IMG/VR virus record: IMGVR_UViG_3300043823_000114 | Span: 1 to 64,000 of that record | DNA length: 64,000 nt | Source of the DNA: a virus | Reading direction: 5' to 3' (one strand) | Part shown: positions 1-64,000 of the stretch, one piece after another | How positions within the stretch are numbered: the first letter of the stretch is position 1 | Layout of the letters: each line of letters opens with the position of its first letter | The notes under the pieces: generated by a model | What the model was told of the DNA's origin: nothing | Database searches by the model: none | What the model saw: only the letters and a program-made list of their open reading frames with translations | Made by a program: the position numbers and the translations under genes

Positions 1-1272
1 ATCGAACTCATAGTAATCACATAGACTGCTTAGAATCCAAACATTATCTGTTGTTGCAGTTGCAATGATTCGCTTAAAAGTATCAAGATAGTTATCCACA
101 AATCGAGTAGTGCGAATGTTTGGAAATTTTTGTTTCAATGATACTAGTTGAGCATTATCATAATTGCCGTGATCGACAAAATACATAGCACTACTATCTT
201 CACCAGTGCTCACGAGTTGATTAGTGACAAAGTTTAGATTGGGGAATTGTTCTAGCCCAGTAGCCCATTGAGAGTGTCGTTCAAACTCATGCTTGTTAAT
301 TAAGAATGTATCAGTCCATTTGTTCCATTTACTACCAAATACATGAGTCATATATCGTTGCCATGGCTCAGGTTGCCAGTTAAAATCAAACTCTGTATAA
401 TCATTCTCACTGCTGATAACCCAAAACAAGTTTGTTTTACTCTTGTTGGCACAACGACGAATAGTATCCATCATACTATTCACATAACGGGTAGATTTTA
501 CTTCAATACCCAAATCGTTCAATCCAGCAAGGCGTGATGGTGCTAGCGGGTTATTTTTGTCGATGTAAAATATTTGTAGTTCACCGAGTTCTGCCAATAT
601 ATCTTCAACAAATTTGTGAGTAGTTGCTCCGGGTACACGATACTCTACAGTGGCACTACGATGACCCTCCCAATGCTGATTACCAAATACATAGATAAAT
701 GGAGGGTCAAATGGATCTGGGCACCAACTATAATCAAATTTAATATCAGTATCTGCATTAGTAACCCAGTTATCAGTTGTCGGGGCTAAAGTTGCGTGTA
801 TATTATGCATATACTTGCGCTCCGTTGCACCTTCTACATGATATTCTATTGTGGGCATCCGTTCAGCCCCATGCCATTGGTTACCAAATACATAGATATA
901 GGGTGGGTCAAATGGGTGAGGACACCATGAATAATCAAACTCTGAAATCTCATGTAATGTAATCCAGTTTTTCATTACAGGCATTGATTTAACTATGTTG
1001 CTATGATGATGCCATCTTCTTTCGTCAACATGATTTTTGTTTGCAAGATACACTCCGCCAAACTCACACCATTGATTTGGCCAAGTATGAAGGTGATCAC
1101 TTTCCCACGGAACTGGGGTGTAATCAAAATTAAACCCAGTGTAATCATTGCCTCCATAAATATACCAGAAGTGGCTTGTTTTTGCCTTAGATGCGGCATC
1201 TTCTAAGCTATCAGCTTGTTTTTCAAACGCAAATAAGTTTGGCTTTGGGCCATAATAAAATAAATCAAACAT
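1..1272 (-). CDS. Repeat-rich glycosyltransferase-like protein, partial
   Basis: An open frame runs from an ATG at 1272 to the left edge (424 codons) with no stop, so the C-terminus is missing. The visible part is built from about five divergent copies of a module. Each has an aromatic lead-in (FWYIYGG, FWVISSE, VWILSS), then an acidic-aromatic F-D-[FY]-x-W-x-P stretch, then a segment such as YIYVFGNQ or THVFGSKW. Copies such as FDYSWCPDPFDPPFIYVFG and FDYSWCPHPFDPPYIYVFG are nearly identical. I know this pattern loosely from large phage proteins near glycosyltransferases, and the neighbouring gene at 1271-2392 also looks like one. A role in glycan synthesis is inference from context; a structural repeat protein is the alternative. 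The start codon shares two bases with the divergent plus-strand gene (CATG at 1270-1273), so both promoters must lie inside the opposite gene. Confidence 0.7.
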   Translation of the reverse strand, partial: MFDLFYYGPKPNLFAFEKQADSLEDAASKAKTSHFWYIYGGNDYTGFNFDYTPVPWESDHLHTWPNQWCEFGGVYLANKNHVDERRWHHHSNIVKSMPVMKNWITLHEISEFDYSWCPHPFDPPYIYVFGNQWHGAERMPTIEYHVEGATERKYMHNIHATLAPTTDNWVTNADTDIKFDYSWCPDPFDPPFIYVFGNQHWEGHRSATVEYRVPGATTHKFVEDILAELGELQIFYIDKNNPLAPSRLAGLNDLGIEVKSTRYVNSMMDTIRRCANKSKTNLFWVISSENDYTEFDFNWQPEPWQRYMTHVFGSKWNKWTDTFLINKHEFERHSQWATGLEQFPNLNFVTNQLVSTGEDSSAMYFVDHGNYDNAQLVSLKQKFPNIRTTRFVDNYLDTFKRIIATATTDNVWILSSLCDYYEFD

Positions 1273-2392
1273 GTATAATATCCATAGTCATTACGAGACT
1301 ATCTTTCACAGACTCTCTGACATTGTAACATACCGCAGACTCCTTTATCTACTACCTTACGGATCAACTCAACCAGAAAATCTCGAAAGAATTGCCGATG
1401 ATATTGGTCACACAAATGGAGTTGTAAAAGATGGACCCATGTTTATCTCTTACGATCAAGAACCAATACTAGGGGAGTTCAACTACCCATTATTTGACTA
1501 TATAAAGAACAACTGCCAAGCACCATTTATCTTAATCACAACCGAAAAAGATAGTGATCCATTAGATCAAGTACAAGAACGATATAGTTGGCCCATTGTT
1601 TATTATTTTCATCATGCATTTGCCGCACACGATTGGTTTAGGGGATACCGTTATGATTCAAGATTGATACCAGTCAATCAGCGAACAATCAAAAAGAAGT
1701 TCATCACATTTAATCGTTTAACAAGCAATGCCAGGGTATATCGCAGTCTACTAATAAATGAACTTGTTGAACGAAATATATTAGATCAAGGTTATGTTAG
1801 TTATAGCACAATCAGTCCAGATGATAATGCAGATTACAATCAAGCATTGATGGAATCAATAAACCGATACAATGTACCAGAATATTTAGCAAGACAGGCT
1901 ATAACGAATATCTCAAAACTGCCCCCATTGCGAATTGATAACGACGGGCCTATTCCAAATGGTAGTATGCAACTCAGTGCAGTTCCACAATCACAAGAAT
2001 CATTTTTACAAATAGTGACTGAGACTTGTTATTGGGAGCGAAAGAAACATTTGACTGAAAAGATTTTCAAACCAATCATAAGCAGAATGCCATTTGTTTT
2101 AGTGGGCCCCGCACACAATCTAAAATATCTACGAGAATATGGGTTTAAAACTTTTGATCGTTGGATCGATGAAAGTTACGATGATATAGAAGATCCTATA
2201 CTGCGCATGAAAGCTATCGGTCTTACTATGAGCAAGATATGTAGTCACAGCGAATCAGAGTTATACGATATGCTACAAGAGATGGCGCTAGTTCTCGAAC
2301 ACAATTACAATCATTTCTACAGCAATGAATTTTTAGATTATTGTTGGACAGAACTAATCACAAATATCAAACAAGCAGTCAGCGAAGTTTGA
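1271..2392 (+). CDS. Glycosyltransferase-like protein (DESYD family)
   Basis: A 373-residue protein, the only plus-strand gene in the first 52 kb. The C-terminal third carries TEKIFKPI, a hydrophobic FVLVGP, LREYGFKTF and DESYDDIEDP. This arrangement is typical of phage proteins distantly similar to GT10 fucosyltransferase C-terminal nucleotide-sugar-binding domains. The gene at 13976-14932 has the same block (TEKTTRPM, LRQMGFKTF, DESYDVFD), so the window holds two paralogs, one on each strand. The likely role is sugar transfer onto a phage or host glycan, inferred from motif and context. The ATG at 1271 overlaps the start of the minus-strand neighbour, and the last 14 bases overlap the end of the convergent APS-kinase fusion. 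I see no strong promoter directly upstream. Confidence 0.6.
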   Translation: MYNIHSHYETIFHRLSDIVTYRRLLYLLPYGSTQPENLERIADDIGHTNGVVKDGPMFISYDQEPILGEFNYPLFDYIKNNCQAPFILITTEKDSDPLDQVQERYSWPIVYYFHHAFAAHDWFRGYRYDSRLIPVNQRTIKKKFITFNRLTSNARVYRSLLINELVERNILDQGYVSYSTISPDDNADYNQALMESINRYNVPEYLARQAITNISKLPPLRIDNDGPIPNGSMQLSAVPQSQESFLQIVTETCYWERKKHLTEKIFKPIISRMPFVLVGPAHNLKYLREYGFKTFDRWIDESYDDIEDPILRMKAIGLTMSKICSHSESELYDMLQEMALVLEHNYNHFYSNEFLDYCWTELITNIKQAVSEV

Positions 2393-2993
2393 TATTTGTC
2401 CACACTCGCTCATGTAGATAAAATAATGCAATTTTAGTAAATATTTCAACTCCACCAATAGCAGCCGCAAGATCAACTCTACCAGTAATAATCCAACTTA
2501 GCACAAATGTATCTATAGTTCCCAGTGTACGCCAACTAATTGCTTTTAATATACTTCGTCTATGTGTGTCTGTTTTGTGATACGCCGCAACAATATTGTC
2601 TATGATATCTGTGTTTTGTGACCAATCAGTAATAGCATAACTAAAAAATTTAGGATTTTCAAATATCTTATTTGTATCTTCAAAGCGACCTTGCTCTATT
2701 GTATTCATCCAAATTATAATATCAGCATCAAACCATTGTTGATATTCGTTTGTAGGACACACGAAGTCACATACTACAAAATCTTCCGTAGAATTGTCCG
2801 ACATTTGTTTCATTCGTTTAAGCTGACGCAATCTACCTTCTGCACTAAAATCCCAATCACCGTGCTCTGCTCGAACTGCATCAGCATTTAGCCATCTAAC
2901 AGTATGTGCAAGCATTAGTCTCTTAACTAGCTCTTGGCTAAATGTTGTCTTGCCAGATCCAGGCAATCCCATCACTAAAATTTTCTTCGTCAT
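2379..2993 (-). CDS. APS-kinase-like P-loop domain fused to DUF2061 membrane domain
   Basis: The protein has two parts. Residues 1-140 form a P-loop kinase of the adenylylsulfate-kinase type, with Walker A GLPGSGKTT at residues 9-17 and a following WLNADAVR stretch resembling the APS kinase LDGD-x-R region. Residues about 144-204 match the DUF2061 membrane family (RRSILKAISWRTLG, two hydrophobic segments, ending in LHERVW). This fusion has been seen in bacteria and phages. It could make PAPS for sulfation of a glycan, or phosphorylate another small substrate; the substrate is not visible in the sequence. I chose the ATG at 2993 over a TTG at 2999 because it forms an ATGA overlap with the stop of the carbamoyltransferase tail upstream, which suggests translational coupling. 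It is probably the last gene of the glycan operon and overlaps the convergent gene by 14 bases. Confidence 0.8.
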   Translation of the reverse strand: MTKKILVMGLPGSGKTTFSQELVKRLMLAHTVRWLNADAVRAEHGDWDFSAEGRLRQLKRMKQMSDNSTEDFVVCDFVCPTNEYQQWFDADIIIWMNTIEQGRFEDTNKIFENPKFFSYAITDWSQNTDIIDNIVAAYHKTDTHRRSILKAISWRTLGTIDTFVLSWIITGRVDLAAAIGGVEIFTKIALFYLHERVWTNIKLR

Positions 2994-4477
2994 GAGCAAA
3001 CCTTTACATTATATAACTGTTCAAATCTATCTGCATCTTTGCGGTCATTGACCATTGGCTCACCACGAATGTTTAAACTAGTGTTTAATAACATGGGGCA
3101 ATCAGTCATCACAAACCATTTCTCTAAGAGTTCTCGGATTCCTGATCCGTCTTGGGGGACTGTTTGTACCCTACTAGTATTATCGTAATGCGCAATAGCA
3201 GGAAATAAATCAGGACGCCGGCAAGTAGCCACTGACTGCATATAAGGGCTAGTGGCAAAGCCCCAAGGCATATCAAAATACTCTTAGGCATGTTCTTCAA
3301 GAATGATCGGCGCGAAAGGCCTAAATTTTTGTCTGCGTTTGATTTCATTTACTCGATCCTTTATATCTGTACCACGGGGGTCTGCTAATAAACTTCTATT
3401 GCCTAATGCTCTTGGTCCGAATTCCGCTCTGCCACTAGCCACACCAACAATGCGATCAGACAAAAGAGCATCCAGGGCATCGTTAACAGGGTAAGCACCA
3501 GGTATATTGTGGCCCAGAAAAGCAGTTGTCCAATTAATACGCTGACCGTAAGCAAGGGCGGCAGCCCCCATACTGCAACCAGCATCGCCAGGATTAGGCA
3601 TAATCCAAATGTTGTCAAAATATGCTCCTATATGTCTATTTGCACTACAGTTAAGCGCAACACCGCCCATGTAGACTAAGTTATTGCTCCAACCTAGTTT
3701 CTTTGCACGATATATTACATTCAGTACCAATGTCTCTACGATGCTTTGTGCACTATGAGCCATTTCTTCTACGCCAGCTCCTTTAAAGAAATTTTCAGTA
3801 AAGCCTAGGTGTAGGTTTTGTTTTAGTCTAATCTCGTATTCGTCGTCAATCACGGCATTTTGTACAAGGTCATTGTATACATCAGTGCCATAAGCAGCCA
3901 TGCCCATTGTAATGTATTCTTCTTCATTGGGCTTTAGTCCACACCTCTGTGTCATAGCACTATAAAACAATCCAATGCTATGCGGATACTTTTGTCCCCA
4001 TAGCTTTTTGTATTTGGCTTTGCCACCAACATACTCTGCGCCCCAGATACTGATAGTATCAAACTCACCAATGGCATCAATAACAACTACCGTGGCACGA
4101 TCAAATGGGCTTGTTTGAAACCCTGCGGCTGCATGACTTAGGTGATGACTATAACATTTTGTGGTTCGCACATTTGTCATAATACAAGTGTTCTTTAACT
4201 GCTCGTTTAGTGCACGGTTTAAAGTTATCTTATCCCACTCAACGCCTTGACCCGAGTATAATTGTCTCAGTTGTTTCTTCCAGGGAGTTTCGTAGTAAGC
4301 AATAGTATCTATTACACCATAGTCATATAAGTCTGCGATTAACTCGGGACTTATGTTTGCATCATTCTTGATCTTGCTATAGCGTTCGCTATGACCGGCG
4401 AATAAGATATCACCGTGTCTATTGATTACTGTTGCGGCGGCATCATGAAAGCCAGCCGAGATTCCTAATATGTTCAT
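2990..4477 (-). pseudogene. NodU/CmcH-type carbamoyltransferase interrupted by an in-frame TAA
   Basis: The frame from 4477 to 2990 is a single carbamoyltransferase of about 495 codons broken only by a TAA at 3286-3284. Residues 1-397 carry the N-terminal Kae1/YrdC-like domain: GISAGFHDAAA, CYSHHLSHAAAGF with catalytic-type histidines, GGVALNCSANR and PNPGDAGCSMGAA. The C-terminal domain begins with FGPRALGNRSLLADPR, reaches RPFAPIILEEHA, meets the stop, and continues in the same frame with EYFD, ARVQTVPQ, LLNTSLNIRGEP. The family transfers carbamoyl from carbamoyl phosphate to hydroxyls of sugars or nucleosides. No base is inserted or deleted. A downstream ATG at 3271 with an upstream GAG could restart the C-terminal 93 residues, so a split two-chain enzyme or readthrough remains possible. 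A recent nonsense mutation or sequence error is equally plausible. The start overlaps the upstream SGNH gene by 35 bases. Confidence 0.85.
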
Positions 4478-5105
4478 ACAATTTTGCGGTCACCTTTCTA
4501 TGACCATCTTCTAAGAAATGCTCTCTAGGGCCACGCTTACATCCATTAGTCCATTCAGCCATCCCTTCTGATGGCCATCCTAGAAAGTTAGATGCGTCAA
4601 TCATTTTTGGTAACTTAGCATCATCATTATAAAATGTTTTATGATAATATTCATTAGATACCACTGACATCATAATATATTTGATGTTTCTTTGTTTAAG
4701 AAAGTCTTGCAACAGTATAACATCATATAAAAACTTTGTATATAGATATTTTGGATCATGATATTGATTGGTATAATTCAATAGTTCCAATCTCCAATCT
4801 TGACCATCTCGCCTAAACAAGTCCCCGCCATATCCAGGCCAAATGTCAAACACTCCATTGGCATCGGCGAATTCCATACGACCCGGACTCGTCCACCCAA
4901 TAATAACTAAATCTAAAGGTTCACCGCTGACTACATAGTCAATTACTTTTCTAATCATCTGAGTGTTACCACCGCTAGGCTGACCCAAATTGACGATATT
5001 GGCTTTTAGTCCTTTGGCGAGATGGTATGGGTACGCATGATCTCTATTATCAAGTTCTTCCCCGTAAGTGAAACTATCACCAACAGCTAAAATATTTTTA
5101 ATCAT
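4443..5105 (-). CDS. SGNH/GDSL hydrolase-like protein
   Basis: A 220-residue protein with an SGNH block I at the N-terminus (VGDSFTYG, nucleophile Ser11), a GQPSGGNTQ segment in the place of block II/III, and a C-terminal EDGH (residues 199-202) that can supply the acid and histidine of the catalytic dyad. SGNH enzymes remove or transfer acyl groups, often acetyl groups on sugars. Beside a carbamoyltransferase and glycosyltransferases, glycan acylation or deacylation is the likely role, but the substrate is not shown. There is no signal peptide or membrane segment. It starts in an ATGA overlap with the stop of the 33-residue small protein upstream and its 3' end overlaps the carbamoyltransferase start. 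A second SGNH gene, with little obvious identity beyond block I, lies at 5178-5993. Confidence 0.8.
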   Translation of the reverse strand: MIKNILAVGDSFTYGEELDNRDHAYPYHLAKGLKANIVNLGQPSGGNTQMIRKVIDYVVSGEPLDLVIIGWTSPGRMEFADANGVFDIWPGYGGDLFRRDGQDWRLELLNYTNQYHDPKYLYTKFLYDVILLQDFLKQRNIKYIMMSVVSNEYYHKTFYNDDAKLPKMIDASNFLGWPSEGMAEWTNGCKRGPREHFLEDGHRKVTAKLYEHIRNLGWLS

Positions 5106-5203
5106 TTGTAGATAAATGGATCTCGTTTGCGTAATTCTTTTAGTTTTTTACGGTAGCGAATTTCTAATACGATTCGATTATACAGATTTTTTAACCAGTT
5201 CAT
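5102..5203 (-). CDS. Small basic 33-residue phage protein
   Basis: A short frame of 33 codons runs from ATG at 5203 to TGA at 5104-5102. The product begins MNWLKNLYNR and ends RKKLKELRKRDPFIYK, so it has a short hydrophobic/aromatic head and a strongly basic helical tail. I recall small phage proteins with a similar basic tail ending in RDPFIY, which is the main reason for calling it; the function is unknown. The frame fills the otherwise empty 72-bp gap between two SGNH genes, overlaps the end of the upstream gene by 26 bases, and its TGA overlaps the next ATG (ATGA). This spacing matches the rest of the operon and supports real translation. Confidence 0.65.
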   Translation of the reverse strand: MNWLKNLYNRIVLEIRYRKKLKELRKRDPFIYK

Positions 5204-5993
5204 TGAATTTATCTTTCATTAATTTGGCAGCATCAACATGTGCCTCTTCTAATGGGTGAGTAGTACCCACTGGGTATTTATTCTCAATGGCCCACTGATA
5301 AAACCCTCTCGGTCTTTCGATCTGATTGAACCCCACACCGGGTGGGAACATATATGTATTAGACCAATCAATCTGGGATCTCAGTGCCCACATGTCTATG
5401 CCTTGGAATCTAGTTTCTTGAAATTTTTCATTATCCGGATGAATGTGATTCTCTGCAAATGTAAAAAGATATGGGATATTTTTTATTTTTAAATATTGTT
5501 GCAAAAAAACTACCTCTTTAATAGTAGAGTATGTATCGTATATGTCACTGTCGCCTACGTGTTTATAAAACATTTTACTAAAATCACCTAATCCAGTACT
5601 TTTACTAAAGTTAAAATGATTGATATGATTTTGTAGGACACCAGAATCACCATGTACAATCTGTGTTATTTCGTTCATATCATCGTAATTGTCCCATGGA
5701 TTTATACTATACCAATTAGATTTGCTAATTTCATAGTTAAATCTAAACTCGTATCTACAGGCAAATGTCCATTGAACAATAACAAACATATCTCGGTTAA
5801 AGCGGTTTTGACATTCATTTATCACTAATCTAGAGATTGCATTATTTGCACTTCCACTTTTTGCCGCACACGAATATTCAAACCCAGCATCTTTGGCTAG
5901 TAATGCCGGATAAGTGCTCCGACTGGGTCCATTAACTTGATCGGCCAGTTCTGCACCATATATGAAACTATCACCGCCCGCTACTATAATCAT
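5178..5993 (-). CDS. SGNH/GDSL hydrolase-like protein
   Basis: A 271-residue protein with block I near its N-terminus (AGGDSFIYG, Ser9 as nucleophile), a SGSANNAISR segment resembling the Gly/Asn blocks, and a C-terminal HPLEEAH (residues 246-252) that can provide the catalytic histidine. This is the second member of a pair of SGNH proteins in the operon. A hydrolase or acyltransferase acting on a glycan is likely from context; the substrate is unknown. Its start overlaps the end of the upstream 363-residue gene by 23 bases, and its end overlaps the small basic gene. Confidence 0.75.
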   Translation of the reverse strand: MIIVAGGDSFIYGAELADQVNGPSRSTYPALLAKDAGFEYSCAAKSGSANNAISRLVINECQNRFNRDMFVIVQWTFACRYEFRFNYEISKSNWYSINPWDNYDDMNEITQIVHGDSGVLQNHINHFNFSKSTGLGDFSKMFYKHVGDSDIYDTYSTIKEVVFLQQYLKIKNIPYLFTFAENHIHPDNEKFQETRFQGIDMWALRSQIDWSNTYMFPPGVGFNQIERPRGFYQWAIENKYPVGTTHPLEEAHVDAAKLMKDKFNELVKKSV

Positions 5994-7062
5994 ATCCTGG
6001 CTTCAATCTTGCTATTTGTTGTTCGTAGTAGTCTGAGTCTGTATAACTGTAGGGGTATACGGAGCGTAGAATACCGCCTCCATCATCGTCACACGAGATC
6101 GATACAATATCGAGGTACTGGGCCAGCCTGGGCCAAATCTCACGGTAGTCGGTGGTGCCAAAACTCGTTTGCAAATCGACTTGGCCGACTGCATGGTATC
6201 CAAAGTTATATGATGTCTCGTCCAGAGCAAATCCGTTGCGAGTAAGCCAATCTTTAAATCCCGCCATTTCTTCGGTGTGCCACGGATGCGGCCCATTATA
6301 TACCACACTCTGCGCCCATTCGATATCAAACTCTCCACTATAGTAGCGTAGATGAGTAATAGCATCACATACGCTGGCGTCAATATCGACACCTTGCTCA
6401 TCTCTATATACTTCATACAGCGTCTTACCAATCTGCGTCCAATGTAAGTAAACTTCCCCGAATTTTCTATCGTATCTAGTTTCGTCAAAAGTTGTTTTAA
6501 GTTCTGTTGGGAATTCATATCGTGGTGCATTTAAAAATGTCGTAATCTGGCTTGGGCGAACCCACTCGGGCTGTGTCGCTTTCTTACGCTGACTAAGCAT
6601 TAAACTCTCTGCCTCGTGGCACAGATTGTTTAACTGTCTAATTGCAAACTTAGCTGTATCGTCTGCCCGTTTATAGTAATCACTCAATCCCCACACAGTA
6701 CCTTGAAGTATTTCAAAGTGATTGTGTAGCAAGTTCATTGCTGTTTGATTGGGACTTAAATCTGTTTGTTGTATAAACGCAGGAGTGTATACTTCGTTTA
6801 TTTGATATTCCTTACCAAAGAAATGATTGATACTATCGCAGGCCCAGTTAAGTTCATCACAGATAAAGTTTATATCTCTTGGTGTATCAGGGAAGCCAAG
6901 AAAGCAAAAGTTCTTTTCAAGGTATAGATTGCGTCTGAGAACATCCTGTAGAGCCAGATACCAATTATTACCCATCGGGGTATCATACACATCGATAATA
7001 TAATCTAGTGTATCAGTTTTATCTAAGGGGTTTTGTAGTGTAACTGTTACTTTATTCGCCAT
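5971..7062 (-). CDS. Conserved phage hypothetical protein, 363 aa
   Basis: I do not recognise a catalytic family. The protein is soluble-looking, aromatic-rich and acidic, with no signal peptide or membrane segment. It has a helical middle containing LLHNHFEILQG and a His/Trp-rich C-terminal half (GPHPWHTEEMAGF). The C-terminal acidic run CDDDGGG could bind metal, but that is only a guess. It sits in the glycan operon and overlaps both neighbours: the 69-residue gene upstream by 11 bases and the SGNH gene downstream by 23. That makes it a genuine coding region, likely expressed with the radical SAM genes. Confidence 0.75.
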   Translation of the reverse strand: MANKVTVTLQNPLDKTDTLDYIIDVYDTPMGNNWYLALQDVLRRNLYLEKNFCFLGFPDTPRDINFICDELNWACDSINHFFGKEYQINEVYTPAFIQQTDLSPNQTAMNLLHNHFEILQGTVWGLSDYYKRADDTAKFAIRQLNNLCHEAESLMLSQRKKATQPEWVRPSQITTFLNAPRYEFPTELKTTFDETRYDRKFGEVYLHWTQIGKTLYEVYRDEQGVDIDASVCDAITHLRYYSGEFDIEWAQSVVYNGPHPWHTEEMAGFKDWLTRNGFALDETSYNFGYHAVGQVDLQTSFGTTDYREIWPRLAQYLDIVSISCDDDGGGILRSVYPYSYTDSDYYEQQIARLKPGYDYSSGR

Positions 7063-7261
7063 ATTTTAAAATAAAATACATTAGTTGTGATTCTTCTTCT
7101 TCAGTGACATCCAAGCAAAGCGTGACATCCGTATTGAAATAACTGCTAAGCCCCATTATATCTTCATGAACCCACCAGCGCACATTTTCAGTGCCTAAAT
7201 TTTCTTTGCACCATTCTTTGATTTCTGACTTGTTGGTTTGTTTGATTCTATATTTCTTCAA
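7052..7261 (-). CDS. Small hypothetical protein, 69 aa
   Basis: A 69-residue soluble protein with a basic N-terminus (MKKYRIKQTNK) and an acidic C-terminal half. No known domain is recognised. It overlaps the upstream radical SAM gene by 14 bases and the downstream 363-residue gene by 11, the spacing seen throughout the operon, which is the main support for its being translated. Two cysteines and several tryptophans are present but no metal-binding pattern. Confidence 0.65.
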   Translation of the reverse strand: MKKYRIKQTNKSEIKEWCKENLGTENVRWWVHEDIMGLSSYFNTDVTLCLDVTEEEESQLMYFILKYGE

Positions 7262-8552
7262 TTGAGTCCCACCATTCTAATACTTGGGGTCTCGCACTCA
7301 ATATTTCACGCATAGTGATTGGTTGTGTGCGAATACTTTCTAATTTTAGCACACGAGCTTTGCCTTTTGCAATAGCTTTGGGGTATTCATTGGGCCATTG
7401 TTCTTGAAAGGTGGTTCTAGATTTTAGCTCGACCAAGATATCCTTTAACGGGCACTCACCAGTTATGTTATGTGTTGTTTCATCTATCCAGGGTTCTAAA
7501 AGTTCTCTGGGTAGGGCTAAAGGTGACATAACTATGTCCGGGCTAAAACTAAAAACTACTTTCGCTAATATATTTACATCTAACTCTCGTGACAGTCGCA
7601 AAATGTTAAGGGTTTCGAACATACCTGGCAATGTGAGTGTGAAGTCAATTCGCATCTGGCGTCTGTTAGTTGCGATCTCAACTCCTCTACGGAAGTTCTC
7701 AAGCCACTGATTGTAGTCAAGGCCTGTTCTAATATACTCGCCAATCGCTCCTGTTCCGTCAAGGCTGGCACAGATCTGCCAATCACGCACTTTCGAAAGA
7801 ATGTCTTTGTAAAGATCAGTGCCACGATAACTAACACGGGAGAGGTTAGTATTATATCTAGCATAAACATTTGGTCCGTCCCCTAAATCAACTATTCGTT
7901 TCATATACCGCCAATGCTGTTCATACATCAACGGTTCACCGCCAACCCAGTAGACTTCTTCCACTCTATGTTCTTCTACTGCTTGTGCAAACTCTGCTTC
8001 TACTTGACTTAGTTGAAACTCCTCTATTTGTTTTTTGATTTCAGGTTTCATCCAATTATTCTTTGGGTCATGCCAGTTGATCATATCGTGCTGTCTTTGC
8101 TCACTTTCCCAACTACTAGACAACATATCGCCGCACATACGGCATTTAAAGTTACAAAGATTACTAAATCTATAATCCCACGATACGGGCTTCATTGTTG
8201 TATAACCAGTATCGTCAGTACTTTCCATTACTTCTGAATACTTATGCTGAAATAACTGATTGAAATAGTCTCTGTAAACAGAGGTATTCAAGAGTTTATC
8301 ATTACATACTTCGCACTCCGGTAATGTTTCGCCTGCAATCATGCGTTTTCTAACAGAGCGCATATGCTCCCCGTTCCAATGTTCATCTAAAGTGATAGGT
8401 ATATACTTACCAGAACCAGCGCTTGTGTCGATATATTGTTGAAAGTTTTGTGCAGGCTCTCTACTGGCACAGCACATTCTGCGTTCTGTTTGCGGACTCA
8501 AATATGTATGAGTCCAAGGTGCCATGCAAAGTGTATCTGGTTTAACGACCAT
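7248..8552 (-). CDS. Radical SAM protein with N-terminal SPASM/twitch-like cysteine cluster
   Basis: A 434-residue enzyme. The radical SAM [4Fe-4S] motif is NLCNFKCRMCG with Cys133, Cys137 and Cys140. Unusually, a second cysteine set lies before it: LCMAPW (Cys9), MCC (Cys27-28) and CEVC (Cys80, Cys83). This resembles the SPASM/twitch motif that normally follows the core, so the auxiliary cluster domain looks moved to the N-terminus. A WVGGEPLM stretch corresponds to the GGEP SAM-binding motif. Such enzymes generate a 5'-deoxyadenosyl radical and act on peptides, sugars or small molecules; the substrate here is unknown. It is one of five tandem relatives in 7248-13986. Confidence 0.9.
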   Translation of the reverse strand: MVVKPDTLCMAPWTHTYLSPQTERRMCCASREPAQNFQQYIDTSAGSGKYIPITLDEHWNGEHMRSVRKRMIAGETLPECEVCNDKLLNTSVYRDYFNQLFQHKYSEVMESTDDTGYTTMKPVSWDYRFSNLCNFKCRMCGDMLSSSWESEQRQHDMINWHDPKNNWMKPEIKKQIEEFQLSQVEAEFAQAVEEHRVEEVYWVGGEPLMYEQHWRYMKRIVDLGDGPNVYARYNTNLSRVSYRGTDLYKDILSKVRDWQICASLDGTGAIGEYIRTGLDYNQWLENFRRGVEIATNRRQMRIDFTLTLPGMFETLNILRLSRELDVNILAKVVFSFSPDIVMSPLALPRELLEPWIDETTHNITGECPLKDILVELKSRTTFQEQWPNEYPKAIAKGKARVLKLESIRTQPITMREILSARPQVLEWWDSIEEI

Positions 8553-8757
8553 ATTTGTTATTGATTATTTTTAATGTTTCTTTTGCGTATTGACCAGACG
8601 GATGATCTTTGTGCATCCGTGCGATATCGTCTAACGCTGTCCACATAAGTTCGTGTTCATTTTGAATTTCGAAAACTCTATTACGGAGGTTGGCACTGTC
8701 CACAATACTCAAACAAGCACCGATAAACTTAACAAGTAACCGTACCCATAATTCCAT
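8542..8757 (-). CDS. Small hypothetical protein, 71 aa
   Basis: A 71-residue, mostly helical protein with a hydrophobic N-terminus (LWVRLLVKFIGACLSIV) that could be a single membrane anchor or an amphipathic helix, followed by a charged segment. It starts in a TAATG overlap with the stop of the radical SAM gene upstream and runs 11 bases into the next radical SAM gene. No family is recognised. It is wedged between two radical SAM genes, so a partner or membrane-tethering role is possible but unproven. Confidence 0.65.
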   Translation of the reverse strand: MELWVRLLVKFIGACLSIVDSANLRNRVFEIQNEHELMWTALDDIARMHKDHPSGQYAKETLKIINNKYGR

Positions 8758-9965
8758 TAATATCCCATAGCCTGTGCTATTTCTGGATGTGTGAGCATAA
8801 AGTTTTGTTTACGGTACTCATCTGTTTGTTTCATCTGTCTGCAAAATTCTTTACCATCACTACCAGCTCCGTTTTCAATAAACTTGATTACATTGACAAT
8901 TTCTTGTTGATGTTTGGTTGACTTCCAGAATGTTGTTTTGAGTTTGTTTAATACTAATTCCCGTGCTTCGGGTGTCATATGTTGAATACTCATACGCTCT
9001 GGACTATGAAGCATATTAAAATAGATGCTACCGAAATGTTTAGTATCTGCCCAGTCAAGTAGTTCATCAAGATAATAAACATTTTGAATGTTGATTGTAA
9101 AGCAAAGTTGGGTAGTGATATTGGGATACATTATTTGTAATACATGTGTGGCATCAATGATTGCATTTGCTTCTGTCCAATTGGCCCCAAATCGTTCGTA
9201 CTCAAAACGATCTCCCACATTGTCAATGCTATAAGCAATATCTACTCTGCCAAGTTTGCTCAGTAACGGAACTAATCTCGATGGGGGTTGCGTGCCATTT
9301 GTGTTGTAATGTATATCTATATTTTTGCCATAGCCCTCTTGCACTGCAAACTCTAGCAAATCCCAGTGTTCTTCAATAAGCCAAGGTTCGCCACCAGTGA
9401 ATTCAAAATACTTTATCTGTGGCAGCAATGCTTTTAGATTCTCCCAGAAGTCTGGACTTTCTTCTGGCCACTTACCTTGTTTAAGCCAAGTGTATGCGAT
9501 ATGCTGTTTCTTATTCGCGCCTTTTGGTAAGTAATCCATTTCTTCGCTTGCCCATTTACTGCTTGACCACGAACCGCATATCCTACACTTAAGGTTGCAA
9601 ATGTTTCCAAGTTTGAGGTCAACGAACCAGAGTTGATCAGGGTTATCATTATTCCAATCGACCTGTGTATATAATTCTTTGAGCCTAACACGGGAATGAA
9701 TTCGTTTACTATCACGCCCCGCGGCTTCTTCTTCCCAACAACGATTGCAAGTTGACGGTTGTTCACCCCTACGAAACTGTTGTCGTAAAGATTGCATATA
9801 ATTGCTACGGTAGATGACTTCGAGTGTGGTGCTACGTAACGAGTACGGGTTGTTATTCTCATCTTTAATTTCCTCTTGTGCAAGACAACATGGTCTTGCT
9901 GTGGCCATTGGACTAGCCTCAATGCTAATCCATGGCAGCATACAAATAGTATTAGGTAGATCCAT
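8757..9965 (-). CDS. Radical SAM protein with N-terminal SPASM/twitch-like cysteine cluster
   Basis: A 402-residue enzyme. The radical SAM motif NICNLKCRICG places Cys123, Cys127 and Cys130. A preceding cluster motif has ICMLPW (Cys8), PCC (Cys26-27) and CNRC (Cys73, Cys76), the N-terminal SPASM/twitch-like arrangement shared with its neighbours. The FTGGEPWLIEEHW stretch is the GGEP motif. Similarity to the 7248 and 9952 proteins (SSSKWASEE after the third cysteine, YNTN strand) shows duplication and divergence in place. The reaction and substrate are unknown. It overlaps the upstream gene by 14 bases. Confidence 0.9.
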   Translation of the reverse strand: MDLPNTICMLPWISIEASPMATARPCCLAQEEIKDENNNPYSLRSTTLEVIYRSNYMQSLRQQFRRGEQPSTCNRCWEEEAAGRDSKRIHSRVRLKELYTQVDWNNDNPDQLWFVDLKLGNICNLKCRICGSWSSSKWASEEMDYLPKGANKKQHIAYTWLKQGKWPEESPDFWENLKALLPQIKYFEFTGGEPWLIEEHWDLLEFAVQEGYGKNIDIHYNTNGTQPPSRLVPLLSKLGRVDIAYSIDNVGDRFEYERFGANWTEANAIIDATHVLQIMYPNITTQLCFTINIQNVYYLDELLDWADTKHFGSIYFNMLHSPERMSIQHMTPEARELVLNKLKTTFWKSTKHQQEIVNVIKFIENGAGSDGKEFCRQMKQTDEYRKQNFMLTHPEIAQAMGY

Positions 9966-11268
9966 ATTTCTTCAAATCCTCTAGTTCTGGGAACACTGCA
10001 AAAAAATCTTCTTTGCGAACATCGTCAATAAGATCGTTGTACTTAAAGAACTCTGGAATCAAGTTAGTGCTTTCTTGTTGCATCATAAAGTTAATGACAC
10101 CTTCATAACCACTTGTTGCTCGTTGAAGACTATCTTGTGGGCGTAACCAGTCAAGATGTGCTAGAATCTTTTCCTTTGCTTGTTCTTTCAAGTGCTGTGG
10201 GAGTACATCAACACGGTAACGATGTGGATGTTGTAAAATATTAATGTTCCAATCCATTGGGCGAATCAGTCCAAGATCACTCCATTCACGGTGAAAGTCT
10301 GTAACATGCAATACATTCATCATACTCACAGTACTACTAACATAGAAGTCTACATTAGGACATACTTCAATCATACGCTCACGGTTTTCGACTGTTTGCT
10401 TCCAGTCTTGACCTTTACGAATGTACTCACCGCGAGCATAGCTACCATCAAGACTTGCACCAATACTAACACAGTCAAATAGCTTCCACATTTCAAACAC
10501 TTCACGGTTCTTGAATTTCATTTCACTGAAGTTAGTGTTATAGATTAGACGGACATGGAACATTTCCCGTTTAACAAGTTCATCAAGCACTTTCCAATGC
10601 TCTTTCATTATAAGTGGCTCACCACCTGCCCAGTAGATTTGTTCCAAGTGTGGTATATGTTCTTGCATTTGCTCCCACATATCATCTTCGTTACGACCCG
10701 CATACATAATGACCGGGTGTTTAGGGTCCCACCCAGCACGCTTCTCGTCAGCATGCCAATTGGATGAAAATATACTACCGCAGGTTCTACAAGCAAAGTT
10801 GCAAAGATTGCTAAAGCGTATGTCGTAATATCGAAGTTTAAAATCATCAAACGAACCATCTGGCTTCGTTTCATCAACCAAGCCAATATGATGTCCAAAG
10901 TTCTTATTGGAACTCTCACGCATACTAAAAAGTTTCGATTGTTCTTGCTCGTAGCACTTGGTGCATTCTTTACAACTTGTCTCAGAAAGCATATTTCGGC
11001 GCATGTTCTTGAGCGGATCGTCATTCCAAACTTCCTTCATTGATTGTTGATTTAAGTTACCGATTGGATGCTGTGGTTCACTTAAACAGCAAGGGTATGC
11101 ACGACCATCAGGGAAGGCATGCATGTGAATCCATGGGATGATACAGAATACATCACTCTTGATCAATCTATCAAGTTGATCTGTGCGTAGTTCTTCTTCT
11201 TTGATATAGATGGGTTTGCGTCCACCGTAGTTGTAGTCTTTGTAGTAATCGTTTAAATCGTTTGCCAT
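9952..11268 (-). CDS. Radical SAM protein with N-terminal SPASM/twitch-like cysteine cluster
   Basis: A 438-residue enzyme. The core motif NLCNFACRTCG holds Cys156, Cys160 and Cys163. The N-terminal cluster is the clearest of the set: FCIIPWIHMHAFPDG, YPCC (Cys60-61), a GNLNQQSMKEVW stretch and CKECTKC (Cys99, Cys102, Cys105), which reads like a textbook SPASM motif placed before the core. WAGGEPLIMKEHW is the GGEP segment. The substrate is unknown. About 36 residues precede the first cysteine region. Its start shares one base with the stop of the upstream radical SAM gene, consistent with coupled translation. Confidence 0.9.
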   Translation of the reverse strand: MANDLNDYYKDYNYGGRKPIYIKEEELRTDQLDRLIKSDVFCIIPWIHMHAFPDGRAYPCCLSEPQHPIGNLNQQSMKEVWNDDPLKNMRRNMLSETSCKECTKCYEQEQSKLFSMRESSNKNFGHHIGLVDETKPDGSFDDFKLRYYDIRFSNLCNFACRTCGSIFSSNWHADEKRAGWDPKHPVIMYAGRNEDDMWEQMQEHIPHLEQIYWAGGEPLIMKEHWKVLDELVKREMFHVRLIYNTNFSEMKFKNREVFEMWKLFDCVSIGASLDGSYARGEYIRKGQDWKQTVENRERMIEVCPNVDFYVSSTVSMMNVLHVTDFHREWSDLGLIRPMDWNINILQHPHRYRVDVLPQHLKEQAKEKILAHLDWLRPQDSLQRATSGYEGVINFMMQQESTNLIPEFFKYNDLIDDVRKEDFFAVFPELEDLKKYGST

Positions 11269-12632
11269 TATAGTGTATTATACCAGTCTGCTAATTCGGG
11301 AAATGTTTCTGCAAAGTTCTTGTCTCTGCGTTGGTCATACTGTGAGTAAAACTTTTTGAAATCTTGTTGTAGCACTGATTGATCAGCCGCGCCGGCATGT
11401 GGAGTTTTCACTATATCTAGATAATCGATTAATCGTTTTAGCTGATTTAGTTCGTACTCGTGGAGTGTTTCTGCCCCTAAATGTTCGTCATGCCATTGTT
11501 GCAATCTGTCTTTGAATATTGTGCGAATCTCGTCGGGTAAGACAAGACTACTTTGAAAACTAGGGAATCTAAGAATATTTAGTGAAAAGTTGATAGCATC
11601 TTTGCCATACTCAAGTTTCCAGTTATGGACCATTTCAAGAAAGCTATCAAGACTACTAAAACACAATGCATTAATAGTACACATCACATGAAGTCCACGA
11701 AACTTACCACTATCCAATAACCGTTCTACATTGTTTGCCCAATCATCGAATACAAGACCATCACGGATATATTCTGATTGTAAGCTCATAGACTCATTGC
11801 TCGTATACAAATCAACCTCAACCCCATCAATGGAATCTAGTAAACGATCTATATCTACATCAGGACCCAAGTTACTATTGATGGCTAGCCTTGTCTTCGA
11901 CTTACCTTTGTTGTTCTTAAACCACTCGATAAGTTTCCACGTCTCGCCTGACATAAGCGGCTCTCCACCCGTAATACGGAGTTCTTGAAGTGTCTTATGT
12001 AGATCTGATTCCCACCACTTGTGGAATGCGGTAACATATGGATTTGATTCACCAAATTTGTATAGTTGCGATGCTCTGTGATTATGAGTGAAATGGTTAC
12101 GGCCATCACTGACAAGATCAGTATAAGGCCCATTACGATCAATATCACGGACCCAGGTGGAGCTAAAAGCAGGGTTGCAATAAGAGCAAGCCAGCTGACA
12201 AGTGCGGTCGAAGGCGATCTCAAGAGTTTGTAAATTAAAGTCAGTACTTGCTGGAGTGCGGAAAGCATAGTTTAAATCCTCGTCGTTGTATATCACTGTT
12301 TTGTATACTCTGTCACTGATATTATCTCTGCCGATGTCTTCTATCTTCCAGCAATATTCACACCCACTAGGCCTTTCGCCCTTTTGCATCTGTTCACGCT
12401 CCATCTTTTTCTTGGTAGTGTTATGTAATGCTGATGGGTTTTTAGCAAGATCATCGACATCAATTGAATGTGGTAATGGGTGATGGCAACTTGTAGTCTG
12501 TCCACTACCTAACCAGATAGTGGCGTTGTACCACTTTGCTCCACAGAATGATTCGCTCTTAATGTCAATCACTCTGCGTTTATATTCTAAATCTGTTTCA
12601 TTATTAATTCTGGGCATAATATCTGCATTCAT
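11268..12632 (-). CDS. Radical SAM protein, second subfamily of the array
   Basis: A 454-residue enzyme with the core motif RTCQLACSYCN (Cys145, Cys149, Cys152) and RITGGEPLMSGETW. The N-terminal cluster differs from the first three: FCGAKW (Cys30), SCHHPLPHSID (Cys49) and CEYCWKIED (Cys91, Cys94). The 12604 protein has the same layout, including PSALHNT and RPS-x-C-x-YCW, so these two form a subfamily. The histidines beside the second cysteine may be extra ligands, but that is inference. The ATG at 12632 overlaps the upstream gene by 29 bases; an internal ATG at 12617 is an alternative start. Confidence 0.88.
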   Translation of the reverse strand: MNADIMPRINNETDLEYKRRVIDIKSESFCGAKWYNATIWLGSGQTTSCHHPLPHSIDVDDLAKNPSALHNTTKKKMEREQMQKGERPSGCEYCWKIEDIGRDNISDRVYKTVIYNDEDLNYAFRTPASTDFNLQTLEIAFDRTCQLACSYCNPAFSSTWVRDIDRNGPYTDLVSDGRNHFTHNHRASQLYKFGESNPYVTAFHKWWESDLHKTLQELRITGGEPLMSGETWKLIEWFKNNKGKSKTRLAINSNLGPDVDIDRLLDSIDGVEVDLYTSNESMSLQSEYIRDGLVFDDWANNVERLLDSGKFRGLHVMCTINALCFSSLDSFLEMVHNWKLEYGKDAINFSLNILRFPSFQSSLVLPDEIRTIFKDRLQQWHDEHLGAETLHEYELNQLKRLIDYLDIVKTPHAGAADQSVLQQDFKKFYSQYDQRRDKNFAETFPELADWYNTL

Positions 12633-13986
12633 CCCAGAACTCTTTCATCATGGGGAATGTCTTTAAAAAATCTGTTTGTCGGCGTTTATCGTGTTCGTTG
12701 AAGAACCGATAAAAGTCTGCTCTTTGCATTGTAACATATTCAGGATCAAGATTGCTACCTTCTCTCATCCAATCTATGTTTCTGCGCATACGCTGAACTT
12801 CATAGTCTTTAAATCCTTGGAATGGCTTGTCTGGTGTTTCCAAGTTTGCTTCCATCCAATCCGCCACACGCTCTAAACGATCTGCATAAACAGGAGGAAG
12901 AATTTGCAAGCTCTGCCAAGAGGGACTTCTTAACAATGGAGTATCAAACCAAACACGCTGATATGTTTTGCTATACAGTTTACGCAAACTCAGAATCCAG
13001 TCTAATAGTCGCTCAATGCCCAATACACTGAGATTATTCATTGTAACAATAAATGTTAAACTATTACGGTTACGAATATGATCTAAGAAGCGATGAACAT
13101 TTTCATGCATTCGAAAATAGTGTAAGCCATGACGAATATATTCTGCGTGTTCGCTAATACCGCTGTCCAAACTTACATACTGCATGAAGTGTTCAATTTG
13201 TGTATTACACAACTGCTTTACATAATCGTGATACTTGTCATAGAGTTTAGGTTCGACACAGAAGTTGCTTGTTACATTCAAATGAAGATCGGGTTTAGGA
13301 AATGCTAATACATAGTCAAACACTTTGTATGTGTTCTTATCCATCAGTGGCTCACCACCCGTCATTCTAAAATGCTTTAGTTTAGGATACAGTTCCGGGA
13401 ACCATTCCCAAAATGCGTCAACGTAAGGATTATCTTCACTAGCGGGGATGGGTCGTCGGTTACCCGTGAAATGAGCAGGGTCATTATGAGGATTACTTGT
13501 GGGATACGCTCCGTACCGAGCAACTTCGTCAGCCCAACTGCTACTAAACTGAGGGCTACAATAACTACACTTAAGGTTACAAGCGTGATTAAAATTGACC
13601 TCCACATAACTTGGTATTGGGTTGTCTGATTGTCCATTTTTGATCTCCTCAAAGTGTTCTGCCGCCCAGGGTTCGCCTGAACGATAATGTCTGTCGCTTA
13701 GATTACCTAAGTCTTCTTGAGTCCAGCAATAGCTACACTCTGATGGGCGCTCGTTCTTGAGCATAATAACTCGTTGCTCTTTTTTATGAGGGGTATTGTG
13801 TAGTGCGCTTGGGTCATCTTTTAAAAGACTTGCATCAATCTGATGCAGTGGCGGATGATAGCAACTATTAGTCAGCCCTGTAGGTAGATGCAAACTTAAT
13901 TGTTGCCACTTAGCCAAGCAAAGGCTAGGACCAAGATTGTCCTTCATAAACTCTGCACTTGCCATAAAATCACTCTTATTCGACAT
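12604..13986 (-). CDS. Radical SAM protein, second subfamily of the array
   Basis: A 460-residue enzyme. The core motif NHACNLKCSYCS places Cys136, Cys140 and Cys143, followed by FRMTGGEPLMDKNTY. The N-terminal cluster has LCLAKW (Cys23), SCYHPPLHQID (Cys42) and CSYCWTQED (Cys84, Cys87), a close match to the 11268 protein. The shared PSALHNT and KK-x-x-R segments point to a common recent ancestor. Substrate and product are unknown; the glycosyltransferase-like gene immediately upstream suggests action on a sugar or a glycan-linked peptide, but this is context only. It overlaps the upstream gene by 11 bases. Confidence 0.88.
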   Translation of the reverse strand: MSNKSDFMASAEFMKDNLGPSLCLAKWQQLSLHLPTGLTNSCYHPPLHQIDASLLKDDPSALHNTPHKKEQRVIMLKNERPSECSYCWTQEDLGNLSDRHYRSGEPWAAEHFEEIKNGQSDNPIPSYVEVNFNHACNLKCSYCSPQFSSSWADEVARYGAYPTSNPHNDPAHFTGNRRPIPASEDNPYVDAFWEWFPELYPKLKHFRMTGGEPLMDKNTYKVFDYVLAFPKPDLHLNVTSNFCVEPKLYDKYHDYVKQLCNTQIEHFMQYVSLDSGISEHAEYIRHGLHYFRMHENVHRFLDHIRNRNSLTFIVTMNNLSVLGIERLLDWILSLRKLYSKTYQRVWFDTPLLRSPSWQSLQILPPVYADRLERVADWMEANLETPDKPFQGFKDYEVQRMRRNIDWMREGSNLDPEYVTMQRADFYRFFNEHDKRRQTDFLKTFPMMKEFWDECRYYAQN

Positions 13987-14932
13987 AGGTTATTTTTTTA
14001 TTAAACTGTTTATCCATGATTAAATCATGGTTATGATCCAATATTTTTTGCATTTGATCATACATACTCCCCAACTCATCCAATGACTTGTGTGAGATAG
14101 TCGTTATCAAATCTAGAATTTTTTCGTACCGTTGTTTCTCATCAAATACATCATAACTTTCATCCCAGAAATCATGGAATGTCTTGAATCCCATTTGTCT
14201 AAGGTATGTCAGAAAATGCTTTGAGCCCATCACAATAAAGGGTTTCTTCATTAACATTGGTCTTGTTGTTTTTTCTGTTGGAAAGAATGTACGACCAGTG
14301 GTAAAAGTTTCAGCAACGATATCAATCAAGAACTCTGTATAGAACTGTTTAAACTGATTTGCAAGTCGTTGCGTTGTTAATCCAAGAGTAAATTCTTCAA
14401 GATCAGTTAGTAGCATTGGTAGTTGCGGCATAACATTTAAAAATTTAGTCACCGAAGATGGCGAAAATTCAAAAAGTCGTTGCATCTCGAATAACGCTCT
14501 GCTATCTTCATCGTGCGGGTTCGATCTGAAATGTATTAAACTATTTTCTCTACACTCAGTCTGCAACTCACCGACAAGACCTATTCTGTGCCAAATCGCA
14601 CGGTTATATAATGCACCAAAAATGTATTGTTTATCCCAATGATGATATTGAGAGAAGTCTCCCTCAGCTTCAAAAAAGTAAGGGACAATGTTACATTTAT
14701 TATTTCTTATTTGATATTTTTCATTGTATTCGATTGGGTTTTTTGTGTAGATGATAACTTGTTCGAATTTAAAGTTGTCCAATAAATCATATAGCCCCAC
14801 AGCATTTAGACAACATCCTTCATTGTTAGTTGTTAAAATGATCGACGCACCTTGATTATCAACTAAAAACTTTATAAGTTCGTTTCTATTCCATATAAAA
14901 TTATCTGCGGGTATGATTACAAAGTTATTCAT
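13976..14932 (-). CDS. Glycosyltransferase-like protein (DESYD family)
   Basis: A 318-residue protein related to the product of 1271-2392. The C-terminal block contains TEKTTRPMLMKKPFIVMG, LRQMGFKTF and DESYDVFDE, in the same order and spacing as in that paralog. This block resembles the nucleotide-sugar-binding half of GT10-like enzymes. The N-terminal half (VIIPADNFIWNRNEL, IILTTNNEG) looks like a Rossmann-type beta-alpha domain. Sugar transfer is the likely role, at moderate confidence. It overlaps the neighbours by 8 and 11 bases. Confidence 0.6.
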   Translation of the reverse strand: MNNFVIIPADNFIWNRNELIKFLVDNQGASIILTTNNEGCCLNAVGLYDLLDNFKFEQVIIYTKNPIEYNEKYQIRNNKCNIVPYFFEAEGDFSQYHHWDKQYIFGALYNRAIWHRIGLVGELQTECRENSLIHFRSNPHDEDSRALFEMQRLFEFSPSSVTKFLNVMPQLPMLLTDLEEFTLGLTTQRLANQFKQFYTEFLIDIVAETFTTGRTFFPTEKTTRPMLMKKPFIVMGSKHFLTYLRQMGFKTFHDFWDESYDVFDEKQRYEKILDLITTISHKSLDELGSMYDQMQKILDHNHDLIMDKQFNKKITYVE

Positions 14933-15293
14933 CTTGACTGATATGATCGATTTTTATTTCTTTTATATTTGATTGACCCAGCTTATCGGCAATAATGTTT
15001 TTTAATGACACTCGTTTATTATTCCAGTTTCTTATCTCAATTGCCCGTCTACCTATTTCAGTCAAGTCCAACAAGTGTTCTTTTCCAGATTTCAATTCAG
15101 ATTCAAGATTCCAAATATTTTTATGTATTTCATATAGATTATCAATCTCAGATTGCACAATGGATAAATCATAACTTGATAATTGTTCTAGATAAAAATT
15201 GTATTCATCTGTTATTGTATGAAATTTTTCATTTTTTAGTTTAGAAATGGTAAATCTATCAACTAACTCTATGACAGGGAAGAATGGTTTCAT
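14925..15293 (-). CDS. Conserved small helical protein, 122 aa
   Basis: A 122-residue, highly charged, helical protein. The C-terminal part contains EIGRRAIEIRNWNNKRVSLKN, a pattern I associate with small uncharacterised proteins found beside glycosyltransferases in bacterial polysaccharide clusters. I cannot name the family with certainty. The N-terminus (VIELVDRFTISKLK) also fits that group. It starts in an ATGA overlap with the stop of the upstream radical SAM gene, so the two are probably co-translated. A structural or regulatory partner of glycan enzymes is a reasonable guess only. Confidence 0.65.
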   Translation of the reverse strand: MKPFFPVIELVDRFTISKLKNEKFHTITDEYNFYLEQLSSYDLSIVQSEIDNLYEIHKNIWNLESELKSGKEHLLDLTEIGRRAIEIRNWNNKRVSLKNIIADKLGQSNIKEIKIDHISQDE

Positions 15294-16324
15294 ATATAAA
15301 GTGCCTCTAGATACTCTGTGTTGTCCATAATATTTTGTATTTTAATGTTACTTAAATTTGCTCTGCATGGTTGACAGAAATGGGTATTGATCGAGTCATA
15401 CAGTTTTTTATGATGATCGCTGAGCCAAACATCTGATCTAAAATCGCCCTCATCCCATCTACCCAACTTGAATCGTTCATTACCCTTATTGTCACAGCAG
15501 GCATACATATAGCCATCTGCGCAAAAAACGGGAAACTGAAACATTTGGTGACATCTTGAATAAGTTCTTTCAAGATACTTTGATTGATTTATTTTTAACT
15601 TTACATTATACTTTTCAGACAAAGTATTCATAGTATCAATCATACTGGGAGTTATCATATATGCAACTGAATTCAGTATAGCTGGTCTTATATACAACAT
15701 CCGCACACCAACTTCTTGGCTTTTTTGAAATATATTTTCTAATGCGTCTTTTGTCGAATTCAAATCACTCAACAGAACCTTAAAATCAACATTGGCCCCA
15801 ATCTTGACTAGATCAGAGGCGTTTTTCATAACTCTATTGAAAATACTTTTTTTCGATAGAGTCTTTCTTATTCTTTCATATAGCACTTCTTCACCAGCAT
15901 CGATGTCTATCCCTATCCATGCCATTTTTTGAATCTTTTCTACTGATACTGAGTTTATCAACTTATCTAACTTATAACCATTAGTCGTAATACTAGACAA
16001 AAACCCTAGATCAATGCAATGTTCTACTACCTTTTCATAGCCCTTGAGTAGTGTCGGTTCTCCCCCGCCAGGGAAAGTAATAGAATGTAACGATCCATAA
16101 CTATTGGGACTGTGTGCTCTCCAAGATGCTAGTTTATTCAGTAGTTCAATGTATTCACGGTAATCTTTTTGTACAGGTGCATTTTTTCTATGCTCTGCAC
16201 TATTGCAATAAAAACAATCTTGGTTGCATATATTGGTGAGATCAATATCTACTTGCATTGGGAGAATAGACATAGTATCTCTATTCTTCATCCAGTGTAC
16301 TATTTCTGCCGACGGATAACTCAT
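15290..16324 (-). CDS. Radical SAM/SPASM protein of conventional layout
   Basis: A 344-residue radical SAM enzyme with NICNQDCFYCN at the N-terminus (Cys33, Cys37, Cys40), then FPGGGEPTLL and a TTNGYKL strand. The C-terminal third carries the usual SPASM-like cysteines: SRCHQ, FCADGYMYACCDN and FCQPCRANLSNI. Unlike the five tandem neighbours, the auxiliary cluster is after the core, so it has a separate origin. Family members modify peptides, sugars or small molecules. It starts in an ATGA overlap with the glycosyltransferase-like gene upstream and ends in one with the 122-residue gene downstream. Confidence 0.9.
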   Translation of the reverse strand: MSYPSAEIVHWMKNRDTMSILPMQVDIDLTNICNQDCFYCNSAEHRKNAPVQKDYREYIELLNKLASWRAHSPNSYGSLHSITFPGGGEPTLLKGYEKVVEHCIDLGFLSSITTNGYKLDKLINSVSVEKIQKMAWIGIDIDAGEEVLYERIRKTLSKKSIFNRVMKNASDLVKIGANVDFKVLLSDLNSTKDALENIFQKSQEVGVRMLYIRPAILNSVAYMITPSMIDTMNTLSEKYNVKLKINQSKYLERTYSRCHQMFQFPVFCADGYMYACCDNKGNERFKLGRWDEGDFRSDVWLSDHHKKLYDSINTHFCQPCRANLSNIKIQNIMDNTEYLEALYI

Positions 16325-17235
16325 TCTCTTACCATGATCCCTTTATTTTTAAACTGACTTTGATAGTGATGTTTAAACCAACTACTATATTCTGCATTCA
16401 TATCAACTATGGGCAAGCCCAATTGTGTTTTGAGTATATTGCATAATTTAGGTAATTCAGTAGTCAAGTCTGTATCTTTGTACCTGTCCCAGAGTTCTGC
16501 GAGCTTGTTAAAGTCTTGGACTTCTGTATAGTCCCACTCAGGTTCAGAGAGTGTAAGGTGGGTACCGAGGCGTGCACCGTATATTGCCCAATCACCATGT
16601 TCTGCATCACTCCCAACGCTTTGCCATATGCAGAGATTGTCATAATTGCGGTCATAATTTCGAGATGTCGCTCGGGATTTAAAATCACTTGCCGTGGGCC
16701 TTGCTCCCCTATCAAGACACATTTTAACACCTTCACGAAACCCAGCACGCCAAGCAGTGTACGGTGATCCGTTGGGGTAAGTCGTGGAGTAGCAGTCCAC
16801 CATAGCCCAGTACTTCTCATGAAAGCAAAATTCCACAAGCGTTTCATTCGTCCCGTCGGTTGATTCATGAGTCCGCATATTACGAACAAAATCCTTAGTC
16901 CAGCTTGAAATTCCTCCATTACCATATTGTAGTCCATTTATAATGTTACGTGCTCGCCATCTAAAAACACAATCACGAGAATTCTCATCCAAACGCAACT
17001 GCTGATTAAAGAAGCCTGGATCTGGGAGGTTATCTCCGTCGATAAGAATAAATCTGTCCGTATCACTTGTCTCAGCGGCCGCTTTGTGCGCCGCGTCAGA
17101 GCCCAATACACCATCAACTCTTTTGGCCCAAGGAACAATATTTTGAATTGCCACCCAGAATTCTTCTTTTTTTGGTTCGTCATACGTTAAAAATATTACA
17201 TCTAAATCTGCTACATCAACTATTTCTGTGCTCAT
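16321..17235 (-). CDS. GT-A-like glycosyltransferase with DGDN motif
   Basis: A 304-residue soluble protein. The N-terminal half has the logic of a GT-A fold: a first strand LDVIFLTYDEP, then VDGVLGSDAAHKAAA, and ILIDGDN at residues 64-69, where the D-x-D triad (Asp66-Gly-Asp68) would bind Mn and the nucleotide sugar. The C-terminal half is rich in aromatic and charged residues and has HGDWAIYGARLG. Donor and acceptor are unknown. It overlaps the 119-residue gene upstream by 20 bases and the radical SAM/SPASM gene downstream by an ATGA. Confidence 0.7.
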   Translation of the reverse strand: MSTEIVDVADLDVIFLTYDEPKKEEFWVAIQNIVPWAKRVDGVLGSDAAHKAAAETSDTDRFILIDGDNLPDPGFFNQQLRLDENSRDCVFRWRARNIINGLQYGNGGISSWTKDFVRNMRTHESTDGTNETLVEFCFHEKYWAMVDCYSTTYPNGSPYTAWRAGFREGVKMCLDRGARPTASDFKSRATSRNYDRNYDNLCIWQSVGSDAEHGDWAIYGARLGTHLTLSEPEWDYTEVQDFNKLAELWDRYKDTDLTTELPKLCNILKTQLGLPIVDMNAEYSSWFKHHYQSQFKNKGIMVRE

Positions 17236-17575
17236 AATATTCTACTTCTGGATAATCTTCTGTTTCTAATAAGACTCCGGCGTGCCCTTTCACTGTCCTA
17301 AATCCTTGATCACTTCTCTTTAAACGACGGTAATGTAATGTTGTGTCGTTTGGTATCCGTTCCAACTTACCATCAGTGACTCTATACTTTGTGTAGTTGT
17401 CATATTCATACCGTGTTACAACAATATACTTTGTGTTATCGGGATGATCTTGCATTGTACAAGCATAGATATCACCTTGCTCATTATAGTGCATGCGGTA
17501 TTCTAACTTAGTTGGTGGCCGTTTGTCAAGTAACTGCTCAAACTCTTGCCAAAACTCTTTGCTCATAGTATTCAA
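17216..17575 (-). CDS. Hypothetical protein, 119 aa
   Basis: A 119-residue, soluble, strongly charged and tyrosine-rich protein with predicted beta character (YIVVTRYEYDNYTKYRV). No family is recognised. It overlaps the upstream glycosyltransferase-like gene by 38 bases and the downstream one by 20. Such long overlaps with recognisable genes on both sides support translation, although an internal ATG four codons in would shorten the first overlap. No signal peptide, membrane segment or metal motif is visible. Confidence 0.65.
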   Translation of the reverse strand: MNTMSKEFWQEFEQLLDKRPPTKLEYRMHYNEQGDIYACTMQDHPDNTKYIVVTRYEYDNYTKYRVTDGKLERIPNDTTLHYRRLKRSDQGFRTVKGHAGVLLETEDYPEVEYYEHRNS

Positions 17576-18392
17576 TCAATTCATCTGTTGCATAGTTCTT
17601 ATCGTGATAGTGTACTGGACTGTATTGATTTAAGTTGTTGATGCGAATAACATCACCATCTTGCTCATTCATCACTGTATCAATCCAACTTACTTGATCA
17701 CTCCACCCATTAAACCCCGATTTCATATGGACAAAGTTGATAAAGTCCATACTTGGCATAGTGACTGTTTCTTCACCCAACATCAATGCAGATAGTGCGT
17801 ATAACACATCTGTGCTAGGGCTATCTTCTATACAATTCTTCAAACCAGTTTTTACATACTCCCATTTATTACTAATATATCTTGCGGCATCGAAAAATTC
17901 TTTTGCTGGCCTGCTATATCTAAAGTACATCAATCCGTTATATACATTAGGCAAGTTGTTAGCATCAAAAAACTCACGGTACTTTTTAATCGTACGGTTT
18001 ATACCCATATAGTTTTTTGCATCGTAACTTAGACAAACATCCCGTAGTCTAAATGCAGTCCACCAGTGATCGATACTGCGAGTAAATAACAAGTCTGCTT
18101 CAAGTTTAATAGTCTCTTTAAACGGTGTAAAATACAGTGCATAGGCTTCTGCATCAAACGCAGATTGCCACTTCGACTCTGGATCATATCTGATATGATT
18201 GATATGATCAAATACCGCTTTATATTTGTCGGGAATATCAATTGGGCACACATTAGTCACCACAGCATACTTGGCATCAGTTTGTGTTGCTTTAACATTC
18301 AATGCTTGTAAGTAAGCTAAGCGAAGGTAATCTACTTCGCCCAAGTTTATAGCAAAAGTTAAAAATCCCTGTCCTGTTTTATCCTGTGACAT
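17538..18392 (-). CDS. Glycosyltransferase-like protein (GT-A, GT8-like)
   Basis: A 284-residue protein. The first strand GFLTFAINLGEVDYLRLAYLQAL, the YAVVTN strand and KLEADLLFTRSIDHWW, with an acidic E-A-D at residues 98-100, match the GT8-like plan: N-terminal nucleotide-binding fold followed by a metal-binding acidic motif. The downstream VYNGLMYFRYS resembles the acceptor-side strand of the family. The metal motif is EAD rather than DxD, so activity is not certain. A relative with an intact DVD motif is encoded just upstream (18379-19197). It overlaps that gene by 14 bases. Confidence 0.65.
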   Translation of the reverse strand: MSQDKTGQGFLTFAINLGEVDYLRLAYLQALNVKATQTDAKYAVVTNVCPIDIPDKYKAVFDHINHIRYDPESKWQSAFDAEAYALYFTPFKETIKLEADLLFTRSIDHWWTAFRLRDVCLSYDAKNYMGINRTIKKYREFFDANNLPNVYNGLMYFRYSRPAKEFFDAARYISNKWEYVKTGLKNCIEDSPSTDVLYALSALMLGEETVTMPSMDFINFVHMKSGFNGWSDQVSWIDTVMNEQDGDVIRINNLNQYSPVHYHDKNYATDELIEYYEQRVLARV

Positions 18393-19197
18393 CAGTTACA
18401 AAATCCTTAAATTGTGTTGATTGTAAGTAGGCCTTATCCATAACGTGAATGTTCTGCTGTGGCATCAATATGGGTTTTTTATTTGTAAAGTAAGCACGGA
18501 TGTTTTTGCTGTCTACTATTAATCTATCAACCTTATCTGTAATTGTAAACATCTTCCATGGAATATTATGTCCAGGATCTATATGATAACCGTTTAATAT
18601 AATATTGGCTATAGCAAATGCGTAATCGTTTCTGAAATTCCGTTCTCGGATGTTGTATAGTTTGCAATAGTAATCATAGTTGTCTTGTATTCTTTTGACA
18701 AGATCAAACAACATCTTTGTCTTATCTGATTTGTTGAATACAATAACAGTGGCCCAAATGAATGGCAAGCTGTAAGGACCCATCGATGAATATAAATCAC
18801 CATTGGATGAACTACTATAATAATGAAACGCATAATCTTTATTCAAGTCTATTAGTTTCAATAAACTATCATCTAACACAAGATAATCTACATCAAGTAA
18901 CACAGTGCTATCATATGGGCTAAGTTCATAGGCCAAGTAACGCCCAAAGTTCTTCCATTCAACTTGTTGATAAGAGACATCTAGTTTGATATTACCCGAT
19001 GCAACATCAACTCGGATCACTTGATCATATTCAAACTGTGGTTCAGCATCGTGATCTGTAATCAAAGTGATGGGTAGTTTCAAGTTTCGTTCAATAAGTT
19101 TGCTAGTATTATCTGCTATAGCAACATAATCTACACTTGTATTGAAAGCAAAAACTACAACACCCTTAGATTTTTCTGATTTTCTTGAGTTCTGCAT
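18379..19197 (-). CDS. Glycosyltransferase-like protein (GT-A, GT8-like, DVD motif)
   Basis: A 272-residue protein. GVVVFAFNTSVDYVAIA forms the first strand, PITLITDHD the second, and TVLLDVDYLVLDD contains the metal-binding D-x-D at residues 102-104. This is the order expected for GT8-type enzymes. FRNDYAFAIANIILNG is the segment that in this family contacts the acceptor. It is probably a cytoplasmic sugar transferase; donor and acceptor are unknown. It overlaps the upstream 105-residue gene by 32 bases and the downstream GT by 14. Confidence 0.7.
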   Translation of the reverse strand: MQNSRKSEKSKGVVVFAFNTSVDYVAIADNTSKLIERNLKLPITLITDHDAEPQFEYDQVIRVDVASGNIKLDVSYQQVEWKNFGRYLAYELSPYDSTVLLDVDYLVLDDSLLKLIDLNKDYAFHYYSSSSNGDLYSSMGPYSLPFIWATVIVFNKSDKTKMLFDLVKRIQDNYDYYCKLYNIRERNFRNDYAFAIANIILNGYHIDPGHNIPWKMFTITDKVDRLIVDSKNIRAYFTNKKPILMPQQNIHVMDKAYLQSTQFKDFVTDVTG

Positions 19198-19483
19198 GTT
19201 CTTGATGCCAACGGTTCATAACTTTTTGATAATGCTCAGTTGATAGATCCAGAAATTCTTTTTGGTTGATCTTTATCGGATTACCATAAGTATCTTCCAA
19301 AAACAATGCGTCTGCATCGCCTTGCCACATCATTACGAATGTATATTGGGCAGGATCTGCTTTGAACAATCCACCATTGTAGGCAAAATGTAAGTCTGTT
19401 TGGATTTTTTCCCGCAGAATACTACGATTAATTTGGTAATCTGTGGCTTGTTTGATTTGTTTTACAATATCTTCAGCATTCAT
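19166..19483 (-). CDS. Conserved phage hypothetical protein, first gene of the glycan operon
   Basis: A 105-residue soluble protein (MNAEDIVKQIKQATDYQINRS start). The middle part (LHFAYNGGLFKADP, FVMMWQGDADALFLEDTYGNPI) looks like a small alpha/beta fold. I recall similar short proteins in other T4-like phages but no function. It is the first gene after a strong sigma-70 promoter whose -10 box ends only 7 bases before the ATG. Its transcript would therefore be leaderless or nearly so, unless translation begins at a later codon. No Shine-Dalgarno is visible directly upstream. Confidence 0.75.
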   Translation of the reverse strand: MNAEDIVKQIKQATDYQINRSILREKIQTDLHFAYNGGLFKADPAQYTFVMMWQGDADALFLEDTYGNPIKINQKEFLDLSTEHYQKVMNRWHQEHAELKKIRKI

Positions 19484-19489
19484 CTATAT

Positions 19490-19518
19490 AGTATAAACGA
19501 ATGCTGTGTTATTGTCAA
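19490..19518 (-). promoter_or_regulatory. Sigma-70 type promoter for the glycan operon
   Basis: On the minus strand TTGACA (19518-19513) and TATACT (19495-19490) are separated by exactly 17 bases. This is a consensus -35 and a one-mismatch -10 for a host housekeeping sigma factor. It sits in the only intergenic gap between the fibre genes and the accessory operon, pointing into the latter. It indicates early, host-polymerase transcription of the operon, unlike the AATAAATA boxes before structural genes. Confidence 0.85.
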
Positions 19519-19522
19519 GAAA

Positions 19523-20476
19523 TTAGGCTACAATGATTGTGCCCCAAGTATTGGTCAAGTTGGTTGTTTCTGGGTTAACTATGTCAACACGGTGACTTAC
19601 AGTAACATTCAATGTGTCACCGCTACTACCATATAAACCAGAAGTTGTACTAGTGTGTGCTGAATAGTAGTTCAAATAAATTGTAATAACATTTCCATTG
19701 GCAGCATTTGAACCAGCTGTACCATTGGTTTGCCAGTATACTTTTACAAAGTCTCCGGAATAGGTACTACTTGTGGTAGTTACCTGTGTATAAGTAACAG
19801 CACTTGTAGTCAAACTATAATACCCAACGCTTGTATTATTGGTATTGACACTTCCACCAGAACCAGTTAAACCACTATTTGATACTGCACCAAATCCACT
19901 AACTCCGCCTAGGTTGGTACCAATTAATGTAACTGCATCTGCACTGCGACTTGTACCGTCGTTGTTTGTTACACCAGTGATTACTAGATTAATTTTTCCA
20001 CCAGCATTAAAGAAATAGCGTGCTTGGTCAACGCTTGCAAATGTTACAGTGCGTTGCGCAAATGTTGCTTCGCCATAAGTTGTATTATTAGTAGCAGTAA
20101 TACTACCAGTATAAACGGTTCCAGTTGTTGTGCCACCAGTTGATGCGGCATTTAATTTATTAGTATTGATTGTTCCGATAGAACTACTTAATGTACCCAA
20201 ATATGCAACTATACCGCCCGCAGTAGGAGCACCGATGCCTGTACCGCTACCGCTTTGGTGAGTACTAATAGTATTCAATGTATTAACTGCTGTTGCCCAC
20301 TGTGTAGCTGTAACTAGACCAGTTGTTGAAGCAGATTGTGATAGTGCTGTTTGTCCGTAACCAAACTGCCCATTACCAGTAGACCAAACATAGTTGATAG
20401 TACCAGATGTGGTTGCTGTACCAACAAAGTTATTATAGTCTGTTGCCGCGATTAAGCCACCCTGTGAGTATGACAT
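19523..20476 (-). CDS. Virion structural protein, probable tail fibre component
   Basis: A 317-residue protein of low charge, very rich in Thr, Ser, Gly and Asn, typical of phage fibres and adhesins. The N-terminus (SYSQGGLIAATDYNNF, WSTGNGQFGYGQTAL) is repeat-like and the C-terminus ends in a beta-rich segment (DTLNVTVSHRVDIVNPETT). A precise family is not recognised. It is the last gene of the late fibre module, 11 bases after the 401-residue fibre gene and just before the early promoter of the glycan operon. A Shine-Dalgarno-like AAGGAT precedes the ATG. Confidence 0.7.
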   Translation of the reverse strand: MSYSQGGLIAATDYNNFVGTATTSGTINYVWSTGNGQFGYGQTALSQSASTTGLVTATQWATAVNTLNTISTHQSGSGTGIGAPTAGGIVAYLGTLSSSIGTINTNKLNAASTGGTTTGTVYTGSITATNNTTYGEATFAQRTVTFASVDQARYFFNAGGKINLVITGVTNNDGTSRSADAVTLIGTNLGGVSGFGAVSNSGLTGSGGSVNTNNTSVGYYSLTTSAVTYTQVTTTSSTYSGDFVKVYWQTNGTAGSNAANGNVITIYLNYYSAHTSTTSGLYGSSGDTLNVTVSHRVDIVNPETTNLTNTWGTIIVA

Positions 20477-20487
20477 TTTCTATATCC

Positions 20488-21693
20488 TTAGGAATTCAAT
20501 TTAACTACTGCTTCGACTATACCTTCGCCGACAGTATCTTTATTTTCTAAAGAACGCCCGATGACGTTCCATGCATTAATTTCTGATTTTTTACCTGCTC
20601 GTGCTAGACCATTACCAGCACTGACCAATCTATCGCCTTTTTGTACACGCCCGATAACATTGACTGGAACACGCCCTTGAACTGCAACTGGGGGATGAGT
20701 ATCGTCACCACCAACTCTACTGTTCATAACAAAGGCTGCTTGAGTACTTATCACCCCGAAGACATCTTCGCTCAATTCTTCCACTGCCGCAGTGATTTCA
20801 GCAACCCCACCCAATTCTACAACTGTACCCGGAGCATAAGCAATATCTGATTCAAAGCGTTCTGCCAAGTCAGCGTATTGTGCGTGAATACTTGTTCCAT
20901 AAATGTTATTCCACCAAGCAGTTACACTACCTAGATTATATACTAAGTTAGCGGCGGGTACAACATTACTGGAAAACAACTGTGTTGGCTCCACTGGTAA
21001 TACTACGTTACCAGAAAATACTACGTTACCAGAGAATGTTGCTGAGTTAGCAACTAATGAACTAGTAATTGTTGAACTAGCAGTTATGTTACCGATATTA
21101 GCTGAAGGGCTAATTAAAGCTGTTAATAAGTTTATACCAGGATATATTGTCGTGAATGGAGATCCGCTGATTGGATTGAAAGCGTTAGCATCTGAACTAA
21201 CTGTTCCAACCAGTTTATTGTTAACAATAATGTTTCCCACTGTGTGATTTGTTGACCCGTCGCTAACAACAAACCCAATCAAACTCGTAATTGCCGCTCC
21301 AGGGGGAGTTGCAGGACCGATTGCTATCCACTGTGAGCCATTATAAACACTAAACTGTGTTGTAGATGTATTCCACCAGAAGTCTCCAGTAACTGGATTT
21401 ACTGGGGCCACTGAACCAGTCAGACTACTACTAATAACTTTCCAGTTAGTACCTTGCCATATATTCAAATGTCTATTAACGCTGTCCCACCACAATTGAC
21501 CAACTAGTGGATTAGCTGGTGCAGTCGCACTGCTAAAATTCTCTAGCATGTGAATAAAGTTTTCGTTGAGAAACGCACCGTATCCAGCAAAGTTTCTGCC
21601 TACTAGATTCAAACTAGTAGTTGTAGAATCCTCTGTACCATCTGCTAGAGTTAATAATGCAGTGCCGTTTGTTAGTGTTAGATTATATGCCAT
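20488..21693 (-). CDS. Tail fibre protein with YADLAER C-terminal domain
   Basis: A 401-residue fibre. Residues about 1-130 contain tandem segments ending in QLWWDS, DFWWNTS and QWIAIGP, shared with the protein at 25692-26873, and probably form the virion-attachment part. The C-terminal 130 residues start with HAQYADLAERFESD and end in EGIVEAVVKLNS. This domain is related to the peptidase G2 / intramolecular chaperone type at fibre tips and is shared with 27568-28602. The domain may cleave itself after trimerisation, but that is known only for relatives. A late-promoter-like CATAAATATA lies 18 bases upstream. Confidence 0.75.
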   Translation of the reverse strand: MAYNLTLTNGTALLTLADGTEDSTTTSLNLVGRNFAGYGAFLNENFIHMLENFSSATAPANPLVGQLWWDSVNRHLNIWQGTNWKVISSSLTGSVAPVNPVTGDFWWNTSTTQFSVYNGSQWIAIGPATPPGAAITSLIGFVVSDGSTNHTVGNIIVNNKLVGTVSSDANAFNPISGSPFTTIYPGINLLTALISPSANIGNITASSTITSSLVANSATFSGNVVFSGNVVLPVEPTQLFSSNVVPAANLVYNLGSVTAWWNNIYGTSIHAQYADLAERFESDIAYAPGTVVELGGVAEITAAVEELSEDVFGVISTQAAFVMNSRVGGDDTHPPVAVQGRVPVNVIGRVQKGDRLVSAGNGLARAGKKSEINAWNVIGRSLENKDTVGEGIVEAVVKLNS

Positions 21694-21710
21694 GGTATTT
21701 TTTAACTGTT

Positions 21711-21723
21711 CTTATATTTATGC
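21711..21723 (-). promoter_or_regulatory. Late promoter-like box GCATAAATATAAG
   Basis: Minus-strand CATAAATATA just after the stop of the 82-residue gene and 18 bases before the 401-residue fibre gene. It fits the A/T-ATAAATA consensus found before other structural genes here and resembles the T4 late promoter TATAAATA. Confidence 0.55.
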
Positions 21724-21726
21724 ACG

Positions 21727-21975
21727 TTATGAAGGTACTCCAGTTCCCCACCAGATTAAGACCGCCCCATTCTCTGCTGGGAGACCCACATTATTAACAT
21801 CTCCGCCATTGCCCCCATTTCCGTAAGGCCCGTAAGTATTCGTGCCCAGAGTCACTGTGGCGCTATTAGTTCCACCTACACCACCGGGTTCATATTCATT
21901 ACTATTAGAGTCTGGTCCGTTTGACCCATTAGCCCCATTTGGGCTACCACCTGCTCCACCTGCTCCACCTGGCAT
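21727..21975 (-). CDS. Glycine-rich adhesin-like small protein
   Basis: An 82-residue protein that is almost entirely glycine-rich repeats (PGGAGGAGG, PGGVGG, NGGNGG) and ends with GAVLIWWGTGVPS. The composition resembles glycine-rich loops of T4-type gp38 receptor-binding tips and the C-terminal tail of the S53 protein encoded nearby. The strong GAGGAG Shine-Dalgarno close to the ATG supports translation. A role at the fibre tip is an inference from composition and location among fibre genes. It could also be a fragment of a longer ancestral glycine-rich protein. Confidence 0.65.
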   Translation of the reverse strand: MPGGAGGAGGSPNGANGSNGPDSNSNEYEPGGVGGTNSATVTLGTNTYGPYGNGGNGGDVNNVGLPAENGAVLIWWGTGVPS

Positions 21976-21976
21976 A

Positions 21977-22960
21977 TTATTTCTCCTCAGAACGTTTATT
22001 TTGCCAAAGTTCTAGCAACTTGGGCCATTGTTTTAGCTCATATTGTTCATGTAAATTGGCGGCTTCGATCAATCTAAGATGTTGAAAATCTTGTTCATCA
22101 ATACCCAAATCATCTCTGTTACCATTTTCTAGAACAGTGGGTCTATCGATTGTGGCGAACAATTTCACTAATCTAGTGGCCTCTGTACCAATCACATTTT
22201 CCAATCTACCAATTTCGTCAAATTTTAAACTTTGATATTTAAACGCATTGGTGCCGAATACTGAATGTGCGCCACCTGCCAAGCACACTGATTTTTCAGC
22301 TTTGGCATCCATCAGCAAATCATATGTATTTAACAGATGTCTGGCCAAATTTAAAGACTTATGTGGTTGTATAGTTGCCCCAATTTCTTCTAAAAATGTT
22401 TGTAGATTATCTCTATCCGTGTCTGCATCCATCCTCGCACATTTAAACATTAAAGTTCTGCGCTGTTCTGGACAAATACGAGTTACACCACGAGCACAAT
22501 GCCACTGATTACCATTGAATATTACTGCTCTATTAAACTTGGGCATAGTTGACACTGATATTTCATCTTTGTCGAATATCACAGTTTCCCCAGCCCATTC
22601 ACGGTGCCATTGTTTGTTCATGTATACCACAACAGTAACATCTTGCTCTCTTGCACTATCACGATGCGGATAACCCTCTACCCCATAAGTATGAGCATTG
22701 GCATAACACCGTATTAATCTGTAATCAGGTAAATGATTAGTTTTTATATAGTTCCATGCTTTGGCAGCAATATCTGGTAAACGATCAGATATATCTAGCC
22801 CATTTGAAATATCTGTTTTTGTGAGATCAAAGTTCCAATGAGAATATTCGATTTTTTCATGCGATCTCCACCCATACTGCCAAGTAACTCTAGATAAAAA
22901 TGTACCCAGTCTGTCTGCTACATCCGACGGAAGAAAATCATCAACAATTTTAGTCTCCAC
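21977..22960 (-). CDS. 2-oxoglutarate/Fe(II)-dependent dioxygenase (prolyl-hydroxylase type)
   Basis: A 327-residue protein. Residues about 60-170 form the double-stranded beta-helix: iron ligands His99-Arg-Asp101 in GYPHRDSAR and His154 in NQWHCARGV, with 2OG-binding Arg167/168 in QRRTLMFK. An AGETVIFDKDE strand lies between. The C-terminal 150 residues are helical and unassigned. I chose the GTG at 22960 because the frame upstream is only the alternate reading of the S53 protein's glycine-rich tail and an SD-like GGAGGTGA lies 5 bases before this GTG. The gene overlaps the S53 stop by 11 bases. Such oxygenases are common in T4-like phages; hydroxylation of a virion protein or nucleotide is possible, target unknown. 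Confidence 0.85.
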   Translation of the reverse strand: METKIVDDFLPSDVADRLGTFLSRVTWQYGWRSHEKIEYSHWNFDLTKTDISNGLDISDRLPDIAAKAWNYIKTNHLPDYRLIRCYANAHTYGVEGYPHRDSAREQDVTVVVYMNKQWHREWAGETVIFDKDEISVSTMPKFNRAVIFNGNQWHCARGVTRICPEQRRTLMFKCARMDADTDRDNLQTFLEEIGATIQPHKSLNLARHLLNTYDLLMDAKAEKSVCLAGGAHSVFGTNAFKYQSLKFDEIGRLENVIGTEATRLVKLFATIDRPTVLENGNRDDLGIDEQDFQHLRLIEAANLHEQYELKQWPKLLELWQNKRSEEK

Positions 22961-25688
22961 CCCCGTCACCTCCGCCACCACTGTCAGAACCACCACCATC
23001 ACCAGTACCACCACCATCACCATAATAATATGGCGGACTTGATGATGCCCCACTTCCCGCTCCACCACCATTTATAGTCACAGTACCAAAACTTCCACTG
23101 ATAGTAGTATTTTCTCCTAGATTCCCCACACCAGCATTTAGCTGAGTTCTAGTGTTCCATATAAGATTATTACTTGGATCATATATTGCCACACCAACCC
23201 CACCCGGGCCACCCTGATTCAACATGTTAAGATAGATTCTATGATCACCCTGAGTGGCAGAGAAAGTTTGTGACACTGTAGTAGTATAGTCATCACTCTG
23301 CGTTAAAAGTGTTCCATCTATGAATACTTGCACTAGATTATCCGCGGATGCTGTAACAGTATAAGTTCCCGTTACAGGTGCAGTCCAGACTCTAGTCATA
23401 TTTTGATATATACCAACTGGATCTACTCCGTTAGGATTGACCCAAACCCCATAAGTGTTCAAAAAAGTACCCCACGCACCAGGATCTGTTACTGGATATA
23501 CAGTAGTTGCATTTACTGTTGTTGGACTATCTCCGCTATCTCCCACCACGATAGTCAATGTTTCGCCCGGTGTTACTGTGACACTGGTGCTTTCTTGATA
23601 GCCACCCGAGCCACCGCCACCGCCACCGCCACCATAATTGCCCACACCTGAGCCACCCGAGCCACCTCCGCCAACAGCAAGATAGTTTATTTTATGTAAG
23701 TGATCGGGAACAGTCCAATAATATGTACCAGGGTTGTCGAATAACTGGACTCCGTTTAATTGCGTGACTGTGATATTTACTGGTATCGGGAAGCTCGGAA
23801 TGCCGTTATTGGCATTACTAGAAACAATTGCGAAATCAACATATTCACCAGCTGATAGTGTAGAAATACTATTCGCATAAAACTGTGCGCTGGCTCCAGG
23901 AATAATATTACCAGAAGTAAATCCAGATACTACAAAATAACCATACTGACTTGTAATTGAAGCAATATTTAAGTTTGCACCATTACCAACGTTTTGTATG
24001 GTGACTGTGGTAATCCCTCGTTCATTTAAATAAGCAGATATTGAAGTAGGCCCGCTCGGTATAGAGATTGCGGCATAATCTGGAATTACCGTGACTGTTT
24101 GATTTATTGTAGCATTAGCATATCCCAAATAACCTATATAATTCGTAAATTGTATATTTCCAGAATATGAACCTATAGTATTACCAGAAACATAGAAAGT
24201 TAAAGGAGTTGAATTGCCAGGAGTTATTGTTACTGGAAAAGTTGGACCATTAGTGGTATAGTTGCCAACACTATCATTGTATACCACATTGTTAATAGTT
24301 AAATCATAATCACCAGTATTAGTAACAACTAAAGTTGACCCAGTATCTGGAAAATTTTGATAATAACTATGTCCCAGAGAAGATGTATTGGGGCTGAAAA
24401 TTCCCTTAGGCGTTGGATAAATTCTCTCCCAAGTACCATCATTATGTGCGACCCATCCAGTTTGCACAGGATGCCAAGTATTGTCAGCGTTGTATATCCA
24501 CATACCCTTTAAAGGGTCCCAAGTGCCTGCGTTATCTATGTATGTGACACCTAGCCCATACTTGATTGCTGAATTTGGAATCGATCTTTCGAAGACCGCC
24601 AACAGCATACTACCAATTGGACTACCCAACCCAGTAACTGGATCCCAAGTCGATGAAGTGACGTCATATCCGCTAGCTATAAAACTAGCATCATTTGTGC
24701 CAGATATGATTTTAGTAAAGGCAGATTTATTAGAGTAAAAATAATCCCGGGTCACTAGACCGAATCGGCGCTTTAATAAGGATTTATATCTAGCTAAAAT
24801 CCCCGCCATTACTGGACACGAAAAACTTGTACCAATATATCCAGTTTGAATACTTCCATTAAAATAAAATCCGTAACCCTCCATTGGAACTGCAATGTCT
24901 GGCACCCCACGAGTTGATAATGTATTTGTAGTACCCGTAATCGTCGTGTAAGTCAAACCAGTCTGCCAACTTGGGCAAGGAATATATTTACTAATGCCAC
25001 CACCAGAGTCACTATCTGCTAGTTCTCCGGTAATGTTTCCACTATTGTCTTGTGTAACTTTTGTTCCACCAACAGCCACAACATATTCACTAGACGCAGG
25101 CCAGTTAACCAATTCTTGACTATCTTGTTGCTGATCCTCACTACCGTAATCGCCACTGGCCGCTAAAATCGTAACACCCTGGTTGATATAACTTTGTATA
25201 TCTGATTCCGCCGAAGTTAGATACGATGCGTCATTTGTTGCCCAACTAATACTAACAATGTCACACCCATCAGCCACTGCGGCAACAACGGCATTCGCAA
25301 GGCTCGATACTGTTTGTTGTCCTATATATATGACGATGTTAGCAGACGGGACAACACTAGCAACACAATACAAATCCAATGTATTTTCTAGACTGGCGAC
25401 GCCTGCTGTTGTTAACAAGTTAGAACTAAATGTACCCAAAGCCCCGTCAATTGTAACTTGATGAATATTAGGAGCAGTGAGTCCAATGGCAGTCATTGAT
25501 GCGTTTAAATCAGACTGTTGGAACCCACCACCCAAACTAATAATGCCAACTTTTGTTCCGGCACCAGTACTTGCTGGGATATTGTAGTAGTTTGCAACTT
25601 GTGGCGGACTAATGTTGCCTAATGGCCCAAGTGATATACTTGGCACAGCAATCTGTTTAAACTGTGGAGTTACGGTACTAATATTCAT
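22950..25688 (-). CDS. Sedolisin (S53) serine peptidase fused to adhesin-like domains, virion module
   Basis: A 912-residue protein. Residues about 25-370 are a complete sedolisin catalytic domain: Glu101 and Asp105 in LENTLDLYC, the oxyanion Asp180 in SGDYGS, Ser288 in GTSFSCPVMAG, and a C-terminal calcium-site-like TWDPVTGLGSP. Asp180 to Ser288 is 108 residues, matching Asp170-Ser278 of sedolisin. The usual N-terminal inhibitory prodomain is missing, since the catalytic fold begins within 30 residues of the start. Beyond it come a WDPLKG/YNADNTWHP segment, Ig-like beta domains (about 430-640), a PA14-like segment (TYTVTASADNLVQVFIDG) and a glycine-rich end. Its place among fibre genes suggests a protease displayed on the particle; the target is unknown. 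Confidence 0.85.
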   Translation of the reverse strand: MNISTVTPQFKQIAVPSISLGPLGNISPPQVANYYNIPASTGAGTKVGIISLGGGFQQSDLNASMTAIGLTAPNIHQVTIDGALGTFSSNLLTTAGVASLENTLDLYCVASVVPSANIVIYIGQQTVSSLANAVVAAVADGCDIVSISWATNDASYLTSAESDIQSYINQGVTILAASGDYGSEDQQQDSQELVNWPASSEYVVAVGGTKVTQDNSGNITGELADSDSGGGISKYIPCPSWQTGLTYTTITGTTNTLSTRGVPDIAVPMEGYGFYFNGSIQTGYIGTSFSCPVMAGILARYKSLLKRRFGLVTRDYFYSNKSAFTKIISGTNDASFIASGYDVTSSTWDPVTGLGSPIGSMLLAVFERSIPNSAIKYGLGVTYIDNAGTWDPLKGMWIYNADNTWHPVQTGWVAHNDGTWERIYPTPKGIFSPNTSSLGHSYYQNFPDTGSTLVVTNTGDYDLTINNVVYNDSVGNYTTNGPTFPVTITPGNSTPLTFYVSGNTIGSYSGNIQFTNYIGYLGYANATINQTVTVIPDYAAISIPSGPTSISAYLNERGITTVTIQNVGNGANLNIASITSQYGYFVVSGFTSGNIIPGASAQFYANSISTLSAGEYVDFAIVSSNANNGIPSFPIPVNITVTQLNGVQLFDNPGTYYWTVPDHLHKINYLAVGGGGSGGSGVGNYGGGGGGGGSGGYQESTSVTVTPGETLTIVVGDSGDSPTTVNATTVYPVTDPGAWGTFLNTYGVWVNPNGVDPVGIYQNMTRVWTAPVTGTYTVTASADNLVQVFIDGTLLTQSDDYTTTVSQTFSATQGDHRIYLNMLNQGGPGGVGVAIYDPSNNLIWNTRTQLNAGVGNLGENTTISGSFGTVTINGGGAGSGASSSPPYYYGDGGGTGDGGGSDSGGGGDGGGD

Positions 25689-25691
25689 AGT

Positions 25692-26873
25692 TTAAATCTG
25701 GAACCAGAAGTCCCCGGGATTGCCGACTCCGTTAACTGGCAAACTTGTGCTAACTGTTTTCTGACTGCCCAACCAAGGAGCAGTATTACCATTAGTAATA
25801 GCATTTTGAACACTATTCATAGTAGCAATTTGTGCTGTGTTCGCACTAGCCAAAGCAACATTAGGTGCCAGTGGGGTGCCAGTCAATGTTGGACTAGCGA
25901 GCGGTGCTAACGGTGCTGTCGCCACTGAAATGCTGTTATCAACATATTGTTTAGGAGTTAATCCCAGAACATTAGTCGGATTTTGTGTAACAGTTACTTC
26001 ACCAGTAGATGCGTTGATGTGCAATAATCTAGTATTCACTCCGTTTTGATCTGCGTGAAAACTTATATTACCGTTAAAGTATTCATTAGTGAATCTAGCT
26101 GTACCGCCACCAGTGTTTGTAGAAACAACTAGAATACCGCCACCCACTGATACATTACCGTAGAAAGTGCTGTCAATGTCTGTTCTAGCATAGTTTGCGG
26201 CAACGATATTGCCCAACTGCTGAGCATTGACTGCTGTGCCATATAATAAGTTGTTAGCTTCTGTGGATAGTGTGATACCCGGACTGATAACACTGAATCC
26301 AGCAACAGCACTACCAGCACTTAATGTGAATGGTTGATCGTAACTCACAATACAACTAACATTGTTATTTGTATAAAACTTAATAACTGTATGTGTAACG
26401 CTATTAGTATCAATAACATCTTCAACAATTGCGCCGCTCTTGCCGTCAGGAGCTTTGTATGCTGGGCCTATTAAGCTCCAGCCACTACCGTTATACATGT
26501 TGAGTTGATAGTTTGTACTATCCCACCACTGAGCACCAACTTGTGTTGTCACTGGAGCGCTGGGAGAAACCCACACTGGTGTCACTGGTAACCAACTTGT
26601 TCCGTTGTAAATTCTTAGAATATAATTGCCAGCTGTACTAATATCATACCACAACTCACCCTGCAATGGGGTGGATGGGGCAGTAATATTGGCGAAATTC
26701 TGTAATAACTTGATAAAGTTTTCATCAAGATATTGACCATAGAATGGATAATTCTTACCAAATAAATCTAAGTCACTGGAATTTAAACCAGGATTAATAT
26801 CTGGGCCATCCGCAGTACCATCCAGTAATGTGATTAAAACTTGACCAGTTGTTGTATTAATTGTATAAGACAT
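25692..26873 (-). CDS. Tail fibre protein, paralog of the 401-aa fibre
   Basis: A 393-residue fibre-like protein. The N-terminal part (TGQVLITLLDGTADG, FYGQYLDENFIKLLQNF, GELWYD, AQWWDSTNYQLNMYNG) matches the N-terminus of the protein at 20488-21693 in order and spacing, so the two probably bind the same virion site. The middle is Asn/Gly/Val-rich beta repeats and the C-terminus contains TPKQYVDNSISVA and GDFWFQI, common in phage fibre tails. It lacks the YADLAER domain of its paralog. It lies 3 bases upstream of the S53 gene. Confidence 0.75.
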   Translation of the reverse strand: MSYTINTTTGQVLITLLDGTADGPDINPGLNSSDLDLFGKNYPFYGQYLDENFIKLLQNFANITAPSTPLQGELWYDISTAGNYILRIYNGTSWLPVTPVWVSPSAPVTTQVGAQWWDSTNYQLNMYNGSGWSLIGPAYKAPDGKSGAIVEDVIDTNSVTHTVIKFYTNNNVSCIVSYDQPFTLSAGSAVAGFSVISPGITLSTEANNLLYGTAVNAQQLGNIVAANYARTDIDSTFYGNVSVGGGILVVSTNTGGGTARFTNEYFNGNISFHADQNGVNTRLLHINASTGEVTVTQNPTNVLGLTPKQYVDNSISVATAPLAPLASPTLTGTPLAPNVALASANTAQIATMNSVQNAITNGNTAPWLGSQKTVSTSLPVNGVGNPGDFWFQI

Positions 26874-26878
26874 TTATA

Positions 26879-27535
26879 TTATCCTTGTGCGGTCAAGTTT
26901 GTTAGAGTCTGGATACGCACAGTGTAATCAACTTGAATCAATCTGTTTAGAGATTTCTGAACTGGGTGGAAGATAACATGAGTTAACATTGGGCCAGTTG
27001 AAGTTAATCCGCTTGTACCATCAGTACTACGACCAAATAAACCCAATTCATCGAAAGTATAAGTGTCTGTGAGTGTTTGACTGTTATCAAATGCGCTTTG
27101 CCCTGCAGGCTCACCGTAGTCAAGCAAACAACTAACAAGAATATCTGTATAAACTTGTCCAGGAATATGACGAACTTGAATGTAGTTTTGTGCAGGATTT
27201 GTGTTTGCAGCCGCTGTATCGTCTACCACTTTACTATAAGTTGCATTATATAGATTACTACTTTGTCCAGTAGTATTTGGTGGAAGATATGTGATAACGC
27301 CAGTGGGGTCTACGCTAGTTCCGCCATTACCAAAATGCATCTCATAGATGTAGTTTTGATCTTTGTTTGCCAGCATATATGCTAAAGCAACGCTGATATT
27401 TTCGTAGTGAATGGCATTGCTTTTGTCTTGAAGGACAACGATGTTTTTTGGGTCTGTAACGTCACTGATCTTGATATGACCACGGACATAGATACCACTC
27501 ATTTCATCTGGCTGACGGATTGTGTTTTTACTCAT
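26879..27535 (-). CDS. Virion structural protein, fibre/baseplate-associated
   Basis: A 218-residue beta-rich protein. Its N-terminus (GIYVRGHIKISD, KNIVVLQDKSNAIHYENIS) and the block YEMHFGNGGTSVDPTG resemble conserved tail structural proteins of T4-like cyanophages, which I recall only generally. The C-terminus (LTHVIFHPVQKS, DYTVRIQTLTN) is also beta-strand-like. It could be a fibre adaptor. AATAAATATAC lies 19 bases upstream (27564-27554), so it is likely the head of a late unit that continues into the fibre genes. Confidence 0.65.
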   Translation of the reverse strand: MSKNTIRQPDEMSGIYVRGHIKISDVTDPKNIVVLQDKSNAIHYENISVALAYMLANKDQNYIYEMHFGNGGTSVDPTGVITYLPPNTTGQSSNLYNATYSKVVDDTAAANTNPAQNYIQVRHIPGQVYTDILVSCLLDYGEPAGQSAFDNSQTLTDTYTFDELGLFGRSTDGTSGLTSTGPMLTHVIFHPVQKSLNRLIQVDYTVRIQTLTNLTAQG

Positions 27536-27553
27536 ATATTTCTCTGATTATCT

Positions 27554-27564
27554 GTATATTTATT
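27554..27564 (-). promoter_or_regulatory. Late promoter-like box AATAAATATAC
   Basis: Minus-strand AATAAATATAC, 19 bases before the 218-residue structural gene and just after the stop of the upstream fibre gene. It matches the box seen before gp6, gp20 and other late genes in the window. Confidence 0.6.
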
Positions 27565-27567
27565 GTA

Positions 27568-28602
27568 TCAAACTCTGCCTACAACGACTTCTATTATACC
27601 AATACCGTCGCCTGAATATGTTCCTAGTGCTTTACCAATTACGGTGCCAATGCTAGGATTATTATTTGTCATTGCTACCCCAGAGATACTGCTAGTAACC
27701 ATTCTGTCACCACGATTAACTGTGCCAGTGACTTTACATGGAACACGCCCCTGTAACGCAATGCTTACCCCATCTATGCCTTCGTTCATCAAATATGCAG
27801 GATTGGTAGAAACTACCCCTGCTACTCTGGCATCATTTGCTTCAGTACTAATTGTAACTTCAGTAGAATCCCCGAATACAACAACTGTTCCTGGTTCGTA
27901 ATCTTGATCGCTAGTGTATCGTTCTGCCAAGTCAGCGTATAATGCGTGAATTGCTGTACCATAGATATTATTCCACCAAGCACTTGCACTACCAATATTG
28001 TAAGTAAGATTGGCAGATGGAATTATATTCCCACTGAAACTTGCAAGATTCAACGAGTTAAGGATAGACTGCCCGTTAGCATAAAAATACCCATTGGCAA
28101 AAACAGAATTAAATGGGGTGATAGTTGACCCAACATTTGATGAAGTACCAGAGGCAGAAAGCACATTTCCAAAAGTTACACTGGATAATGTAGATATAAA
28201 AGGTTGACTACTTGTTTTAACTATAGCAAGTACGTTACCAGCAGTGATGTTTCCACTCGCAATGATATTACCTGCACTGATATCCCCAGTAAATGTAGAT
28301 ACTCCCGTAATACTATCAAACCCCGTTACTGTTAAATTGCCACCCACCCTAACATCAGCGGTTGTAGTCAATGCGGTAGCGGCAATCGTCCCAGTAGACA
28401 GCGAGCCCGCTGTAACCAGTCCCGTAAATACCCCTGTTCCAGAATCTATCGTGGATACTGTTCCAGATGCCAAATATCCACCGATATAAGTTTTGATTGC
28501 CGAAGCGGCGATGTGTCCAGTTACGCTAGACGTTTCGACGGGAATCAACGTATTGTCGTAGACAGTAGCTTGTGACGGTAAACCAGTAATTGTAATTGTC
28601 AT
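27568..28602 (-). CDS. Tail fibre protein with YADLAER C-terminal domain
   Basis: A 344-residue fibre. The C-terminal 130 residues begin HALYADLAERYTSD and run through ALQGRVPCKVTG, NRGDRMV to GIIEVVVGRV. They align along their length with the C-terminus of the 20488-21693 fibre. This domain belongs to the peptidase G2-like, chaperone-like fibre ends. The N-terminal half is Thr/Ser/Gly/Val-rich repeats (GNIIASGNITAGNVLAI). The WWNNIYGTAIHA linker is conserved between the two paralogs. It probably forms a trimeric fibre. A late-type box precedes it. Confidence 0.75.
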   Translation of the reverse strand: MTITITGLPSQATVYDNTLIPVETSSVTGHIAASAIKTYIGGYLASGTVSTIDSGTGVFTGLVTAGSLSTGTIAATALTTTADVRVGGNLTVTGFDSITGVSTFTGDISAGNIIASGNITAGNVLAIVKTSSQPFISTLSSVTFGNVLSASGTSSNVGSTITPFNSVFANGYFYANGQSILNSLNLASFSGNIIPSANLTYNIGSASAWWNNIYGTAIHALYADLAERYTSDQDYEPGTVVVFGDSTEVTISTEANDARVAGVVSTNPAYLMNEGIDGVSIALQGRVPCKVTGTVNRGDRMVTSSISGVAMTNNNPSIGTVIGKALGTYSGDGIGIIEVVVGRV

Positions 28603-28623
28603 TTTTTAATCTCTAGGCCTTTT

Positions 28624-28634
28624 CTATATTTATT
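28624..28634 (-). promoter_or_regulatory. Late promoter-like box AATAAATATAG
   Basis: Minus-strand AATAAATATAG immediately after the stop of the giant baseplate gene and 22 bases upstream of the 344-residue fibre gene. It matches the repeated late box. Confidence 0.6.
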
Positions 28635-31600
28635 TTAACTGAGCCCCTTAATATACTGTGCTTCCACAGTATTAGAACCTTCTAATCCAAGACCATCAGT
28701 AACAGCACCAACATTTGCCCCAGTAGTAGCCAGTATATTACCAAAGTTATCTGTGACTAAGTCGCTCAAGTTATCTACAAAGTCTTGTGGAGCCCCAGAT
28801 GATTGATTCAACCAAGTAGTGGTATGTACTAAATTTCCACCTGGAATCAAGAAATTGATGTTTGTATCAACTACCTGTGTTCCCACAGTATAAACATTGG
28901 CTGCACCAGTACCATCAACAGCACGACGAATGTTAGTTAAAACATTGTTTACCATGTCGATGCCCCAGAATACGATCTTTTCACCGTTGATAAACACTAC
29001 CCCCGGGATAAGTTTGCTCACATTTGGTGAACTGATTGCTTGTGCATTGGCGATATGAATATTACTATCTGTGATATTCAAGTTTGCTGTCAAAGTAGTA
29101 ATGTGACTTTCACTGATACCATAGTATTGTGGCCAAATTGCTGTATTTGTACCGGAAGCATTACCGTTCATGTTCTGAACAATTCTGTATCCAATGTTGG
29201 CAGTAAAACCTTGTGCTATCAAATTGGCGCTCAGTGGCAATCCAACATTTGCAGCCAATCCATTCATACCAGTATAAACAGTCATATTGAGATTGTCATA
29301 AGTTACCCCTGGAACGAATTCTTCAGGCGCATGACTACTTGCAGTATCATAATATGCACCACCATCTATAATGCTATAAACATTAGAGTTGGTGTAAGTA
29401 TTCTGAATTGTAGTATCTAGATATGTTGGATTATTAAAATCATAATACTTTAGGACCAGATTAGCACCGATACTTGTGGTTGGTAGAGAACCGCTTACAA
29501 TAATCTGCCATGGGTCAACTTCTGTAATATTCAACTCATAACTTTGACTCGTATCTGTATCAACTAATACAATGGGTTGTCCACTAGCATAGTTATATTG
29601 AGTAAAGTCTACTAAATTCTCTGTGGTAATTTGATTAAACGAAGAAGAACTTGCTACTGTAACACCCAAGTTGGCAGTGTTTGCAGATATCCAGTGAGTT
29701 GCATTGTTATCAAATGTCCCAACAACATCAACTAGAGTAACTAGATTACCCACTGATGTATTATAAACAACACCAGATGCACCACTAACTGCTTGTGTAA
29801 TAACATTACCTGTATATACTACCGCAGAGTTTGTTAAGTCCAATGTAACTGTTGGAATTTGTACATTGGCGCTATAAATCGCCCGTGTATTTGCCCAAGT
29901 ATAGATGAGATTGCTACTAAACACTGAAGTATTTGCTTCGTAAGTAACACCAGTTACATTAACTCCTGGATACTCTATTCCAGTCATTAGCTGTGCAAGA
30001 TCGTTTCCTGGCATACCCGCAGTTGGTTGATAATATGCAGTGATACGGTCACTGGCATTACTAAACGAATTGGCATTGAGTAAGTTATACTTCGTATAGT
30101 CAAACACATTGCTTATTGCGATAGGATTAACGTTACTATCTGTACCATTTACTAATATATTGCCGTCTCTACGGACAAAGTTAGTCGTTAAGTTACCAAC
30201 AGTGATCGTTTGCTTAGTAGAATTTACAGACAGTACTCTCGCATTGGCAGTAGTATTTTTCTGAGTAATGTAATCTCCAATGTTAGCTTGTATATTACCA
30301 CTAGTTGTCAAAATCGCACTACTATAAACATTTGCTGTAGCTTGATATGCTTGCCCGTTATAACTTACAATACTGCTATTTGCCACAGTGATGTTTGGCA
30401 TCCAAGCAATAATATTACTATTGTATGTAATTCTGTCAAACGCAATAGTTGTAGCAAAGTTACGAACAGTGTTGTAGCTATTGTTGATAAACTGAGTGAA
30501 ACTTGAAATGCTTGTTACATTCGAATGCAAGTTGGCTGCATCACTGAAGATGTAATCCGTTGTATTGAATGATCCAACCGTATCAACTAGTGTCACAACA
30601 TTACTATTTGTAATAGTAGTATACACTGTACCATAAGCACCTGTATTTTGCTGAGTAATAATGTTACCAACATAAACTGTGACATTGCTGTATGTAGCAA
30701 GTTGTGTTGTGGGTAAGCTATCTACTTGATAATGATTTACTAATTTAGCATACCCGAACGCACCAGAACCAGTTCCGTTAATAAAGATAGTTGGCTGACT
30801 TGTGTAGCCCGACCCTGGATTGATAACTTCGAAAGATTCAATTCCGCCAGTAGAGAAGTTAACAATGGCCTGTATGTTTGCACCAGTACCACCGCCACCA
30901 ACAACAGTAACAGAGGGCGTTACTACATACCCAGATCCTGCATTAGAAACGAATACACTACCGATACCATAAGTGTGATTGTTATACCATTGACTATACT
31001 GAGGTAATGTGCTTAATAAAGTGCTGTCTCTTGGATCAGACCCATTGGGACTACGGTAAGCACCAAACGCATCAATGTATGTACTTGGGATATCAAAGTC
31101 TGTAGTATCACCGTAATATTCGTCGTTACCTTGATAATCAAGTTTATATTCACGGATACTTGTTCTATAAGGTTTGACTTCGTTGATGTAATCTTCGTAA
31201 TATGTTTGATTGTCTGGGCTATAACTTGCAGGTTGTCCCAGAGTCTTGAACTTATGTAAGATACTGATGAAACTTGTCTTGAATACCCAATCAACTGCTG
31301 GCTGTTCTGTTAGAACATAGTTTATCAATGTAAAGAACATTTGATTAAAATATACAGCCAAAGTGTCAATGAAAATATTATTCTGAATAGCATTGAAAAT
31401 AATGCGGATTTCATTACCAGTCACATTTGATGTATACAGTGTACTACTCAACTGTATTGTGCCGTTTTGAATACCAACAACATTTGTAGTAAGATCAGAA
31501 TTTACACGGTATACTGCAAACTCACCGTTACCATTGTTTAGGACTTTCACGGTGTCCCCTGCAACTAGAGTTAGAGTTGAGATGTCTGCGGCAGTTGCCA

Positions 31601-34600
31601 CAACATAAGTTGCTAGCACTGTACTGTCGTAAGTACTATCATACCAATCTGTCTTACTCCAATAGAACGGAGTATAGTAGCTTTGTTCGCTAGTCAATAC
31701 CCAAGTAGTACCAGACCATTCATAAGTCGTCCATATGCCAGATTTAGTTTCGTCTGCCAACACTAGTACAGTATAACCAGCAGCCAATACACCAGTGTCG
31801 ATATACCCAAGTTCCTCGTATGTCGCAACTTGAATATCGTATGTTGTATAGTCTGGTAATGGAGCAGATGCATACAATGGATTGATATTGAATTCTTCTA
31901 CCACTGGATACTGTATTAATATGCCGTTAACAAATTCTACCCAGTTTTGTAAAGCAGTTGTACGATTTACAAATAGAGTTTGATTTGGGGCATTGTTAAG
32001 ACCAATACTTTCTTGTACAGATAAACTTGCATCAGGAACTGCAAATCCGTTAGCATCAATACCACTCAAACTGTCAATGATTTTTTCAACAATGCGTGTT
32101 GGGATTGTACTGCTCGGATTACCTTCTTGAACTAGTTGATATTCACTGTGAATGACATGACTATTACGGATAGTATCGTAATCAACGTGTAGAACGGTAC
32201 TGTTACCAGACAAATAGTTACTGATACCATGCAAACTTACTGTATCATCTTGAATAACTGTTGCATAAGGAATCGATTGTGATTGTGGATTTTCGATAAT
32301 GTCTTGAATCGTGCTCACAGTATTTCTATGAACACTAGATTGTTCAAGACTATTCTTACCATATACCCAATAATAGTATGTGCTCTTTGGCAACTTAGTA
32401 GTTGGGTTAATAGTTGTTTCCACAACATAAGCACTGTTATCTGCGTACAATGGAGTTCCTAGTCCGTCGTAAGCACTCGGGGGCAGATCGCTAGACACCC
32501 ACTCACAAACTTGAACTTGACTTCCAGGGAACATCATACCCCAGTTGTTTGCACGGTAAGTCAGATTACCTTGTTCATAATCGATATAACGAAGAACACC
32601 AGTATTCCACCAAGTTTTAGTAGTTTGATCTGGACCCCAATGATAGTCTAAACTATATGCTAGATTTGGAATACTATCTACGCTACCAACGCTGTTATAA
32701 ACTGCTGGATCGTATGCTGTGATGAAATCTAAATCTTCTTGTGCCGCACCAAGAACTTTACCCTTAGCAGGATCAATGTAGTCTAAGTTAGTAGAGATAA
32801 CGCTATTATTAACGTTATACAAATACATTCTGCTGATACTATCAATATCAACTTTTTCAGTTTCTTGATTGACAATATCCCAACCAATATTACCATTGAA
32901 GTTGTTGTAAGTGTAAAATGTTCCAGCATTACTGATTGGCATAGGAGCGCCAGTAGTAGCATTGTAAACTATCCAAGTATTGCTTGGATCAAACGCTGTA
33001 GAGTTGCTATCACCAGGAGCACCAACGATCATAGTATTGCCATTCATAGCAACACTGTATCCGAATTGATCATGTGGGCTTAGACTATTGTTTTGTAGTC
33101 GTTGAACGAGAACATATTGGTCTTGTACATTACCAGATAGACTGCTGTTTACTAATCCATAAATGTATACAACACCTGAACCCTCAATAGTGTCAATAAA
33201 GATACTATTGTTAAGATCAAAAGTCGTTGTGTCTGTATCAAATGAAGTTGTATTCTCTGTGCTACCACCATTTGCAGAAACTACAAGAGTTTCGCTGTTG
33301 GGACTAGAAAGAATCTGTGATCCGTATTGTGCGACATCTTCCGTTCCAGGATGTTTCAATGTTTGTGCAATACTGAATACGCTTAGCCCCAAGTTAGCCA
33401 TAGCGTTACCATTACCAGGACCAATGATCAGTTTCTGATATGGAGTTGTTACATTGCTCGTAATAGTCAGAGCACCATAGCCCTGAGCAATAGCAGTAAC
33501 ACCGGCGATGTTTGCGCTGTTAATATTCTGTGCCGCTGTAATAGTATTACCAGCAGTAAATGCTACATTAATACCATTAATGCGAATACTATCACCTAGA
33601 CTGACATTACCATTGTAAGTTGTTCCTGTGATTGAGCCATAGCTTGCGCCTTGATTTACATAACGATAAACGATACCGCTGAAATATCCTGGTGCACTGT
33701 ATCCTGGGCTTGCAATATAAACATCTGCGTCATTACCAGAGATGCTTGTAGTAGTACCAAAAGCACCACCGCTAGTTGGATTTGGACTTGTGATCGTTTC
33801 TAATAGATTGAACTTGTTAGTCTCAACATTGATCAAGCTACCGATTACGGGAGCAGTAGTAAATGTTAGAGTTGTTCCAGTAAATGTATATCCGCTAGTA
33901 GCAAGATTACCATTGACTGTTACACGACTTTGGCTGTTTACATTAGAATAAGTTGTTGTATAAGTTGTACCGTTGGCAACAAATGATTCGATACTACGAT
34001 CAAATACATACACAGTTCCAGCGGCTGTAACGCCGTTGACTGCTTGATATGGGGCACTGATTGCTACTTGATTACCTGTACTAGTTGTTTTAACATTGTA
34101 CCCAAACTGTGACGATGAACTACTACCAACGCTGATAGTATTAGCGTATGAATAAGATGTGTAGAAACCAACAGTATTTGCTTGATACACATAAACATTT
34201 CCAGCATTTGGTGCCGATACATACAACCATAGACCGTCAGCGCTTGCGCTGATACTTGATCCAAACAAATCCCCCACGTTACTCAAACTTGGGCTAGTCA
34301 ATGTTTGTTGCCATAGGAAACTTGCATTGCCATTGAATTCATAGATATGAACTCGTCCATATTGCGTAGATCCGTTGCCCGGATTACCGATATATAAAAA
34401 GTTTCCAGAAGTATCTAAACTCGCGCCGAATTTAGTGCCACCACTGTATTGTCCAATATTTGCAACCAATGTAAGTGTGTTGTTATTTGTGACATTAGAA
34501 ACGAATGCATAGACATTACCATTGTTTAATAATGAACTACTTGCCGCCGCAAATGCACCACTTGCGCTGATAGTTGATACCGTACCAAAACCAACATTAC

Positions 34601-37600
34601 TAATGTAGCTGTTAGCATCTAGCTTCATGCTTGGGTTGAAGATGCTAGTGTTACCAGACCATGGGGTTGATTTGTTATAAACTACCCATCCGCCAGTTTC
34701 TGCATCTGTATCAACCCAAAGTTTATCATTGTCCAACCAATCATGTAGCGGAGCAATGCTGTTCAAATCTGTTGGACTATCAAGACGAACACTTTGTAGT
34801 CTGTATAAAGAACCAGTACCAGCTATCTTGATTGCTTGTTTAATCTGATCTGCGGCCTGTGCTTGGAATACTACGCTGAAGTTATAAGCATCAACAACCC
34901 CGTATACACGGTAGAACGCATTAACTCTAACATCAAAGTTTGACAACACAACGATATCGCCATAAGCCACATTATGTGGGCTACTTGTTGTTATAACACC
35001 GATGTTATCAACGCTATATGAAACTTGAGTTACATTAACATCTGTTTCATTAATACGGAATACATTCCAGTTACCTGTCAAATCTCTCGCTGTCCATACA
35101 GTTGAAGCAATACCGTATTGATCTATGTTAGCACTTAAATCATTGAGATTTGCATTGATATCAAATACTGTAGTTGTAATATCATTGATATTGACATATC
35201 CAGCTGTTTGTACATCGTTTTTGTAGTTGCTAGATGCATCACGGTTCACATAGATTGAAGGAGTATAACTTCCTTCAGTTTTGTATAATTGACTAGGTTG
35301 TACACCAATGATTCCACTGATACTTGAACCATTATTAGGTAGAAGTTGTAATGTTACTGGATCACCGTTGAATGTGCCTTCAGTTAAAATCAAGTCAACA
35401 CTACGATTATTGTCTAAAGCACCGTATTCACCGACACGCATAGCCCATTCTTCATAGACATCAATTTCACTTGTCGTACCATTGACACCGGTTGCAGTAA
35501 ATGCAGTGATAGCATTCATTGTACCCTTTTGACGAATATAACCCTGATAGAATTTTGCTTGGGTAACTTCGTCTAGGCCGAAGTTTGTCAAATAATCTCG
35601 TGGTTGGAATCCGATAGCACTATCACTATATAAGTGGAAGTCACCCAATACTTCTGGGTTATCGACATCATTAAATCTATTGAACTTCTCAGCATTGTAG
35701 CTGAAGTTTGGTAGTAGACCGGTCTTGAGTTCATCACTAGACAAACGAGCCCACAGCGTATTATCAAATGTTGTTGCGGCAGGAATGTCTTGTAGCGCAG
35801 TGTAATTAAAACTCTTGTAACTTACGATAGCACCCAATAGATAATCTTTGCCCTGTTGCCAAGCATCCACTGTTGTGTTATTGAACACAAATCCAGGAGG
35901 ATTCATAGCACCAGTCCAAGAACCTGTTTTCTTACCAACAAGTTTTAAACGGTATTGTCTATTGCCAAGTTCTGGAACATAGATGATGTCATTAAAAATA
36001 TCTTTATTGTCAAATAACATTACGTGTTCGTATTCGACAACATCTAGTTTTATCAGAGCAATAGTTTGTCCACCATTGACTGTTATATCACAAGTATTAC
36101 CAGTAGCACTATTTTGTCTATTGACACTCATCTGGCTATATTTGACAAAATTATAACTAGTATCTAGAACACAGCTAGAACCCGGTTGATTGTCAATCTT
36201 ATCAACAACACCCAGCGGAGTGAATAACGTTGTATGATTCAGTATTGGGCTCAATACCAATATGCTACTTGCATTCCATCCTTGTTGTGCCCAAGTTAAA
36301 AATTCTTTAGCACTGAGTAAGAAGTCTCGTTGAACTCCCAAATCAGGGTCAGAATCAATAAACTTAAACCCAACACCCTGTAGATATCTTTGATAACTCA
36401 CTAAGAAATCAACAACTTGTTGTCTTGTAGTGAACTCATATCCGTAAGGAATAGTTATCTTGTATTTCTGATAATCTTGGTAAACTACAGCGGCGTCTTG
36501 TAATACAGGAATAGAATAACTTCTACCATTTACTAGACTGGGGATAATAGTGAAGTACGGAGTGGTTGTATCATATCCGCTTACTGTGAATCCAGATGCT
36601 GTCTTTTCGACAATAACTGCACTGTAAGTTACAGAGTTAGTCGGTGTAGAAGATTGTAATAGAATTCTATAACTCTCATTGGGGATTACTACACCGTTAT
36701 TAGTACTAGTCGGACTACTCTGTTCTGCAATTACTTGTATGAAACTTGAATCCGTGAATCCAGCCATCTTGTAAGAAAGTATTACATTAATAATACTTAA
36801 ATTGATGTACGAGTTAGGGTTAATCCCCAAGTATCTCAAGTTATCTGCCATCCAGTTTAGATAGCTAGCACTACGCTGAATAGTATTTGTATCACTAATA
36901 TTACCGTTAATAGCAGTAGATGCAGGAGTAATGCGTTGTAGTGTAGACGCACAAATAAACTGATTTAGTTCAGTATTTTTGTAATAGTCATTTACATTAA
37001 CTAGTGTTCCAAAATAGAAAGCAGGTTTTGCCATAGCCATAGCTCGTTGGAAAGCATATGGGAAATCACTGCTACGACGCCATGCTGTTTCTACGGGGCC
37101 TTGATCACCGATTCTCCAGTCTGCACTAGCATCTCTACTGTTGAAACTCTTGACGATAAAATCTGCTGGAGCTAACAATACCCCAGTTGCGTCTACTGGA
37201 ATAATTGTTTGTAATCCTGTACGGACGAATCTGCTATCAACATATGGGTTGCCGTTGTTCCAAACAATACCAGCAGCCATGTCGTCCCAAAGAACCATGT
37301 TGCCACCAGTATATGGAGCAGGACCATATCGTGTTTCCCACCAGCTTGGCATTGTTGTGAAGCCAATCATTTCCCAAGGATTAGTATGGGGACGATCTGT
37401 ATCAAAGTAGTATTTGAAAATAGCGCGCCAGTTTCCTGGAAGTGGTGCACCGTTGATTACATCAACAAATCTATCGTAGTTGTAAGTAAATTCGTTGCTG
37501 GCAACAAAAGTTGTATTAGTAATATAATCTATGCGATTATCACCCGCCCATTTTAAGAAGCTAGTTGTAAGCAGTTGTGTAAATTCACTGTTGCTGTAAT

Positions 37601-40600
37601 CTGTTGTTCTAAACTTTCCTGGCAAGAAATCATAGACGCTAAAGACTTGATTTGTGGGATTTACTTTAATATTGTTATAGATGCGTTTTTCAAACTCTAA
37701 CAACAAATCATCACGGTAATCACCAAACGCAGGAGTGATGCTGCCATCGTGCCCTTGTATCACATTCGTTGGAGTAATGTAAGTTGTATCGTAATATTTT
37801 TCAGGAGCAAACTTTGGATACAATCCCAACTTAGTTGGAGTTTCTGGAATATAGCACCCATCAGTACTACTATATTCATTGATAGTGATAGTATCACCAA
37901 TAGTTAATGGTGTGGTAATAGTTATACCAGCAACATTAGCATCAAAAGTATAATCTTGATCCTTGACCAACTGCGCATTATTCAAATACACCAACACAGC
38001 TTGATTACTTAAAGTTGTGTCGCTGAAAATATTACTGATTTCATATCCAGTAATCTCTGCGCTTTCTACTGTGTATGTGATAGTATTCTTAATATCGCCG
38101 TATGGCACCATATCACTATAGTACCATGGGAAGCTACTACTTTTTACAGCATTGATAGTTTTAAGTAGCGTATCAAGTAGTACTGGGATGTTTGTGAAAT
38201 CAAGCCCAGCTGTTCTAGCGCTTAGTTCTAAAATTTTATTTTTAAACTTGCTGTATTCTCTACGGGCTAAATCTAAACCATCAACAAAGTTGAAGTATGG
38301 ATCTACTAACGCAATAGGAACTGCTAATGCAGGACTTGCGTGTTGAAGAATACTACCACCCTGCGGTTTGATATTCAAGTCTCGAAGATTGCTACTACCA
38401 GGGAAACTACCAACAACTTGATTGCTGTTTGCAACCATAGTAGATAAGTGATTACGCAATTGCCCAAGAGTTAATGTTGTAAAGTTGGCATTCTTACTAT
38501 TGAAGTCTAGATTCTTTGGAACTTCGTAATACCCAAGTTGACTCACAGCACTGCTGTTGTAAATCAAAATATCAATTTGATCACCAGTAGTCAAATCAGG
38601 ATCAGTAATGTGTACATAGTTCAAAACGCCCACAGTAATCGTTTCCCAATCAGTTGTCTGAATCGAGTTACGGTATACTCTGAAATAAGGAACTGTGGCT
38701 TCTGTACTATTAGTAATATCTATTTGGAAATAACTATTATTTCCATCATAGACTCCACTAATAATTTGAAACTGCTTTTCTTGTTCAGTATTTGTTGTCC
38801 AACTATTTCTAATAGTAGAATTTGTTAAATCAGAGTTTTGTTGTAGCCAACCAACAGAGTTGATGTTTACGTCAGATTGTGCTGTACCAGCACCATCAGT
38901 AAAGTTGAATGTGTCTGAATCAAAATTGTTGGTGAACTGAATGTCCCCAATTTGATTAAAATTACGGTAGCTTAGTGGGAATCCCAATACTGGATCATTT
39001 ACTCCAGTACCAATAGCGTAGCTGAAAATTTGAGTTCCAGCAAATGTGCTATTAGTGTATGTGCTGATACTTGTACCTGTATCATCGAAAATGTCAAATA
39101 AAGGTGATTGATTAATGCCATTCTTCTGTTGTCCCTGAACCCAAGAACTACCAGTATAGTAGTATTGTAATCCCTTGTATGGACCAGACATTATAACAAG
39201 ATTGTTATTAGCATAAATGTTTTCGTCTGTTGCTGGTGCAAGATTTATTACTAAGTTACTGGAAATATCCACAACATTCACAACAAAGACTTTATCACGC
39301 ACAGTAGGATCAAAGTCGTTGGCGAAAATAACTCGCATACCTTGCTCTAATGTCACACCGTCAAGTGTTGTACCGTAGGGTTGTAATTCTACTGTACTTC
39401 TACTATCAGAGTTTGTAAAGTCAATCAAATCAACTGGAGCCACACCTACATGCCCATAGTTAAAGAGTTGGATATCAGCTTCAAACTCAATGATAGGACG
39501 ATTAGCACGAGTTGATTGGTCTAGAACAGGGGTAACACCGTTGTAAGCGGCACTAGCATTGATAATGTCAATGTGAAACCAACGGTTACTACGAGTCCAT
39601 GGATTCAAGTCAATGCTAGCTCTATTGATTGTAATATAATCAGCAGTACCCAGACCATTCACTGCAAATGGTTCTGGATTGATAAATTTAGAAACATCGA
39701 TAAGTTTTATACCAGTACCCACACCCTCAACATAATAAGTATTACCTTGATATGCCGCAGGAGTTGCAGTTGCATCAAAAGTGACTGCAAGACCGTTAGT
39801 GAATACAACCCCATTTGGGCTTTTATATCCAGTTGATCCCAAAATAGTATTTTCAACATCTACGACCCCTTGATCGGCAAAAAGCATACTGAACTGCCCA
39901 ACCATACCAGAAACAGCGGCGTCTTGATAATACAGCGCAGTCAACGGGGCTGTAATATCTGGCATTAGATTAAACAAGTTTAAACTTAAATAATCATTGG
40001 CTAGAAAATAAGAATATTCTGCTCGTGTTAACCCACTTCGAACAAATACCCGTTGTTGTGCACCGATAGTAAATGCTTGCAACAATGGATTTAAAGTGAC
40101 TATTGGATCTGCATCACTACTTAAACTGATTTGCCATGCATTACGACGAGATGCTACTGGTACTGTTTGACTGTTAACAGTCCATTTACTATCATCCAAA
40201 TCTGTATTAATAAAAATCAATGATTTTAAATTCAGTTGATTGATTGCGTTGACACCATCGAATCCATTTTCGCCGGCAGCAACAATTGCGCTTAGTCTTT
40301 GACCTTGAACTTGAGTATAACTCAATGCTGTACTCAAATCTGCTGTTCCAGCAAGAGTTAGCCGAACATAAAAGTCTTGTGCAGTTGGTTGTGGTACATT
40401 GAATGTGATAGTACCAACATCTGCACCGTTATTTGTTACTCCCAATACATCACGACTAGACAAGCTAGTTTGATTATTTTTTGTTCCGCTAGTTCCAGGA
40501 TTTGTTTGAATCCAGAATGAGTATCCGGGTTGATTTACTATGAATTGATATGTACCACCGTAGGCAAGTTGAATATTTGGATTTTCAACCCCTGATGCAG

Positions 40601-41111
40601 TACTAAATGTATAACTGCCAGTAGCAGGGTTTCTAGTAACTGTAAACGTCTCTAGAATCGGCACTGTGCTAGCGAACACTGAAACTGCTTGTGGGCCGTT
40701 CTCTAACCAATAATACTGATTAAAGTTTACAAATTTATCAAAGTCAAAAAGACCATCATAGCTGTAACTTTCCCCACTGTACAGCCTACTTTGATTATCA
40801 GTCAAACCACCGTAGTGGTTAATCTGATTCAATGTATCAATGTAACTAGCGTAAAACTGATTTTCCCCAGTTACTGGATTATCTATAACAACACTAGGCT
40901 CAAGCTGATAGTTTTGTCGTTGCGCAGTGGGTTCAGGTACATAGTTGTCAGTACTCTTGAACGTTGGTGCAAATTTTCTACCCACATAGCCGTTGATATT
41001 ACGCAAATCCGGTTGCGTAACTAATTGATCTAAGGTTGCATTTAAGAACTTTTTATTTGCGTCGGTTCTATATGTTTCTGGTAAAAAGTTTGTTGTTTTA
41101 ATTTGTGCCAT
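28635..41111 (-). CDS. Giant 4158-aa baseplate/tail structural protein
   Basis: A single 12.5-kb frame with no break, directly after gp6 (one base between stop and ATG), the position of gp7-gp10 genes in T4-like phages. It is rich in Asn, Thr, Tyr, Ser and Val. The N-terminus (TNFLPETYRTDANKKFL, TLDQLVTQPDLRNI) resembles large structural proteins of distant T4-like phages. Residues about 2170-2700 carry several FG-GAP-like units (DQFGYSVAMNGNTMIVGAPG, FGYNVKTTSTGNQVAISAP), suggesting a beta-propeller like that of integrins. Around 3390-3450, GSGYVVTPSVTVVGGGG and PGSGYTSQPTIFING are fibre-type repeats. T4 gp7 is about 1030 residues, so this may be a fused wedge, fibre and adhesin. The precise gp identity is not shown. 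Confidence 0.75.
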   Translation of the reverse strand: MAQIKTTNFLPETYRTDANKKFLNATLDQLVTQPDLRNINGYVGRKFAPTFKSTDNYVPEPTAQRQNYQLEPSVVIDNPVTGENQFYASYIDTLNQINHYGGLTDNQSRLYSGESYSYDGLFDFDKFVNFNQYYWLENGPQAVSVFASTVPILETFTVTRNPATGSYTFSTASGVENPNIQLAYGGTYQFIVNQPGYSFWIQTNPGTSGTKNNQTSLSSRDVLGVTNNGADVGTITFNVPQPTAQDFYVRLTLAGTADLSTALSYTQVQGQRLSAIVAAGENGFDGVNAINQLNLKSLIFINTDLDDSKWTVNSQTVPVASRRNAWQISLSSDADPIVTLNPLLQAFTIGAQQRVFVRSGLTRAEYSYFLANDYLSLNLFNLMPDITAPLTALYYQDAAVSGMVGQFSMLFADQGVVDVENTILGSTGYKSPNGVVFTNGLAVTFDATATPAAYQGNTYYVEGVGTGIKLIDVSKFINPEPFAVNGLGTADYITINRASIDLNPWTRSNRWFHIDIINASAAYNGVTPVLDQSTRANRPIIEFEADIQLFNYGHVGVAPVDLIDFTNSDSRSTVELQPYGTTLDGVTLEQGMRVIFANDFDPTVRDKVFVVNVVDISSNLVINLAPATDENIYANNNLVIMSGPYKGLQYYYTGSSWVQGQQKNGINQSPLFDIFDDTGTSISTYTNSTFAGTQIFSYAIGTGVNDPVLGFPLSYRNFNQIGDIQFTNNFDSDTFNFTDGAGTAQSDVNINSVGWLQQNSDLTNSTIRNSWTTNTEQEKQFQIISGVYDGNNSYFQIDITNSTEATVPYFRVYRNSIQTTDWETITVGVLNYVHITDPDLTTGDQIDILIYNSSAVSQLGYYEVPKNLDFNSKNANFTTLTLGQLRNHLSTMVANSNQVVGSFPGSSNLRDLNIKPQGGSILQHASPALAVPIALVDPYFNFVDGLDLARREYSKFKNKILELSARTAGLDFTNIPVLLDTLLKTINAVKSSSFPWYYSDMVPYGDIKNTITYTVESAEITGYEISNIFSDTTLSNQAVLVYLNNAQLVKDQDYTFDANVAGITITTPLTIGDTITINEYSSTDGCYIPETPTKLGLYPKFAPEKYYDTTYITPTNVIQGHDGSITPAFGDYRDDLLLEFEKRIYNNIKVNPTNQVFSVYDFLPGKFRTTDYSNSEFTQLLTTSFLKWAGDNRIDYITNTTFVASNEFTYNYDRFVDVINGAPLPGNWRAIFKYYFDTDRPHTNPWEMIGFTTMPSWWETRYGPAPYTGGNMVLWDDMAAGIVWNNGNPYVDSRFVRTGLQTIIPVDATGVLLAPADFIVKSFNSRDASADWRIGDQGPVETAWRRSSDFPYAFQRAMAMAKPAFYFGTLVNVNDYYKNTELNQFICASTLQRITPASTAINGNISDTNTIQRSASYLNWMADNLRYLGINPNSYINLSIINVILSYKMAGFTDSSFIQVIAEQSSPTSTNNGVVIPNESYRILLQSSTPTNSVTYSAVIVEKTASGFTVSGYDTTTPYFTIIPSLVNGRSYSIPVLQDAAVVYQDYQKYKITIPYGYEFTTRQQVVDFLVSYQRYLQGVGFKFIDSDPDLGVQRDFLLSAKEFLTWAQQGWNASSILVLSPILNHTTLFTPLGVVDKIDNQPGSSCVLDTSYNFVKYSQMSVNRQNSATGNTCDITVNGGQTIALIKLDVVEYEHVMLFDNKDIFNDIIYVPELGNRQYRLKLVGKKTGSWTGAMNPPGFVFNNTTVDAWQQGKDYLLGAIVSYKSFNYTALQDIPAATTFDNTLWARLSSDELKTGLLPNFSYNAEKFNRFNDVDNPEVLGDFHLYSDSAIGFQPRDYLTNFGLDEVTQAKFYQGYIRQKGTMNAITAFTATGVNGTTSEIDVYEEWAMRVGEYGALDNNRSVDLILTEGTFNGDPVTLQLLPNNGSSISGIIGVQPSQLYKTEGSYTPSIYVNRDASSNYKNDVQTAGYVNINDITTTVFDINANLNDLSANIDQYGIASTVWTARDLTGNWNVFRINETDVNVTQVSYSVDNIGVITTSSPHNVAYGDIVVLSNFDVRVNAFYRVYGVVDAYNFSVVFQAQAADQIKQAIKIAGTGSLYRLQSVRLDSPTDLNSIAPLHDWLDNDKLWVDTDAETGGWVVYNKSTPWSGNTSIFNPSMKLDANSYISNVGFGTVSTISASGAFAAASSSLLNNGNVYAFVSNVTNNNTLTLVANIGQYSGGTKFGASLDTSGNFLYIGNPGNGSTQYGRVHIYEFNGNASFLWQQTLTSPSLSNVGDLFGSSISASADGLWLYVSAPNAGNVYVYQANTVGFYTSYSYANTISVGSSSSSQFGYNVKTTSTGNQVAISAPYQAVNGVTAAGTVYVFDRSIESFVANGTTYTTTYSNVNSQSRVTVNGNLATSGYTFTGTTLTFTTAPVIGSLINVETNKFNLLETITSPNPTSGGAFGTTTSISGNDADVYIASPGYSAPGYFSGIVYRYVNQGASYGSITGTTYNGNVSLGDSIRINGINVAFTAGNTITAAQNINSANIAGVTAIAQGYGALTITSNVTTPYQKLIIGPGNGNAMANLGLSVFSIAQTLKHPGTEDVAQYGSQILSSPNSETLVVSANGGSTENTTSFDTDTTTFDLNNSIFIDTIEGSGVVYIYGLVNSSLSGNVQDQYVLVQRLQNNSLSPHDQFGYSVAMNGNTMIVGAPGDSNSTAFDPSNTWIVYNATTGAPMPISNAGTFYTYNNFNGNIGWDIVNQETEKVDIDSISRMYLYNVNNSVISTNLDYIDPAKGKVLGAAQEDLDFITAYDPAVYNSVGSVDSIPNLAYSLDYHWGPDQTTKTWWNTGVLRYIDYEQGNLTYRANNWGMMFPGSQVQVCEWVSSDLPPSAYDGLGTPLYADNSAYVVETTINPTTKLPKSTYYYWVYGKNSLEQSSVHRNTVSTIQDIIENPQSQSIPYATVIQDDTVSLHGISNYLSGNSTVLHVDYDTIRNSHVIHSEYQLVQEGNPSSTIPTRIVEKIIDSLSGIDANGFAVPDASLSVQESIGLNNAPNQTLFVNRTTALQNWVEFVNGILIQYPVVEEFNINPLYASAPLPDYTTYDIQVATYEELGYIDTGVLAAGYTVLVLADETKSGIWTTYEWSGTTWVLTSEQSYYTPFYWSKTDWYDSTYDSTVLATYVVATAADISTLTLVAGDTVKVLNNGNGEFAVYRVNSDLTTNVVGIQNGTIQLSSTLYTSNVTGNEIRIIFNAIQNNIFIDTLAVYFNQMFFTLINYVLTEQPAVDWVFKTSFISILHKFKTLGQPASYSPDNQTYYEDYINEVKPYRTSIREYKLDYQGNDEYYGDTTDFDIPSTYIDAFGAYRSPNGSDPRDSTLLSTLPQYSQWYNNHTYGIGSVFVSNAGSGYVVTPSVTVVGGGGTGANIQAIVNFSTGGIESFEVINPGSGYTSQPTIFINGTGSGAFGYAKLVNHYQVDSLPTTQLATYSNVTVYVGNIITQQNTGAYGTVYTTITNSNVVTLVDTVGSFNTTDYIFSDAANLHSNVTSISSFTQFINNSYNTVRNFATTIAFDRITYNSNIIAWMPNITVANSSIVSYNGQAYQATANVYSSAILTTSGNIQANIGDYITQKNTTANARVLSVNSTKQTITVGNLTTNFVRRDGNILVNGTDSNVNPIAISNVFDYTKYNLLNANSFSNASDRITAYYQPTAGMPGNDLAQLMTGIEYPGVNVTGVTYEANTSVFSSNLIYTWANTRAIYSANVQIPTVTLDLTNSAVVYTGNVITQAVSGASGVVYNTSVGNLVTLVDVVGTFDNNATHWISANTANLGVTVASSSSFNQITTENLVDFTQYNYASGQPIVLVDTDTSQSYELNITEVDPWQIIVSGSLPTTSIGANLVLKYYDFNNPTYLDTTIQNTYTNSNVYSIIDGGAYYDTASSHAPEEFVPGVTYDNLNMTVYTGMNGLAANVGLPLSANLIAQGFTANIGYRIVQNMNGNASGTNTAIWPQYYGISESHITTLTANLNITDSNIHIANAQAISSPNVSKLIPGVVFINGEKIVFWGIDMVNNVLTNIRRAVDGTGAANVYTVGTQVVDTNINFLIPGGNLVHTTTWLNQSSGAPQDFVDNLSDLVTDNFGNILATTGANVGAVTDGLGLEGSNTVEAQYIKGLS

Positions 41112-41112
41112 A

Positions 41113-44100
41113 TTAAACTACTATTCCCAATCCTGCTAGTGTTTGGTTAATTTGTGCCGCTGTGATTGCGCTGATGATTTGCACATTGTCTGCTGTTGCC
41201 GCGCTGACCATGATTTCGTCTGGATTGCTATTGATTTGCAATAGTCCCCCGAAAGCAACATCTGTGCTTGTTGGTACAATAATAATACTTGCTACATTAG
41301 GAGCCAAAGCATTGTGTAGATACGTGCTTAGTTCACTAAAATAGAAAGTATCACCAAAGTCCCAGTTAGCTGTATCAAAATAAGTATTGATGGCAGCAAT
41401 AGTGCTACTGATAACATCATTGTCGCTGACATTCACATTTGGATTCTTAACGATCTTAAATGTTGCTTGCAAGTTTGTGTCAGCTTTTGCCCCGAACAAT
41501 GGTTTATATTTACCAGCATTGTATACTAGTGTGTCACTGATAGCTTTGTAGTTTTCTAAACTACTTGTACCAGTACCATACTCTGTCTTTAAATCATCGT
41601 TTGTGGGCAGAGTTGGTTGAGTAACGACTCCCGAAGTGTCTTGTATCCATGCAAGATAATCGGCACTATAAGCTGTCGTTAGGATATACAAATCAATCAT
41701 GTTATTTGGAGCAGGATCGATACGACGATCATTTGGACTACTATGGCGATATTGGAATTGTAAGTTTTGACGACCCACTTCTGCTACATAATTTGTCAAT
41801 AGTGATAAGCTACGAACATTTGTGCTACTGATAGATAACTGATAGAAGTTATTTTCGCTAGTAGCATAGAATACCTGCCCACTCAAATATAAATTCCAGT
41901 TTGCAGTTATTGCACTCTGTGTAGCATAGACGCTAACAACTGTTGAGTTATCTACTGGGGCACTTGTTAAGAAGTTATCAGTTCCAAGAATTTCTTGGAA
42001 GAACACATACTTGTATTGTGGATTCACTGTTGGATTTACTGTATTTGTAAATAAATCTGGATCATCTGGAACGCCATCGTTATTAGTTTGTGGGAATGTA
42101 ACTTTAATCTGTGTGTTGTCTACATATCCGTCTTGATCTATCACTTGATCATATATGTACCACAGTTGATCTTGTCCAATCGGACTAGAATTGTCTGGTT
42201 GTGTATTTGTTTTTAATACTGTGATTTGATCATTGATTGTTAAACCAGTTGTACTATCAAATGTTTTAACATCTGGATCGAAATAAAATCGTGTCTCTCT
42301 GGCACTTTGAAAAACATATTCAAGTCCACGTTGAGCGATATCGTAAATTACCCCGTTATAAGTAAATGCTAATAGCCAACTACTATCTAGACCCATACCA
42401 GTAGTATCACCTTGATTTGTTAAACTAAACGAACCTAAATTTAAGTTCTGTGGCAAAATAATTTGCCAAGACTGAGTTGCATTGTTATAACTTAAGCCAA
42501 TATTTTGATAGCTCTGTAATAATCTAACCAAAGTAGCAATAAATGATCCAGTGGGTAGAGAATTATTGAATACTGGTATAACACTAGAAACTACCGCCCC
42601 TGATGGGATATTTTGACTCAATTGTACTTGGAATCCAGTATTGGCACTAACTACACTGGCCCACAAATAAGTGTGTTGATTTGGATATTGTGGTGTGCCC
42701 ACTTGAATATTATTTTGTGCATCGAAATAATTTCCTGCACCAGCAGTGAACTTAATCAATGAACCAGTAGTGATGTATTGTAGACTACTGCTTACTCCCA
42801 TGCCAATTTGTTGTACTACATTACTACCATTTACAAAATATCCAGTACTGCTATTGCCAGTGGCACTGCTTTGTGACCATACTGTATTAGTGGGAGCAGT
42901 GTATCTTGGGAAGTTAGCGTAATAGTATTGCAACATAGGGGTGCCAGCTACTATCGGAGCAACTGTATTGTAGATTGCTTGATACACATCCTGTGCTGTT
43001 GTGAAACTAAATGCTGTAGTTTCTGTTGGAGTTTGTTCGTATAATATTCCATCAGCACAGAAGATATTTGTACTAGAATATTTACCAGTTACATCTAGAA
43101 CATCCAAGAAACGACTAGTCCCACTACTTGTGCGATTGACTGCTTTAGCTTTTAGAATACTACTGAAATTAGTATATGGCAGAAGATTATAATCTTCACC
43201 AGTAATCATACGATTTTGTGTGTAGTATTGTGCGGGCGCCTTAGCACGGATATCATCAATACTTTCACGGGTCTGTGCATTAGCAACTGTATATTGCAAA
43301 CTTGCAGTAATAGTTACAGTTTCTATAGAATTATTTCTACTTACGTATGGGAAACTAAATGAAATGCTTTGCATCTCATCTGGGGTAATCTTATATTGCA
43401 GACCATTACTAGTTCTGTAATAGAGTCTGAATATACCCTGTGGAATGTTGGCAAAACTACCGTCACCGAATACTAAATCAACTTGATCGTTGGTTCTACT
43501 ATTAACTTGGTAAAGATTTCTATCAGTACTTTGATTGTAAATGACATTAATACCAGCGACAGCGGGAACTTGTGCCCAAGCAGTCGCAGGATTACCGTTA
43601 ACATCCAATTGATATAACCACACATCGTCATTGTTAATATTGTTGAAATTAACATTGACTACACGATTTGGTAAGCTCTGCGTTAAGTTAAAATCTTGTG
43701 TGCTTAATGTACCCTGTTTAAAATATAAGAAATATCCAGTGTTTACACTATTATTACCCAAGTTATCATTTCGATAAAGAAAGTTAAACTTACCAGTAGG
43801 AATTGGATCTGGTTCATAAACATATGTTTGATTTGCAGATGATGCACCAACAGCTTCAAAAGCCATGTTTGTATTTTCTACAATAGCATTGAAACTCTGT
43901 CTAGGCAATGTGCCGGGAGTTAAGTTTATACTATATTCGTCAGTCTGTATCCCAGCAATGCTTTGACTATTGGCTGGTTTACCGATAACTTGATTGTTGA
44001 TTAAGGCTGCATTTAATACTGTAATAAACTGCTCTTGCCAGTCTTGATTAGCAGTATCGTTCCAGTTAATCTGAATATTGCTTAGATTTAACCCGTTGCT

Positions 44101-44493
44101 GTCAAATACATTTTCTGTTGTGCTAACGCTGTCGAACTTCAAATAACCGCTGGCTTCGATATTACGCTTTGGATTATAGCTAATCAAACGAGCAAGTTTA
44201 AGAATACTGTCTCTGCGTTCTGCTGTGTCAAAGAAGTTTTCACGGGCATTCATGTCCGTTCTGAACGCTAAACTTTGACCCAAGAATGCGATTAAATCAA
44301 TAAGTGCGATATATTCACTTGATTCTGTAAAGTCGTTGAAATCTTCTGGATAATAATTACGCAAGTAATCAATCATGGTCTTGCGTAGTGTCTCAAAGTC
44401 GTAACTTTGGAAGTCAGCTTGTTTAAATGTTTGGTAAACCGTTGTCCAGTCTTGGTTTACTAATAAGTTGGTCTGACGAGTTGTGATTGACAT
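41113..44493 (-). CDS. gp6: Baseplate wedge protein gp6-like
   Basis: A 1126-residue protein. The N-terminus (SSEYIALIDLIAFLGQSLAFRTDMNARENFF, here only cited in part as IALIDLIAFLGQSL, RTDMNARENFF, then RRDSILKLARLISYNP) is the hallmark of T4-like gp6, the central wedge protein whose ring holds the baseplate dome and which has a baseplate-J-type core. Later ITGEDYNLLPYTNF and the C-terminal DTANWDFGDTFYFSEL are also typical. It is larger than T4 gp6 (660 residues), like those of marine T4-like phages. It directly precedes the giant gene and follows gp25, as in related phages. A late-type box lies 20 bases upstream. Confidence 0.85.
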   Translation of the reverse strand: MSITTRQTNLLVNQDWTTVYQTFKQADFQSYDFETLRKTMIDYLRNYYPEDFNDFTESSEYIALIDLIAFLGQSLAFRTDMNARENFFDTAERRDSILKLARLISYNPKRNIEASGYLKFDSVSTTENVFDSNGLNLSNIQINWNDTANQDWQEQFITVLNAALINNQVIGKPANSQSIAGIQTDEYSINLTPGTLPRQSFNAIVENTNMAFEAVGASSANQTYVYEPDPIPTGKFNFLYRNDNLGNNSVNTGYFLYFKQGTLSTQDFNLTQSLPNRVVNVNFNNINNDDVWLYQLDVNGNPATAWAQVPAVAGINVIYNQSTDRNLYQVNSRTNDQVDLVFGDGSFANIPQGIFRLYYRTSNGLQYKITPDEMQSISFSFPYVSRNNSIETVTITASLQYTVANAQTRESIDDIRAKAPAQYYTQNRMITGEDYNLLPYTNFSSILKAKAVNRTSSGTSRFLDVLDVTGKYSSTNIFCADGILYEQTPTETTAFSFTTAQDVYQAIYNTVAPIVAGTPMLQYYYANFPRYTAPTNTVWSQSSATGNSSTGYFVNGSNVVQQIGMGVSSSLQYITTGSLIKFTAGAGNYFDAQNNIQVGTPQYPNQHTYLWASVVSANTGFQVQLSQNIPSGAVVSSVIPVFNNSLPTGSFIATLVRLLQSYQNIGLSYNNATQSWQIILPQNLNLGSFSLTNQGDTTGMGLDSSWLLAFTYNGVIYDIAQRGLEYVFQSARETRFYFDPDVKTFDSTTGLTINDQITVLKTNTQPDNSSPIGQDQLWYIYDQVIDQDGYVDNTQIKVTFPQTNNDGVPDDPDLFTNTVNPTVNPQYKYVFFQEILGTDNFLTSAPVDNSTVVSVYATQSAITANWNLYLSGQVFYATSENNFYQLSISSTNVRSLSLLTNYVAEVGRQNLQFQYRHSSPNDRRIDPAPNNMIDLYILTTAYSADYLAWIQDTSGVVTQPTLPTNDDLKTEYGTGTSSLENYKAISDTLVYNAGKYKPLFGAKADTNLQATFKIVKNPNVNVSDNDVISSTIAAINTYFDTANWDFGDTFYFSELSTYLHNALAPNVASIIIVPTSTDVAFGGLLQINSNPDEIMVSAATADNVQIISAITAAQINQTLAGLGIVV

Positions 44494-44512
44494 TTAAAAT
44501 ACATCCGTTATC

Positions 44513-44523
44513 GTGTATTTATT
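44513..44523 (-). promoter_or_regulatory. Late promoter-like box AATAAATACAC
   Basis: Minus-strand AATAAATACAC in the 50-bp gap between gp25 and gp6, 20 bases before gp6. It matches the late consensus of the window. Confidence 0.6.
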
Positions 44524-44543
44524 ACTTGTCAATATGTGCGTAG

Positions 44544-44930
44544 TTAATATGGACCGTTTGTAGTCAGCGTTTGTGAGTTAGAATCGAACTGTAAACTCAT
44601 GGAAGTCGCTTGATTTGTGGGTATATAAGTCAAATCTAGTTCGATTTGCATACCATAATCTTGCTCTGTTATCGTGATATTAGTAAGTGTGACTCTTGGG
44701 TCATAGTTAACAATAGTAGTAACGTCATCTATCACAAACTGTCTAGTCTGATCATCAAACGGTTCAAATAACAAACCCCAAATGATAGACCCGTAGTTTG
44801 GGTTCATCAATCTCTCACCTTTACGGGTACTAAAATGATTTAATAAATCTTGTTTAACCAAGTCAATGTCCGTAACACGAAATTTCTTGCTACGGTTGAT
44901 TGTACTGAATCCACGATATAGTATTGGCAT
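44544..44930 (-). CDS. gp25: Baseplate wedge protein gp25-like
   Basis: A 128-residue protein of the gp25/W lysozyme-like family, a conserved sheath initiator in contractile tails. GFSTINRSKKFRVTD, LNHFSTRKGERLMNPNYG and WGLLFEPFDDQT are the family blocks; the length equals that of T4 gp25 (132). Gp25 links the wedge to the sheath. It lies between gp5 and gp6, as in related phages. The late-like box AATAAATAC overlaps the gp5 stop and ends only 7 bases before the ATG, so either that box is not its promoter or the transcript is nearly leaderless. Confidence 0.9.
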   Translation of the reverse strand: MPILYRGFSTINRSKKFRVTDIDLVKQDLLNHFSTRKGERLMNPNYGSIIWGLLFEPFDDQTRQFVIDDVTTIVNYDPRVTLTNITITEQDYGMQIELDLTYIPTNQATSMSLQFDSNSQTLTTNGPY

Positions 44931-44936
44931 AGTCTA

Positions 44937-44945
44937 GTATTTATT
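44937..44945 (-). promoter_or_regulatory. Possible late promoter-like box AATAAATAC
   Basis: Minus-strand AATAAATAC overlaps the gp5 stop codon and ends 7 bases before gp25. The match to the late box is good but the spacing would give a leaderless gp25 transcript, so its function is uncertain. Confidence 0.35.
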
Positions 44946-47900
44946 GCGATGCATTTGCTAGTTGGATGTGTACTGCATCAGGTTTACTGAATGTTCCACC
45001 CCAGCGTAACCCATAACTTGGAAGATCAACAGTTCTAGCAATTAATGGACATTGACTGCTATCAATGGCGACACCACTGTTGTGTGGACTACCTTTACCA
45101 CCCTGACTTAACGGTACCGCAGGGGTAGTGATACCACCAGCAGTAGGATTGTTTGGTCCACCACCTGCGGCTAGCCATTTTGAATAGATTGCATCTTGAT
45201 CTGCTGGACTGCGATAAGCACTAGTAATAGTAATCTTGCTACCAGCTTTTGATTTGAAATCTTGTGCCATCTTCAGAATCGCATCTTTAAATGTGCCATT
45301 TAGTTGATCAAAGTTTGCTCTTGTTCCGCTTGCCCCGCTGAATATAAACACATCATCGGGGTTGATACCTGTAGTATTATCACCACTTAGTCCAGAAGTC
45401 TGAGCAACACTTGCTACGGCGCCCCCAGCAGCCAGAATATCAACTGAGTATCTACCTTGATTATACATGGTAGCACCAGTTAGTGATGAATCCATTTGAT
45501 TGCTTGCGCTCATACCATCAGAACGCCATTGTTTTGCGGCATCTGCTGTTCTATATTCGTGAACAACAAACATCATACCAGCAGCCGTACAAACATCATC
45601 ATCTGACTTGATGCCACCATTGGCTATCAATGCTGAATAACTTGCAGTAAACTCATTAAACTGAATAGTTTCTTGAATACTTGGGCTATTGAAGAAATCA
45701 TCTTGACTCTGAATATTGTCACGACCAGTCCAGCTGTTGCTATTAGACAATGCACTGCTACCGTACTGAGTGATAGCGTCGGGCTTGATATAACCCGCAG
45801 TGGCTAAGTATTGAGCATCCACTGCGTATTTACCGATACGCTGACTATCACTAGAAACAAAACTATAGTTAAACTGACTCAAGAAATAACCCAACTCTGC
45901 CATCATGGCTTTAGCTTGAATTTGACTCAAGTTAGGAGTCGTTGCTCCGAAATTGTTTGCTGGACTGTATGTGGTAGTCTTGGCTAAGTATTCTGCCGGG
46001 CAAGTTGGTTCAGCAACTGGCTGACCACTGGCTTGTGTTATTCCAGCATCTGCTGAACTACTACCAGTGAGTACTGGATTGCCACTGCTATCTGTAACTG
46101 CTGAGCCTGACCCAGAAGCTAGAGCACCAGAAGGTGCCGCAGGACTCTGAGCACCCGCATTTGCAAGTGCTTGCTGAACTGTCGGTAACCACTTGGCCGC
46201 AGCCGCACCAACACTGGCTGCTGTAATGCTACCATCTGCGGCGTTCAATGATTTATTTTGTATTGCAACTTTACTGCCAGCAGGGGCAATGATATAGCTA
46301 CCTGGCTTACCAACAGCGGCTGGCCAGAAGATACAGTTGTATAAGTCTTGCAATGCCGGAGTAGGAGCTTTAGTATTAAGCCTAGTATATTGGAAGAATT
46401 TCAATACCCAGTCCATTTGATCTACACGACTCAATGATTTTAGTGTAGAAGTGCTTGTACCGATACCCGTTGCAGTTGTTGGCATAAACTGAATAAGACC
46501 AGTTGCACCGATACTATTCACTAATCCAGGATCAAATGTCGCCCCAGTTTCATTGGCCATACAAGCAAGAAGATCGATATAGTTACAGTTTAATGAGCTT
46601 GCAACGCTTTGAACTTTTGCGATAAATGCGCTATCAGTACTCCATGGAGTAGGAACTCCATTGACTTTACCGTTATCTGATTTGTTACCATTAGCCGCAG
46701 GCAGTGTATAGCTACCAGGTTGTCCCGCTGTTTTCGGAGCACAAATACTACTACTCACTGATTTTGTCAGAGGAGCTGGGGTACCTGTTCTTGTCCATGG
46801 TTCGTGACTTGGTAAAATCGTTACTATACTGTCAACGCTTTGTGGAACGCTGTACCACAACTTTGTCTTTTGATCGTCGAATGTAGTATCTGCAAGTTTA
46901 TTCTTTTGTAGAGTTGGCATGCTAATAGAATTGCCACCACTGCCACCATTGATATCAATAGTTGACCCTGATATGGTCATTGCACCACCGGAACTAACAT
47001 TTAATGTACCGTCTGCGCTCATTGTGAGTTGTCCAGCACCGATGTTAGTTTTTGCCCCGTAGATCAAGAAACTTTCACTGCCACCTAGATTTACTTGTGC
47101 TGAGTTCACAGTAAAACTAGTATCACTGACCATGTTTATATTTCCACCGCTTTGAAAATTGATGTCTTCGTCTGCATGAAAGTTAAATGTACCTTCACTA
47201 CGCACACTAAAATCACCCGCTGTGTATATTTTTATACCCGTTGCATCAATCTCTACCCAACTCGTCCCATCCATATGACTGACATACATTGTTTTTTGTT
47301 CGTCATTTAGCAATATTTGATGCCCAAATGCTGTGCGCAATCGAATCAGTTGATCTCTACCATTCACATCACCGTCATCCATAACGAATGTGTGACCACC
47401 TTTGCGAGTGGGAACGCTGTATTGATCTTCTGGGACTGTACCAGAGTTTACTTTGGCTGCGTAATCTGGATCATCTGCTGGATCTTTTGTCAGTGGACGA
47501 CCAGGAGTAGATATACCAAATACATGACTAGGAGTTTCTCTTTGTGCACTACTGCTAATAGCTCCACGAGTAGCATCACGATCTAGACCTTGTTTGAATA
47601 AGATGTTTGCCTGAAACTCATGCACTGGCTTTTTGTTAGTGTAAAAGGTCCCGTTGATATTGCTTTCTATATTTTCATTAAACTCTGCTACTGGCAATAC
47701 TTGCGGAGGCACATTGCTTTCGGGCAATATGCTTACCTTTATGTCATCACTAACAGTCGAAGTATCGACATTAGTACTGCTACCAACAGCGGGCAACATC
47801 CAGTTACTCAGATTTCCAGGAACACAAGCAAACCAGAACCCTTTGTCTGGATCACCGTTAACAAATGTACATAGAACTTGACTCCCGATATCAGGAGTAA

Positions 47901-48195
47901 CCATCCACATACCATAAGTGTGTTGCACTCCAGTAAAGCTATTGTTCTTACTGCTTTGTGGTTGATATGTAGTGCCTAAATATGGGCTAGCATAACTCAC
48001 TGTACGCCAGAATACTGGGTTCTGCTGATCGCCACCGAACTCTGGAATCCACACACGCAAACGCCCGTCTCGTGCTGGACTTAGATTGTCCATGACGAGG
48101 CCAAGCTGTGAGGCTGTTTCATATCTATAACCTGGAACAGCGTCTCTGTTATAGAATTTCGATGTCCGTCTACCTTGCGTTTTATCTTGTGCCAT
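44941..48195 (-). CDS. gp5: gp5-like tail spike with lytic transglycosylase and M15 peptidase domains
   Basis: A 1084-residue central spike. Residues about 25-135 are the OB-fold domain (LGLVMDNLSPARDGRLRVWIPEFGG, cited only by its RLRVWIPEFGG core). Residues about 290-425 are the polar Gly/Ser/Asn-rich triple beta-helix. Residues 519-640 form a lysozyme-like transglycosylase (Glu549 in MANETGATFDP, GATGLIQFMPTTA). The last 125 residues form a D-Ala-D-Ala carboxypeptidase-type M15 domain, with metal ligands His1038, Asp1045 (SPHNSGVAID) and His1076 (DAVHIQL). T4 gp5 has one lysozyme domain; this protein appears to cut both sugar strands and peptide crosslinks. The spike punctures the envelope at infection. 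Confidence 0.85.
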   Translation of the reverse strand: MAQDKTQGRRTSKFYNRDAVPGYRYETASQLGLVMDNLSPARDGRLRVWIPEFGGDQQNPVFWRTVSYASPYLGTTYQPQSSKNNSFTGVQHTYGMWMVTPDIGSQVLCTFVNGDPDKGFWFACVPGNLSNWMLPAVGSSTNVDTSTVSDDIKVSILPESNVPPQVLPVAEFNENIESNINGTFYTNKKPVHEFQANILFKQGLDRDATRGAISSSAQRETPSHVFGISTPGRPLTKDPADDPDYAAKVNSGTVPEDQYSVPTRKGGHTFVMDDGDVNGRDQLIRLRTAFGHQILLNDEQKTMYVSHMDGTSWVEIDATGIKIYTAGDFSVRSEGTFNFHADEDINFQSGGNINMVSDTSFTVNSAQVNLGGSESFLIYGAKTNIGAGQLTMSADGTLNVSSGGAMTISGSTIDINGGSGGNSISMPTLQKNKLADTTFDDQKTKLWYSVPQSVDSIVTILPSHEPWTRTGTPAPLTKSVSSSICAPKTAGQPGSYTLPAANGNKSDNGKVNGVPTPWSTDSAFIAKVQSVASSLNCNYIDLLACMANETGATFDPGLVNSIGATGLIQFMPTTATGIGTSTSTLKSLSRVDQMDWVLKFFQYTRLNTKAPTPALQDLYNCIFWPAAVGKPGSYIIAPAGSKVAIQNKSLNAADGSITAASVGAAAAKWLPTVQQALANAGAQSPAAPSGALASGSGSAVTDSSGNPVLTGSSSADAGITQASGQPVAEPTCPAEYLAKTTTYSPANNFGATTPNLSQIQAKAMMAELGYFLSQFNYSFVSSDSQRIGKYAVDAQYLATAGYIKPDAITQYGSSALSNSNSWTGRDNIQSQDDFFNSPSIQETIQFNEFTASYSALIANGGIKSDDDVCTAAGMMFVVHEYRTADAAKQWRSDGMSASNQMDSSLTGATMYNQGRYSVDILAAGGAVASVAQTSGLSGDNTTGINPDDVFIFSGASGTRANFDQLNGTFKDAILKMAQDFKSKAGSKITITSAYRSPADQDAIYSKWLAAGGGPNNPTAGGITTPAVPLSQGGKGSPHNSGVAIDSSQCPLIARTVDLPSYGLRWGGTFSKPDAVHIQLANASQ

Positions 48196-48198
48196 ATA

Positions 48199-50994
48199 TT
48201 ATGCTATTAAACTTTGTGGGTAATTTGTTTCTGCCAATGCTTGACTGCTAGCCAAATCTGCGATATCAACGGTAGGGGCATTATTTGCCACATTAGCCAA
48301 AGCATCTTCAGCTGGAGTTGGTTGGCTATCAGTCTGTGTTACTGCGTTTTGATCCGGGGCTTGCTCTGTACTAGATGCGGCGTCGTTGTCTGCCCCAGCA
48401 TTAGCATTGGGAGCTGCCTGAGCAGGGGTGTCAGCATTAGTTGTGGCGTTTGCAGAGTTATCACTCGGGGTTGTCGGGGCAGTTGCTTTATCGTTCCTAT
48501 TAGCATCAAGTCCCACTGGATTTTGCGCAGGGTTTGTGTTTGGACTGTCTTGCATGGGATAACGGATCATATTAAGAGTTTGAGTAAATTTGCCACCCTT
48601 AAATTCACTATCAACTTGTATTACCCTATAATATCCACTAAATTCACTTGTATGAAACTTGTTTGCACCGTTTAAATTGTACATGCCTGTAGTGTCATTA
48701 AAATCTGTCGGAGTTTTAAATGTTACATAACAATAAATCTCACCATCATCCATGTTTAAACTTTGAACATTGCTTGCAACAAATACACTGCTGGCATCTG
48801 AAGCAAGGGGAGGGGTAACATCTGGAACTATGAACAAGTCGTCTTGCTTTATAAAATGTGGATCACCTATGATCTGCATTTTCAAATTAAGCATATCACC
48901 TGCCGCACTAGTATAAATGCTTTCTAGCGCACTTTTGGCATTCTGTGTGGCACTACGGTTATTTGAGCCACCAGTACCAGTTTGCATCTGTGATCCTGTA
49001 TTGACTTTTTGTTCTGCGGCGTTGAGTCCAGATTTGCCACCTACTGTAGTTGTTCCATCCTTGTTTGTATCTTCAGGTTTGGCTGTTGTTCCAGCAGTCG
49101 ATTCAGTATTACTACGATCAATTTGTACTGCTGTAAAATACAATGCATTAAAGTCGATATCAAAATTTATTACGGCACTATTATGCCCAGTATAAAAATA
49201 ATCGTATCGTTTAACTGGCTTCGGTGGGGGACTTTTTGGGAGTCTAGGGTCCCGTTGTTGATATGCTTTGTATTTTTTAATGTTGAATTCGATAGTTTTA
49301 CCCCAAACATTCCGTTCTGTATCAAACTCTGTTAGTTTTATTTTTGGAATCACCTTCCACATGTACACAGGTGTTGCCTGTGCTTGTACTGTAGCATCAT
49401 CTGCGGCGTTTGCATTTACTGGGGTTTTGCTATCTGTATTGGAATCTTTTATTTGACTTAAAAAGAATTGACTATTTGGAATAATAGCATTGATGATTTC
49501 ATTCACTGATGTACCAGCTTCGAAACTATGAACAACAGACCCAAGATCCAATGTATTTGAATCTTGTCCTTGCTGTGCCTGCGATTCTTTTTTAACAGAT
49601 GTTTCCCCTGTTCGTTTGGCTGTATTTGTTTTGGGATCTACTATTTTAGAACCACCTATGTCTGGATCTATATTAAAAGAAATTTGATCTGCAAATTTTA
49701 CATCATTGGTGTTTTTAGATGATTTGTTCCAAGCATTGTATGCTGATGTAAAACTTTGCAGTTTAAGAGACACCTGTGCAGAATCTGATGCCGCAACTTG
49801 ACCCAATATTCGTGGGTCACGAGCCTGCCCACGAAGACTTCCGCCACCAGCTTGCCCAGAACTATATGCTTGGCTTTCTGCTTGTGTGTCCCTAAAACTG
49901 TCTACATCTTGTTGTACAGATGGTTCAGATGCTGGAGCAAAAAAATCACTCACTGTTGACGCTGTGATTTCCATTCGTGTTTTTATAGCCTGTACACTTT
50001 CGAGATTTGCGGTGTGATTGAATGGTACGGCTTGCACAGTATATTCGCTTCCCTTAACACTGGCCTTGATTTTAAAATTTATTAGCTTGATAGGGAAGTT
50101 TTTTGTTTGATTTTGAATTTTTACAGCTTTTCCACTATCATCATACCCAAAGAACTCTAGTCTCAGCAAATAAGGAATATCTAGATAGTTTTTTGCTGCC
50201 AGATTATTCAAAGACACATTCATGATACGGTCCAGTAGCGTCATACCATAAGGTTCAATGATTGTAAAATCCAGTGCAATAGCGTTTGACCCACGAGCAT
50301 TGGCATTCATGCCGATAATTGTACTGACTTTAAAACTATCAAAGTAAAAATCTTCAGTGAAGTTTGGATCACGAATATCTTTATATCTACCTGCACTACT
50401 GATCAATGCCACATTCGGTGTAAATGATGTTGGTGTATCTACTAGAGTATTGTAATCTGTCTTAGATAATGCAAATAGCGTTAACCCGTAAGTATAGCTT
50501 GTATAAGCGTCTAGCGGGTTAGACGACACCCCCGCAGTATTAGAAGACTGATTTCCACCAACGCTGACATTTGCCGCAGGAGTCGCATTATCTGCTGCCG
50601 AAGGAGTGTAGGTATTTGTTACTGTTGTCGTTGCAACAGCATCACCAGTCGATGATGCATTGGCGATGTTTTGTTGTTCTTGATCTGTTGTAGCTTCTGG
50701 TTCATCACCTGTGGGAGTTGTCGCAGGATCTGGTGCTGGCGGAACTGGAAGTGGTGCTGTTGTCAATTCACCAGTTTGAATATCATAGTATGAATTGTCA
50801 GGATCGGATCCAGGATGCACAGACTCCCACAGAGATGTTTGTGCTTCTGTAGGCTCATTCGGGCTCTTTAGTAATTCTTTATTGCCGTTGGCATCGTATC
50901 CGGTTATATATACATTGAGACCAGTCACTGAGTCTTTACCCACATAACCATAGCTAGATGTATTGGCAGTAGAGATTTTTACACTATCAGCCAT
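48199..50994 (-). CDS. Baseplate hub-like protein, gp27-type candidate
   Basis: A 931-residue protein immediately upstream of the gp5 gene (3-base gap), where the hub partner of the spike is expected. A folded core (residues about 165-330: KDIRDPNFTEDFYFDSFKVST, cited as FYFDSFKVST, LDFTIIEPYGMTLLDRI, YLLRLEFFGYDDSG) resembles gp27/hub-type beta-barrel proteins of myoviruses. The later VWGKTIEFNIKKYKAY and YDYFYTGHNSAVINFDIDF segments look like the second barrel. N- and C-terminal 130-residue stretches are Ala/Thr/Pro-rich, low complexity linkers. The gp27 assignment is based on context and remote likeness, not on a confirmed motif. Confidence 0.55.
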   Translation of the reverse strand: MADSVKISTANTSSYGYVGKDSVTGLNVYITGYDANGNKELLKSPNEPTEAQTSLWESVHPGSDPDNSYYDIQTGELTTAPLPVPPAPDPATTPTGDEPEATTDQEQQNIANASSTGDAVATTTVTNTYTPSAADNATPAANVSVGGNQSSNTAGVSSNPLDAYTSYTYGLTLFALSKTDYNTLVDTPTSFTPNVALISSAGRYKDIRDPNFTEDFYFDSFKVSTIIGMNANARGSNAIALDFTIIEPYGMTLLDRIMNVSLNNLAAKNYLDIPYLLRLEFFGYDDSGKAVKIQNQTKNFPIKLINFKIKASVKGSEYTVQAVPFNHTANLESVQAIKTRMEITASTVSDFFAPASEPSVQQDVDSFRDTQAESQAYSSGQAGGGSLRGQARDPRILGQVAASDSAQVSLKLQSFTSAYNAWNKSSKNTNDVKFADQISFNIDPDIGGSKIVDPKTNTAKRTGETSVKKESQAQQGQDSNTLDLGSVVHSFEAGTSVNEIINAIIPNSQFFLSQIKDSNTDSKTPVNANAADDATVQAQATPVYMWKVIPKIKLTEFDTERNVWGKTIEFNIKKYKAYQQRDPRLPKSPPPKPVKRYDYFYTGHNSAVINFDIDFNALYFTAVQIDRSNTESTAGTTAKPEDTNKDGTTTVGGKSGLNAAEQKVNTGSQMQTGTGGSNNRSATQNAKSALESIYTSAAGDMLNLKMQIIGDPHFIKQDDLFIVPDVTPPLASDASSVFVASNVQSLNMDDGEIYCYVTFKTPTDFNDTTGMYNLNGANKFHTSEFSGYYRVIQVDSEFKGGKFTQTLNMIRYPMQDSPNTNPAQNPVGLDANRNDKATAPTTPSDNSANATTNADTPAQAAPNANAGADNDAASSTEQAPDQNAVTQTDSQPTPAEDALANVANNAPTVDIADLASSQALAETNYPQSLIA

Positions 50995-50997
50995 AGA

Positions 50998-51303
50998 TTA
51001 TAGTCCCAAGTTGCTGGCCAAAGTAGTTTTCTTTGGTATCATAATAGTGACTCCAGATTGAAAATCAAAAATAGGATCATCAATGACATTTGGATTTCTG
51101 GCACGGAATACCCACCACAAAGCACTATCACCGTATAAGTCAAACGCCAGTAAATCTGGGCGAAGACTATAAGTGTTGTTTATAGTGAAACTAACATCAT
51201 CCACTTGCTTGTCTATAGGGGTATAAACTAACACATCCAAAAACTTATTACCAAATAATGGAGTATTGAAATACGGGCTAGTTTTGCTGTATTGTACTGT
51301 CAT
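50998..51303 (-). CDS. gp53: Baseplate wedge protein gp53-like
   Basis: A 101-residue protein. YFNTPLFGNKFLDVLVYTP, LRPDLLAFDLYGDSALWWVF and NPNVIDDPIFDF are the conserved blocks of the gp53 family, a wedge protein that clamps the ring onto neighbouring wedges. T4 gp53 is longer (196 residues), but homologues of this short size are common in T4-like phages. Its C-terminal IMIPKK corresponds to the LysM-like end. It overlaps the upstream gene by 4 bases and sits 3 bases before the hub-like gene. Confidence 0.8.
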   Translation of the reverse strand: MTVQYSKTSPYFNTPLFGNKFLDVLVYTPIDKQVDDVSFTINNTYSLRPDLLAFDLYGDSALWWVFRARNPNVIDDPIFDFQSGVTIMIPKKTTLASNLGL

Positions 51304-52190
51304 AGGAATCCACCTTTATTTGCCAGCAACTGCCCTTGACTAAACTGCGTAAGTGACATATTCGTGGCAATATTCTGTCTGCTGTATACAGGTTGTAATG
51401 TTACATTGAACGAACTTGTTGTTGGTACTCTGGCAGTTTGTTTACCGCTGTTAGCATAATAACTAGTCGCAACGGCTTTTGAATCATTGCCCTGTGAATA
51501 TGCAATTTCCATATAGTCCACTTCTGCTGGCATAGTATGCTGAAAACTCGTCACAACACAAGTAACATTTGGGAAATAGTAATCCCCGTAGCCATTTAAG
51601 TAAACGATCGGCGGAGGATTACCTGCATCTGCATCACTACCAAAGAACATTTTTGTACAGCTTCGGAAGAAATACACTGCCGCTAGTACATAAAGAGCTT
51701 CGTCTTTGTTCTGAACTGTGAAATCACCAACAATGTTGATAGCGGCAACATCACTGCCTTCATAGAAATAATTTTTATAGTTATTATGAGTTAATGCTTG
51801 TTCTTGATATCTTGCATTATGTGTAACTGTGATACTGGGGGTATATGGAAATACTACCCCATTTGTTCTAGACAAGATGTTCAAGAATGGGTTCGATGTG
51901 TCATAATGTAAGCTACTTTTTGTGGGCAAGCTAATCTTTACTCGCCAATCTTTTATCTGTGACGCCCCAGCCCCACCATTACTATTTCCGCCCAATGGGT
52001 TGATGTTAACTGTGGGTGCTTTGCCAGTTATAAAACTAGATATACCACCAGACATTAATCCTGATAGTTGAGTTCGTATTTTTCCCGGGTCAAGCAAACT
52101 TGCGGCAGTGTCTAACACTCCACCCGTAGTGTCACCGGCAGATGGACCTTGCTGTGATGAACTTCCTAAAATATTGTCAAAAATCGACAT
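51300..52190 (-). CDS. Tail tube or tube-terminating baseplate protein (gp48/gp54/gp19-like)
   Basis: A 296-residue protein. After a Gly/Ser-rich N-terminus, residues about 85-225 (DWRVKISLP, NGVVFPYTPSITVTHNARY, AAINIVGDFTVQNKDEALYVLAAVYFFRSCTKMFFG in pieces, CVVTSFQHTMPAEVDYMEIAYS) form a beta-sandwich typical of tail-tube proteins and of the gp48/gp54 proteins that start the tube. Its place upstream of gp53 favours gp48 or gp54. Head of a late operon, with AATAAATATA 20 bases upstream. Confidence 0.65.
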   Translation of the reverse strand: MSIFDNILGSSSQQGPSAGDTTGGVLDTAASLLDPGKIRTQLSGLMSGGISSFITGKAPTVNINPLGGNSNGGAGASQIKDWRVKISLPTKSSLHYDTSNPFLNILSRTNGVVFPYTPSITVTHNARYQEQALTHNNYKNYFYEGSDVAAINIVGDFTVQNKDEALYVLAAVYFFRSCTKMFFGSDADAGNPPPIVYLNGYGDYYFPNVTCVVTSFQHTMPAEVDYMEIAYSQGNDSKAVATSYYANSGKQTARVPTTSSFNVTLQPVYSRQNIATNMSLTQFSQGQLLANKGGFL

Positions 52191-52209
52191 AAGTAACTAT
52201 ACCCTTTCA

Positions 52210-52219
52210 TATATTTATT
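52210..52219 (-). promoter_or_regulatory. Late promoter-like box AATAAATATA
   Basis: Minus-strand AATAAATATA 20 bases upstream of the tube-like gene, in the divergent gap facing gp55. The gap therefore carries a late box on one strand and a sigma-70 promoter on the other. Confidence 0.6.
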
Positions 52220-52252
52220 ATTAAGCATTAAGTGCTAATATAATAAAAAGCC

Positions 52253-52281
52253 TTGACAAATATGTAATACTTTGCTATTAT
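52253..52281 (+). promoter_or_regulatory. Sigma-70 type promoter of the late sigma factor gene
   Basis: TTGACA (52253-52258) and TATTAT (52276-52281) with a 17-base spacer precede the gp55 gene. The Shine-Dalgarno AGGA (52294-52297) follows about 15 bases later. This places the late sigma factor under host-type transcription, consistent with being made before late genes. Confidence 0.85.
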
Positions 52282-52304
52282 TGTCACAGTTTTAGGAAAC
52301 TACA

Positions 52305-53186
52305 TTGAAAACAAATTACTTAAACAACAAGGATATTCTCAAAGAAATCCACAAAAGCAAAACAACCTACTGCAAATACACAGACCAAGTTTATGCTGAT
52401 TACGATATGATTTTACCCGATTTTAGTAAAATCAACAAGAAAAATACATTGGAAGCTAGAAAACTTCGAGCAGAACGATTGGCAAAAGTCGCACACGAAG
52501 CGGCAACTGCTGATGGAACTAAACGAAAACTAGACGAATTTGAAGTGAAACTCAAAGATGTCAAAGATACCGATGTAGTATTTCGAGTTATGACTTGGGA
52601 ACATATACCGTTAGACGATGTAAAAACCCGTAAAGCGAGAATGGCTGCTCTTGATATTGAGGACGAAAACGATCCATTATTGGACGGATTCGATGAAAAT
52701 GATACAGAGCACAACAAATATGTCAAAGTCAACTTTCCCCCGTTTCAACATTATAAACTAGATGAAAATGGGGAACCTTATTGCGTGGGTAAAAGTCATT
52801 GGAAAGGATCTTTGGAAGATGGTGAGTTCAACAAAGATCACGGGAAGATGACCAATAAGCTCGCTAATATGTATATCAAGTTATGCGAGCGTTATGCTAC
52901 CCGTAGTAACTGGCGTGGATACACTTACAACGATGAAATGAGAGCACAGGCATTGCTTCAACTAACTTACATTGGTCTACGATTTGATGAAGCCAAATCA
53001 CAGAATCCATTTGCTTATTACACTGCCGCTGTTACTAATAGCTTTACCCGTGTTCTAAACATTGAGAAGCGTAACCAGAATATCCGTGATGACATTTTAG
53101 AGATGAATGGTCTGAACCCAAGTTATACTCGTCAGGGTATGAGTGGCGGATATGTTCATTACGAGGGTGGTAACCATGATGATTGA
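52305..53186 (+). CDS. gp55: Late transcription sigma factor gp55-like
   Basis: A 293-residue protein. NPFAYYTAAVTNSFTRVL followed by IEKRNQNIRDDILE is the sigma region-2-like helix that recognises the TATAAATA late promoter in T4-like phages. NWRGYTYNDEMRAQALLQLT before it is also conserved. Gp55 (T4: 185 residues) replaces host sigma on RNA polymerase together with the sliding clamp. This version has a long N-terminal extension. The start codon is TTG at 52305, supported by AGGA 7 bases upstream; the next ATG would lose 30 residues. Order gp55-gp47-gp46 is as in T4 with the intervening genes missing. Confidence 0.85.
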   Translation: MKTNYLNNKDILKEIHKSKTTYCKYTDQVYADYDMILPDFSKINKKNTLEARKLRAERLAKVAHEAATADGTKRKLDEFEVKLKDVKDTDVVFRVMTWEHIPLDDVKTRKARMAALDIEDENDPLLDGFDENDTEHNKYVKVNFPPFQHYKLDENGEPYCVGKSHWKGSLEDGEFNKDHGKMTNKLANMYIKLCERYATRSNWRGYTYNDEMRAQALLQLTYIGLRFDEAKSQNPFAYYTAAVTNSFTRVLNIEKRNQNIRDDILEMNGLNPSYTRQGMSGGYVHYEGGNHDD

Positions 53187-53218
53187 CTTTAGTCTATCAT
53201 TTTTGTTACACTCATTGA

Positions 53219-54235
53219 ATGAGTAATCTATTTAAAAAAGCCGCCCTGATAACGGACATACATTTTGGCCTAAAGTCAAACAGTTCTCTACACAATGAGG
53301 ATTGTTTGGCTTTTGTCAAATGGGCCACTGCCAAAGCACGAGAAGAAGGTTGCGAAACTTGTTTCTTTTTGGGTGATTGGCACAATAACCGTGCTAGTAT
53401 CAACATCTTAACACTACAGTATAGTTTACAAGCACTAGAGCATTTGAATGATAATTTTTCAAATGTTTATTTTATTCCTGGCAATCACGATCTCTATTAT
53501 CGGGATAAGCGTGATGTGCAAAGTGTCGAATGGGCAAAGCATCTCTCTAATATACAGATTTGCAACGATTGGTTTGACAGCGGCGATGTTGTTATTGCTC
53601 CTTGGCTATGTGGTGATGATCATAAACATCTACGCAAGTTAAAGGGCAAGTATCTATTTGGGCATCTTGAACTTCCAGGTTACTTGATGAACGCAATGGT
53701 AGCGATGCCAGAGCATGGGGAATTCAGAACCGATGACTTGAATCATTTCGAGCATTGTTTCACTGGACATTTTCACAAGAGACAGACTAGAAAGAATGTT
53801 ACTTACATTGGTAACTGTTTCCCACACAACTACGCAGATGCAGGGGATGATGACAGAGGATTATCTATATTAGAATGGGGCAAAGATCCAGAATACCATG
53901 CTTGGCCCGATCAACCCCGGTATCGTGTATTTCAGTTAAGCGATGTTCTAAAGAATACAGAATCTATGCTTCTGCCCAATATGCATGTCAGAGTAAATCT
54001 TGACATAGATATCAGCTATGAAGAAGCCGCATTTATCAAAGAAACATTCATTGATACATATAAGCTCCGTGAGATTACCTTAATTCCAGCTAAAGTCACC
54101 GATTTAACTGACTATGAGTTGCAGGGTAATATAGAATTTGAGAGTGTTGATCAGATTGTTACTGGTCAACTCACAAATATCGAAAGCGACAAGTTTAACA
54201 AAACTCTACTACTAGACATCTACAGAAATCTTTAA
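53219..54235 (+). CDS. gp47: Recombination nuclease subunit gp47 (Mre11/SbcD-like)
   Basis: A 338-residue metallophosphatase-fold nuclease. Motifs: ITDIHFG (Asp13, His15), FLGDWHNN, GNHDLYYRD at about residue 89, FGHLE and TGHFHKR. With gp46 it forms the SbcCD/Mre11-Rad50-type complex that resects DNA ends for recombination-dependent phage replication. It ends in a TAATG overlap with the gp46 start, so they are translationally coupled. Length equals T4 gp47 (339). It lies 32 bases after gp55; a weak TTGACT/TTACAC pair is present but the two genes may share a transcript. Confidence 0.95.
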   Translation: MSNLFKKAALITDIHFGLKSNSSLHNEDCLAFVKWATAKAREEGCETCFFLGDWHNNRASINILTLQYSLQALEHLNDNFSNVYFIPGNHDLYYRDKRDVQSVEWAKHLSNIQICNDWFDSGDVVIAPWLCGDDHKHLRKLKGKYLFGHLELPGYLMNAMVAMPEHGEFRTDDLNHFEHCFTGHFHKRQTRKNVTYIGNCFPHNYADAGDDDRGLSILEWGKDPEYHAWPDQPRYRVFQLSDVLKNTESMLLPNMHVRVNLDIDISYEEAAFIKETFIDTYKLREITLIPAKVTDLTDYELQGNIEFESVDQIVTGQLTNIESDKFNKTLLLDIYRNL

Positions 54236-56007
54236 TGACATTTAAAATACGAGACCTCGCAGTTAAAAACTTTATGAGTGTGGGTAATGCCACACAAGCA
54301 ATCAACTTTGATCGTCGTGACCTAACACTTGTTCTGGGTGAGAACTTAGACTTGGGTGGGGACGATAGTGGTGCAAGAAATGGTACAGGTAAGACTACTA
54401 TCATCAATGCACTGAGTTATGCGTTATACGGTAATGCTCTAACAAACATCAAGAAAGACAATCTTATCAACAAGACCAATGGTAAGAATATGATTGTGAC
54501 TATTGATTTTGAGTGCAATGGTATTGACTATCGCATCGAGCGTGGTCGTAAACCTGGCATTATGAAGTTCTTTGTCTCTGGTACAGAGCGAGAAATTACA
54601 GACGAAGCGCAAGGTGATAGCAGAGAAACACAAGCAGAAATAGAGCGTATGTTGGGCATGAGTCACGAAATGTTTAAACACATCGTTGCTCTAAACACAT
54701 ACACAGAACCATTTTTAAGTTTAAAAGCTAACGATCAACGACAGATGATCGAACAGTTATTGGGTATTACTTTGCTCAGTGAAAAAGCAGATAAGCTAAA
54801 AGAACAGATTAAAGAAACCAAAGACTTGATTACTAAAGAAGAATTTAGAATCAAGGCTGTGGGTGATGCAAACAAACGAATACAGGATCAAATCGATGCT
54901 TTACTTAGACGCCAGAATTTATGGACCACTAAGATACATGACGATGTTACAGCGTTGCAGTCTGCTTATGATCAACTTGCTAAACTTGATATCGAGTCCG
55001 AACTCAGGGCACATCAGAGTCTGGCAATATTCAATGCTAAGTCAAAGCGCATCAACGAACTCAACAACTGGATTAGGCGTTGTGAACTTGATGAACAGCG
55101 TGAGCAGAAAAATATTGACAAACTCAAGAAGGATATTGAAAGTCTAGAGAATCATACTTGCCACAGTTGTGGGCAAGCATTTCACGATGACAAGCAAGAA
55201 AAGCTATTAGAAGAAAAACGCACTGCACTACAGGAAGCCGCATTACAAGCATTGTCAACAAACACTCAGTGGATGGAACACACTGATGCCCTTAAAGAAC
55301 TGGGTGAGTTGGGTACAGTTCCAAAAGTATATTACGATAGTGAAAGTGATGCGTTTGAACATCGAAGTAGTATGGGTGCATTGTTGGCTCAAATGAGTGC
55401 TAAACAAGCAGAACAAGATCCATATACTGATCAAATTGCAGAGATGAGAGAACAGGCTCTAGAAGAAATCAGTTTTGATACAATGAACGCACTGGATGAC
55501 TTAAAGAATCACCAAGAGTTCTTGCATAAGTTATTGACTAACAAAGATAGCTTTATCCGTAAACGAATCATTGATCAAAACTTGAGCTACTTAAATGGTC
55601 GTTTAGGTCAGTATCTTGATCGCATTGGATTACCGCACACAGTTAAGTTTAACAATGACTTGACTGTAAGTATCACTGAACTAGGTAGAGATTTAGACTT
55701 TGACAACTTGAGTAGGGGCGAGCGTAATCGTTTGATTCTTAGCTTGAGTTGGGCATTCCGTGATGTATGGGAATCATTATATCAACCCATCAACTTGTTG
55801 TTTATTGATGAGCTTGTTGACAGTGGTATGGATAGTTCGGGCGTTGAAAATGCTCTTGCTATTCTCAAGAAGATGAGCAGAGATCACAATAAGAGTATTT
55901 GGCTAGTCAGTCACAAAGACGAACTAGCAGGACGGGTAAATAACACCTTAAAAGTTGTTAAGGAAAACGGCTACACAAGTTATAATACAGATGTAGAAAT
56001 AGTTTAA
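54235..56007 (+). CDS. gp46: Recombination ATPase subunit gp46 (Rad50/SbcC-like)
   Basis: A 590-residue SMC-type ATPase. Walker A NGTGKTT lies at about residues 50-56, the Q-loop LNTYTEPFLSLKANDQRQ follows, and the signature LSRGERNRLILSLS is at about 490. Walker B LLFIDELVDSG is at about 521. The middle is a coiled coil broken by a zinc hook, Cys309-His-Ser-Cys312, which pairs two molecules. T4 gp46 is 560 residues. It is coupled with gp47 by TAATG. It ends without a visible terminator; the GIY-YIG gene follows after about 40 bases. Confidence 0.95.
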   Translation: MTFKIRDLAVKNFMSVGNATQAINFDRRDLTLVLGENLDLGGDDSGARNGTGKTTIINALSYALYGNALTNIKKDNLINKTNGKNMIVTIDFECNGIDYRIERGRKPGIMKFFVSGTEREITDEAQGDSRETQAEIERMLGMSHEMFKHIVALNTYTEPFLSLKANDQRQMIEQLLGITLLSEKADKLKEQIKETKDLITKEEFRIKAVGDANKRIQDQIDALLRRQNLWTTKIHDDVTALQSAYDQLAKLDIESELRAHQSLAIFNAKSKRINELNNWIRRCELDEQREQKNIDKLKKDIESLENHTCHSCGQAFHDDKQEKLLEEKRTALQEAALQALSTNTQWMEHTDALKELGELGTVPKVYYDSESDAFEHRSSMGALLAQMSAKQAEQDPYTDQIAEMREQALEEISFDTMNALDDLKNHQEFLHKLLTNKDSFIRKRIIDQNLSYLNGRLGQYLDRIGLPHTVKFNNDLTVSITELGRDLDFDNLSRGERNRLILSLSWAFRDVWESLYQPINLLFIDELVDSGMDSSGVENALAILKKMSRDHNKSIWLVSHKDELAGRVNNTLKVVKENGYTSYNTDVEIV

Positions 56008-56048
56008 TATATTTTTAATCAGGGCACATTTAGGCATAACTATAGTTG

Positions 56049-56489
56049 ATGACATGGATATTTCAAGGAAACCCTGTAGAAGTTTTACCCGATGACTGCG
56101 TGGGCTTCGTATATCTCATCACCAATTGTATATCAGGGCGCAAATACATAGGCAAAAAACTCTCAAAATTTTCTAAAACAACATATAAAACAGTCAAACT
56201 CAAAAACGGCAATAAGAAACGCAAGAAAATTAAATCAAAGATAGATAGCGACTGGCTCACATATTATGGCTCAAATCTCGAACTCAGTAAAGATGTAATA
56301 GCATTGGGTGCTGAAAATTTTACAAGGGAAATACTATACCTTTGTAAAAGTAAAGCAGAATGTAGTTATATTGAGGCACGAGAACAATTCACAAACAAAG
56401 TTTTAGAAAGCTCAGACTGGTACAATGGACAGATATCAGTCAGAGTACATGGCTCCCACATTCTCAATAAAATTCAGTTAAACGGTTAA
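56049..56489 (+). CDS. GIY-YIG nuclease-like protein
   Basis: A 146-residue protein. The GIY-YIG core begins GFVYLITN (residues 19-26) and YIGKK (33-37), followed by a lysine-rich stretch and DWLTYYGSN, then an EAR-containing helix (YIEAREQF) with the likely catalytic Glu. Similar short proteins occur in many T4-like phages and are usually annotated as homing-type or uncharacterised nucleases. DNA-binding domain is not obvious apart from the basic region. I prefer the ATG at 56049 over the TTG at 56046. It stands directly upstream of a large structured RNA-like region, which may be linked to it. Confidence 0.8.
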   Translation: MTWIFQGNPVEVLPDDCVGFVYLITNCISGRKYIGKKLSKFSKTTYKTVKLKNGNKKRKKIKSKIDSDWLTYYGSNLELSKDVIALGAENFTREILYLCKSKAECSYIEAREQFTNKVLESSDWYNGQISVRVHGSHILNKIQLNG

Positions 56490-56490
56490 G

Positions 56491-56882
56491 GCTCACACAG
56501 GCCAATTTCTTGTGTATATGATAAGAGGACCCAGGGTCGCTCGGACATAAATCTCTGCCGTTAAGAGTGCTCAACCACTACCCATTTGGATGAAGACAGC
56601 TAATGCCGCTGTTTGGTTGCTTGAATAGGAATAATTATGGCTAAAAAGACGACACAGCGATGTGTCACGGTTATTATGTAAGTTAGCGTTTATATAATAA
56701 CTCGCCGTTGAAAAAGACGGGGATGGAGGTACCGGTCAACCGCCTCTGCTAAACACCCCAACGCTAAGTGATGTGCTACTCGGATGAAGGCAACTTCAAA
56801 CTTTTTGCCCGGGAAACCGGGCAAAGTGTGACGATTAATCTGGATGAATAGCCCATCGCTCCGCGAGAATACCGATGATAAA
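56491..56882 (+). ncRNA. Probable large structured RNA with GNRA-capped helices
   Basis: No convincing protein gene fills the gap between two convergent genes, but plus-strand helices are dense. Seen directly: GACCCAGGGTC (56528-56538); CAACCA/TGGTTG (56572-56577/56614-56619) enclosing ACAGC/GCTGT; GACACA-GCGA-TGTGTC (56651-56666); CCGT/ACGG (56705/56717); GGGG/CCCC (56719/56756) enclosing GAGG/CCTC and CGG/CCG; TTAGCGTT paired at long range with AACGCTAA (56683/56760); GAAG-GCAA-CTTC (56786-56797); a 9-bp stem with GAAA loop (56804-56825); CATCG/CGATG (56854/56873). Three stems end in GNRA loops only on the plus strand, which fixes orientation. GGATGAA occurs three times. The family is unknown; self-splicing intron, GOLLD/HEARO-like RNA, or a new class are options. 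Confidence 0.65.
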
Positions 56883-56927
56883 TGTTGTTGAGCGATAGCG
56901 AAAACAACAGATGTGCTTTGCACATCT
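56883..56927 (-). terminator. Hairpin pair at the end of the gp26 operon
   Basis: Two inverted repeats follow the stop of the 70-residue minus gene: AGATGTGC-TTT-GCACATCT (56909-56927, perfect 8-bp stem) and TGTTGTT/AACAACA (56883-56909). On the minus strand the first hairpin is followed by GTTGTTTTC, U-rich enough for a terminator. The first hairpin could also end plus-strand transcripts, so it may be bidirectional. Confidence 0.6.
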
Positions 56928-57139
56928 CAAAAGAATGGAAGCCCAGACTTCTTAGTTGTTTCTAAATGACCCTTGACGATATCTGAAATAATAGTTCTTT
57001 CTTCAAGACTTAGTATCATTGCTTCGTCATAGGTGATACTTCCCCGCATATACCAACACAGTGATAAGATTTCATGTTTGAGGGCTTTTGCTGATTCCTC
57101 AATCTTATTAATCTCCTCTAAGATTTCGGAGTCAGACAT
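56927..57139 (-). CDS. Small protein, gp51-like hub assembly candidate
   Basis: A 70-residue helical acidic protein ending KKSGLPFF. It follows gp26 by 11 bases and is the last gene of a two-gene minus operon. In T4 a small assembly catalyst, gp51, is in the same hub cluster, and I recall short proteins with a similar -GLPF ending there, so a gp51-like role is possible but unproven. I chose the ATG at 57139, preceded by AAGG at 9 bases, over a TTG at 57145. Confidence 0.6.
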   Translation of the reverse strand: MSDSEILEEINKIEESAKALKHEILSLCWYMRGSITYDEAMILSLEERTIISDIVKGHLETTKKSGLPFF

Positions 57140-57150
57140 CCGCAAAAGCC

Positions 57151-57993
57151 TTATCCGAAAAAACTGCTCTGATCAAATGTGAGATTAGTTTTGAACTCTT
57201 TCTGGCATTCTTCATTTGCACAGGTCAATGTCAGTGGTGGAATTTTATAGAAATTCGTTAGTTCTTCCATAGAGTCTTTGACACTAGAGTATACAGCACG
57301 ACTACAGCTTTCTAGAAACTCTGCAATCATTTCTCTATCTTTTACTTCAATACCATCTTCGGTAGTAACGCTATAAATCCCATCAATAACTAGATTTAGA
57401 TTCAACTCACGGATCTTGTTAAAACTAAAATTGAAGTTTGCCAGTTTCTGCTCTTCGGTTAGTTCTTCATTTTTAATAATGTTTTGAATCAGCTTCTCTT
57501 GTTCAAAGTTAATCATATTGGCATTGTTCATATTCTTATACATTTGTGGTCTGAACTTAAAAGTTAGTCCGTCAAAGTTGTATGATTTAGAATAATCTGC
57601 TTTACCAACACTGTCTAGTACAGCATTTAAGTCTACGCTGTATTCGTCGGACTGATTGCAATGTGGGCAAGTACTATTGAAATCCATCGCTTTACCATAA
57701 CTTGCCAATCTCATTGCAATGAATATTGGGTCTAGGTCCACTGCTGGGATTTCCCATGGATCTTTGATTGCTGGACAGCAACTCTTAATCACATCTGCAA
57801 TAGCTTGCCCACTGAGTAATGCGTCTGGAGTTTTTAGTGATAGTTCATCTCGGACTGTCATTGGGTACACTGGAATAGTACCGTTTGCAGCCAGTTCTAA
57901 TCCGTTTTCGCTGTAAAAGCGCCCTTTACTGGGTAAGCTGAGATAAAGTGCAGGCTGTCTGAAATGTTTTGCCAATGGATTAGCGGTAACCAT
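57151..57993 (-). CDS. gp26: Baseplate hub subunit gp26-like (T4 baseplate family)
   Basis: A 280-residue protein. LYLSLPSKGRFY at the N-terminus, PVYPMTVRDELSLKTPDALLSG in pieces (MTVRDE, KTPDALLSG) and a zinc-finger-like pair, CPHC (Cys109, Cys112) and CANEEC (Cys258, Cys263), are typical of the T4 gp26/baseplate hub family. T4 gp26 is about 208 residues. The zinc ligands suggest a small metal-stabilised domain. It is first in the minus operon, with GGAG 8 bases upstream of the ATG and TATAAATA 32 bases upstream, opposite the tape-measure promoter. Confidence 0.8.
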   Translation of the reverse strand: MVTANPLAKHFRQPALYLSLPSKGRFYSENGLELAANGTIPVYPMTVRDELSLKTPDALLSGQAIADVIKSCCPAIKDPWEIPAVDLDPIFIAMRLASYGKAMDFNSTCPHCNQSDEYSVDLNAVLDSVGKADYSKSYNFDGLTFKFRPQMYKNMNNANMINFEQEKLIQNIIKNEELTEEQKLANFNFSFNKIRELNLNLVIDGIYSVTTEDGIEVKDREMIAEFLESCSRAVYSSVKDSMEELTNFYKIPPLTLTCANEECQKEFKTNLTFDQSSFFG

Positions 57994-58005
57994 AGTTTGA
58001 ACTCC

Positions 58006-58015
58006 AATAAATATA
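58006..58015 (+). promoter_or_regulatory. Late promoter-like box AATAAATATA
   Basis: Plus-strand AATAAATATA, 26 bases before the tape-measure ATG at 58042. It faces the minus-strand TATAAATA at 58032-58025. Confidence 0.6.
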
Positions 58016-58024
58016 TGTATTGAA

Positions 58025-58032
58025 TATTTATA
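58025..58032 (-). promoter_or_regulatory. Late promoter TATAAATA
   Basis: Minus-strand TATAAATA, identical to the T4 late consensus, 32 bases before gp26. Together with the plus-strand box at 58006-58015 it forms a compact two-way late promoter region. Confidence 0.7.
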
Positions 58033-58041
58033 GGGTAGAAT

Positions 58042-60357
58042 ATGGCCAGTCCAGTAAAAATTAACATCCCCGGTGTGGGTCTCATAGAAGCTACTAATGC
58101 TGCCTCGGAAGACACTCTACTCAAAATTCTTGAAGCTACTAAGAAAAGCGAATCTACTAAGAAAAAAGAAGAAAAAGAAGCCGAGAAACAGCGCAAGCAG
58201 ATTGATGAAACTACTGATAGTTTAAAAGGTTGGCAAAAAGGTCTAATAGGGAATTCTTCCAAAGCTAGCAAATTGATGGACGAGCATGTGGCCAGTGGCA
58301 ATGCCGCAAATGCCAGTGTCAATAAACTTGCCGCCGGAGCATCAATGGCCGCCGGTGCGATTGGTCAAGAACTATTGCAAATGATTGGTTCTTTGGCTCA
58401 GAGTGCCGCTAGTCTGACATCTGCATTCATGACCAGTTATGATCAAATGGCTGAAAACCCAATCAGCGCTGGGCTAACAGTGTTACAAACAGAAGTTGAT
58501 GCAACTGCCACAATGTACAAAACTGCCGCTACAGCATTGCTAACTGGTATAGGTGCAATTTTTGGTCCAATTGGTATGTTAGTGGGGGCTGGCATTGGGG
58601 AATTGGTCGGCACTCTGATTGGTGGTGCCGCAGAAATACAAAAGCAGTATAATCAGAAAATGGCTGACGAGATGCAGAAATCAGTCAAAGTGCAAGGCGA
58701 ATACACCAAGATGGGTGCAAGTTTTGCTGGTGGTATGATGGAGATGCGAAATGTAGCCAATGACGCTGGCATAAGCATGTCCTTACTCAGCAAAGCCGCA
58801 TCTAAGTCTGCCGCAGATTTAACTGCTACTGGCCTGTCACACGGTGAAGCCATTAAAGTCATGGCAGACGGTATGAAAGGTCTTGCTAAGACAACTGGTA
58901 AGAGTGGTGCATCACTACGAGATGAAATGTTATCATTGGGCTATAGTTACGAAGAACAGGGCGAAGTCATGGCTTCGTATATGGCTCAGCAACGCAGTGC
59001 GGGTATAAATTTAAAAAATCTTGCCCCAGAAGAACTTGCTCGTGGTGCCCGTGAATACGCCACAAACTTAAAAGTCATCAGTGACATCACCGGGGAAGAT
59101 GCTAAAAAGCTAATGGAAAAAGCCAAAGCTGAGTCGTTGCAGGCTGGAGTATTTTCCGAAGTTATGAGAAAAGGTGGTCCAGAAGCTGTTAAGAAACTAC
59201 AGAATCAACTAGCCACAATGCCAGAAGGTTTGAAGAAAGCATACATAGAGAAATTAAGTCTAGGCAAAGTAGTCGATGCCGCGTCAAACATCTACATGAA
59301 TGCTAATGAAAAAGCCGCAGATCAATTAACTAACATGAGTGATGACTTGTACAATGCTGGTGTTAGTGCCGCAGACGCAACAAGAAGGACTGGCGAGTAT
59401 AGTGAACAAACTGGTAAGTATGCATTAGAACATGCAGATAAAATGGCTGAAATTGGTAAAGCAAGTATTGCGGGTGTGGTTGGTCCAGCAAAAGATACTT
59501 CCGATCTTGCTAACAAGATAACCATGGATGCTATAAAGCGACAAGAAGGTGCGACAGACGCCAGTGTTGACGCCGCTAAAAAGCAAGCCGAACTTGCAGG
59601 TAAAGCTGAAAGTGTGGAAGCAGGATTTGCAAAAGTAACCAGTGCAACGCAAGACTTTGCCAAAAATATGGAGCAATTGACTGGTAAAGAGCTTGGTACA
59701 TACGCTAAGAATTTAGCAGATGGATTCAGCACTGCCAAAGATGCGATACAAGATTTTGCTAAAACAATAGATAGTGTGCATAGCAGTATTGCCAGTAAAG
59801 CACCAAATGCCAGAGAAATAGGTTCAGCAGTTAAATCTGGTGGTTCTTCTTTTCTAGACTTTTTAGGGAAAGTTGGGTCTGCCTACTCTGAGTCTCCTGG
59901 GCTTGCTGAAGGTGGTTGGGCTAACGGAGATCCAGCTGGATTTTTGCAAAAACTTCATGGGACAGAGCTAGTTATCCCCACTAGTGGGGGGATGCTAGAC
60001 ACTAGCAGTAAGGGATTCTCAGAGTTAATAAAAGCTATGACTGGTACTGATTTGCCCAGTGGTAATATATCAGATACTATTAGTAAAGGTTTTTCAGAGC
60101 TAGCTAAATCTGGGGATGATCTAGCTTCTTCTACTTTAAATAATGATCAATTACTGAAAAAAATAGACGATCTAATATCAGTTATTGGTGAAAAGTTTAA
60201 TAGTACAAGCACTAACAGTGCTGGTGATATTATTACTAATGCTTTCAATGGTATGACTGATATCCTAACTAAACAATTGGGGTTCCACGAAGAAATTGCA
60301 GATCATGCCAAAGACAACAAAGATTTACTAGACAAACTTCTTAAAGTGTCCATGTAA
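58042..60357 (+). CDS. Tail tape measure protein (gp29-like)
   Basis: A 771-residue protein. A basic coiled-coil segment (KKEEKEAEKQRKQ) is followed by hydrophobic Gly/Ala stretches (AAGAIGQELLQMIGSLAQ and the 540-bp region with TGIGAIFGPIGMLVGAGIG), then long helical repeats. Near the C-terminus LAEGGWANGDPAGFLQ and GTELVIPTSGGMLDT match the ends of many tape measure proteins. The protein sets tail length inside the tube and is ejected at infection. It is bounded by late boxes. It follows the gp26 operon divergently and precedes gp20. Confidence 0.8.
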   Translation: MASPVKINIPGVGLIEATNAASEDTLLKILEATKKSESTKKKEEKEAEKQRKQIDETTDSLKGWQKGLIGNSSKASKLMDEHVASGNAANASVNKLAAGASMAAGAIGQELLQMIGSLAQSAASLTSAFMTSYDQMAENPISAGLTVLQTEVDATATMYKTAATALLTGIGAIFGPIGMLVGAGIGELVGTLIGGAAEIQKQYNQKMADEMQKSVKVQGEYTKMGASFAGGMMEMRNVANDAGISMSLLSKAASKSAADLTATGLSHGEAIKVMADGMKGLAKTTGKSGASLRDEMLSLGYSYEEQGEVMASYMAQQRSAGINLKNLAPEELARGAREYATNLKVISDITGEDAKKLMEKAKAESLQAGVFSEVMRKGGPEAVKKLQNQLATMPEGLKKAYIEKLSLGKVVDAASNIYMNANEKAADQLTNMSDDLYNAGVSAADATRRTGEYSEQTGKYALEHADKMAEIGKASIAGVVGPAKDTSDLANKITMDAIKRQEGATDASVDAAKKQAELAGKAESVEAGFAKVTSATQDFAKNMEQLTGKELGTYAKNLADGFSTAKDAIQDFAKTIDSVHSSIASKAPNAREIGSAVKSGGSSFLDFLGKVGSAYSESPGLAEGGWANGDPAGFLQKLHGTELVIPTSGGMLDTSSKGFSELIKAMTGTDLPSGNISDTISKGFSELAKSGDDLASSTLNNDQLLKKIDDLISVIGEKFNSTSTNSAGDIITNAFNGMTDILTKQLGFHEEIADHAKDNKDLLDKLLKVSM

Positions 60358-60363
60358 TAGTCT

Positions 60364-60374
60364 AATAAATATAG
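60364..60374 (+). promoter_or_regulatory. Late promoter-like box AATAAATATAG
   Basis: Plus-strand AATAAATATAG 16 bases before the portal ATG, followed by an AGGAA Shine-Dalgarno at 60381-60385. Spacing and sequence match other late boxes in the window. Confidence 0.65.
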
Positions 60375-60390
60375 CATTACAGGAACAAAT

Positions 60391-62109
60391 ATGGCTGGGT
60401 GGAAAAAATATTTTAAGACCGGAAACTTTCAGGGTTCAGTGAGTCCAATTGGTAGCGCTACCGGCTCGCAATCAGTAAATCCCGCATACCGTGCTACAGC
60501 AAGCACATTACCAGAAGTCTATATCGGTCATCCAAATCGTATTGAGCGTTATAATCAATACGAGCAAATGGACATGGACAGTGAAGTTAATGCCGCTCTA
60601 GATATTCTTGCTGAGTTCAGCACACAAAAGAACACAGAGAATCTAAGCCCATTTGATTTACATTTTCACGAAAAACCAACAGATAACGAAGTTAAAATCA
60701 TTAAAGAGCAACTGCAACAATGGGTGCAGATGAATGAATTAAACAAACGTATCTTCAAGATTTTTCGAAACACTATCAAGTATGGTGATCAAGTTTTCAT
60801 CCGTGATCCAGAAACATTCAAATTATTCTGGGTTGAGATGTCCAAAGTTGTTAAAGTTATTGTTAACGAAAGTGATGGTAAAAAGCCAGAACAATACGTT
60901 GTCAAAGACATTAACCCAAACTTTCAAAATCTTACAGTCACAGCAGTAAGTACAAGCGATACATTCACTAATCACCCCCAAGTTGGTGGCGCAAGCGGTG
61001 CTTATGTTCAGCCACGAAGCCCATATAGTGGTGGAAGTCGTTTCAGTCATGCACAAAACGAAGCAGTTGTTAATGCTGAACACGTTGTTCATTTGAGTTT
61101 AACTGAGGGTCTAGATATATTCTGGCCTTTTGGTAATAGTGTATTAGAGAATGTTTTCAAAGTATTCAAACAAAAAGAACTACTTGAAGACAGTATCATT
61201 ATCTACCGTGTTCAGCGTGCCCCAGAGCGTAGAATGTTCAAAATCGATGTGGGTAACATGCCAACACACATGGCTATGGCCTTTATTGAGCGTGTTAAAA
61301 ATGAGATTAATCAACGAAGAATTCCAACACAAAGTGCCAGTGGTCAGAATATGATGGATGCCACATACAATCCATTGCAGACTAACGAAGACTTTTTCTT
61401 CCCACAAACTGCTGATGGTCGTGGTAGTAGCGTTGAAATTCTTCCTGGTGGACAGAATTTGGGTGAAATCACTGACTTGAAGTTCTTTACTAATAAGCTA
61501 TTCCGTGGTCTACGAATTCCAGCAAGTTATTTGCCAACAGGTATTGATGACGGTACTCAAGCAATCAGTGATGGCAAAGTGGGCACTGCCCTGATTCAAG
61601 AATGGCGTTTCAATCAATATTGTAAGCGTCTACAAGGTATGGTTATCGATAAACTCGATCAAGAGTTCAAGATGTTCATGCGTTGGAGAGGTATTAATAT
61701 TGATGGGCAAATCTTTGATTTAACTTTCAATGAACCACAAAACTTTGCTCAATACCGTCAAGCAGATATTGATAGCGCAAAGATTGCTACATTCACACAG
61801 CTAGAAGCATTTCCTTACTTTAGTAAGCGTTTCTTAATGAAGCGTTATCTGGGTCTGAGCGAGATGGAGATGGCAGAAAACGAAATTCAATGGGCAGAAG
61901 AAAAAGGCAAAGGCGAAAGTTCTGAAGCTGGTCAAGCCAATCTGCGTAATGTTGGTATCACTCCTGGTGGTCTTGCCAGCGATCTTGAGAATGTCACTCC
62001 TCCTGCTGGTCCAGCAGGTGGTGGCGGTGCACTTGATGGTATGGGTGGTGCAGAAGCTGGAGCCCCAGCAGCCGGTGCTGCCCCAGCAAGTCCTCCAGGT
62101 GTAATGTAA
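60391..62109 (+). CDS. gp20: Portal vertex protein gp20
   Basis: A 572-residue portal protein. The N-terminal EVYIGHPNRIERYNQYEQMDMDSEVNAALD, cited as RIERYNQYEQMDMDSE, and ILAEFSTQKN blocks are diagnostic of T4-like gp20, as are VQRAPERRMFKIDVGNMP, DEDFFFP-like NEDFFFPQTADGRGSSVE and LPGGQNLGEI. Twelve copies form the head-tail connector through which DNA is packaged. Length is near T4 gp20 (524) with a Gly/Ala/Pro-rich C-terminal tail. It heads the capsid cluster: gp20, small core protein, scaffold, gp21. Confidence 0.95.
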   Translation: MAGWKKYFKTGNFQGSVSPIGSATGSQSVNPAYRATASTLPEVYIGHPNRIERYNQYEQMDMDSEVNAALDILAEFSTQKNTENLSPFDLHFHEKPTDNEVKIIKEQLQQWVQMNELNKRIFKIFRNTIKYGDQVFIRDPETFKLFWVEMSKVVKVIVNESDGKKPEQYVVKDINPNFQNLTVTAVSTSDTFTNHPQVGGASGAYVQPRSPYSGGSRFSHAQNEAVVNAEHVVHLSLTEGLDIFWPFGNSVLENVFKVFKQKELLEDSIIIYRVQRAPERRMFKIDVGNMPTHMAMAFIERVKNEINQRRIPTQSASGQNMMDATYNPLQTNEDFFFPQTADGRGSSVEILPGGQNLGEITDLKFFTNKLFRGLRIPASYLPTGIDDGTQAISDGKVGTALIQEWRFNQYCKRLQGMVIDKLDQEFKMFMRWRGINIDGQIFDLTFNEPQNFAQYRQADIDSAKIATFTQLEAFPYFSKRFLMKRYLGLSEMEMAENEIQWAEEKGKGESSEAGQANLRNVGITPGGLASDLENVTPPAGPAGGGGALDGMGGAEAGAPAAGAAPASPPGVM

Positions 62110-62117
62110 CCAAATAA

Positions 62118-62125
62118 TATAAATA
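62118..62125 (+). promoter_or_regulatory. TATAAATA box 5 bases before the small core gene
   Basis: TATAAATA is identical to the T4 late consensus but lies only 5 bases before the ATG at 62131. It would give a leaderless or internal transcript, so it may drive a downstream start instead, or be chance in an A/T-rich gap. Confidence 0.3.
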
Positions 62126-62130
62126 ACACT

Positions 62131-62373
62131 ATGTTTGTATTAGATTTATTTGAATCACCTGAATCTGCTAAGCCAGGTTATCAGAGTGAACAAGATGACA
62201 ACTCAGTCATGAAGTTAAGCGACCTACGCAAAACTCGTTTAACACTAGCACATCTAAATCGTCTACGGATGGCGAATGATGTGCGTAAATTTGAATTCGA
62301 AACCAAGATGAAAGATATCCAAAGTCAGTACGGTGCAAGTGCTGAAGCTGCCGCGGGGCCAGGTGGAATCTAA
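62131..62373 (+). CDS. Small prohead core protein candidate (gp67/gp68-like)
   Basis: An 80-residue charged helical protein. It begins MFVLDLFESPES and ends in an Ala/Gly-rich tail. Between gp20 and the scaffold/protease genes T4 encodes two small core proteins, gp67 and gp68; this gene occupies the same place, so a gp67/68-like role is likely, though sequence identity is not diagnostic. No Shine-Dalgarno is obvious before the ATG. The next stretch (62374-62478, 105 bases) holds an AAAACT-GCGT-AGTTTT hairpin (62415-62430) and CTAAATAATA before the scaffold gene. Confidence 0.65.
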   Translation: MFVLDLFESPESAKPGYQSEQDDNSVMKLSDLRKTRLTLAHLNRLRMANDVRKFEFETKMKDIQSQYGASAEAAAGPGGI

Positions 62374-62414
62374 TTATTCTGAAAAAACATCAAAAAAACA
62401 CGCATAAAACCCCC

Positions 62415-62438
62415 AAAACTGCGTAGTTTTCTAAATAA
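62415..62438 (+). promoter_or_regulatory. Hairpin followed by weak late-like box CTAAATAA
   Basis: AAAACT-GCGT-AGTTTT (6-bp stem, 62415-62430) is directly followed by CTAAATAATA. The hairpin could attenuate readthrough from gp20 and the CTAAATAA could start transcription of the scaffold gene; the box is a poorer match than the others. Confidence 0.4.
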
Positions 62439-62478
62439 TAATACAAAGCTACAAACAAATTTTACAGGAGTTCCTTAA

Positions 62479-63753
62479 ATGAACAAATATGAACAACTTA
62501 TTGAGAGCATTCTCAATGAAGACGAAGCAACAGCGAAATCTTTGTTCCACGACATCGTGGTAGCAAAATCTCGTGAAATTTATGAAAGTCTAATGGACGA
62601 AGAAATGGGTGGTAATCCTGCTCAAGGTTTCGTTTCTGACATCACTAATCAAGATCAATCTGCTCAAGACATGGGTCTTGGTGAAGACGACATGGAAGGT
62701 GGCGATATTGAATTAGGTGGTGACGACATGGATGACGGCTTCGGTGACGAAGAAACATTCGGTGGTGACGACGAAATGGGTATGGGCGGTGAAGAAGGCG
62801 ATCACGCTGAAATCATCGGCAAAATGGATGACCTAGAAGCACAACTAGCTGAACTAAAAGCTATGTTGGGCGATGAGGGTGGCGAAGACTTTGGTGGTGA
62901 AGAACCAGCTGGCGACATGGGCGGTGACGACTTCGGTGGTGAAGAAGGCGAAAACGACTTTGACATGGACGGTGGCGAAGAAGGTTCTGGTACATCTGGT
63001 AGCGGTAAATCTAGCTCTGGATTTGGTACAAGCGGTTCTGGCAAATCAGGATCAGGTTCTTCTGACTTCGGTGGCGAAGAACTAGAAGAAGCATTCGGTA
63101 TGAGTGGTTCTGGTGCATCTGGATCAGGTAAGTCTGGTTCTGGTAAATCAGGTTCTGGTAAAATGGAAAGCGCTAACCCATTCGCTAAGAGTGGTTCTGG
63201 CAAGTCAGGCAGCGGTGCTTCTGGATCAGGTAAGTCTGGTTCTGGCAAATCAGGTTCTGGCAAGACAGAAAGCTATGTTCGTAAGACAGAAGCTGAAATC
63301 ATGAAAGAATACGTTGACAAGATCGGCGAAATCTACAAAGTAAATAGTCCAAACAACGAAACTGGTAAAACAGTTGGTACTGGTGGTGATGAGCCTAGCG
63401 TAAATCACAATTCTATAAGTCTAGACAAAGGTCCTGACTTCGGTGGAACAAACGAAAACATTCTAAGCGGTAAAGGTAACGAAGTTGCTGCCGATGGTAA
63501 GCAATTCAAAGCTCCGAAGAATGAATATAGCAAAGGTCAAACAGAACAACCTTTAGCTAATAAAAACGGCGGTTATAAAAACAAAGTTGGTGGTAACACT
63601 CCTTGGAATCAGAAAGCTCCTAGCGAAGGTCACGGAGCAGAGAAGAAATCTAGTCGTGAAGGTGGTAACGTAGGTGCTAAAGACACTATCGGTACTAACA
63701 TCAACAAAAAAGGTGAGTTGGGCGGCGCAGGTCAACCAACAGGTAAGAAGTAA
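62479..63753 (+). CDS. Prohead scaffold-like protein with Gly-Ser-Lys repeats
   Basis: A 424-residue protein between the small core gene and gp21, the place of the T4 scaffold gp22. Residues 1-45 are helical (QLIESILNEDEATAKSLF). About 60-170 are an extremely acidic Gly/Asp/Glu tract (GGDDMDDGFGDEE). About 172-262 are some thirty copies of short SGSGKSGSGASGSG-type units, encoded by repeated TCTGGTTCTGG/AAATCAGG DNA at 62989-63270. The C-terminus is polar. T4 scaffold is helical, so this low-complexity form is unusual. Cleavage by gp21 is likely by analogy. AGGAG (62466-62470) precedes the ATG. Confidence 0.7.
   Translation: MNKYEQLIESILNEDEATAKSLFHDIVVAKSREIYESLMDEEMGGNPAQGFVSDITNQDQSAQDMGLGEDDMEGGDIELGGDDMDDGFGDEETFGGDDEMGMGGEEGDHAEIIGKMDDLEAQLAELKAMLGDEGGEDFGGEEPAGDMGGDDFGGEEGENDFDMDGGEEGSGTSGSGKSSSGFGTSGSGKSGSGSSDFGGEELEEAFGMSGSGASGSGKSGSGKSGSGKMESANPFAKSGSGKSGSGASGSGKSGSGKSGSGKTESYVRKTEAEIMKEYVDKIGEIYKVNSPNNETGKTVGTGGDEPSVNHNSISLDKGPDFGGTNENILSGKGNEVAADGKQFKAPKNEYSKGQTEQPLANKNGGYKNKVGGNTPWNQKAPSEGHGAEKKSSREGGNVGAKDTIGTNINKKGELGGAGQPTGKK
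62989..63270 (+). repeat. Short tandem repeat encoding (S/G)-G-S-G-K units
   Basis: About 280 bases of imperfect tandem repeats inside the scaffold gene; the basic unit is a TCTGG-TTCTGG-AAA-type block of 12 bases read as SGSGK, with SGSGA variants. The repeated tract could vary in length by slippage. Confidence 0.75.
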
Positions 63754-63766
63754 TTAGGGACGTAAA

Positions 63767-64000
63767 ATGGCTTTGTACCTAAAAGAGACGCTTACTTTTA
63801 ATCATGCAGGGATTCAAATTCTCGAAGAGGATTCCCACGATGGTAAAGGTAAGAGTCTTAAAATGAAAGGGATATTCATCGAGGGAGGTGTGAAGAACGC
63901 TAACCAACGTGTTTATCCTGTTCAGGAAATCTCAAAGGCCGTTAATACAATCAATGAACAGATCAAGAGTGGTTATTCAGTTCTTGGTGAGTTAGATCAC
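63767..64000 (+). CDS. gp21: Prohead core protease gp21, partial
   Basis: The first 78 codons of the T4-type prohead protease (peptidase S80), cut by the right edge. GIFIEGGVKNANQRVYP and SGYSVLGELDH match the start of the family; the His of ELDH is the expected catalytic histidine. Gp21 trims core and capsid proteins during maturation. It starts 13 bases after the scaffold gene with AGGGA 6 bases upstream, so it is co-transcribed with the scaffold. Confidence 0.9.
   Translation, partial: MALYLKETLTFNHAGIQILEEDSHDGKGKSLKMKGIFIEGGVKNANQRVYPVQEISKAVNTINEQIKSGYSVLGELDH

Follow-up and report, generated by a model that had tools for sequence, protein, structure and literature searches.

What might a virus make with five neighbouring radical SAM proteins whose auxiliary-cluster cysteines lie N-terminal to the CxxxCxxC core? 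This question is raised by the minus strand at 7248-13986 of a 64,000-nucleotide stretch of viral DNA (the window; G000:C1:1-64000 within a 90,208-base virus record). Known phage sugar chemistry consists mostly of glycosyltransferases and nucleotide-sugar enzymes. A sequence-only reading had proposed that these genes, together with nearby glycosyltransferases, SGNH proteins and a carbamoyltransferase, form an enzyme chain that makes an unusual radical-modified glycan or peptide.

Domain architecture of the five proteins

The five-gene array was borne out. All five open reading frames, designated P1 to P5 (Table 1), are intact, and their products matched the NCBIfam model NF033640 (N_Twi_rSAM, twitch domain-containing radical SAM protein; curated cut-off 170 bits) over their full length with 290-411 bits. 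When the whole virus record was searched, only P1-P5 exceeded this cut-off. The auxiliary-domain-first order is indeed opposite to the usual one, as had been read from the sequence, but it is that of a named family, already catalogued and uncharacterised: we know of no member with a tested activity, and a literature search with thin coverage of subscription papers returned no assigned function.

The five proteins carry the features of the radical SAM superfamily, namely CxxxCxxC, GGEP and the barrel fold, the latter modelled for P3 and P5. Both motifs are kept in every ortholog of the five, and Pfam PF04055 was matched above its cut-off by four of them, with P4 at 29.1 versus 29.5. The AF2 models were confident (pLDDT 92.6 for P3 and 93.7 for P5), and their barrels aligned to CteB, SkfB, anSME, SuiB, BlsE and DesII at Z 12-14; the structure search dealt largely with the barrel, and missing other folds carry no weight. 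In these enzymes the auxiliary domain, where present, follows the barrel, whereas in P1-P5 it precedes the barrel. BlsE and DesII act on sugars, and SkfB is a twitch enzyme acting on a peptide. An assignment to the prokaryotic viperins was rejected, as the array proteins scored 16-24 bits, where matched, against the NF038283 cut-off of 180 bits.

The other copies in the window share 21-27% identity with P3, which makes P1-P5 old paralogs. A recent duplication as the origin of the array was rejected on the same ground and because the bacterial sister in the phylogenetic tree differs from one phage group to the next (see below).

Table 1 Features of the array and of the surrounding gene string, in transcription order
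Feature	Position	Strand	Assignment	Evidence
st24	20488..21693	-	tail-fibre-like; candidate acceptor or mere neighbour	PHROG tail fibre/virion structural matches; 56 loci
st23	19523..20476	-	virion-like, conserved, heads gene string	80 loci; no family match
s22	19166..19483	-	conserved 105-aa protein	87 loci
GT21	18379..19197	-	putative glycosyltransferase, conserved DxDY (D102/D104)	96 loci; no library match
GT20	17538..18392	-	putative GT8-like glycosyltransferase	98 loci; weak glycogenin match, E 7e-4
s19	17216..17575	-	conserved 119-aa protein	85 loci; no family match
GT18	16321..17235	-	putative GT-A-like glycosyltransferase, invariant DGDN	100 related loci at 57-74% identity
15290 radical SAM	15290..16324	-	accessory, usual domain order	PF04055 45 bits; ortholog in 2 of ~100 related loci
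s16	14925..15293	-	122-aa cargo, travels with the 15290 radical SAM	2 loci, the same two as the 15290 ortholog
g15	13976..14932	-	variable cargo between GT18 and P5	25 loci at 25-54% identity
P5	12604..13986	-	N_Twi_rSAM, AKW subfamily, 460 aa; opens the array	NF033640 317 bits; 81 distinct orthologs; C23/C42/C84/C87, core from C136
P4	11268..12632	-	N_Twi_rSAM, AKW subfamily, 454 aa; frame overlaps P5	NF033640 290 bits; 72 distinct orthologs; C30/C49/C91/C94, core from C145
P3	9952..11268	-	N_Twi_rSAM, PW subfamily, 438 aa	NF033640 411 bits; fused to P2 in four relatives; C42/C60/C61/C102/C105, core from C156
P3 N-terminal domain	10930..11163	-	predicted twitch domain (C42, C60/C61, C102, C105)	profile match to BtrN twitch
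P2	8757..9965	-	N_Twi_rSAM, PW subfamily, 402 aa	NF033640 323 bits; 67 distinct orthologs; C8/C26/C27/C73/C76, core from C123
P1	7248..8552	-	N_Twi_rSAM, PW subfamily, 434 aa; closes the array	NF033640 292 bits; 64 distinct orthologs; C9/C27/C28/C80/C83, core from C133
a7	5971..7062	-	conserved 363-aa protein after P1	68 loci at 37-76% identity; no PDB match
SGNHb	5178..5993	-	SGNH/DUF6071-like	Pfam DUF6071 E 4e-4, below cut-off; conserved position
SGNHa	4443..5105	-	DUF6071/GDSL-like	DUF6071 3.8e-8
NodU-type carbamoyltransferase	2990..4477	-	one in-frame TAA splits the frame	Pfam Carbam_trans_N/C
P-loop kinase (APS kinase/KTI12-like) fused to DUF2061	2379..2999	-		Pfam; same position in relatives

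The four auxiliary and three core cluster cysteines are each conserved in at least 97% of the orthologs of P1-P5, and all 81 distinct P5 orthologs retain CxxxCxxC, the twitch cysteines and GGEP. Two subfamilies, as already discerned in the window, are set apart by their motifs: CxxPW...CC...CxxC in P1-P3 (PW) and CxAKW...CxHP...CxxC in P4-P5 (AKW). The two still share a homologous N-terminal domain (hhalign probability 97.4, E 1e-11). A search of all PDB sequences with the PW-type N-terminal profile gave two significant matches, both to the C-terminal twitch of BtrN, the butirosin aminocyclitol dehydrogenase (4m7s, 1.1e-5; 4m7t, 2.3e-5), and the full-length profile matched the same region as well. 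Here, C169, C187, C232 and C235 of BtrN (4m7s numbering in the alignment) pair with C42, C60, C102 and C105 of P3. Elsewhere the similarity to BtrN is that of radical SAM proteins in general, and P4 and P5, which had no direct BtrN match, are tied to it through the profile comparison with P1-P3.

In BtrN, the four twitch cysteines fully ligate a [4Fe-4S] cluster (PMC6231123). As all four ligands are aligned, the N-terminal cysteines of the array proteins should, by homology, be able to hold a cluster, a question that the earlier reading had raised. The BtrN-type spacing with four ligands (CX9-15GX4C plus CX2C) is present in the five proteins, with P1 lacking the glycine. The N-terminal domain of all five is thus predicted, by homology, to be a BtrN-type twitch with one putative auxiliary Fe-S cluster. 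The twitch half of the proposed SPASM/twitch-like assignment therefore stands, whereas the SPASM half does not. SPASM is a seven-cysteine motif (PMC6231123), and a SPASM domain with two auxiliary clusters was rejected because only four auxiliary positions are conserved across the five. The Pfam SPASM model was exceeded by P3, narrowly missed by P1 and P2, and not matched by P4 and P5.

The gene string and its viral relatives

The phage looks T4-like by PHROG matches, sequence reading and its major capsid protein, which is 65-68% identical to those of jumbo phages such as Pseudomonas PA5oct, Vibrio 2.275.O and Sinorhizobium Phosso. Downstream of large tail-fibre/adhesin genes, a minus-strand string runs from st24 through GT18 to a block of cargo genes (15290 radical SAM, s16 and g15), followed by P5-P1, a7, two SGNH/DUF6071 genes, the NodU-type carbamoyltransferase and the kinase-DUF2061 gene. 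The association of the array with glycosyltransferases, SGNH proteins and a carbamoyltransferase is thus supported. In 14 full-length relatives of the split carbamoyltransferase, the frame is open (491-513 aa). In many phages GT18 is the conserved gene immediately ahead of P5; it matched nothing in Pfam, and its class rests on sequence reading, PDB profile searches having returned unrelated weak matches for GT18 and none for a7, st23 and GT21. Two observations on the string count against a glycan product: none of GT18, GT20 and GT21 could be firmly placed in a family, and nucleotide-sugar synthesis genes are not a constant part of the phage cassette.

The 15290 gene had been described as a conventional radical SAM/SPASM gene of the same pathway. 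Its domain order is indeed conventional, the core being followed by CX12GX4C and CX2C as read from the sequence, but it scored as a non-member of NF033640 (44 bits), and its rarity among related loci makes it occasional cargo outside the conserved five. Other cargo types in the phages are further radical SAM genes, DUF6071/SGNH, AMP-binding, DegT aminotransferase, hexapeptide transferase and sulfotransferase genes.

Relatives of the cassette occur in dozens of phages from lakes and seas. An IMG/VR scan with P5 yielded 298 relatives, the best 80 of the 298 at 68-80% identity, and a scan with P3 yielded 25. The array is therefore widespread, which is one half of what the sequence-only reading had named as a refutation; for the other half, an assigned product, nothing was found in the literature searched. 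The loci are metagenomic contigs, some of them overlapping, and were deduplicated by identical P5; as they were gathered by P5 and P3 queries, partial arrays are more frequent than these loci suggest. All 69 distinct viral loci that span P5 to P1 showed the order P5-P4-P3-P2-P1 on a single strand: 60 were plain, 5 had one extra tandem copy, and in 4 (L039, L063, L069 and L107) P3 and P2 were fused in frame into a protein of about 840 aa. In three contigs of marine origin that were assigned to bacterial MAGs (L116-L118), the order ends P1-P2. Neighbouring fixed genes have median gaps below zero, meaning that most frames overlap, and the cargo between fixed genes varies from phage to phage. Mean pairwise identity within the groups is 0.61-0.74, and dN/dS of about 0.05-0.10, a rough ratio as dS is often saturated, indicates purifying selection. 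Viral-contig records reach up to 357 kb, and the 29 that were examined whole carry 4 to 12 N_Twi matches each. We found no description of the fixed five-gene phage chain or the P3-P2 fusion; as subscription papers lay mostly outside the search, this silence is weak evidence of novelty.

The fixed position of the array beside the virion-like st23 and st24 could mean that the five enzymes modify side chains or the backbone of such a structural protein in the manner of RiPP SPASM/twitch enzymes, with the glycosyltransferases then glycosylating the modified residues. The best structural matches do include the peptide-acting CteB, SkfB, SuiB and anSME, and twitch domains, as in SkfB, are also found in peptide-acting enzymes, which counts against a glycan product. 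However, RiPP SPASM/twitch enzymes come with an RRE and their SPASM domains with seven cysteines, unlike the four auxiliary cysteines of P1-P5. No RRE/PqqD was detected in 16 records, while the control was detected in 3 genomes, and the array, in which most genes overlap, contains no conserved small ORF that could encode a precursor peptide. The small ORFs at 7052-7261 and 8542-8757 were discarded as precursors, having zero homologs in about 100 loci. As the bacterial arrays are also not located beside phage structural genes, we consider modification of a structural protein unlikely, and a RiPP system, having neither RRE nor precursor, was rejected.

The co-occurrence of several radical SAM genes, and of AMP-binding cargo at some loci, resembles natural-product clusters, and the array might accordingly make a small molecule or RiPP-like product directed against the host or competing phages. 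As a precursor gene is lacking, the phage cassette shows no exporter and glycosyltransferases are constant partners, such a product appears quite improbable. Phage carbamoyltransferases and glycosyltransferases can further act on modified bases, so that radical steps might join them in hypermodifying phage DNA. This we regard as highly improbable, as the array also occurs in bacterial chromosomes and thymidylate-synthase-family genes number at most one per record, with none in G000. No gene supporting DNA hypermodification was found; Tet_JBP had no match in 16 records, which may be fragments, and the controls were equally silent.

Relatives in bacterial genomes

A scan of GTDB genomes revealed relatives in three settings: phage contigs that had been misbinned into MAGs (L115-L119), single P3-like genes and multi-copy clusters. 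Single P3-like genes are found in many Bacteroidota where recognisable glycan genes are absent nearby, an observation that speaks against a glycan product. Multi-copy N_Twi clusters occur in Bdellovibrionota. Among 369 Bdellovibrionota genomes, 81 had P4 matches at or below 1e-60 (both AKW members counted), 38 had P5 matches at 1e-100 and 11 had P1 matches at 1e-60. A contig of the Bacteriovoracaceae MAG UBA6144 (L127) carries relatives of P1-P5 within 12 kb, next to genes read as rpmA-like and obgE-like, which identifies the cluster as chromosomal.

The phage sequences formed five monophyletic groups in a FastTree phylogeny, one for each of P1-P5, and for every group the smallest clade joining it to bacterial genes contained a gene of the L127 cluster (support for P1-P5: 1.0, 0.999, 0.947, 0.611 and 0.991; P4 reached 0.998 at a wider node holding the same genes). 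That phage and L127 share the set despite a different gene order suggests functional linkage beyond the descent of one segment.

The neighbours of the Bdellovibrionota clusters point to polysaccharide-type loci. Among 101 neighbouring proteins, tallied without a matched control, there were 22 Radical_SAM, seven GT2-type and two NTP-transferase matches as well as a single DegT and a single polysaccharide-synthesis (Polysacc_synt_2) match; a Wzm/Wzt-like pair was read from the sequence of L233. In the Bacteroidota locus L131, the N_Twi gene adjoins a NodU carbamoyltransferase and is accompanied by SGNH, NAD-epimerase and PhyH genes. GT18 homologs occurred in 21 of the 369 Bdellovibrionota genomes and adjoin N_Twi genes in G107:C183, G093:C34, G105:C167 and G215:C86. 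AKW-type N_Twi genes were present in 16 of these 21 genomes versus 66 of the 348 without GT18 (Fisher p 8e-8, uncorrected for kinship).

The same enzyme set in Bdellovibrionota chromosomes and the polysaccharide-type context of the relatives would also fit host-derived metabolic genes that act on the host surface polysaccharide rather than on the virion, for immune evasion or superinfection exclusion during infection. In view of the fixed linkage to phage virion-like genes at about 80 loci, we find this possible, if somewhat doubtful. As it differs from the glycan pathway set out below in the acceptor only, our confidences in the two overlap.

A candidate pathway and its closest known counterparts

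Taken together, we favour, with barely better than even confidence, a pathway in which P1-P5, the glycosyltransferases, the SGNH proteins and the carbamoyltransferase build and decorate an unusual sugar or short glycan. A sugar as substrate is suggested by the BtrN twitch homology and by barrels alignable to BlsE and DesII. That the enzymes act as a chain is supported by the invariant order and strand in the 69 loci, the overlapping frames, the P3-P2 fusions and purifying selection. Of the two products originally proposed, the glycan is the better supported, by constant glycosyltransferase neighbours, swappable cargo and the glycan-type context in Bdellovibrionota and L131; a peptide is weaker given the lack of RRE/PqqD and of a conserved small ORF and given that bacterial context.

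We infer the sugar substrate, the reaction types, the sequence of steps and the acceptor as follows. P1-P5 would be five paralogous, non-redundant enzymes, each combining an N-terminal one-cluster twitch with a SAM-cleaving barrel, and would share one glycan pathway with the putative GT21, GT20 and GT18, the SGNH proteins and the carbamoyltransferase. Each might act by hydrogen abstraction at a sugar carbon of its own, leading to oxidation, epimerisation, dehydration or a C-C change, and P3 and P2 may act on successive intermediates. The twitch cluster could accept or relay an electron, as proposed for BtrN; the auxiliary clusters of BtrN and anSME have been suggested as oxidants of the radical intermediate (PMC6231123). 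Judging by gene position, the glycan would probably be placed on the adjacent-encoded virion adhesins or else on the surface of the infected cell. More tentatively, the virus may encode a complete multi-step radical SAM pathway, with five non-interchangeable serial enzymes, two of them fused in some phages, producing a previously unknown radical-modified sugar for the particle or host surface, and exchanged as a set with Bdellovibrionota.

If correct, this would be a phage-encoded run of radical steps, likely leading to a new sugar structure, and would provide the first function for N_Twi_rSAM, a family so far only named. Order conservation, fusion and BtrN homology make the proposal directly testable, and the set shared with Bdellovibrionota offers a bacterial system for study. 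New here are the BtrN twitch match, the fixed five-gene order, the P3-P2 fusions, the cysteine conservation, the Bacteriovoracaceae cluster and the surface-glycan-like context.

Two sets of phage genes come closest. The sugar cluster of Pelagibacter phage Mosig combines MoaA-annotated radical SAM genes with an ArnB-type aminotransferase, a carbamoyltransferase and an epimerase, but its record, unlike P1-P5, has no NF033640 match. The radical SAM proteins of Vibrio phages K566/K567 and the KVP40 group belong to the N_Twi family like P1-P5, but at 21-25% identity, in another gene order and with hypothetical genes interspersed, they are not P1-P5 orthologs; K566 carries five copies.

N_Twi_rSAM genes in other genomes

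Five genes for N_Twi_rSAM proteins (NF033640; twitch domain in front of the radical SAM core) occur in K566, an isolated jumbo Vibrio phage, where existing annotation calls them only radical SAM or hypothetical. The encoded proteins, which are family members and not orthologs of the array proteins, show 21-25% identity, and K566 may serve as a laboratory model. Up to 11-12 copies per genome are found in Bdellovibrionota (G093, G107 and G047), a phylum that includes predatory bacteria.

Pelagibacter phage Mosig lacks an NF033640 match; its three MoaA-annotated genes and the accompanying genes for a carbamoyltransferase and an aminotransferase of the ArnB type form a further phage sugar cluster containing radical SAM enzymes.

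Carbamoyltransferase frame and other genes

The carbamoyltransferase frame of the window is broken by TAA at codon 398 (3284-3286) and is open in 14 full-length relatives from other phages. This stop may be either a real nonsense change or an assembly error.

Adhesin-like genes of the window flank a 2OG-Fe(II) oxygenase gene, which has no relatives among the collected loci. In locus L113, an ORF read from its sequence as fatty-acid desaturase-like follows the major capsid gene.

Coordinates of the features
Feature	Locus	Position	Remark
N_Twi_rSAM genes	K566 (L007)	16543-23285, 32861-33916	
Sugar cluster	Mosig (L256)	2415-8500	
Carbamoyltransferase	window	2990-4477	minus strand; single in-frame TAA
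2OG-Fe(II) oxygenase with DUF6817 domain	window	21977-23071	
Desaturase-like ORF	L113	3105-3995	record position about 66.8-67.7 kb

Follow-up and report, generated by a model that had tools for sequence, protein, structure and literature searches.

Genomic setting and layout of the fusion gene

The window analysed here, a stretch of 64,000 nucleotides, is part of a 90-kb virus record (IMG/VR record IMGVR_UViG_3300043823_000114) that is probably a fragment of a genome. The structural genes of the window match those of RaK2-like jumbo phages and their relatives (such as Atu_ph07, Phosso, CBB and 121Q). Its tail module starts on the minus strand with the gene of a giant virion structural protein of 4158 aa (28635..41111), which was assigned by its match to phrog_10938 and by synteny. 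On the same strand lie the gene of T218 (26879..27535), a 218-aa protein that matches phrog_11259 and is a homologue of CBB_230, and the tail-fibre gene F393 (25692..26873), which has PHROG matches to virion structural and tail fibre proteins. In Phosso, T218 directly follows the giant structural gene, and two small genes lie in between in Atu_ph07. CBB_230 is present in the virions of phage CBB according to mass spectrometry (PMC5259590).

The gene under study (22950..25688, minus strand) lies directly downstream of F393 and encodes a protein of 912 aa. This fusion protein consists of an S53 (sedolisin) catalytic domain at residues 27-365 (24594..25610, minus strand; defined with phmmer against kumamolisin and with alignments), a W-repeat at residues ~385-425 (24414..24536, minus strand; HMM search), an Ig-like domain of the HYDIN/VesB-like type at residues 451-514 (24147..24338, minus strand; Pfam E=2.5e-4, 21.7 bits for a cut-off of 25.5) and a Gly-rich domain (Gly_rich_2) at residues 653-910 (22959..23732, minus strand; Pfam E=1.8e-6, above the cut-off). 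Residues 648-737 also match a PHROG minor tail protein. The first-pass annotation had described a protease fused to Ig-like, PA14-like and glycine-rich adhesin segments. The glycine-rich part of this description stands, the Ig-like domain falls just under the Pfam cut-off, and the PA14-like insert, located inside the Gly-rich domain at residues 769-814, is weak (E=0.007, Pfam). The S53 domain and the Gly-rich adhesin are encoded in one ORF, which bears out the proposal that the protease is part of a tail-fibre protein. Both sequence features of the Gly-rich tail adhesins of RaK2-like phages, the W-repeat and the Gly_rich_2 domain, are found in this protein, and its gene occupies the slot of such adhesins, after an F393-type fibre gene. 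Separately, a downstream fibre gene (20488-21693) presents at residues 263-325 a borderline match to Peptidase_G2, a self-cleaving chaperone (E=1.8e-5, just under the cut-off).

Identity of the protease domain

Residues 27-365 matched kumamolisin with E=1.7e-41 when searched with phmmer against PDB sequences, which is far beyond chance. Nine kumamolisin-type sequences were matched at E<=1.5e-38 and human TPP1 at 2e-14. The catalytic residues of sedolisins align with Glu101 (25386-25388), Asp105 (25374-25376), Asp180 (25149-25151) and Ser288 (24825-24827), all encoded on the minus strand. Relative to 12 bacterial S53 proteins, Glu101, Asp105 and Ser288 were invariant and Asp180 was near-invariant, and all four residues were invariant in an alignment of 54 viral S53 sequences. 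These alignments confirm that the catalytic set is intact, as had been read from the window alone. The accompanying statement that the Asp-Ser distance has the exact 108-residue spacing of sedolisin was not correct: the distance is 108 residues in our protein, but Asp164 and Ser278 of kumamolisin are 114 apart (PMC8004986). The assignment of the residues still holds.

Judged by homology and by these catalytic residues, the domain is a member of the S53 family. Its likeness to kumamolisin and other sedolisins (MEROPS S53; PDB 1t1g, 1gt9 and 1sio) extends over the whole catalytic domain and includes the Glu-Asp-Asp-Ser set and the motif GTSxSxP around the serine. It differs from these enzymes by the lack of a prodomain, by a Ser at the position equivalent to Glu32 and by a Lys in place of a Ca2+-ligand Asp. 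Moreover, sedolisins are free secreted enzymes, whereas the S53 domain of the window is fused to a tail adhesin.

Comparison with relatives lacking the protease

A near relative, L202, matches the window in gene order and shares its Gly-rich fibre (T218, F393 and the giant protein are 87%, 72% and 67% identical, respectively). The L202 gene that follows F393 begins with MTIPNAAIKYGLG..., which corresponds to residues ~371 onward of the fusion protein, and contains no protease. Using blastn, we found that DNA similarity to L202 breaks off at 25685, immediately beyond the start codon of the fusion gene, and is back at 24571. Together with the protein comparison, this delimits a grafted segment of 1.1 kb (24572..25684, minus strand) that is in frame with the adhesin. 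A Gly-rich ORF was located directly after the F393-type gene in 18 of the 23 relatives listed, and several of these ORFs begin with a W-repeat. The Gly-rich adhesins of the RaK2-like phages L202 and L219 equal the fusion protein in their slot, in the W-repeat at their N-terminus and in their Ig-like and Gly-rich parts, but they have no protease domain. The fusion protein is thus a tail adhesin of the usual kind to which a protease has been added at the start. An HMM search that recovered 81 ORFs in a control set identified no S53 ORF in the available stretches of the 80 nearest contigs with T218.

Several free-standing phage S53 proteins without prodomain also end with the W-repeat, and an HMM search did not detect it in 92 bacterial S53 loci. 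A second fusion of an S53 domain to a Gly-rich domain was found in L021. As read from the DNA, the comparison with L202 shows that a Gly-rich adhesin already present in a RaK2-related jumbo phage received an S53 domain without prodomain, in frame and at its N-terminus.

A family of S53 proteins in phages

With an alignment that included bacterial S53 proteins as the query, IMG/VR yielded at least 178 viral contigs with an S53 gene. We kept 80 of these 178 contigs for locus analysis, and a second scan yielded eight further viral S53 contigs without prodomain. Back-translated searches with the single fusion protein, or with its C-terminal half alone, returned no relatives; the family came to light only when bacterial S53 sequences were included in the query alignment. 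No S53 protein was detected in 50,697 GenBank phages using tblastn and no publication on a phage sedolisin or S53 protein was found in the open-licence literature. The initial impression that a sedolisin had not been described before in a phage fibre thus agrees with the GenBank phage records and open-licence papers searched. Homologues do exist in other phage tail modules: many copies are located in that of RaK2-like jumbo phages, beside the gene of T218.

Homologues of the tail genes of the window were found in 39 of the 80 viral S53 loci. In 30 of the 80 loci, the S53 stop is followed within 100 bases by the start of a T218 homologue in the same orientation, and the giant protein is encoded upstream of S53 wherever the flank extends far enough. 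In other phages, S53 adjoins tail-tube and terminase genes (L019) or a tail-fibre gene (L021), or precedes an endolysin gene (L029).

We inferred a maximum-likelihood phylogeny from 86 catalytic domains, 50 of them from phages. One group apart from the bacterial sequences holds 47 of the 50 phage sequences (SH-aLRT 92). Three candidate phage sequences (L081, L082 and L085) branched among bacteria and were set aside as possible contamination by bacterial genes. The domain of the window falls in a clade of 12 sequences (support 99) that is nested among phage forms with a prodomain, and none of the 12 members matches the prodomain model. On the evidence of this tree, the domain does not stand alone but belongs to an S53 family of phages, one that includes a prodomain-less clade. 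Its best relative is only 49% identical over the S53 domain. Between related phage copies dN/dS ranged from 0.03 to 0.24, which indicates that the family is under purifying selection; the copy of the window itself has no relative close enough for such an estimate.

One other member of the clade of 12, L079, combines in a single protein (5793-9881) an S8 subtilisin domain, recognised by its Asp, His and Ser motifs, followed by an Ig-like part and by an S53 domain without prodomain. We also considered the motif RPxxGxxYPR, present near the C-terminus of 52 of the 80 phage S53 proteins and absent from the fusion protein, as a general virion signal. This was rejected since the only match beyond S53 proteins was a chance-like one, in one opposite-strand ORF of L014-L016.

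Missing prodomain and unusual residues

An N-terminal prodomain is a common, though not defining, feature of S53 proteins. The catalytic domain of the fusion protein begins at residue ~27 and no prodomain precedes it. The Pro-kuma_activ domain, which was detected in 41 of 54 viral sequences (53 representatives and the fusion protein), has no match anywhere in the 90,208-base virus record. We also built an HMM from phage prodomains, which recovered 60 phage S53 ORFs and 91 bacterial ORFs as a positive control and had no match in the fusion protein. The absence of the prodomain, already noticed in the first-pass annotation, is upheld by both models. A prodomain supplied in trans by a gene of its own was considered as well, but when 189 viral loci, among them that of the window, were scanned with the phage-prodomain HMM, no stand-alone prodomain was detected. 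Based on a crude hydropathy test, neither the fusion protein nor the other phage S53 copies present a marked hydrophobic, secretion-like N-terminus. An obvious signal is also missing from most bacterial S53 proteins by the same crude test, so its absence from the phage proteins says little.

The loss of the prodomain is accompanied by changes in the catalytic domain. In kumamolisin, Glu32 is presumably part of the catalytic network. The equivalent position in the alignment (kumamolisin numbering) is a Glu in 29 of 32 phage forms with a prodomain and a Ser, Ala or Gly in all 19 prodomain-less sequences examined, and an Asn directly follows the catalytic Glu in each of these 19 sequences. Other substitutions concern the fusion protein. 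At the position of the Ca2+-ligand Asp, which is conserved in 50 of the 54 viral sequences, it alone has a Lys (Lys326), and it therefore lacks the C-terminal Ca2+ site (Asp316 of kumamolisin), a common but not defining S53 feature. Unusual residues also surround Ser288 (Ile285, Phe289 and Cys291). As far as the alignment can tell, Lys326 and Ile285/Phe289/Cys291 leave room for an altered or absent activity.

A prodomain-less S53 gene was also found outside phages, on a Mycetohabitans plasmid (L012, 2908-4023), near a glycosyl hydrolase 108 gene. Like the fusion protein, it presents a Ser at the Glu32 position and an Asn after the catalytic Glu. Unlike the fusion protein, it is a free-standing bacterial gene of 371 aa, and in the tree it does not join the phage clade, although its branch is long and its placement uncertain.

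Possible roles of the putative tail-borne protease

Most enzymes known from phage tails act on sugars or on peptidoglycan. Tailspike depolymerases open the host surface from the tail, as we propose for the fusion protein, but they cut glycans rather than protein and their folds are unrelated to sedolisin. Our results suggest that the tails of some phages are equipped with an enzyme that cuts protein. Digestion of surface protein layers and processing of other fibres are the two roles that the first-pass annotation had raised. Our favoured interpretation, in which we place roughly even confidence, is that a sedolisin grafted from a phage-specific lineage onto an adhesin cleaves a host-surface protein at adsorption. 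The fibre part would anchor the protein in the tail, and the protease domain would cut an S-layer, outer-membrane or pilus protein, or a protein matrix. With no prodomain or evident secretion signal, the domain would fold already mature in the host cytoplasm. It could be harmless there through a pH dependence, borrowed by analogy from kumamolisin, or until its substrate is met outside. We count in favour of this interpretation the S53 identity, the invariant catalytic residues, the low dN/dS between related copies, the nested prodomain-less clade, the graft, the W-repeat shared with fibres, the second fusion in L021 and the position of S53 genes beside T218, whose homologue CBB_230 is a virion protein. 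Lys326 and the unusual residues around Ser288 count against it, and the acid optimum of known sedolisins may be unsuited to a neutral host surface. The broader proposition, that tailed phages including uncultivated RaK2-like ones use a sedolisin lineage as tail parts, with an altered clade devoid of prodomain, to open the protein coats of their hosts, is one that we advance more tentatively.

The main rival is a maturation protease that cleaves itself or trims neighbouring fibres during assembly, like the self-cleaving chaperone peptidases of fibres. Sedolisins do process themselves, S53 genes are located among fibre genes and the borderline Peptidase_G2 match downstream would imply that fibre processing is common here. 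However, close relatives that have no S53 build these fibres all the same, and the distribution of S53 is patchy, also among isolates with the same tail genes, when a needed enzyme should be fixed. We consider this explanation unlikely, although it deserves to be kept in view. It is less probable again that the domain no longer cuts and either serves for binding or as a spacer or is a passenger being lost. Such a state would fit Lys326, the unusual residues beside the nucleophile and the loss of the Glu32 equivalent throughout the clade, but the catalytic set of four is complete, the reading frame is open and purifying selection acts on the related family.

An intracellular protease acting on host proteins in the infected cell, linked to tail genes by late co-expression only, appears improbable to us. 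It would fit the lack of an evident secretion signal and the many free-standing S53 copies; the presence of S53 as a separate gene in many phages would also suit a maturation role. Yet in the window the domain is covalently joined to a tail adhesin, and its free-standing relatives share the W-repeat of the fibres or have long fibre-like parts (L029). Finally, an artefact joining reads of two phages, conceivable for a single metagenomic record when S53 is missing from the available stretches of all 80 nearest contigs with T218, is hardly credible, as it would need two joins 1.1 kb apart, both in frame and at a start codon, between segments of equal G+C (42.0% for the graft and 41.9% for the fibre), and L021 independently presents an S53 domain fused to a Gly-rich domain.

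The S53 domain itself belongs to a known family; what is new is its setting in a tail adhesin and the prodomain-less phage clade. If cleavage at the host surface is true, general proteases on tails would be a route through protein surface layers and matrices, and this phage lineage would supply sedolisins that need no prodomain. The locus also documents clearly how an enzyme domain was added in nature to a receptor-binding fibre, since a relative without the graft is available for comparison. With at least 178 contigs, the family is large enough for these ideas to be testable once a cultivated carrier is found.

A Gly-rich domain in two pieces

The Gly-rich domain continues beyond the stop of the fusion gene as a separate ORF of 82 aa (21727..21975, minus strand), identified by comparison with L021 and L202. 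This ORF represents the C-terminal part of the domain and ends with NGAVLIWWGTG, as do the unbroken Gly-rich domain of L021 and a separate ORF of L202. Between the two halves sits a gene (21977..22960, minus strand) that encodes a 2OG-Fe(II) oxygenase with DUF6817 (Pfam, NCBIfam), whose GTG start overlaps the stop of the fusion gene. Stop and start codons overlap on both flanks of the oxygenase gene (21727-22960; GTGGAGACTAA and TAATATG). A separate C-terminal Gly-rich ORF is also present in L202 and apparently in L225, with other sequence between the pieces. Gene order in these phages suggests that a two-piece Gly-rich adhesin with a cargo gene is a recurrent arrangement. The oxygenase matches phrog_274, whose label of "DNA endonuclease V" looks like a mis-annotation. 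The start of a protein encoded in L206 (10718-11698), after a Gly-rich adhesin, resembles the oxygenase of the window, and such an oxygenase might hydroxylate the adhesin.

Follow-up and report, generated by a model that had tools for sequence, protein, structure and literature searches.

The window analysed here, a 64,000-nucleotide stretch that belongs to a virus record of 90,208 bases, carries a real, large and modular noncoding RNA of ca 440 nucleotides, which had been catalogued only in part. We regard it as virtually certain that the plus strand encodes a functional RNA along the full length of 56488–56927. The orphan Rfam family RF01718 (Polynucleobacter-1) is only a fragment, the 5′ third, of this much larger RNA, which is common in freshwater T4-like phages and is carried by chromosomal islands too. 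Within it, paired heptamers change in concert without Watson–Crick pairing. This is an unusual evolutionary signature, which points to a specific partner and is directly testable.

The locus and the evidence for an RNA

A late sigma gene and genes similar to gp47 and gp46 mark the phage as T4-like. As the first-pass annotation had it, the gap at 56490–56926 is flanked by convergent genes. Directly 5′ of it lies a SegE-like GIY-YIG gene (PF19835; 56046–56489, plus strand; stop at 56489), and on the far side there is a 72-aa minus-strand ORF with its end at 56927; a T4 baseplate gene (PF12322) comes next. The structured region had been placed at 56491–56909; the region is correct, but the RNA reaches to ca 56927.

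The earlier view that the gap holds no convincing protein gene agrees with the relatives, since in a loose count 38 out of 49 are without a plus-strand frame of 60 aa. In the same loose count, minus-strand frames of this length are found in 35 of the 49. The plus-strand fold is better than 100 of 100 shuffles (z −3.8). The minus-strand fold also beats its shuffles (z −3.2), and the folding energy by itself can therefore not choose the strand.

A structure consensus was built, and covariation calculated, from 49 non-redundant type I phage sequences. The covariation test is a home-made implementation of the R-scape idea, using a G-test with average-product correction, and the null consists of alignments in which the inferred substitutions of each tree branch are redistributed over sites. 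With sequence-based alignments, in which the gathering patterns fix some columns, and with this approximate null, 24 column pairs were found to covary at E ≤ 0.05, and 19 of these are predicted base pairs. The latter fall in the RF01718 domain, the central domain and element C. For type II the corresponding numbers are 13 covarying pairs and 10 predicted ones. The compensatory changes that had been proposed as a check on the homologous gaps are thus present, and the consensus contains ca 20 helix segments, where at least ten helices had been claimed.

Architecture of the RNA

The RNA starts with a 5′ domain, continues into a pseudoknotted central domain and a 3′ module in which twin heptamers flank a hairpin, and closes with a terminal double hairpin (element C). 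Its parts are as follows.

56488–56927, plus strand: complete structured RNA, ca 440 nt with inferred ends; homology and covariation in 49 type I relatives
56490–56622, plus strand: 5′ domain, RF01718 Polynucleobacter-1; cmscan 86 bits, gathering threshold 37, model positions 1–141
56651–56666, plus strand: central hairpin with GNRA loop GCGA; 6 pairs, 92% paired
56669–56702, plus strand: 14-pair hairpin; 96% paired, 12 pairs doubly changed
56683–56689, plus strand: pseudoknot strand 1, TTAGCGT, pairing with 56761–56767
56719–56759, plus strand: stem around the conserved core GGTACCGGTCAACCGCCTCTG (56728–56748); 3 significant covarying pairs
56761–56767, plus strand: pseudoknot strand 2, ACGCTAA; 91% paired, 7 of 7 pairs doubly changed
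56782–56788, plus strand: twin heptamer copy 1, GGATGAA after ACTC; matches copy 2 exactly in 134 of the 136 distinct phage RNAs
56803–56826, plus strand: hairpin between the twin heptamers; 8 pairs, 95% paired
56842–56848, plus strand: twin heptamer copy 2, GGATGAA after ATCT; identical to copy 1 in 134 of 136
56885–56907, plus strand: element C hairpin 1; stem, UGAGC-loop-GCGAAA tandem G·A motif, stem
56909–56927, plus strand: element C hairpin 2; double changes in 8 of 8 pairs

The long-range pairing TTAGCGTT/AACGCTAA pointed out in the first-pass annotation does exist and is the conserved pseudoknot, the 5′ strand of which is the loop side of the 14-pair hairpin. A weak P7-like pairing had also been suggested; it finds no support because its 5′ side falls inside this pseudoknot. 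Three GNRA loops had been listed, and one of them holds, namely GCGA at 56657–56660, which is conserved as G-C/U-GA. No hairpin is conserved around GCAA, which also overlaps one of the twin sites, and the GAAA loop is not kept as GNRA in the relatives. In the central hairpin, double changes are seen in five pairs, and three pairs are significant.

Hairpin 1 of element C occurs once in the window and at the equivalent place in the relatives, with double changes in all five outer pairs. Hairpin 2, when read on the minus strand, is terminator-like for the convergent gene.

The idea of a large, ornate, functional RNA with a conserved long-range pairing and a repeated GGATGAA motif is thus borne out: ca 440 nt, extensive structure, a pseudoknot, carriage by phages and one copy in most phage records.

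Relation to known RNA families

The RNA had been called unassigned, which is wrong for its first third, since a cmscan of the window gives a single match above threshold, RF01718 at 56490–56622. The first 133 nt cover the whole 141-position model at 86 bits, well above the gathering threshold of 37, and the region belongs to the family by this measure. Helices of this domain covary at 56526–56541, 56555–56563, 56575–56616, 56576–56615 and 56598–56610. The RNA does not end where the model ends, as homology and covariation go on to ca 56927.

RF01718 was reported by Weinberg 2010 (PMC2864571) with the range Burkholderiales, fresh water or estuary, which is shared by the RNA described here. The Rfam model, however, covers only about one third of what is here an RNA of ca 440 nt found in T4-like phages. 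The RNA here also has the 3′ module, which occurs behind other 5′ domains as well, the twin heptamer and the terminal double hairpin.

In the Rfam scan of the window, GOLLD, ROOL, HEARO and the group I and II introns gave no match at gathering, and they are also absent among the matches of the region up to an E value of 5. The RNA resembles GOLLD and ROOL by size, structure and carriage, but it is a member of neither. Like these (PMC12286853), it is large, noncoding and pseudoknotted and is carried by phages as well as by bacterial chromosomes, and it shares with GOLLD a conserved 3′ part and a less conserved 5′ part. It is different in being shorter and without a match to their Rfam families, and an ARAGORN tRNA search of the window found none.

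Relatives in phages

About 230 viral loci were gathered from relatives of the GIY-YIG protein and by two pattern scans, one of them with the conserved core GGTACCGGTCAACCGCCTCTG as its search pattern. BLASTN shows conservation across the entire gap. More than 130 distinct phage relatives were obtained, nearly all located between SegE-like GIY-YIG and baseplate genes. RF01718 lies just downstream in 14 of 20 GIY-YIG loci. In the other loci examined the 5′ domain is a different one of comparable size, and what comes after it is again a core, a 3′ module and an element C of the same sort. A covariance model of the 3′ module, made from type I only, recovers 30 of 32 other loci, and for 26 the E value is below 1e−5. 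The type II loci, which are without an RF01718 match, give E values of 1e−10 to 1e−16, and the weakest matches (2e−4 to 0.035) are those of type III. A third 5′ architecture (CTAACACYTAAGGTTGGC...) of ca 300 nt was observed before a twin ACATGAA module in L041, L083, L092 and L116; L041 was scanned against Rfam and gave no match for it.

Among 16 virus records, one copy was found in 14, two in one and none in one. Two RNAs appear to be present, at ca 165.7 kb and 276 kb, in G584, the 302-kb record of locus L144.

DNA matches to the RNA were found neither in cultured phage nor in plasmid collections, and the type II and III relatives likewise have none among cultured phages. The nearest GIY-YIG relatives from cultured phages are below 50% identity, and in the annotated ones examined no RNA-sized gap was seen.

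The neighborhood of the RNA is variable. In about a dozen phage loci GIY-YIG and the RNA are separated by other genes, and in many more the RNA and the baseplate genes are. Many phages, such as L103, L095, L042 and L061, have one to three additional genes either in the interval from the RNA to the 72-aa ORF or in that from GIY-YIG to the RNA. In L144 and L222 the RNA is present and a GIY-YIG homologue is undetected. A cis role for the nuclease gene is disfavored by these insertions on either side and by the two loci without GIY-YIG.

The same loci bear on the option of a catalytic intron or an RNA partner of the GIY-YIG nuclease, which was part of the first-pass annotation and to which the size, the GNRA loop and the adjoining nuclease would fit. 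A catalytic intron can be dismissed because no intron family reaches threshold and no gene is interrupted. A functional tie to the nuclease finds no support: there are intervening genes in the dozen or so phages, the GIY-YIG is undetected in some loci, and none is adjacent to the chromosomal copies. We consider this option highly improbable.

Twin heptamers

GGATGAA is found at 56588, 56782 and 56842, and it had been taken as one motif recurring three times. The copies at 56782 and 56842 constitute a conserved twin, while the one at 56588 does not track it. Among 136 distinct phage RNAs collected with a search expression that covers part of sequence space only, the two copies are identical in 134, compared to ca 21 expected from the variant frequencies if they were independent. 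In nine divergent phage RNAs that fail the expression, the two copies share a core of six or more identical letters in every case, some of these having been read by eye.

The twin is at the same time highly variable, with eight main versions among the 136. Using trees built without the heptamer columns, we count at least 16 version switches in type I and at least 15 in type II, that is, at least 31 in total. Two column pairs joining the copies (301–357 and 307–363) covary significantly. In the chromosomal RNAs the heptamer pairs are identical in 20 of 23, with other letters: AGCGAAA, AACAAAA, AGAGAAA, ATCAAAA, GGAGAAA, GGCGAAA and AGCGATG.

RNAalifold draws a pairing between copy 1 and copy 2. 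However, the combination that would pair best, A in copy 1 and G in copy 2, is not seen among the 136, and mutual pairing therefore does not explain the identity. No third column covaries with the heptamers across the RNA. No complementary partner was found in cis either, the reverse complement being present within the RNA in 3 of 136. The two sites must match and yet can be almost anything, from which we infer that both contact the same outside partner. On balance, we think it somewhat more likely than not that the twin sites bind one shared partner. The DUF6641 protein of the chromosomal islands (see below) was considered as a candidate and rejected, as it was not found in 12 virus records.

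Another option is that the RNA acts like a small regulatory RNA, with the identical heptamers as seeds that pair with a target RNA differing between phages or hosts. The seeds are purine-rich and vary freely between RNAs, with ca 20 versions, which is what such a regulator could look like. However, heptamer reverse complements are not enriched within the flanks fetched around the phage RNAs or within those of the islands. We regard this scenario as rather unlikely.

The repeats could also be imagined to serve for realignment on a template from which a reverse transcriptase makes tandem-repeat DNA. According to one report (PMC12632851), a defence reverse transcriptase makes tandem-repeat DNA from short repeats in a noncoding RNA template. 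PF00078 is, however, found neither in the phage record nor in 12 island genomes, and the probability of this option is in our view close to nil.

Chromosomal islands

At threshold, 3 of 399 genomes of one order contain RF01718. Within one genus, which is probably Polynucleobacter, the count is 19 of 186, and several of these genomes are single-contig chromosomes. The chromosomal copies extend over the full length, and in a strict test element C is at the expected place in 18 of 24 of them, with 5 occurrences elsewhere in 0.9 Mb.

Most of these copies are part of a conserved mobile island, present in ca 20 genomes of one freshwater genus (L275–L278 and L297–L316). The island starts with a DUF6641 gene pointing away, followed by the RNA and usually a variable cargo gene. 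Then come a short tyrosine recombinase, unknown genes and an ATPase resembling a clamp loader; most islands also have a larger integrase. Some genomes were observed to have two islands.

The phage and chromosomal groups appear to be kin because they have in common the RF01718 domain, the arrangement of the parts, the twin sites and element C. The chromosomal 3′ modules are undetected by the type I 3′-module model, which suggests that the two groups are old relatives rather than recent copies. A scan of bacterial genomes with the phage core pattern gave 30 chance matches, none with a 3′ module.

The recombinase next to the RNA raises the question of whether the heptamers could be crossover sites at the DNA level. 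A tyrosine recombinase crossover needs an identical overlap of 6–8 bp, and identity combined with free variation is typical of it. However, a tblastn search of the phage loci with the island recombinase found no homologue, and the twin rule still holds there. Moreover, no consistent inverted arms could be seen by eye flanking copy 2, and the surrounding pairs covary as RNA. This makes crossover sites very unlikely.

Promoter elements

T4-type late promoters consist of a TATAAATA-like element at a fixed upstream place, without a −35 box, and they sit just upstream of ORFs, as ATAAATA does here. Namely, of 12 occurrences of this motif in the phage of the window, 10 precede an ORF of 100 aa or more on the same strand by no more than 120 nt, and the motif lies mostly 25–37 nt ahead of structural genes. 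Examples are those upstream of 57150–57993 (minus strand), 58041–60357 (plus) and 60390–62109 (plus). Directly upstream of the phage RNA copies a late promoter is lacking, with 4 matches in 103 versus 5 expected. The phage RNA is therefore probably produced from the gp47–gp46–SegE transcript.

In the islands, TAAATA is located 25–65 nt upstream of the RF01718 domain in 24 of 24 cases, where 0.06 would be expected per interval. Among these elements CTAAATA is more frequent than TATAAATA. Another gene family of the islands has TAAATA 26 nt before the start in 6 of 6. Together with the ATAAATA elements ahead of the phage ORFs, this motif would make the island RNA look ready for late T4-like transcription.

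Possible role

It is important to consider whether the RNA could be a cis-acting 3′ untranslated element, which stabilizes, terminates or processes the gp46–SegE transcript and terminates the convergent baseplate transcript. The RNA begins immediately past a same-strand stop codon, the phage copies have no upstream promoter, and hairpin 2 of element C resembles a terminator on the minus strand, all of which would be consistent with this. On the other hand, the RNA is retained despite gene insertions upstream and downstream and where GIY-YIG is undetected, its structure far exceeds the needs of a terminator, and the island RNA follows a divergent promoter region and unrelated genes. We consider a cis element to be distinctly unlikely.

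We find it likely, instead, that the RNA acts in trans. It would do so during infection, and not as the 3′ end of one particular mRNA. Our preferred reading, in which we have somewhat less confidence, is an infection RNA that acts in trans and gives one partner two identical sites to dock at. These sites would be offered by the 3′ module, and the partner could be a dimeric or repeated protein, or an RNA. If the preference of the partner differs between phages, both sites would have to change together.

The island RNA, in turn, would be switched on from the TAAATA element when a T4-like phage infects the cell and its late transcription machinery is at work; with a motif match to go on, we judge the chances of this to be about even. 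Through the island copies, a satellite-like element would then be able to use the same partner or to divert it. The complete picture, that is, a modular RNA shared by phage and satellite, with a two-copy address code for a contested partner and a satellite copy turned on by phage late transcription, is put forward tentatively, as a possible but doubtful scenario. We know of no helper phage for the islands. As TAAATA is present ahead of every island copy, the link between phage and satellite is testable in Polynucleobacter cultures.

The nearest functional parallel may be found in ICP1 and the PLE satellites, where noncoding transcripts are the most abundant (PMC7567579). There, a phage and its chromosomal parasite each express a prominent noncoding RNA in infection, and the likeness here is that the phage-type and island RNAs are related to each other.

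Finally, a minor observation is that PHROG 447 and many phage records give the SegE-like GIY-YIG protein the name NAD synthetase. This looks like a propagated misannotation.
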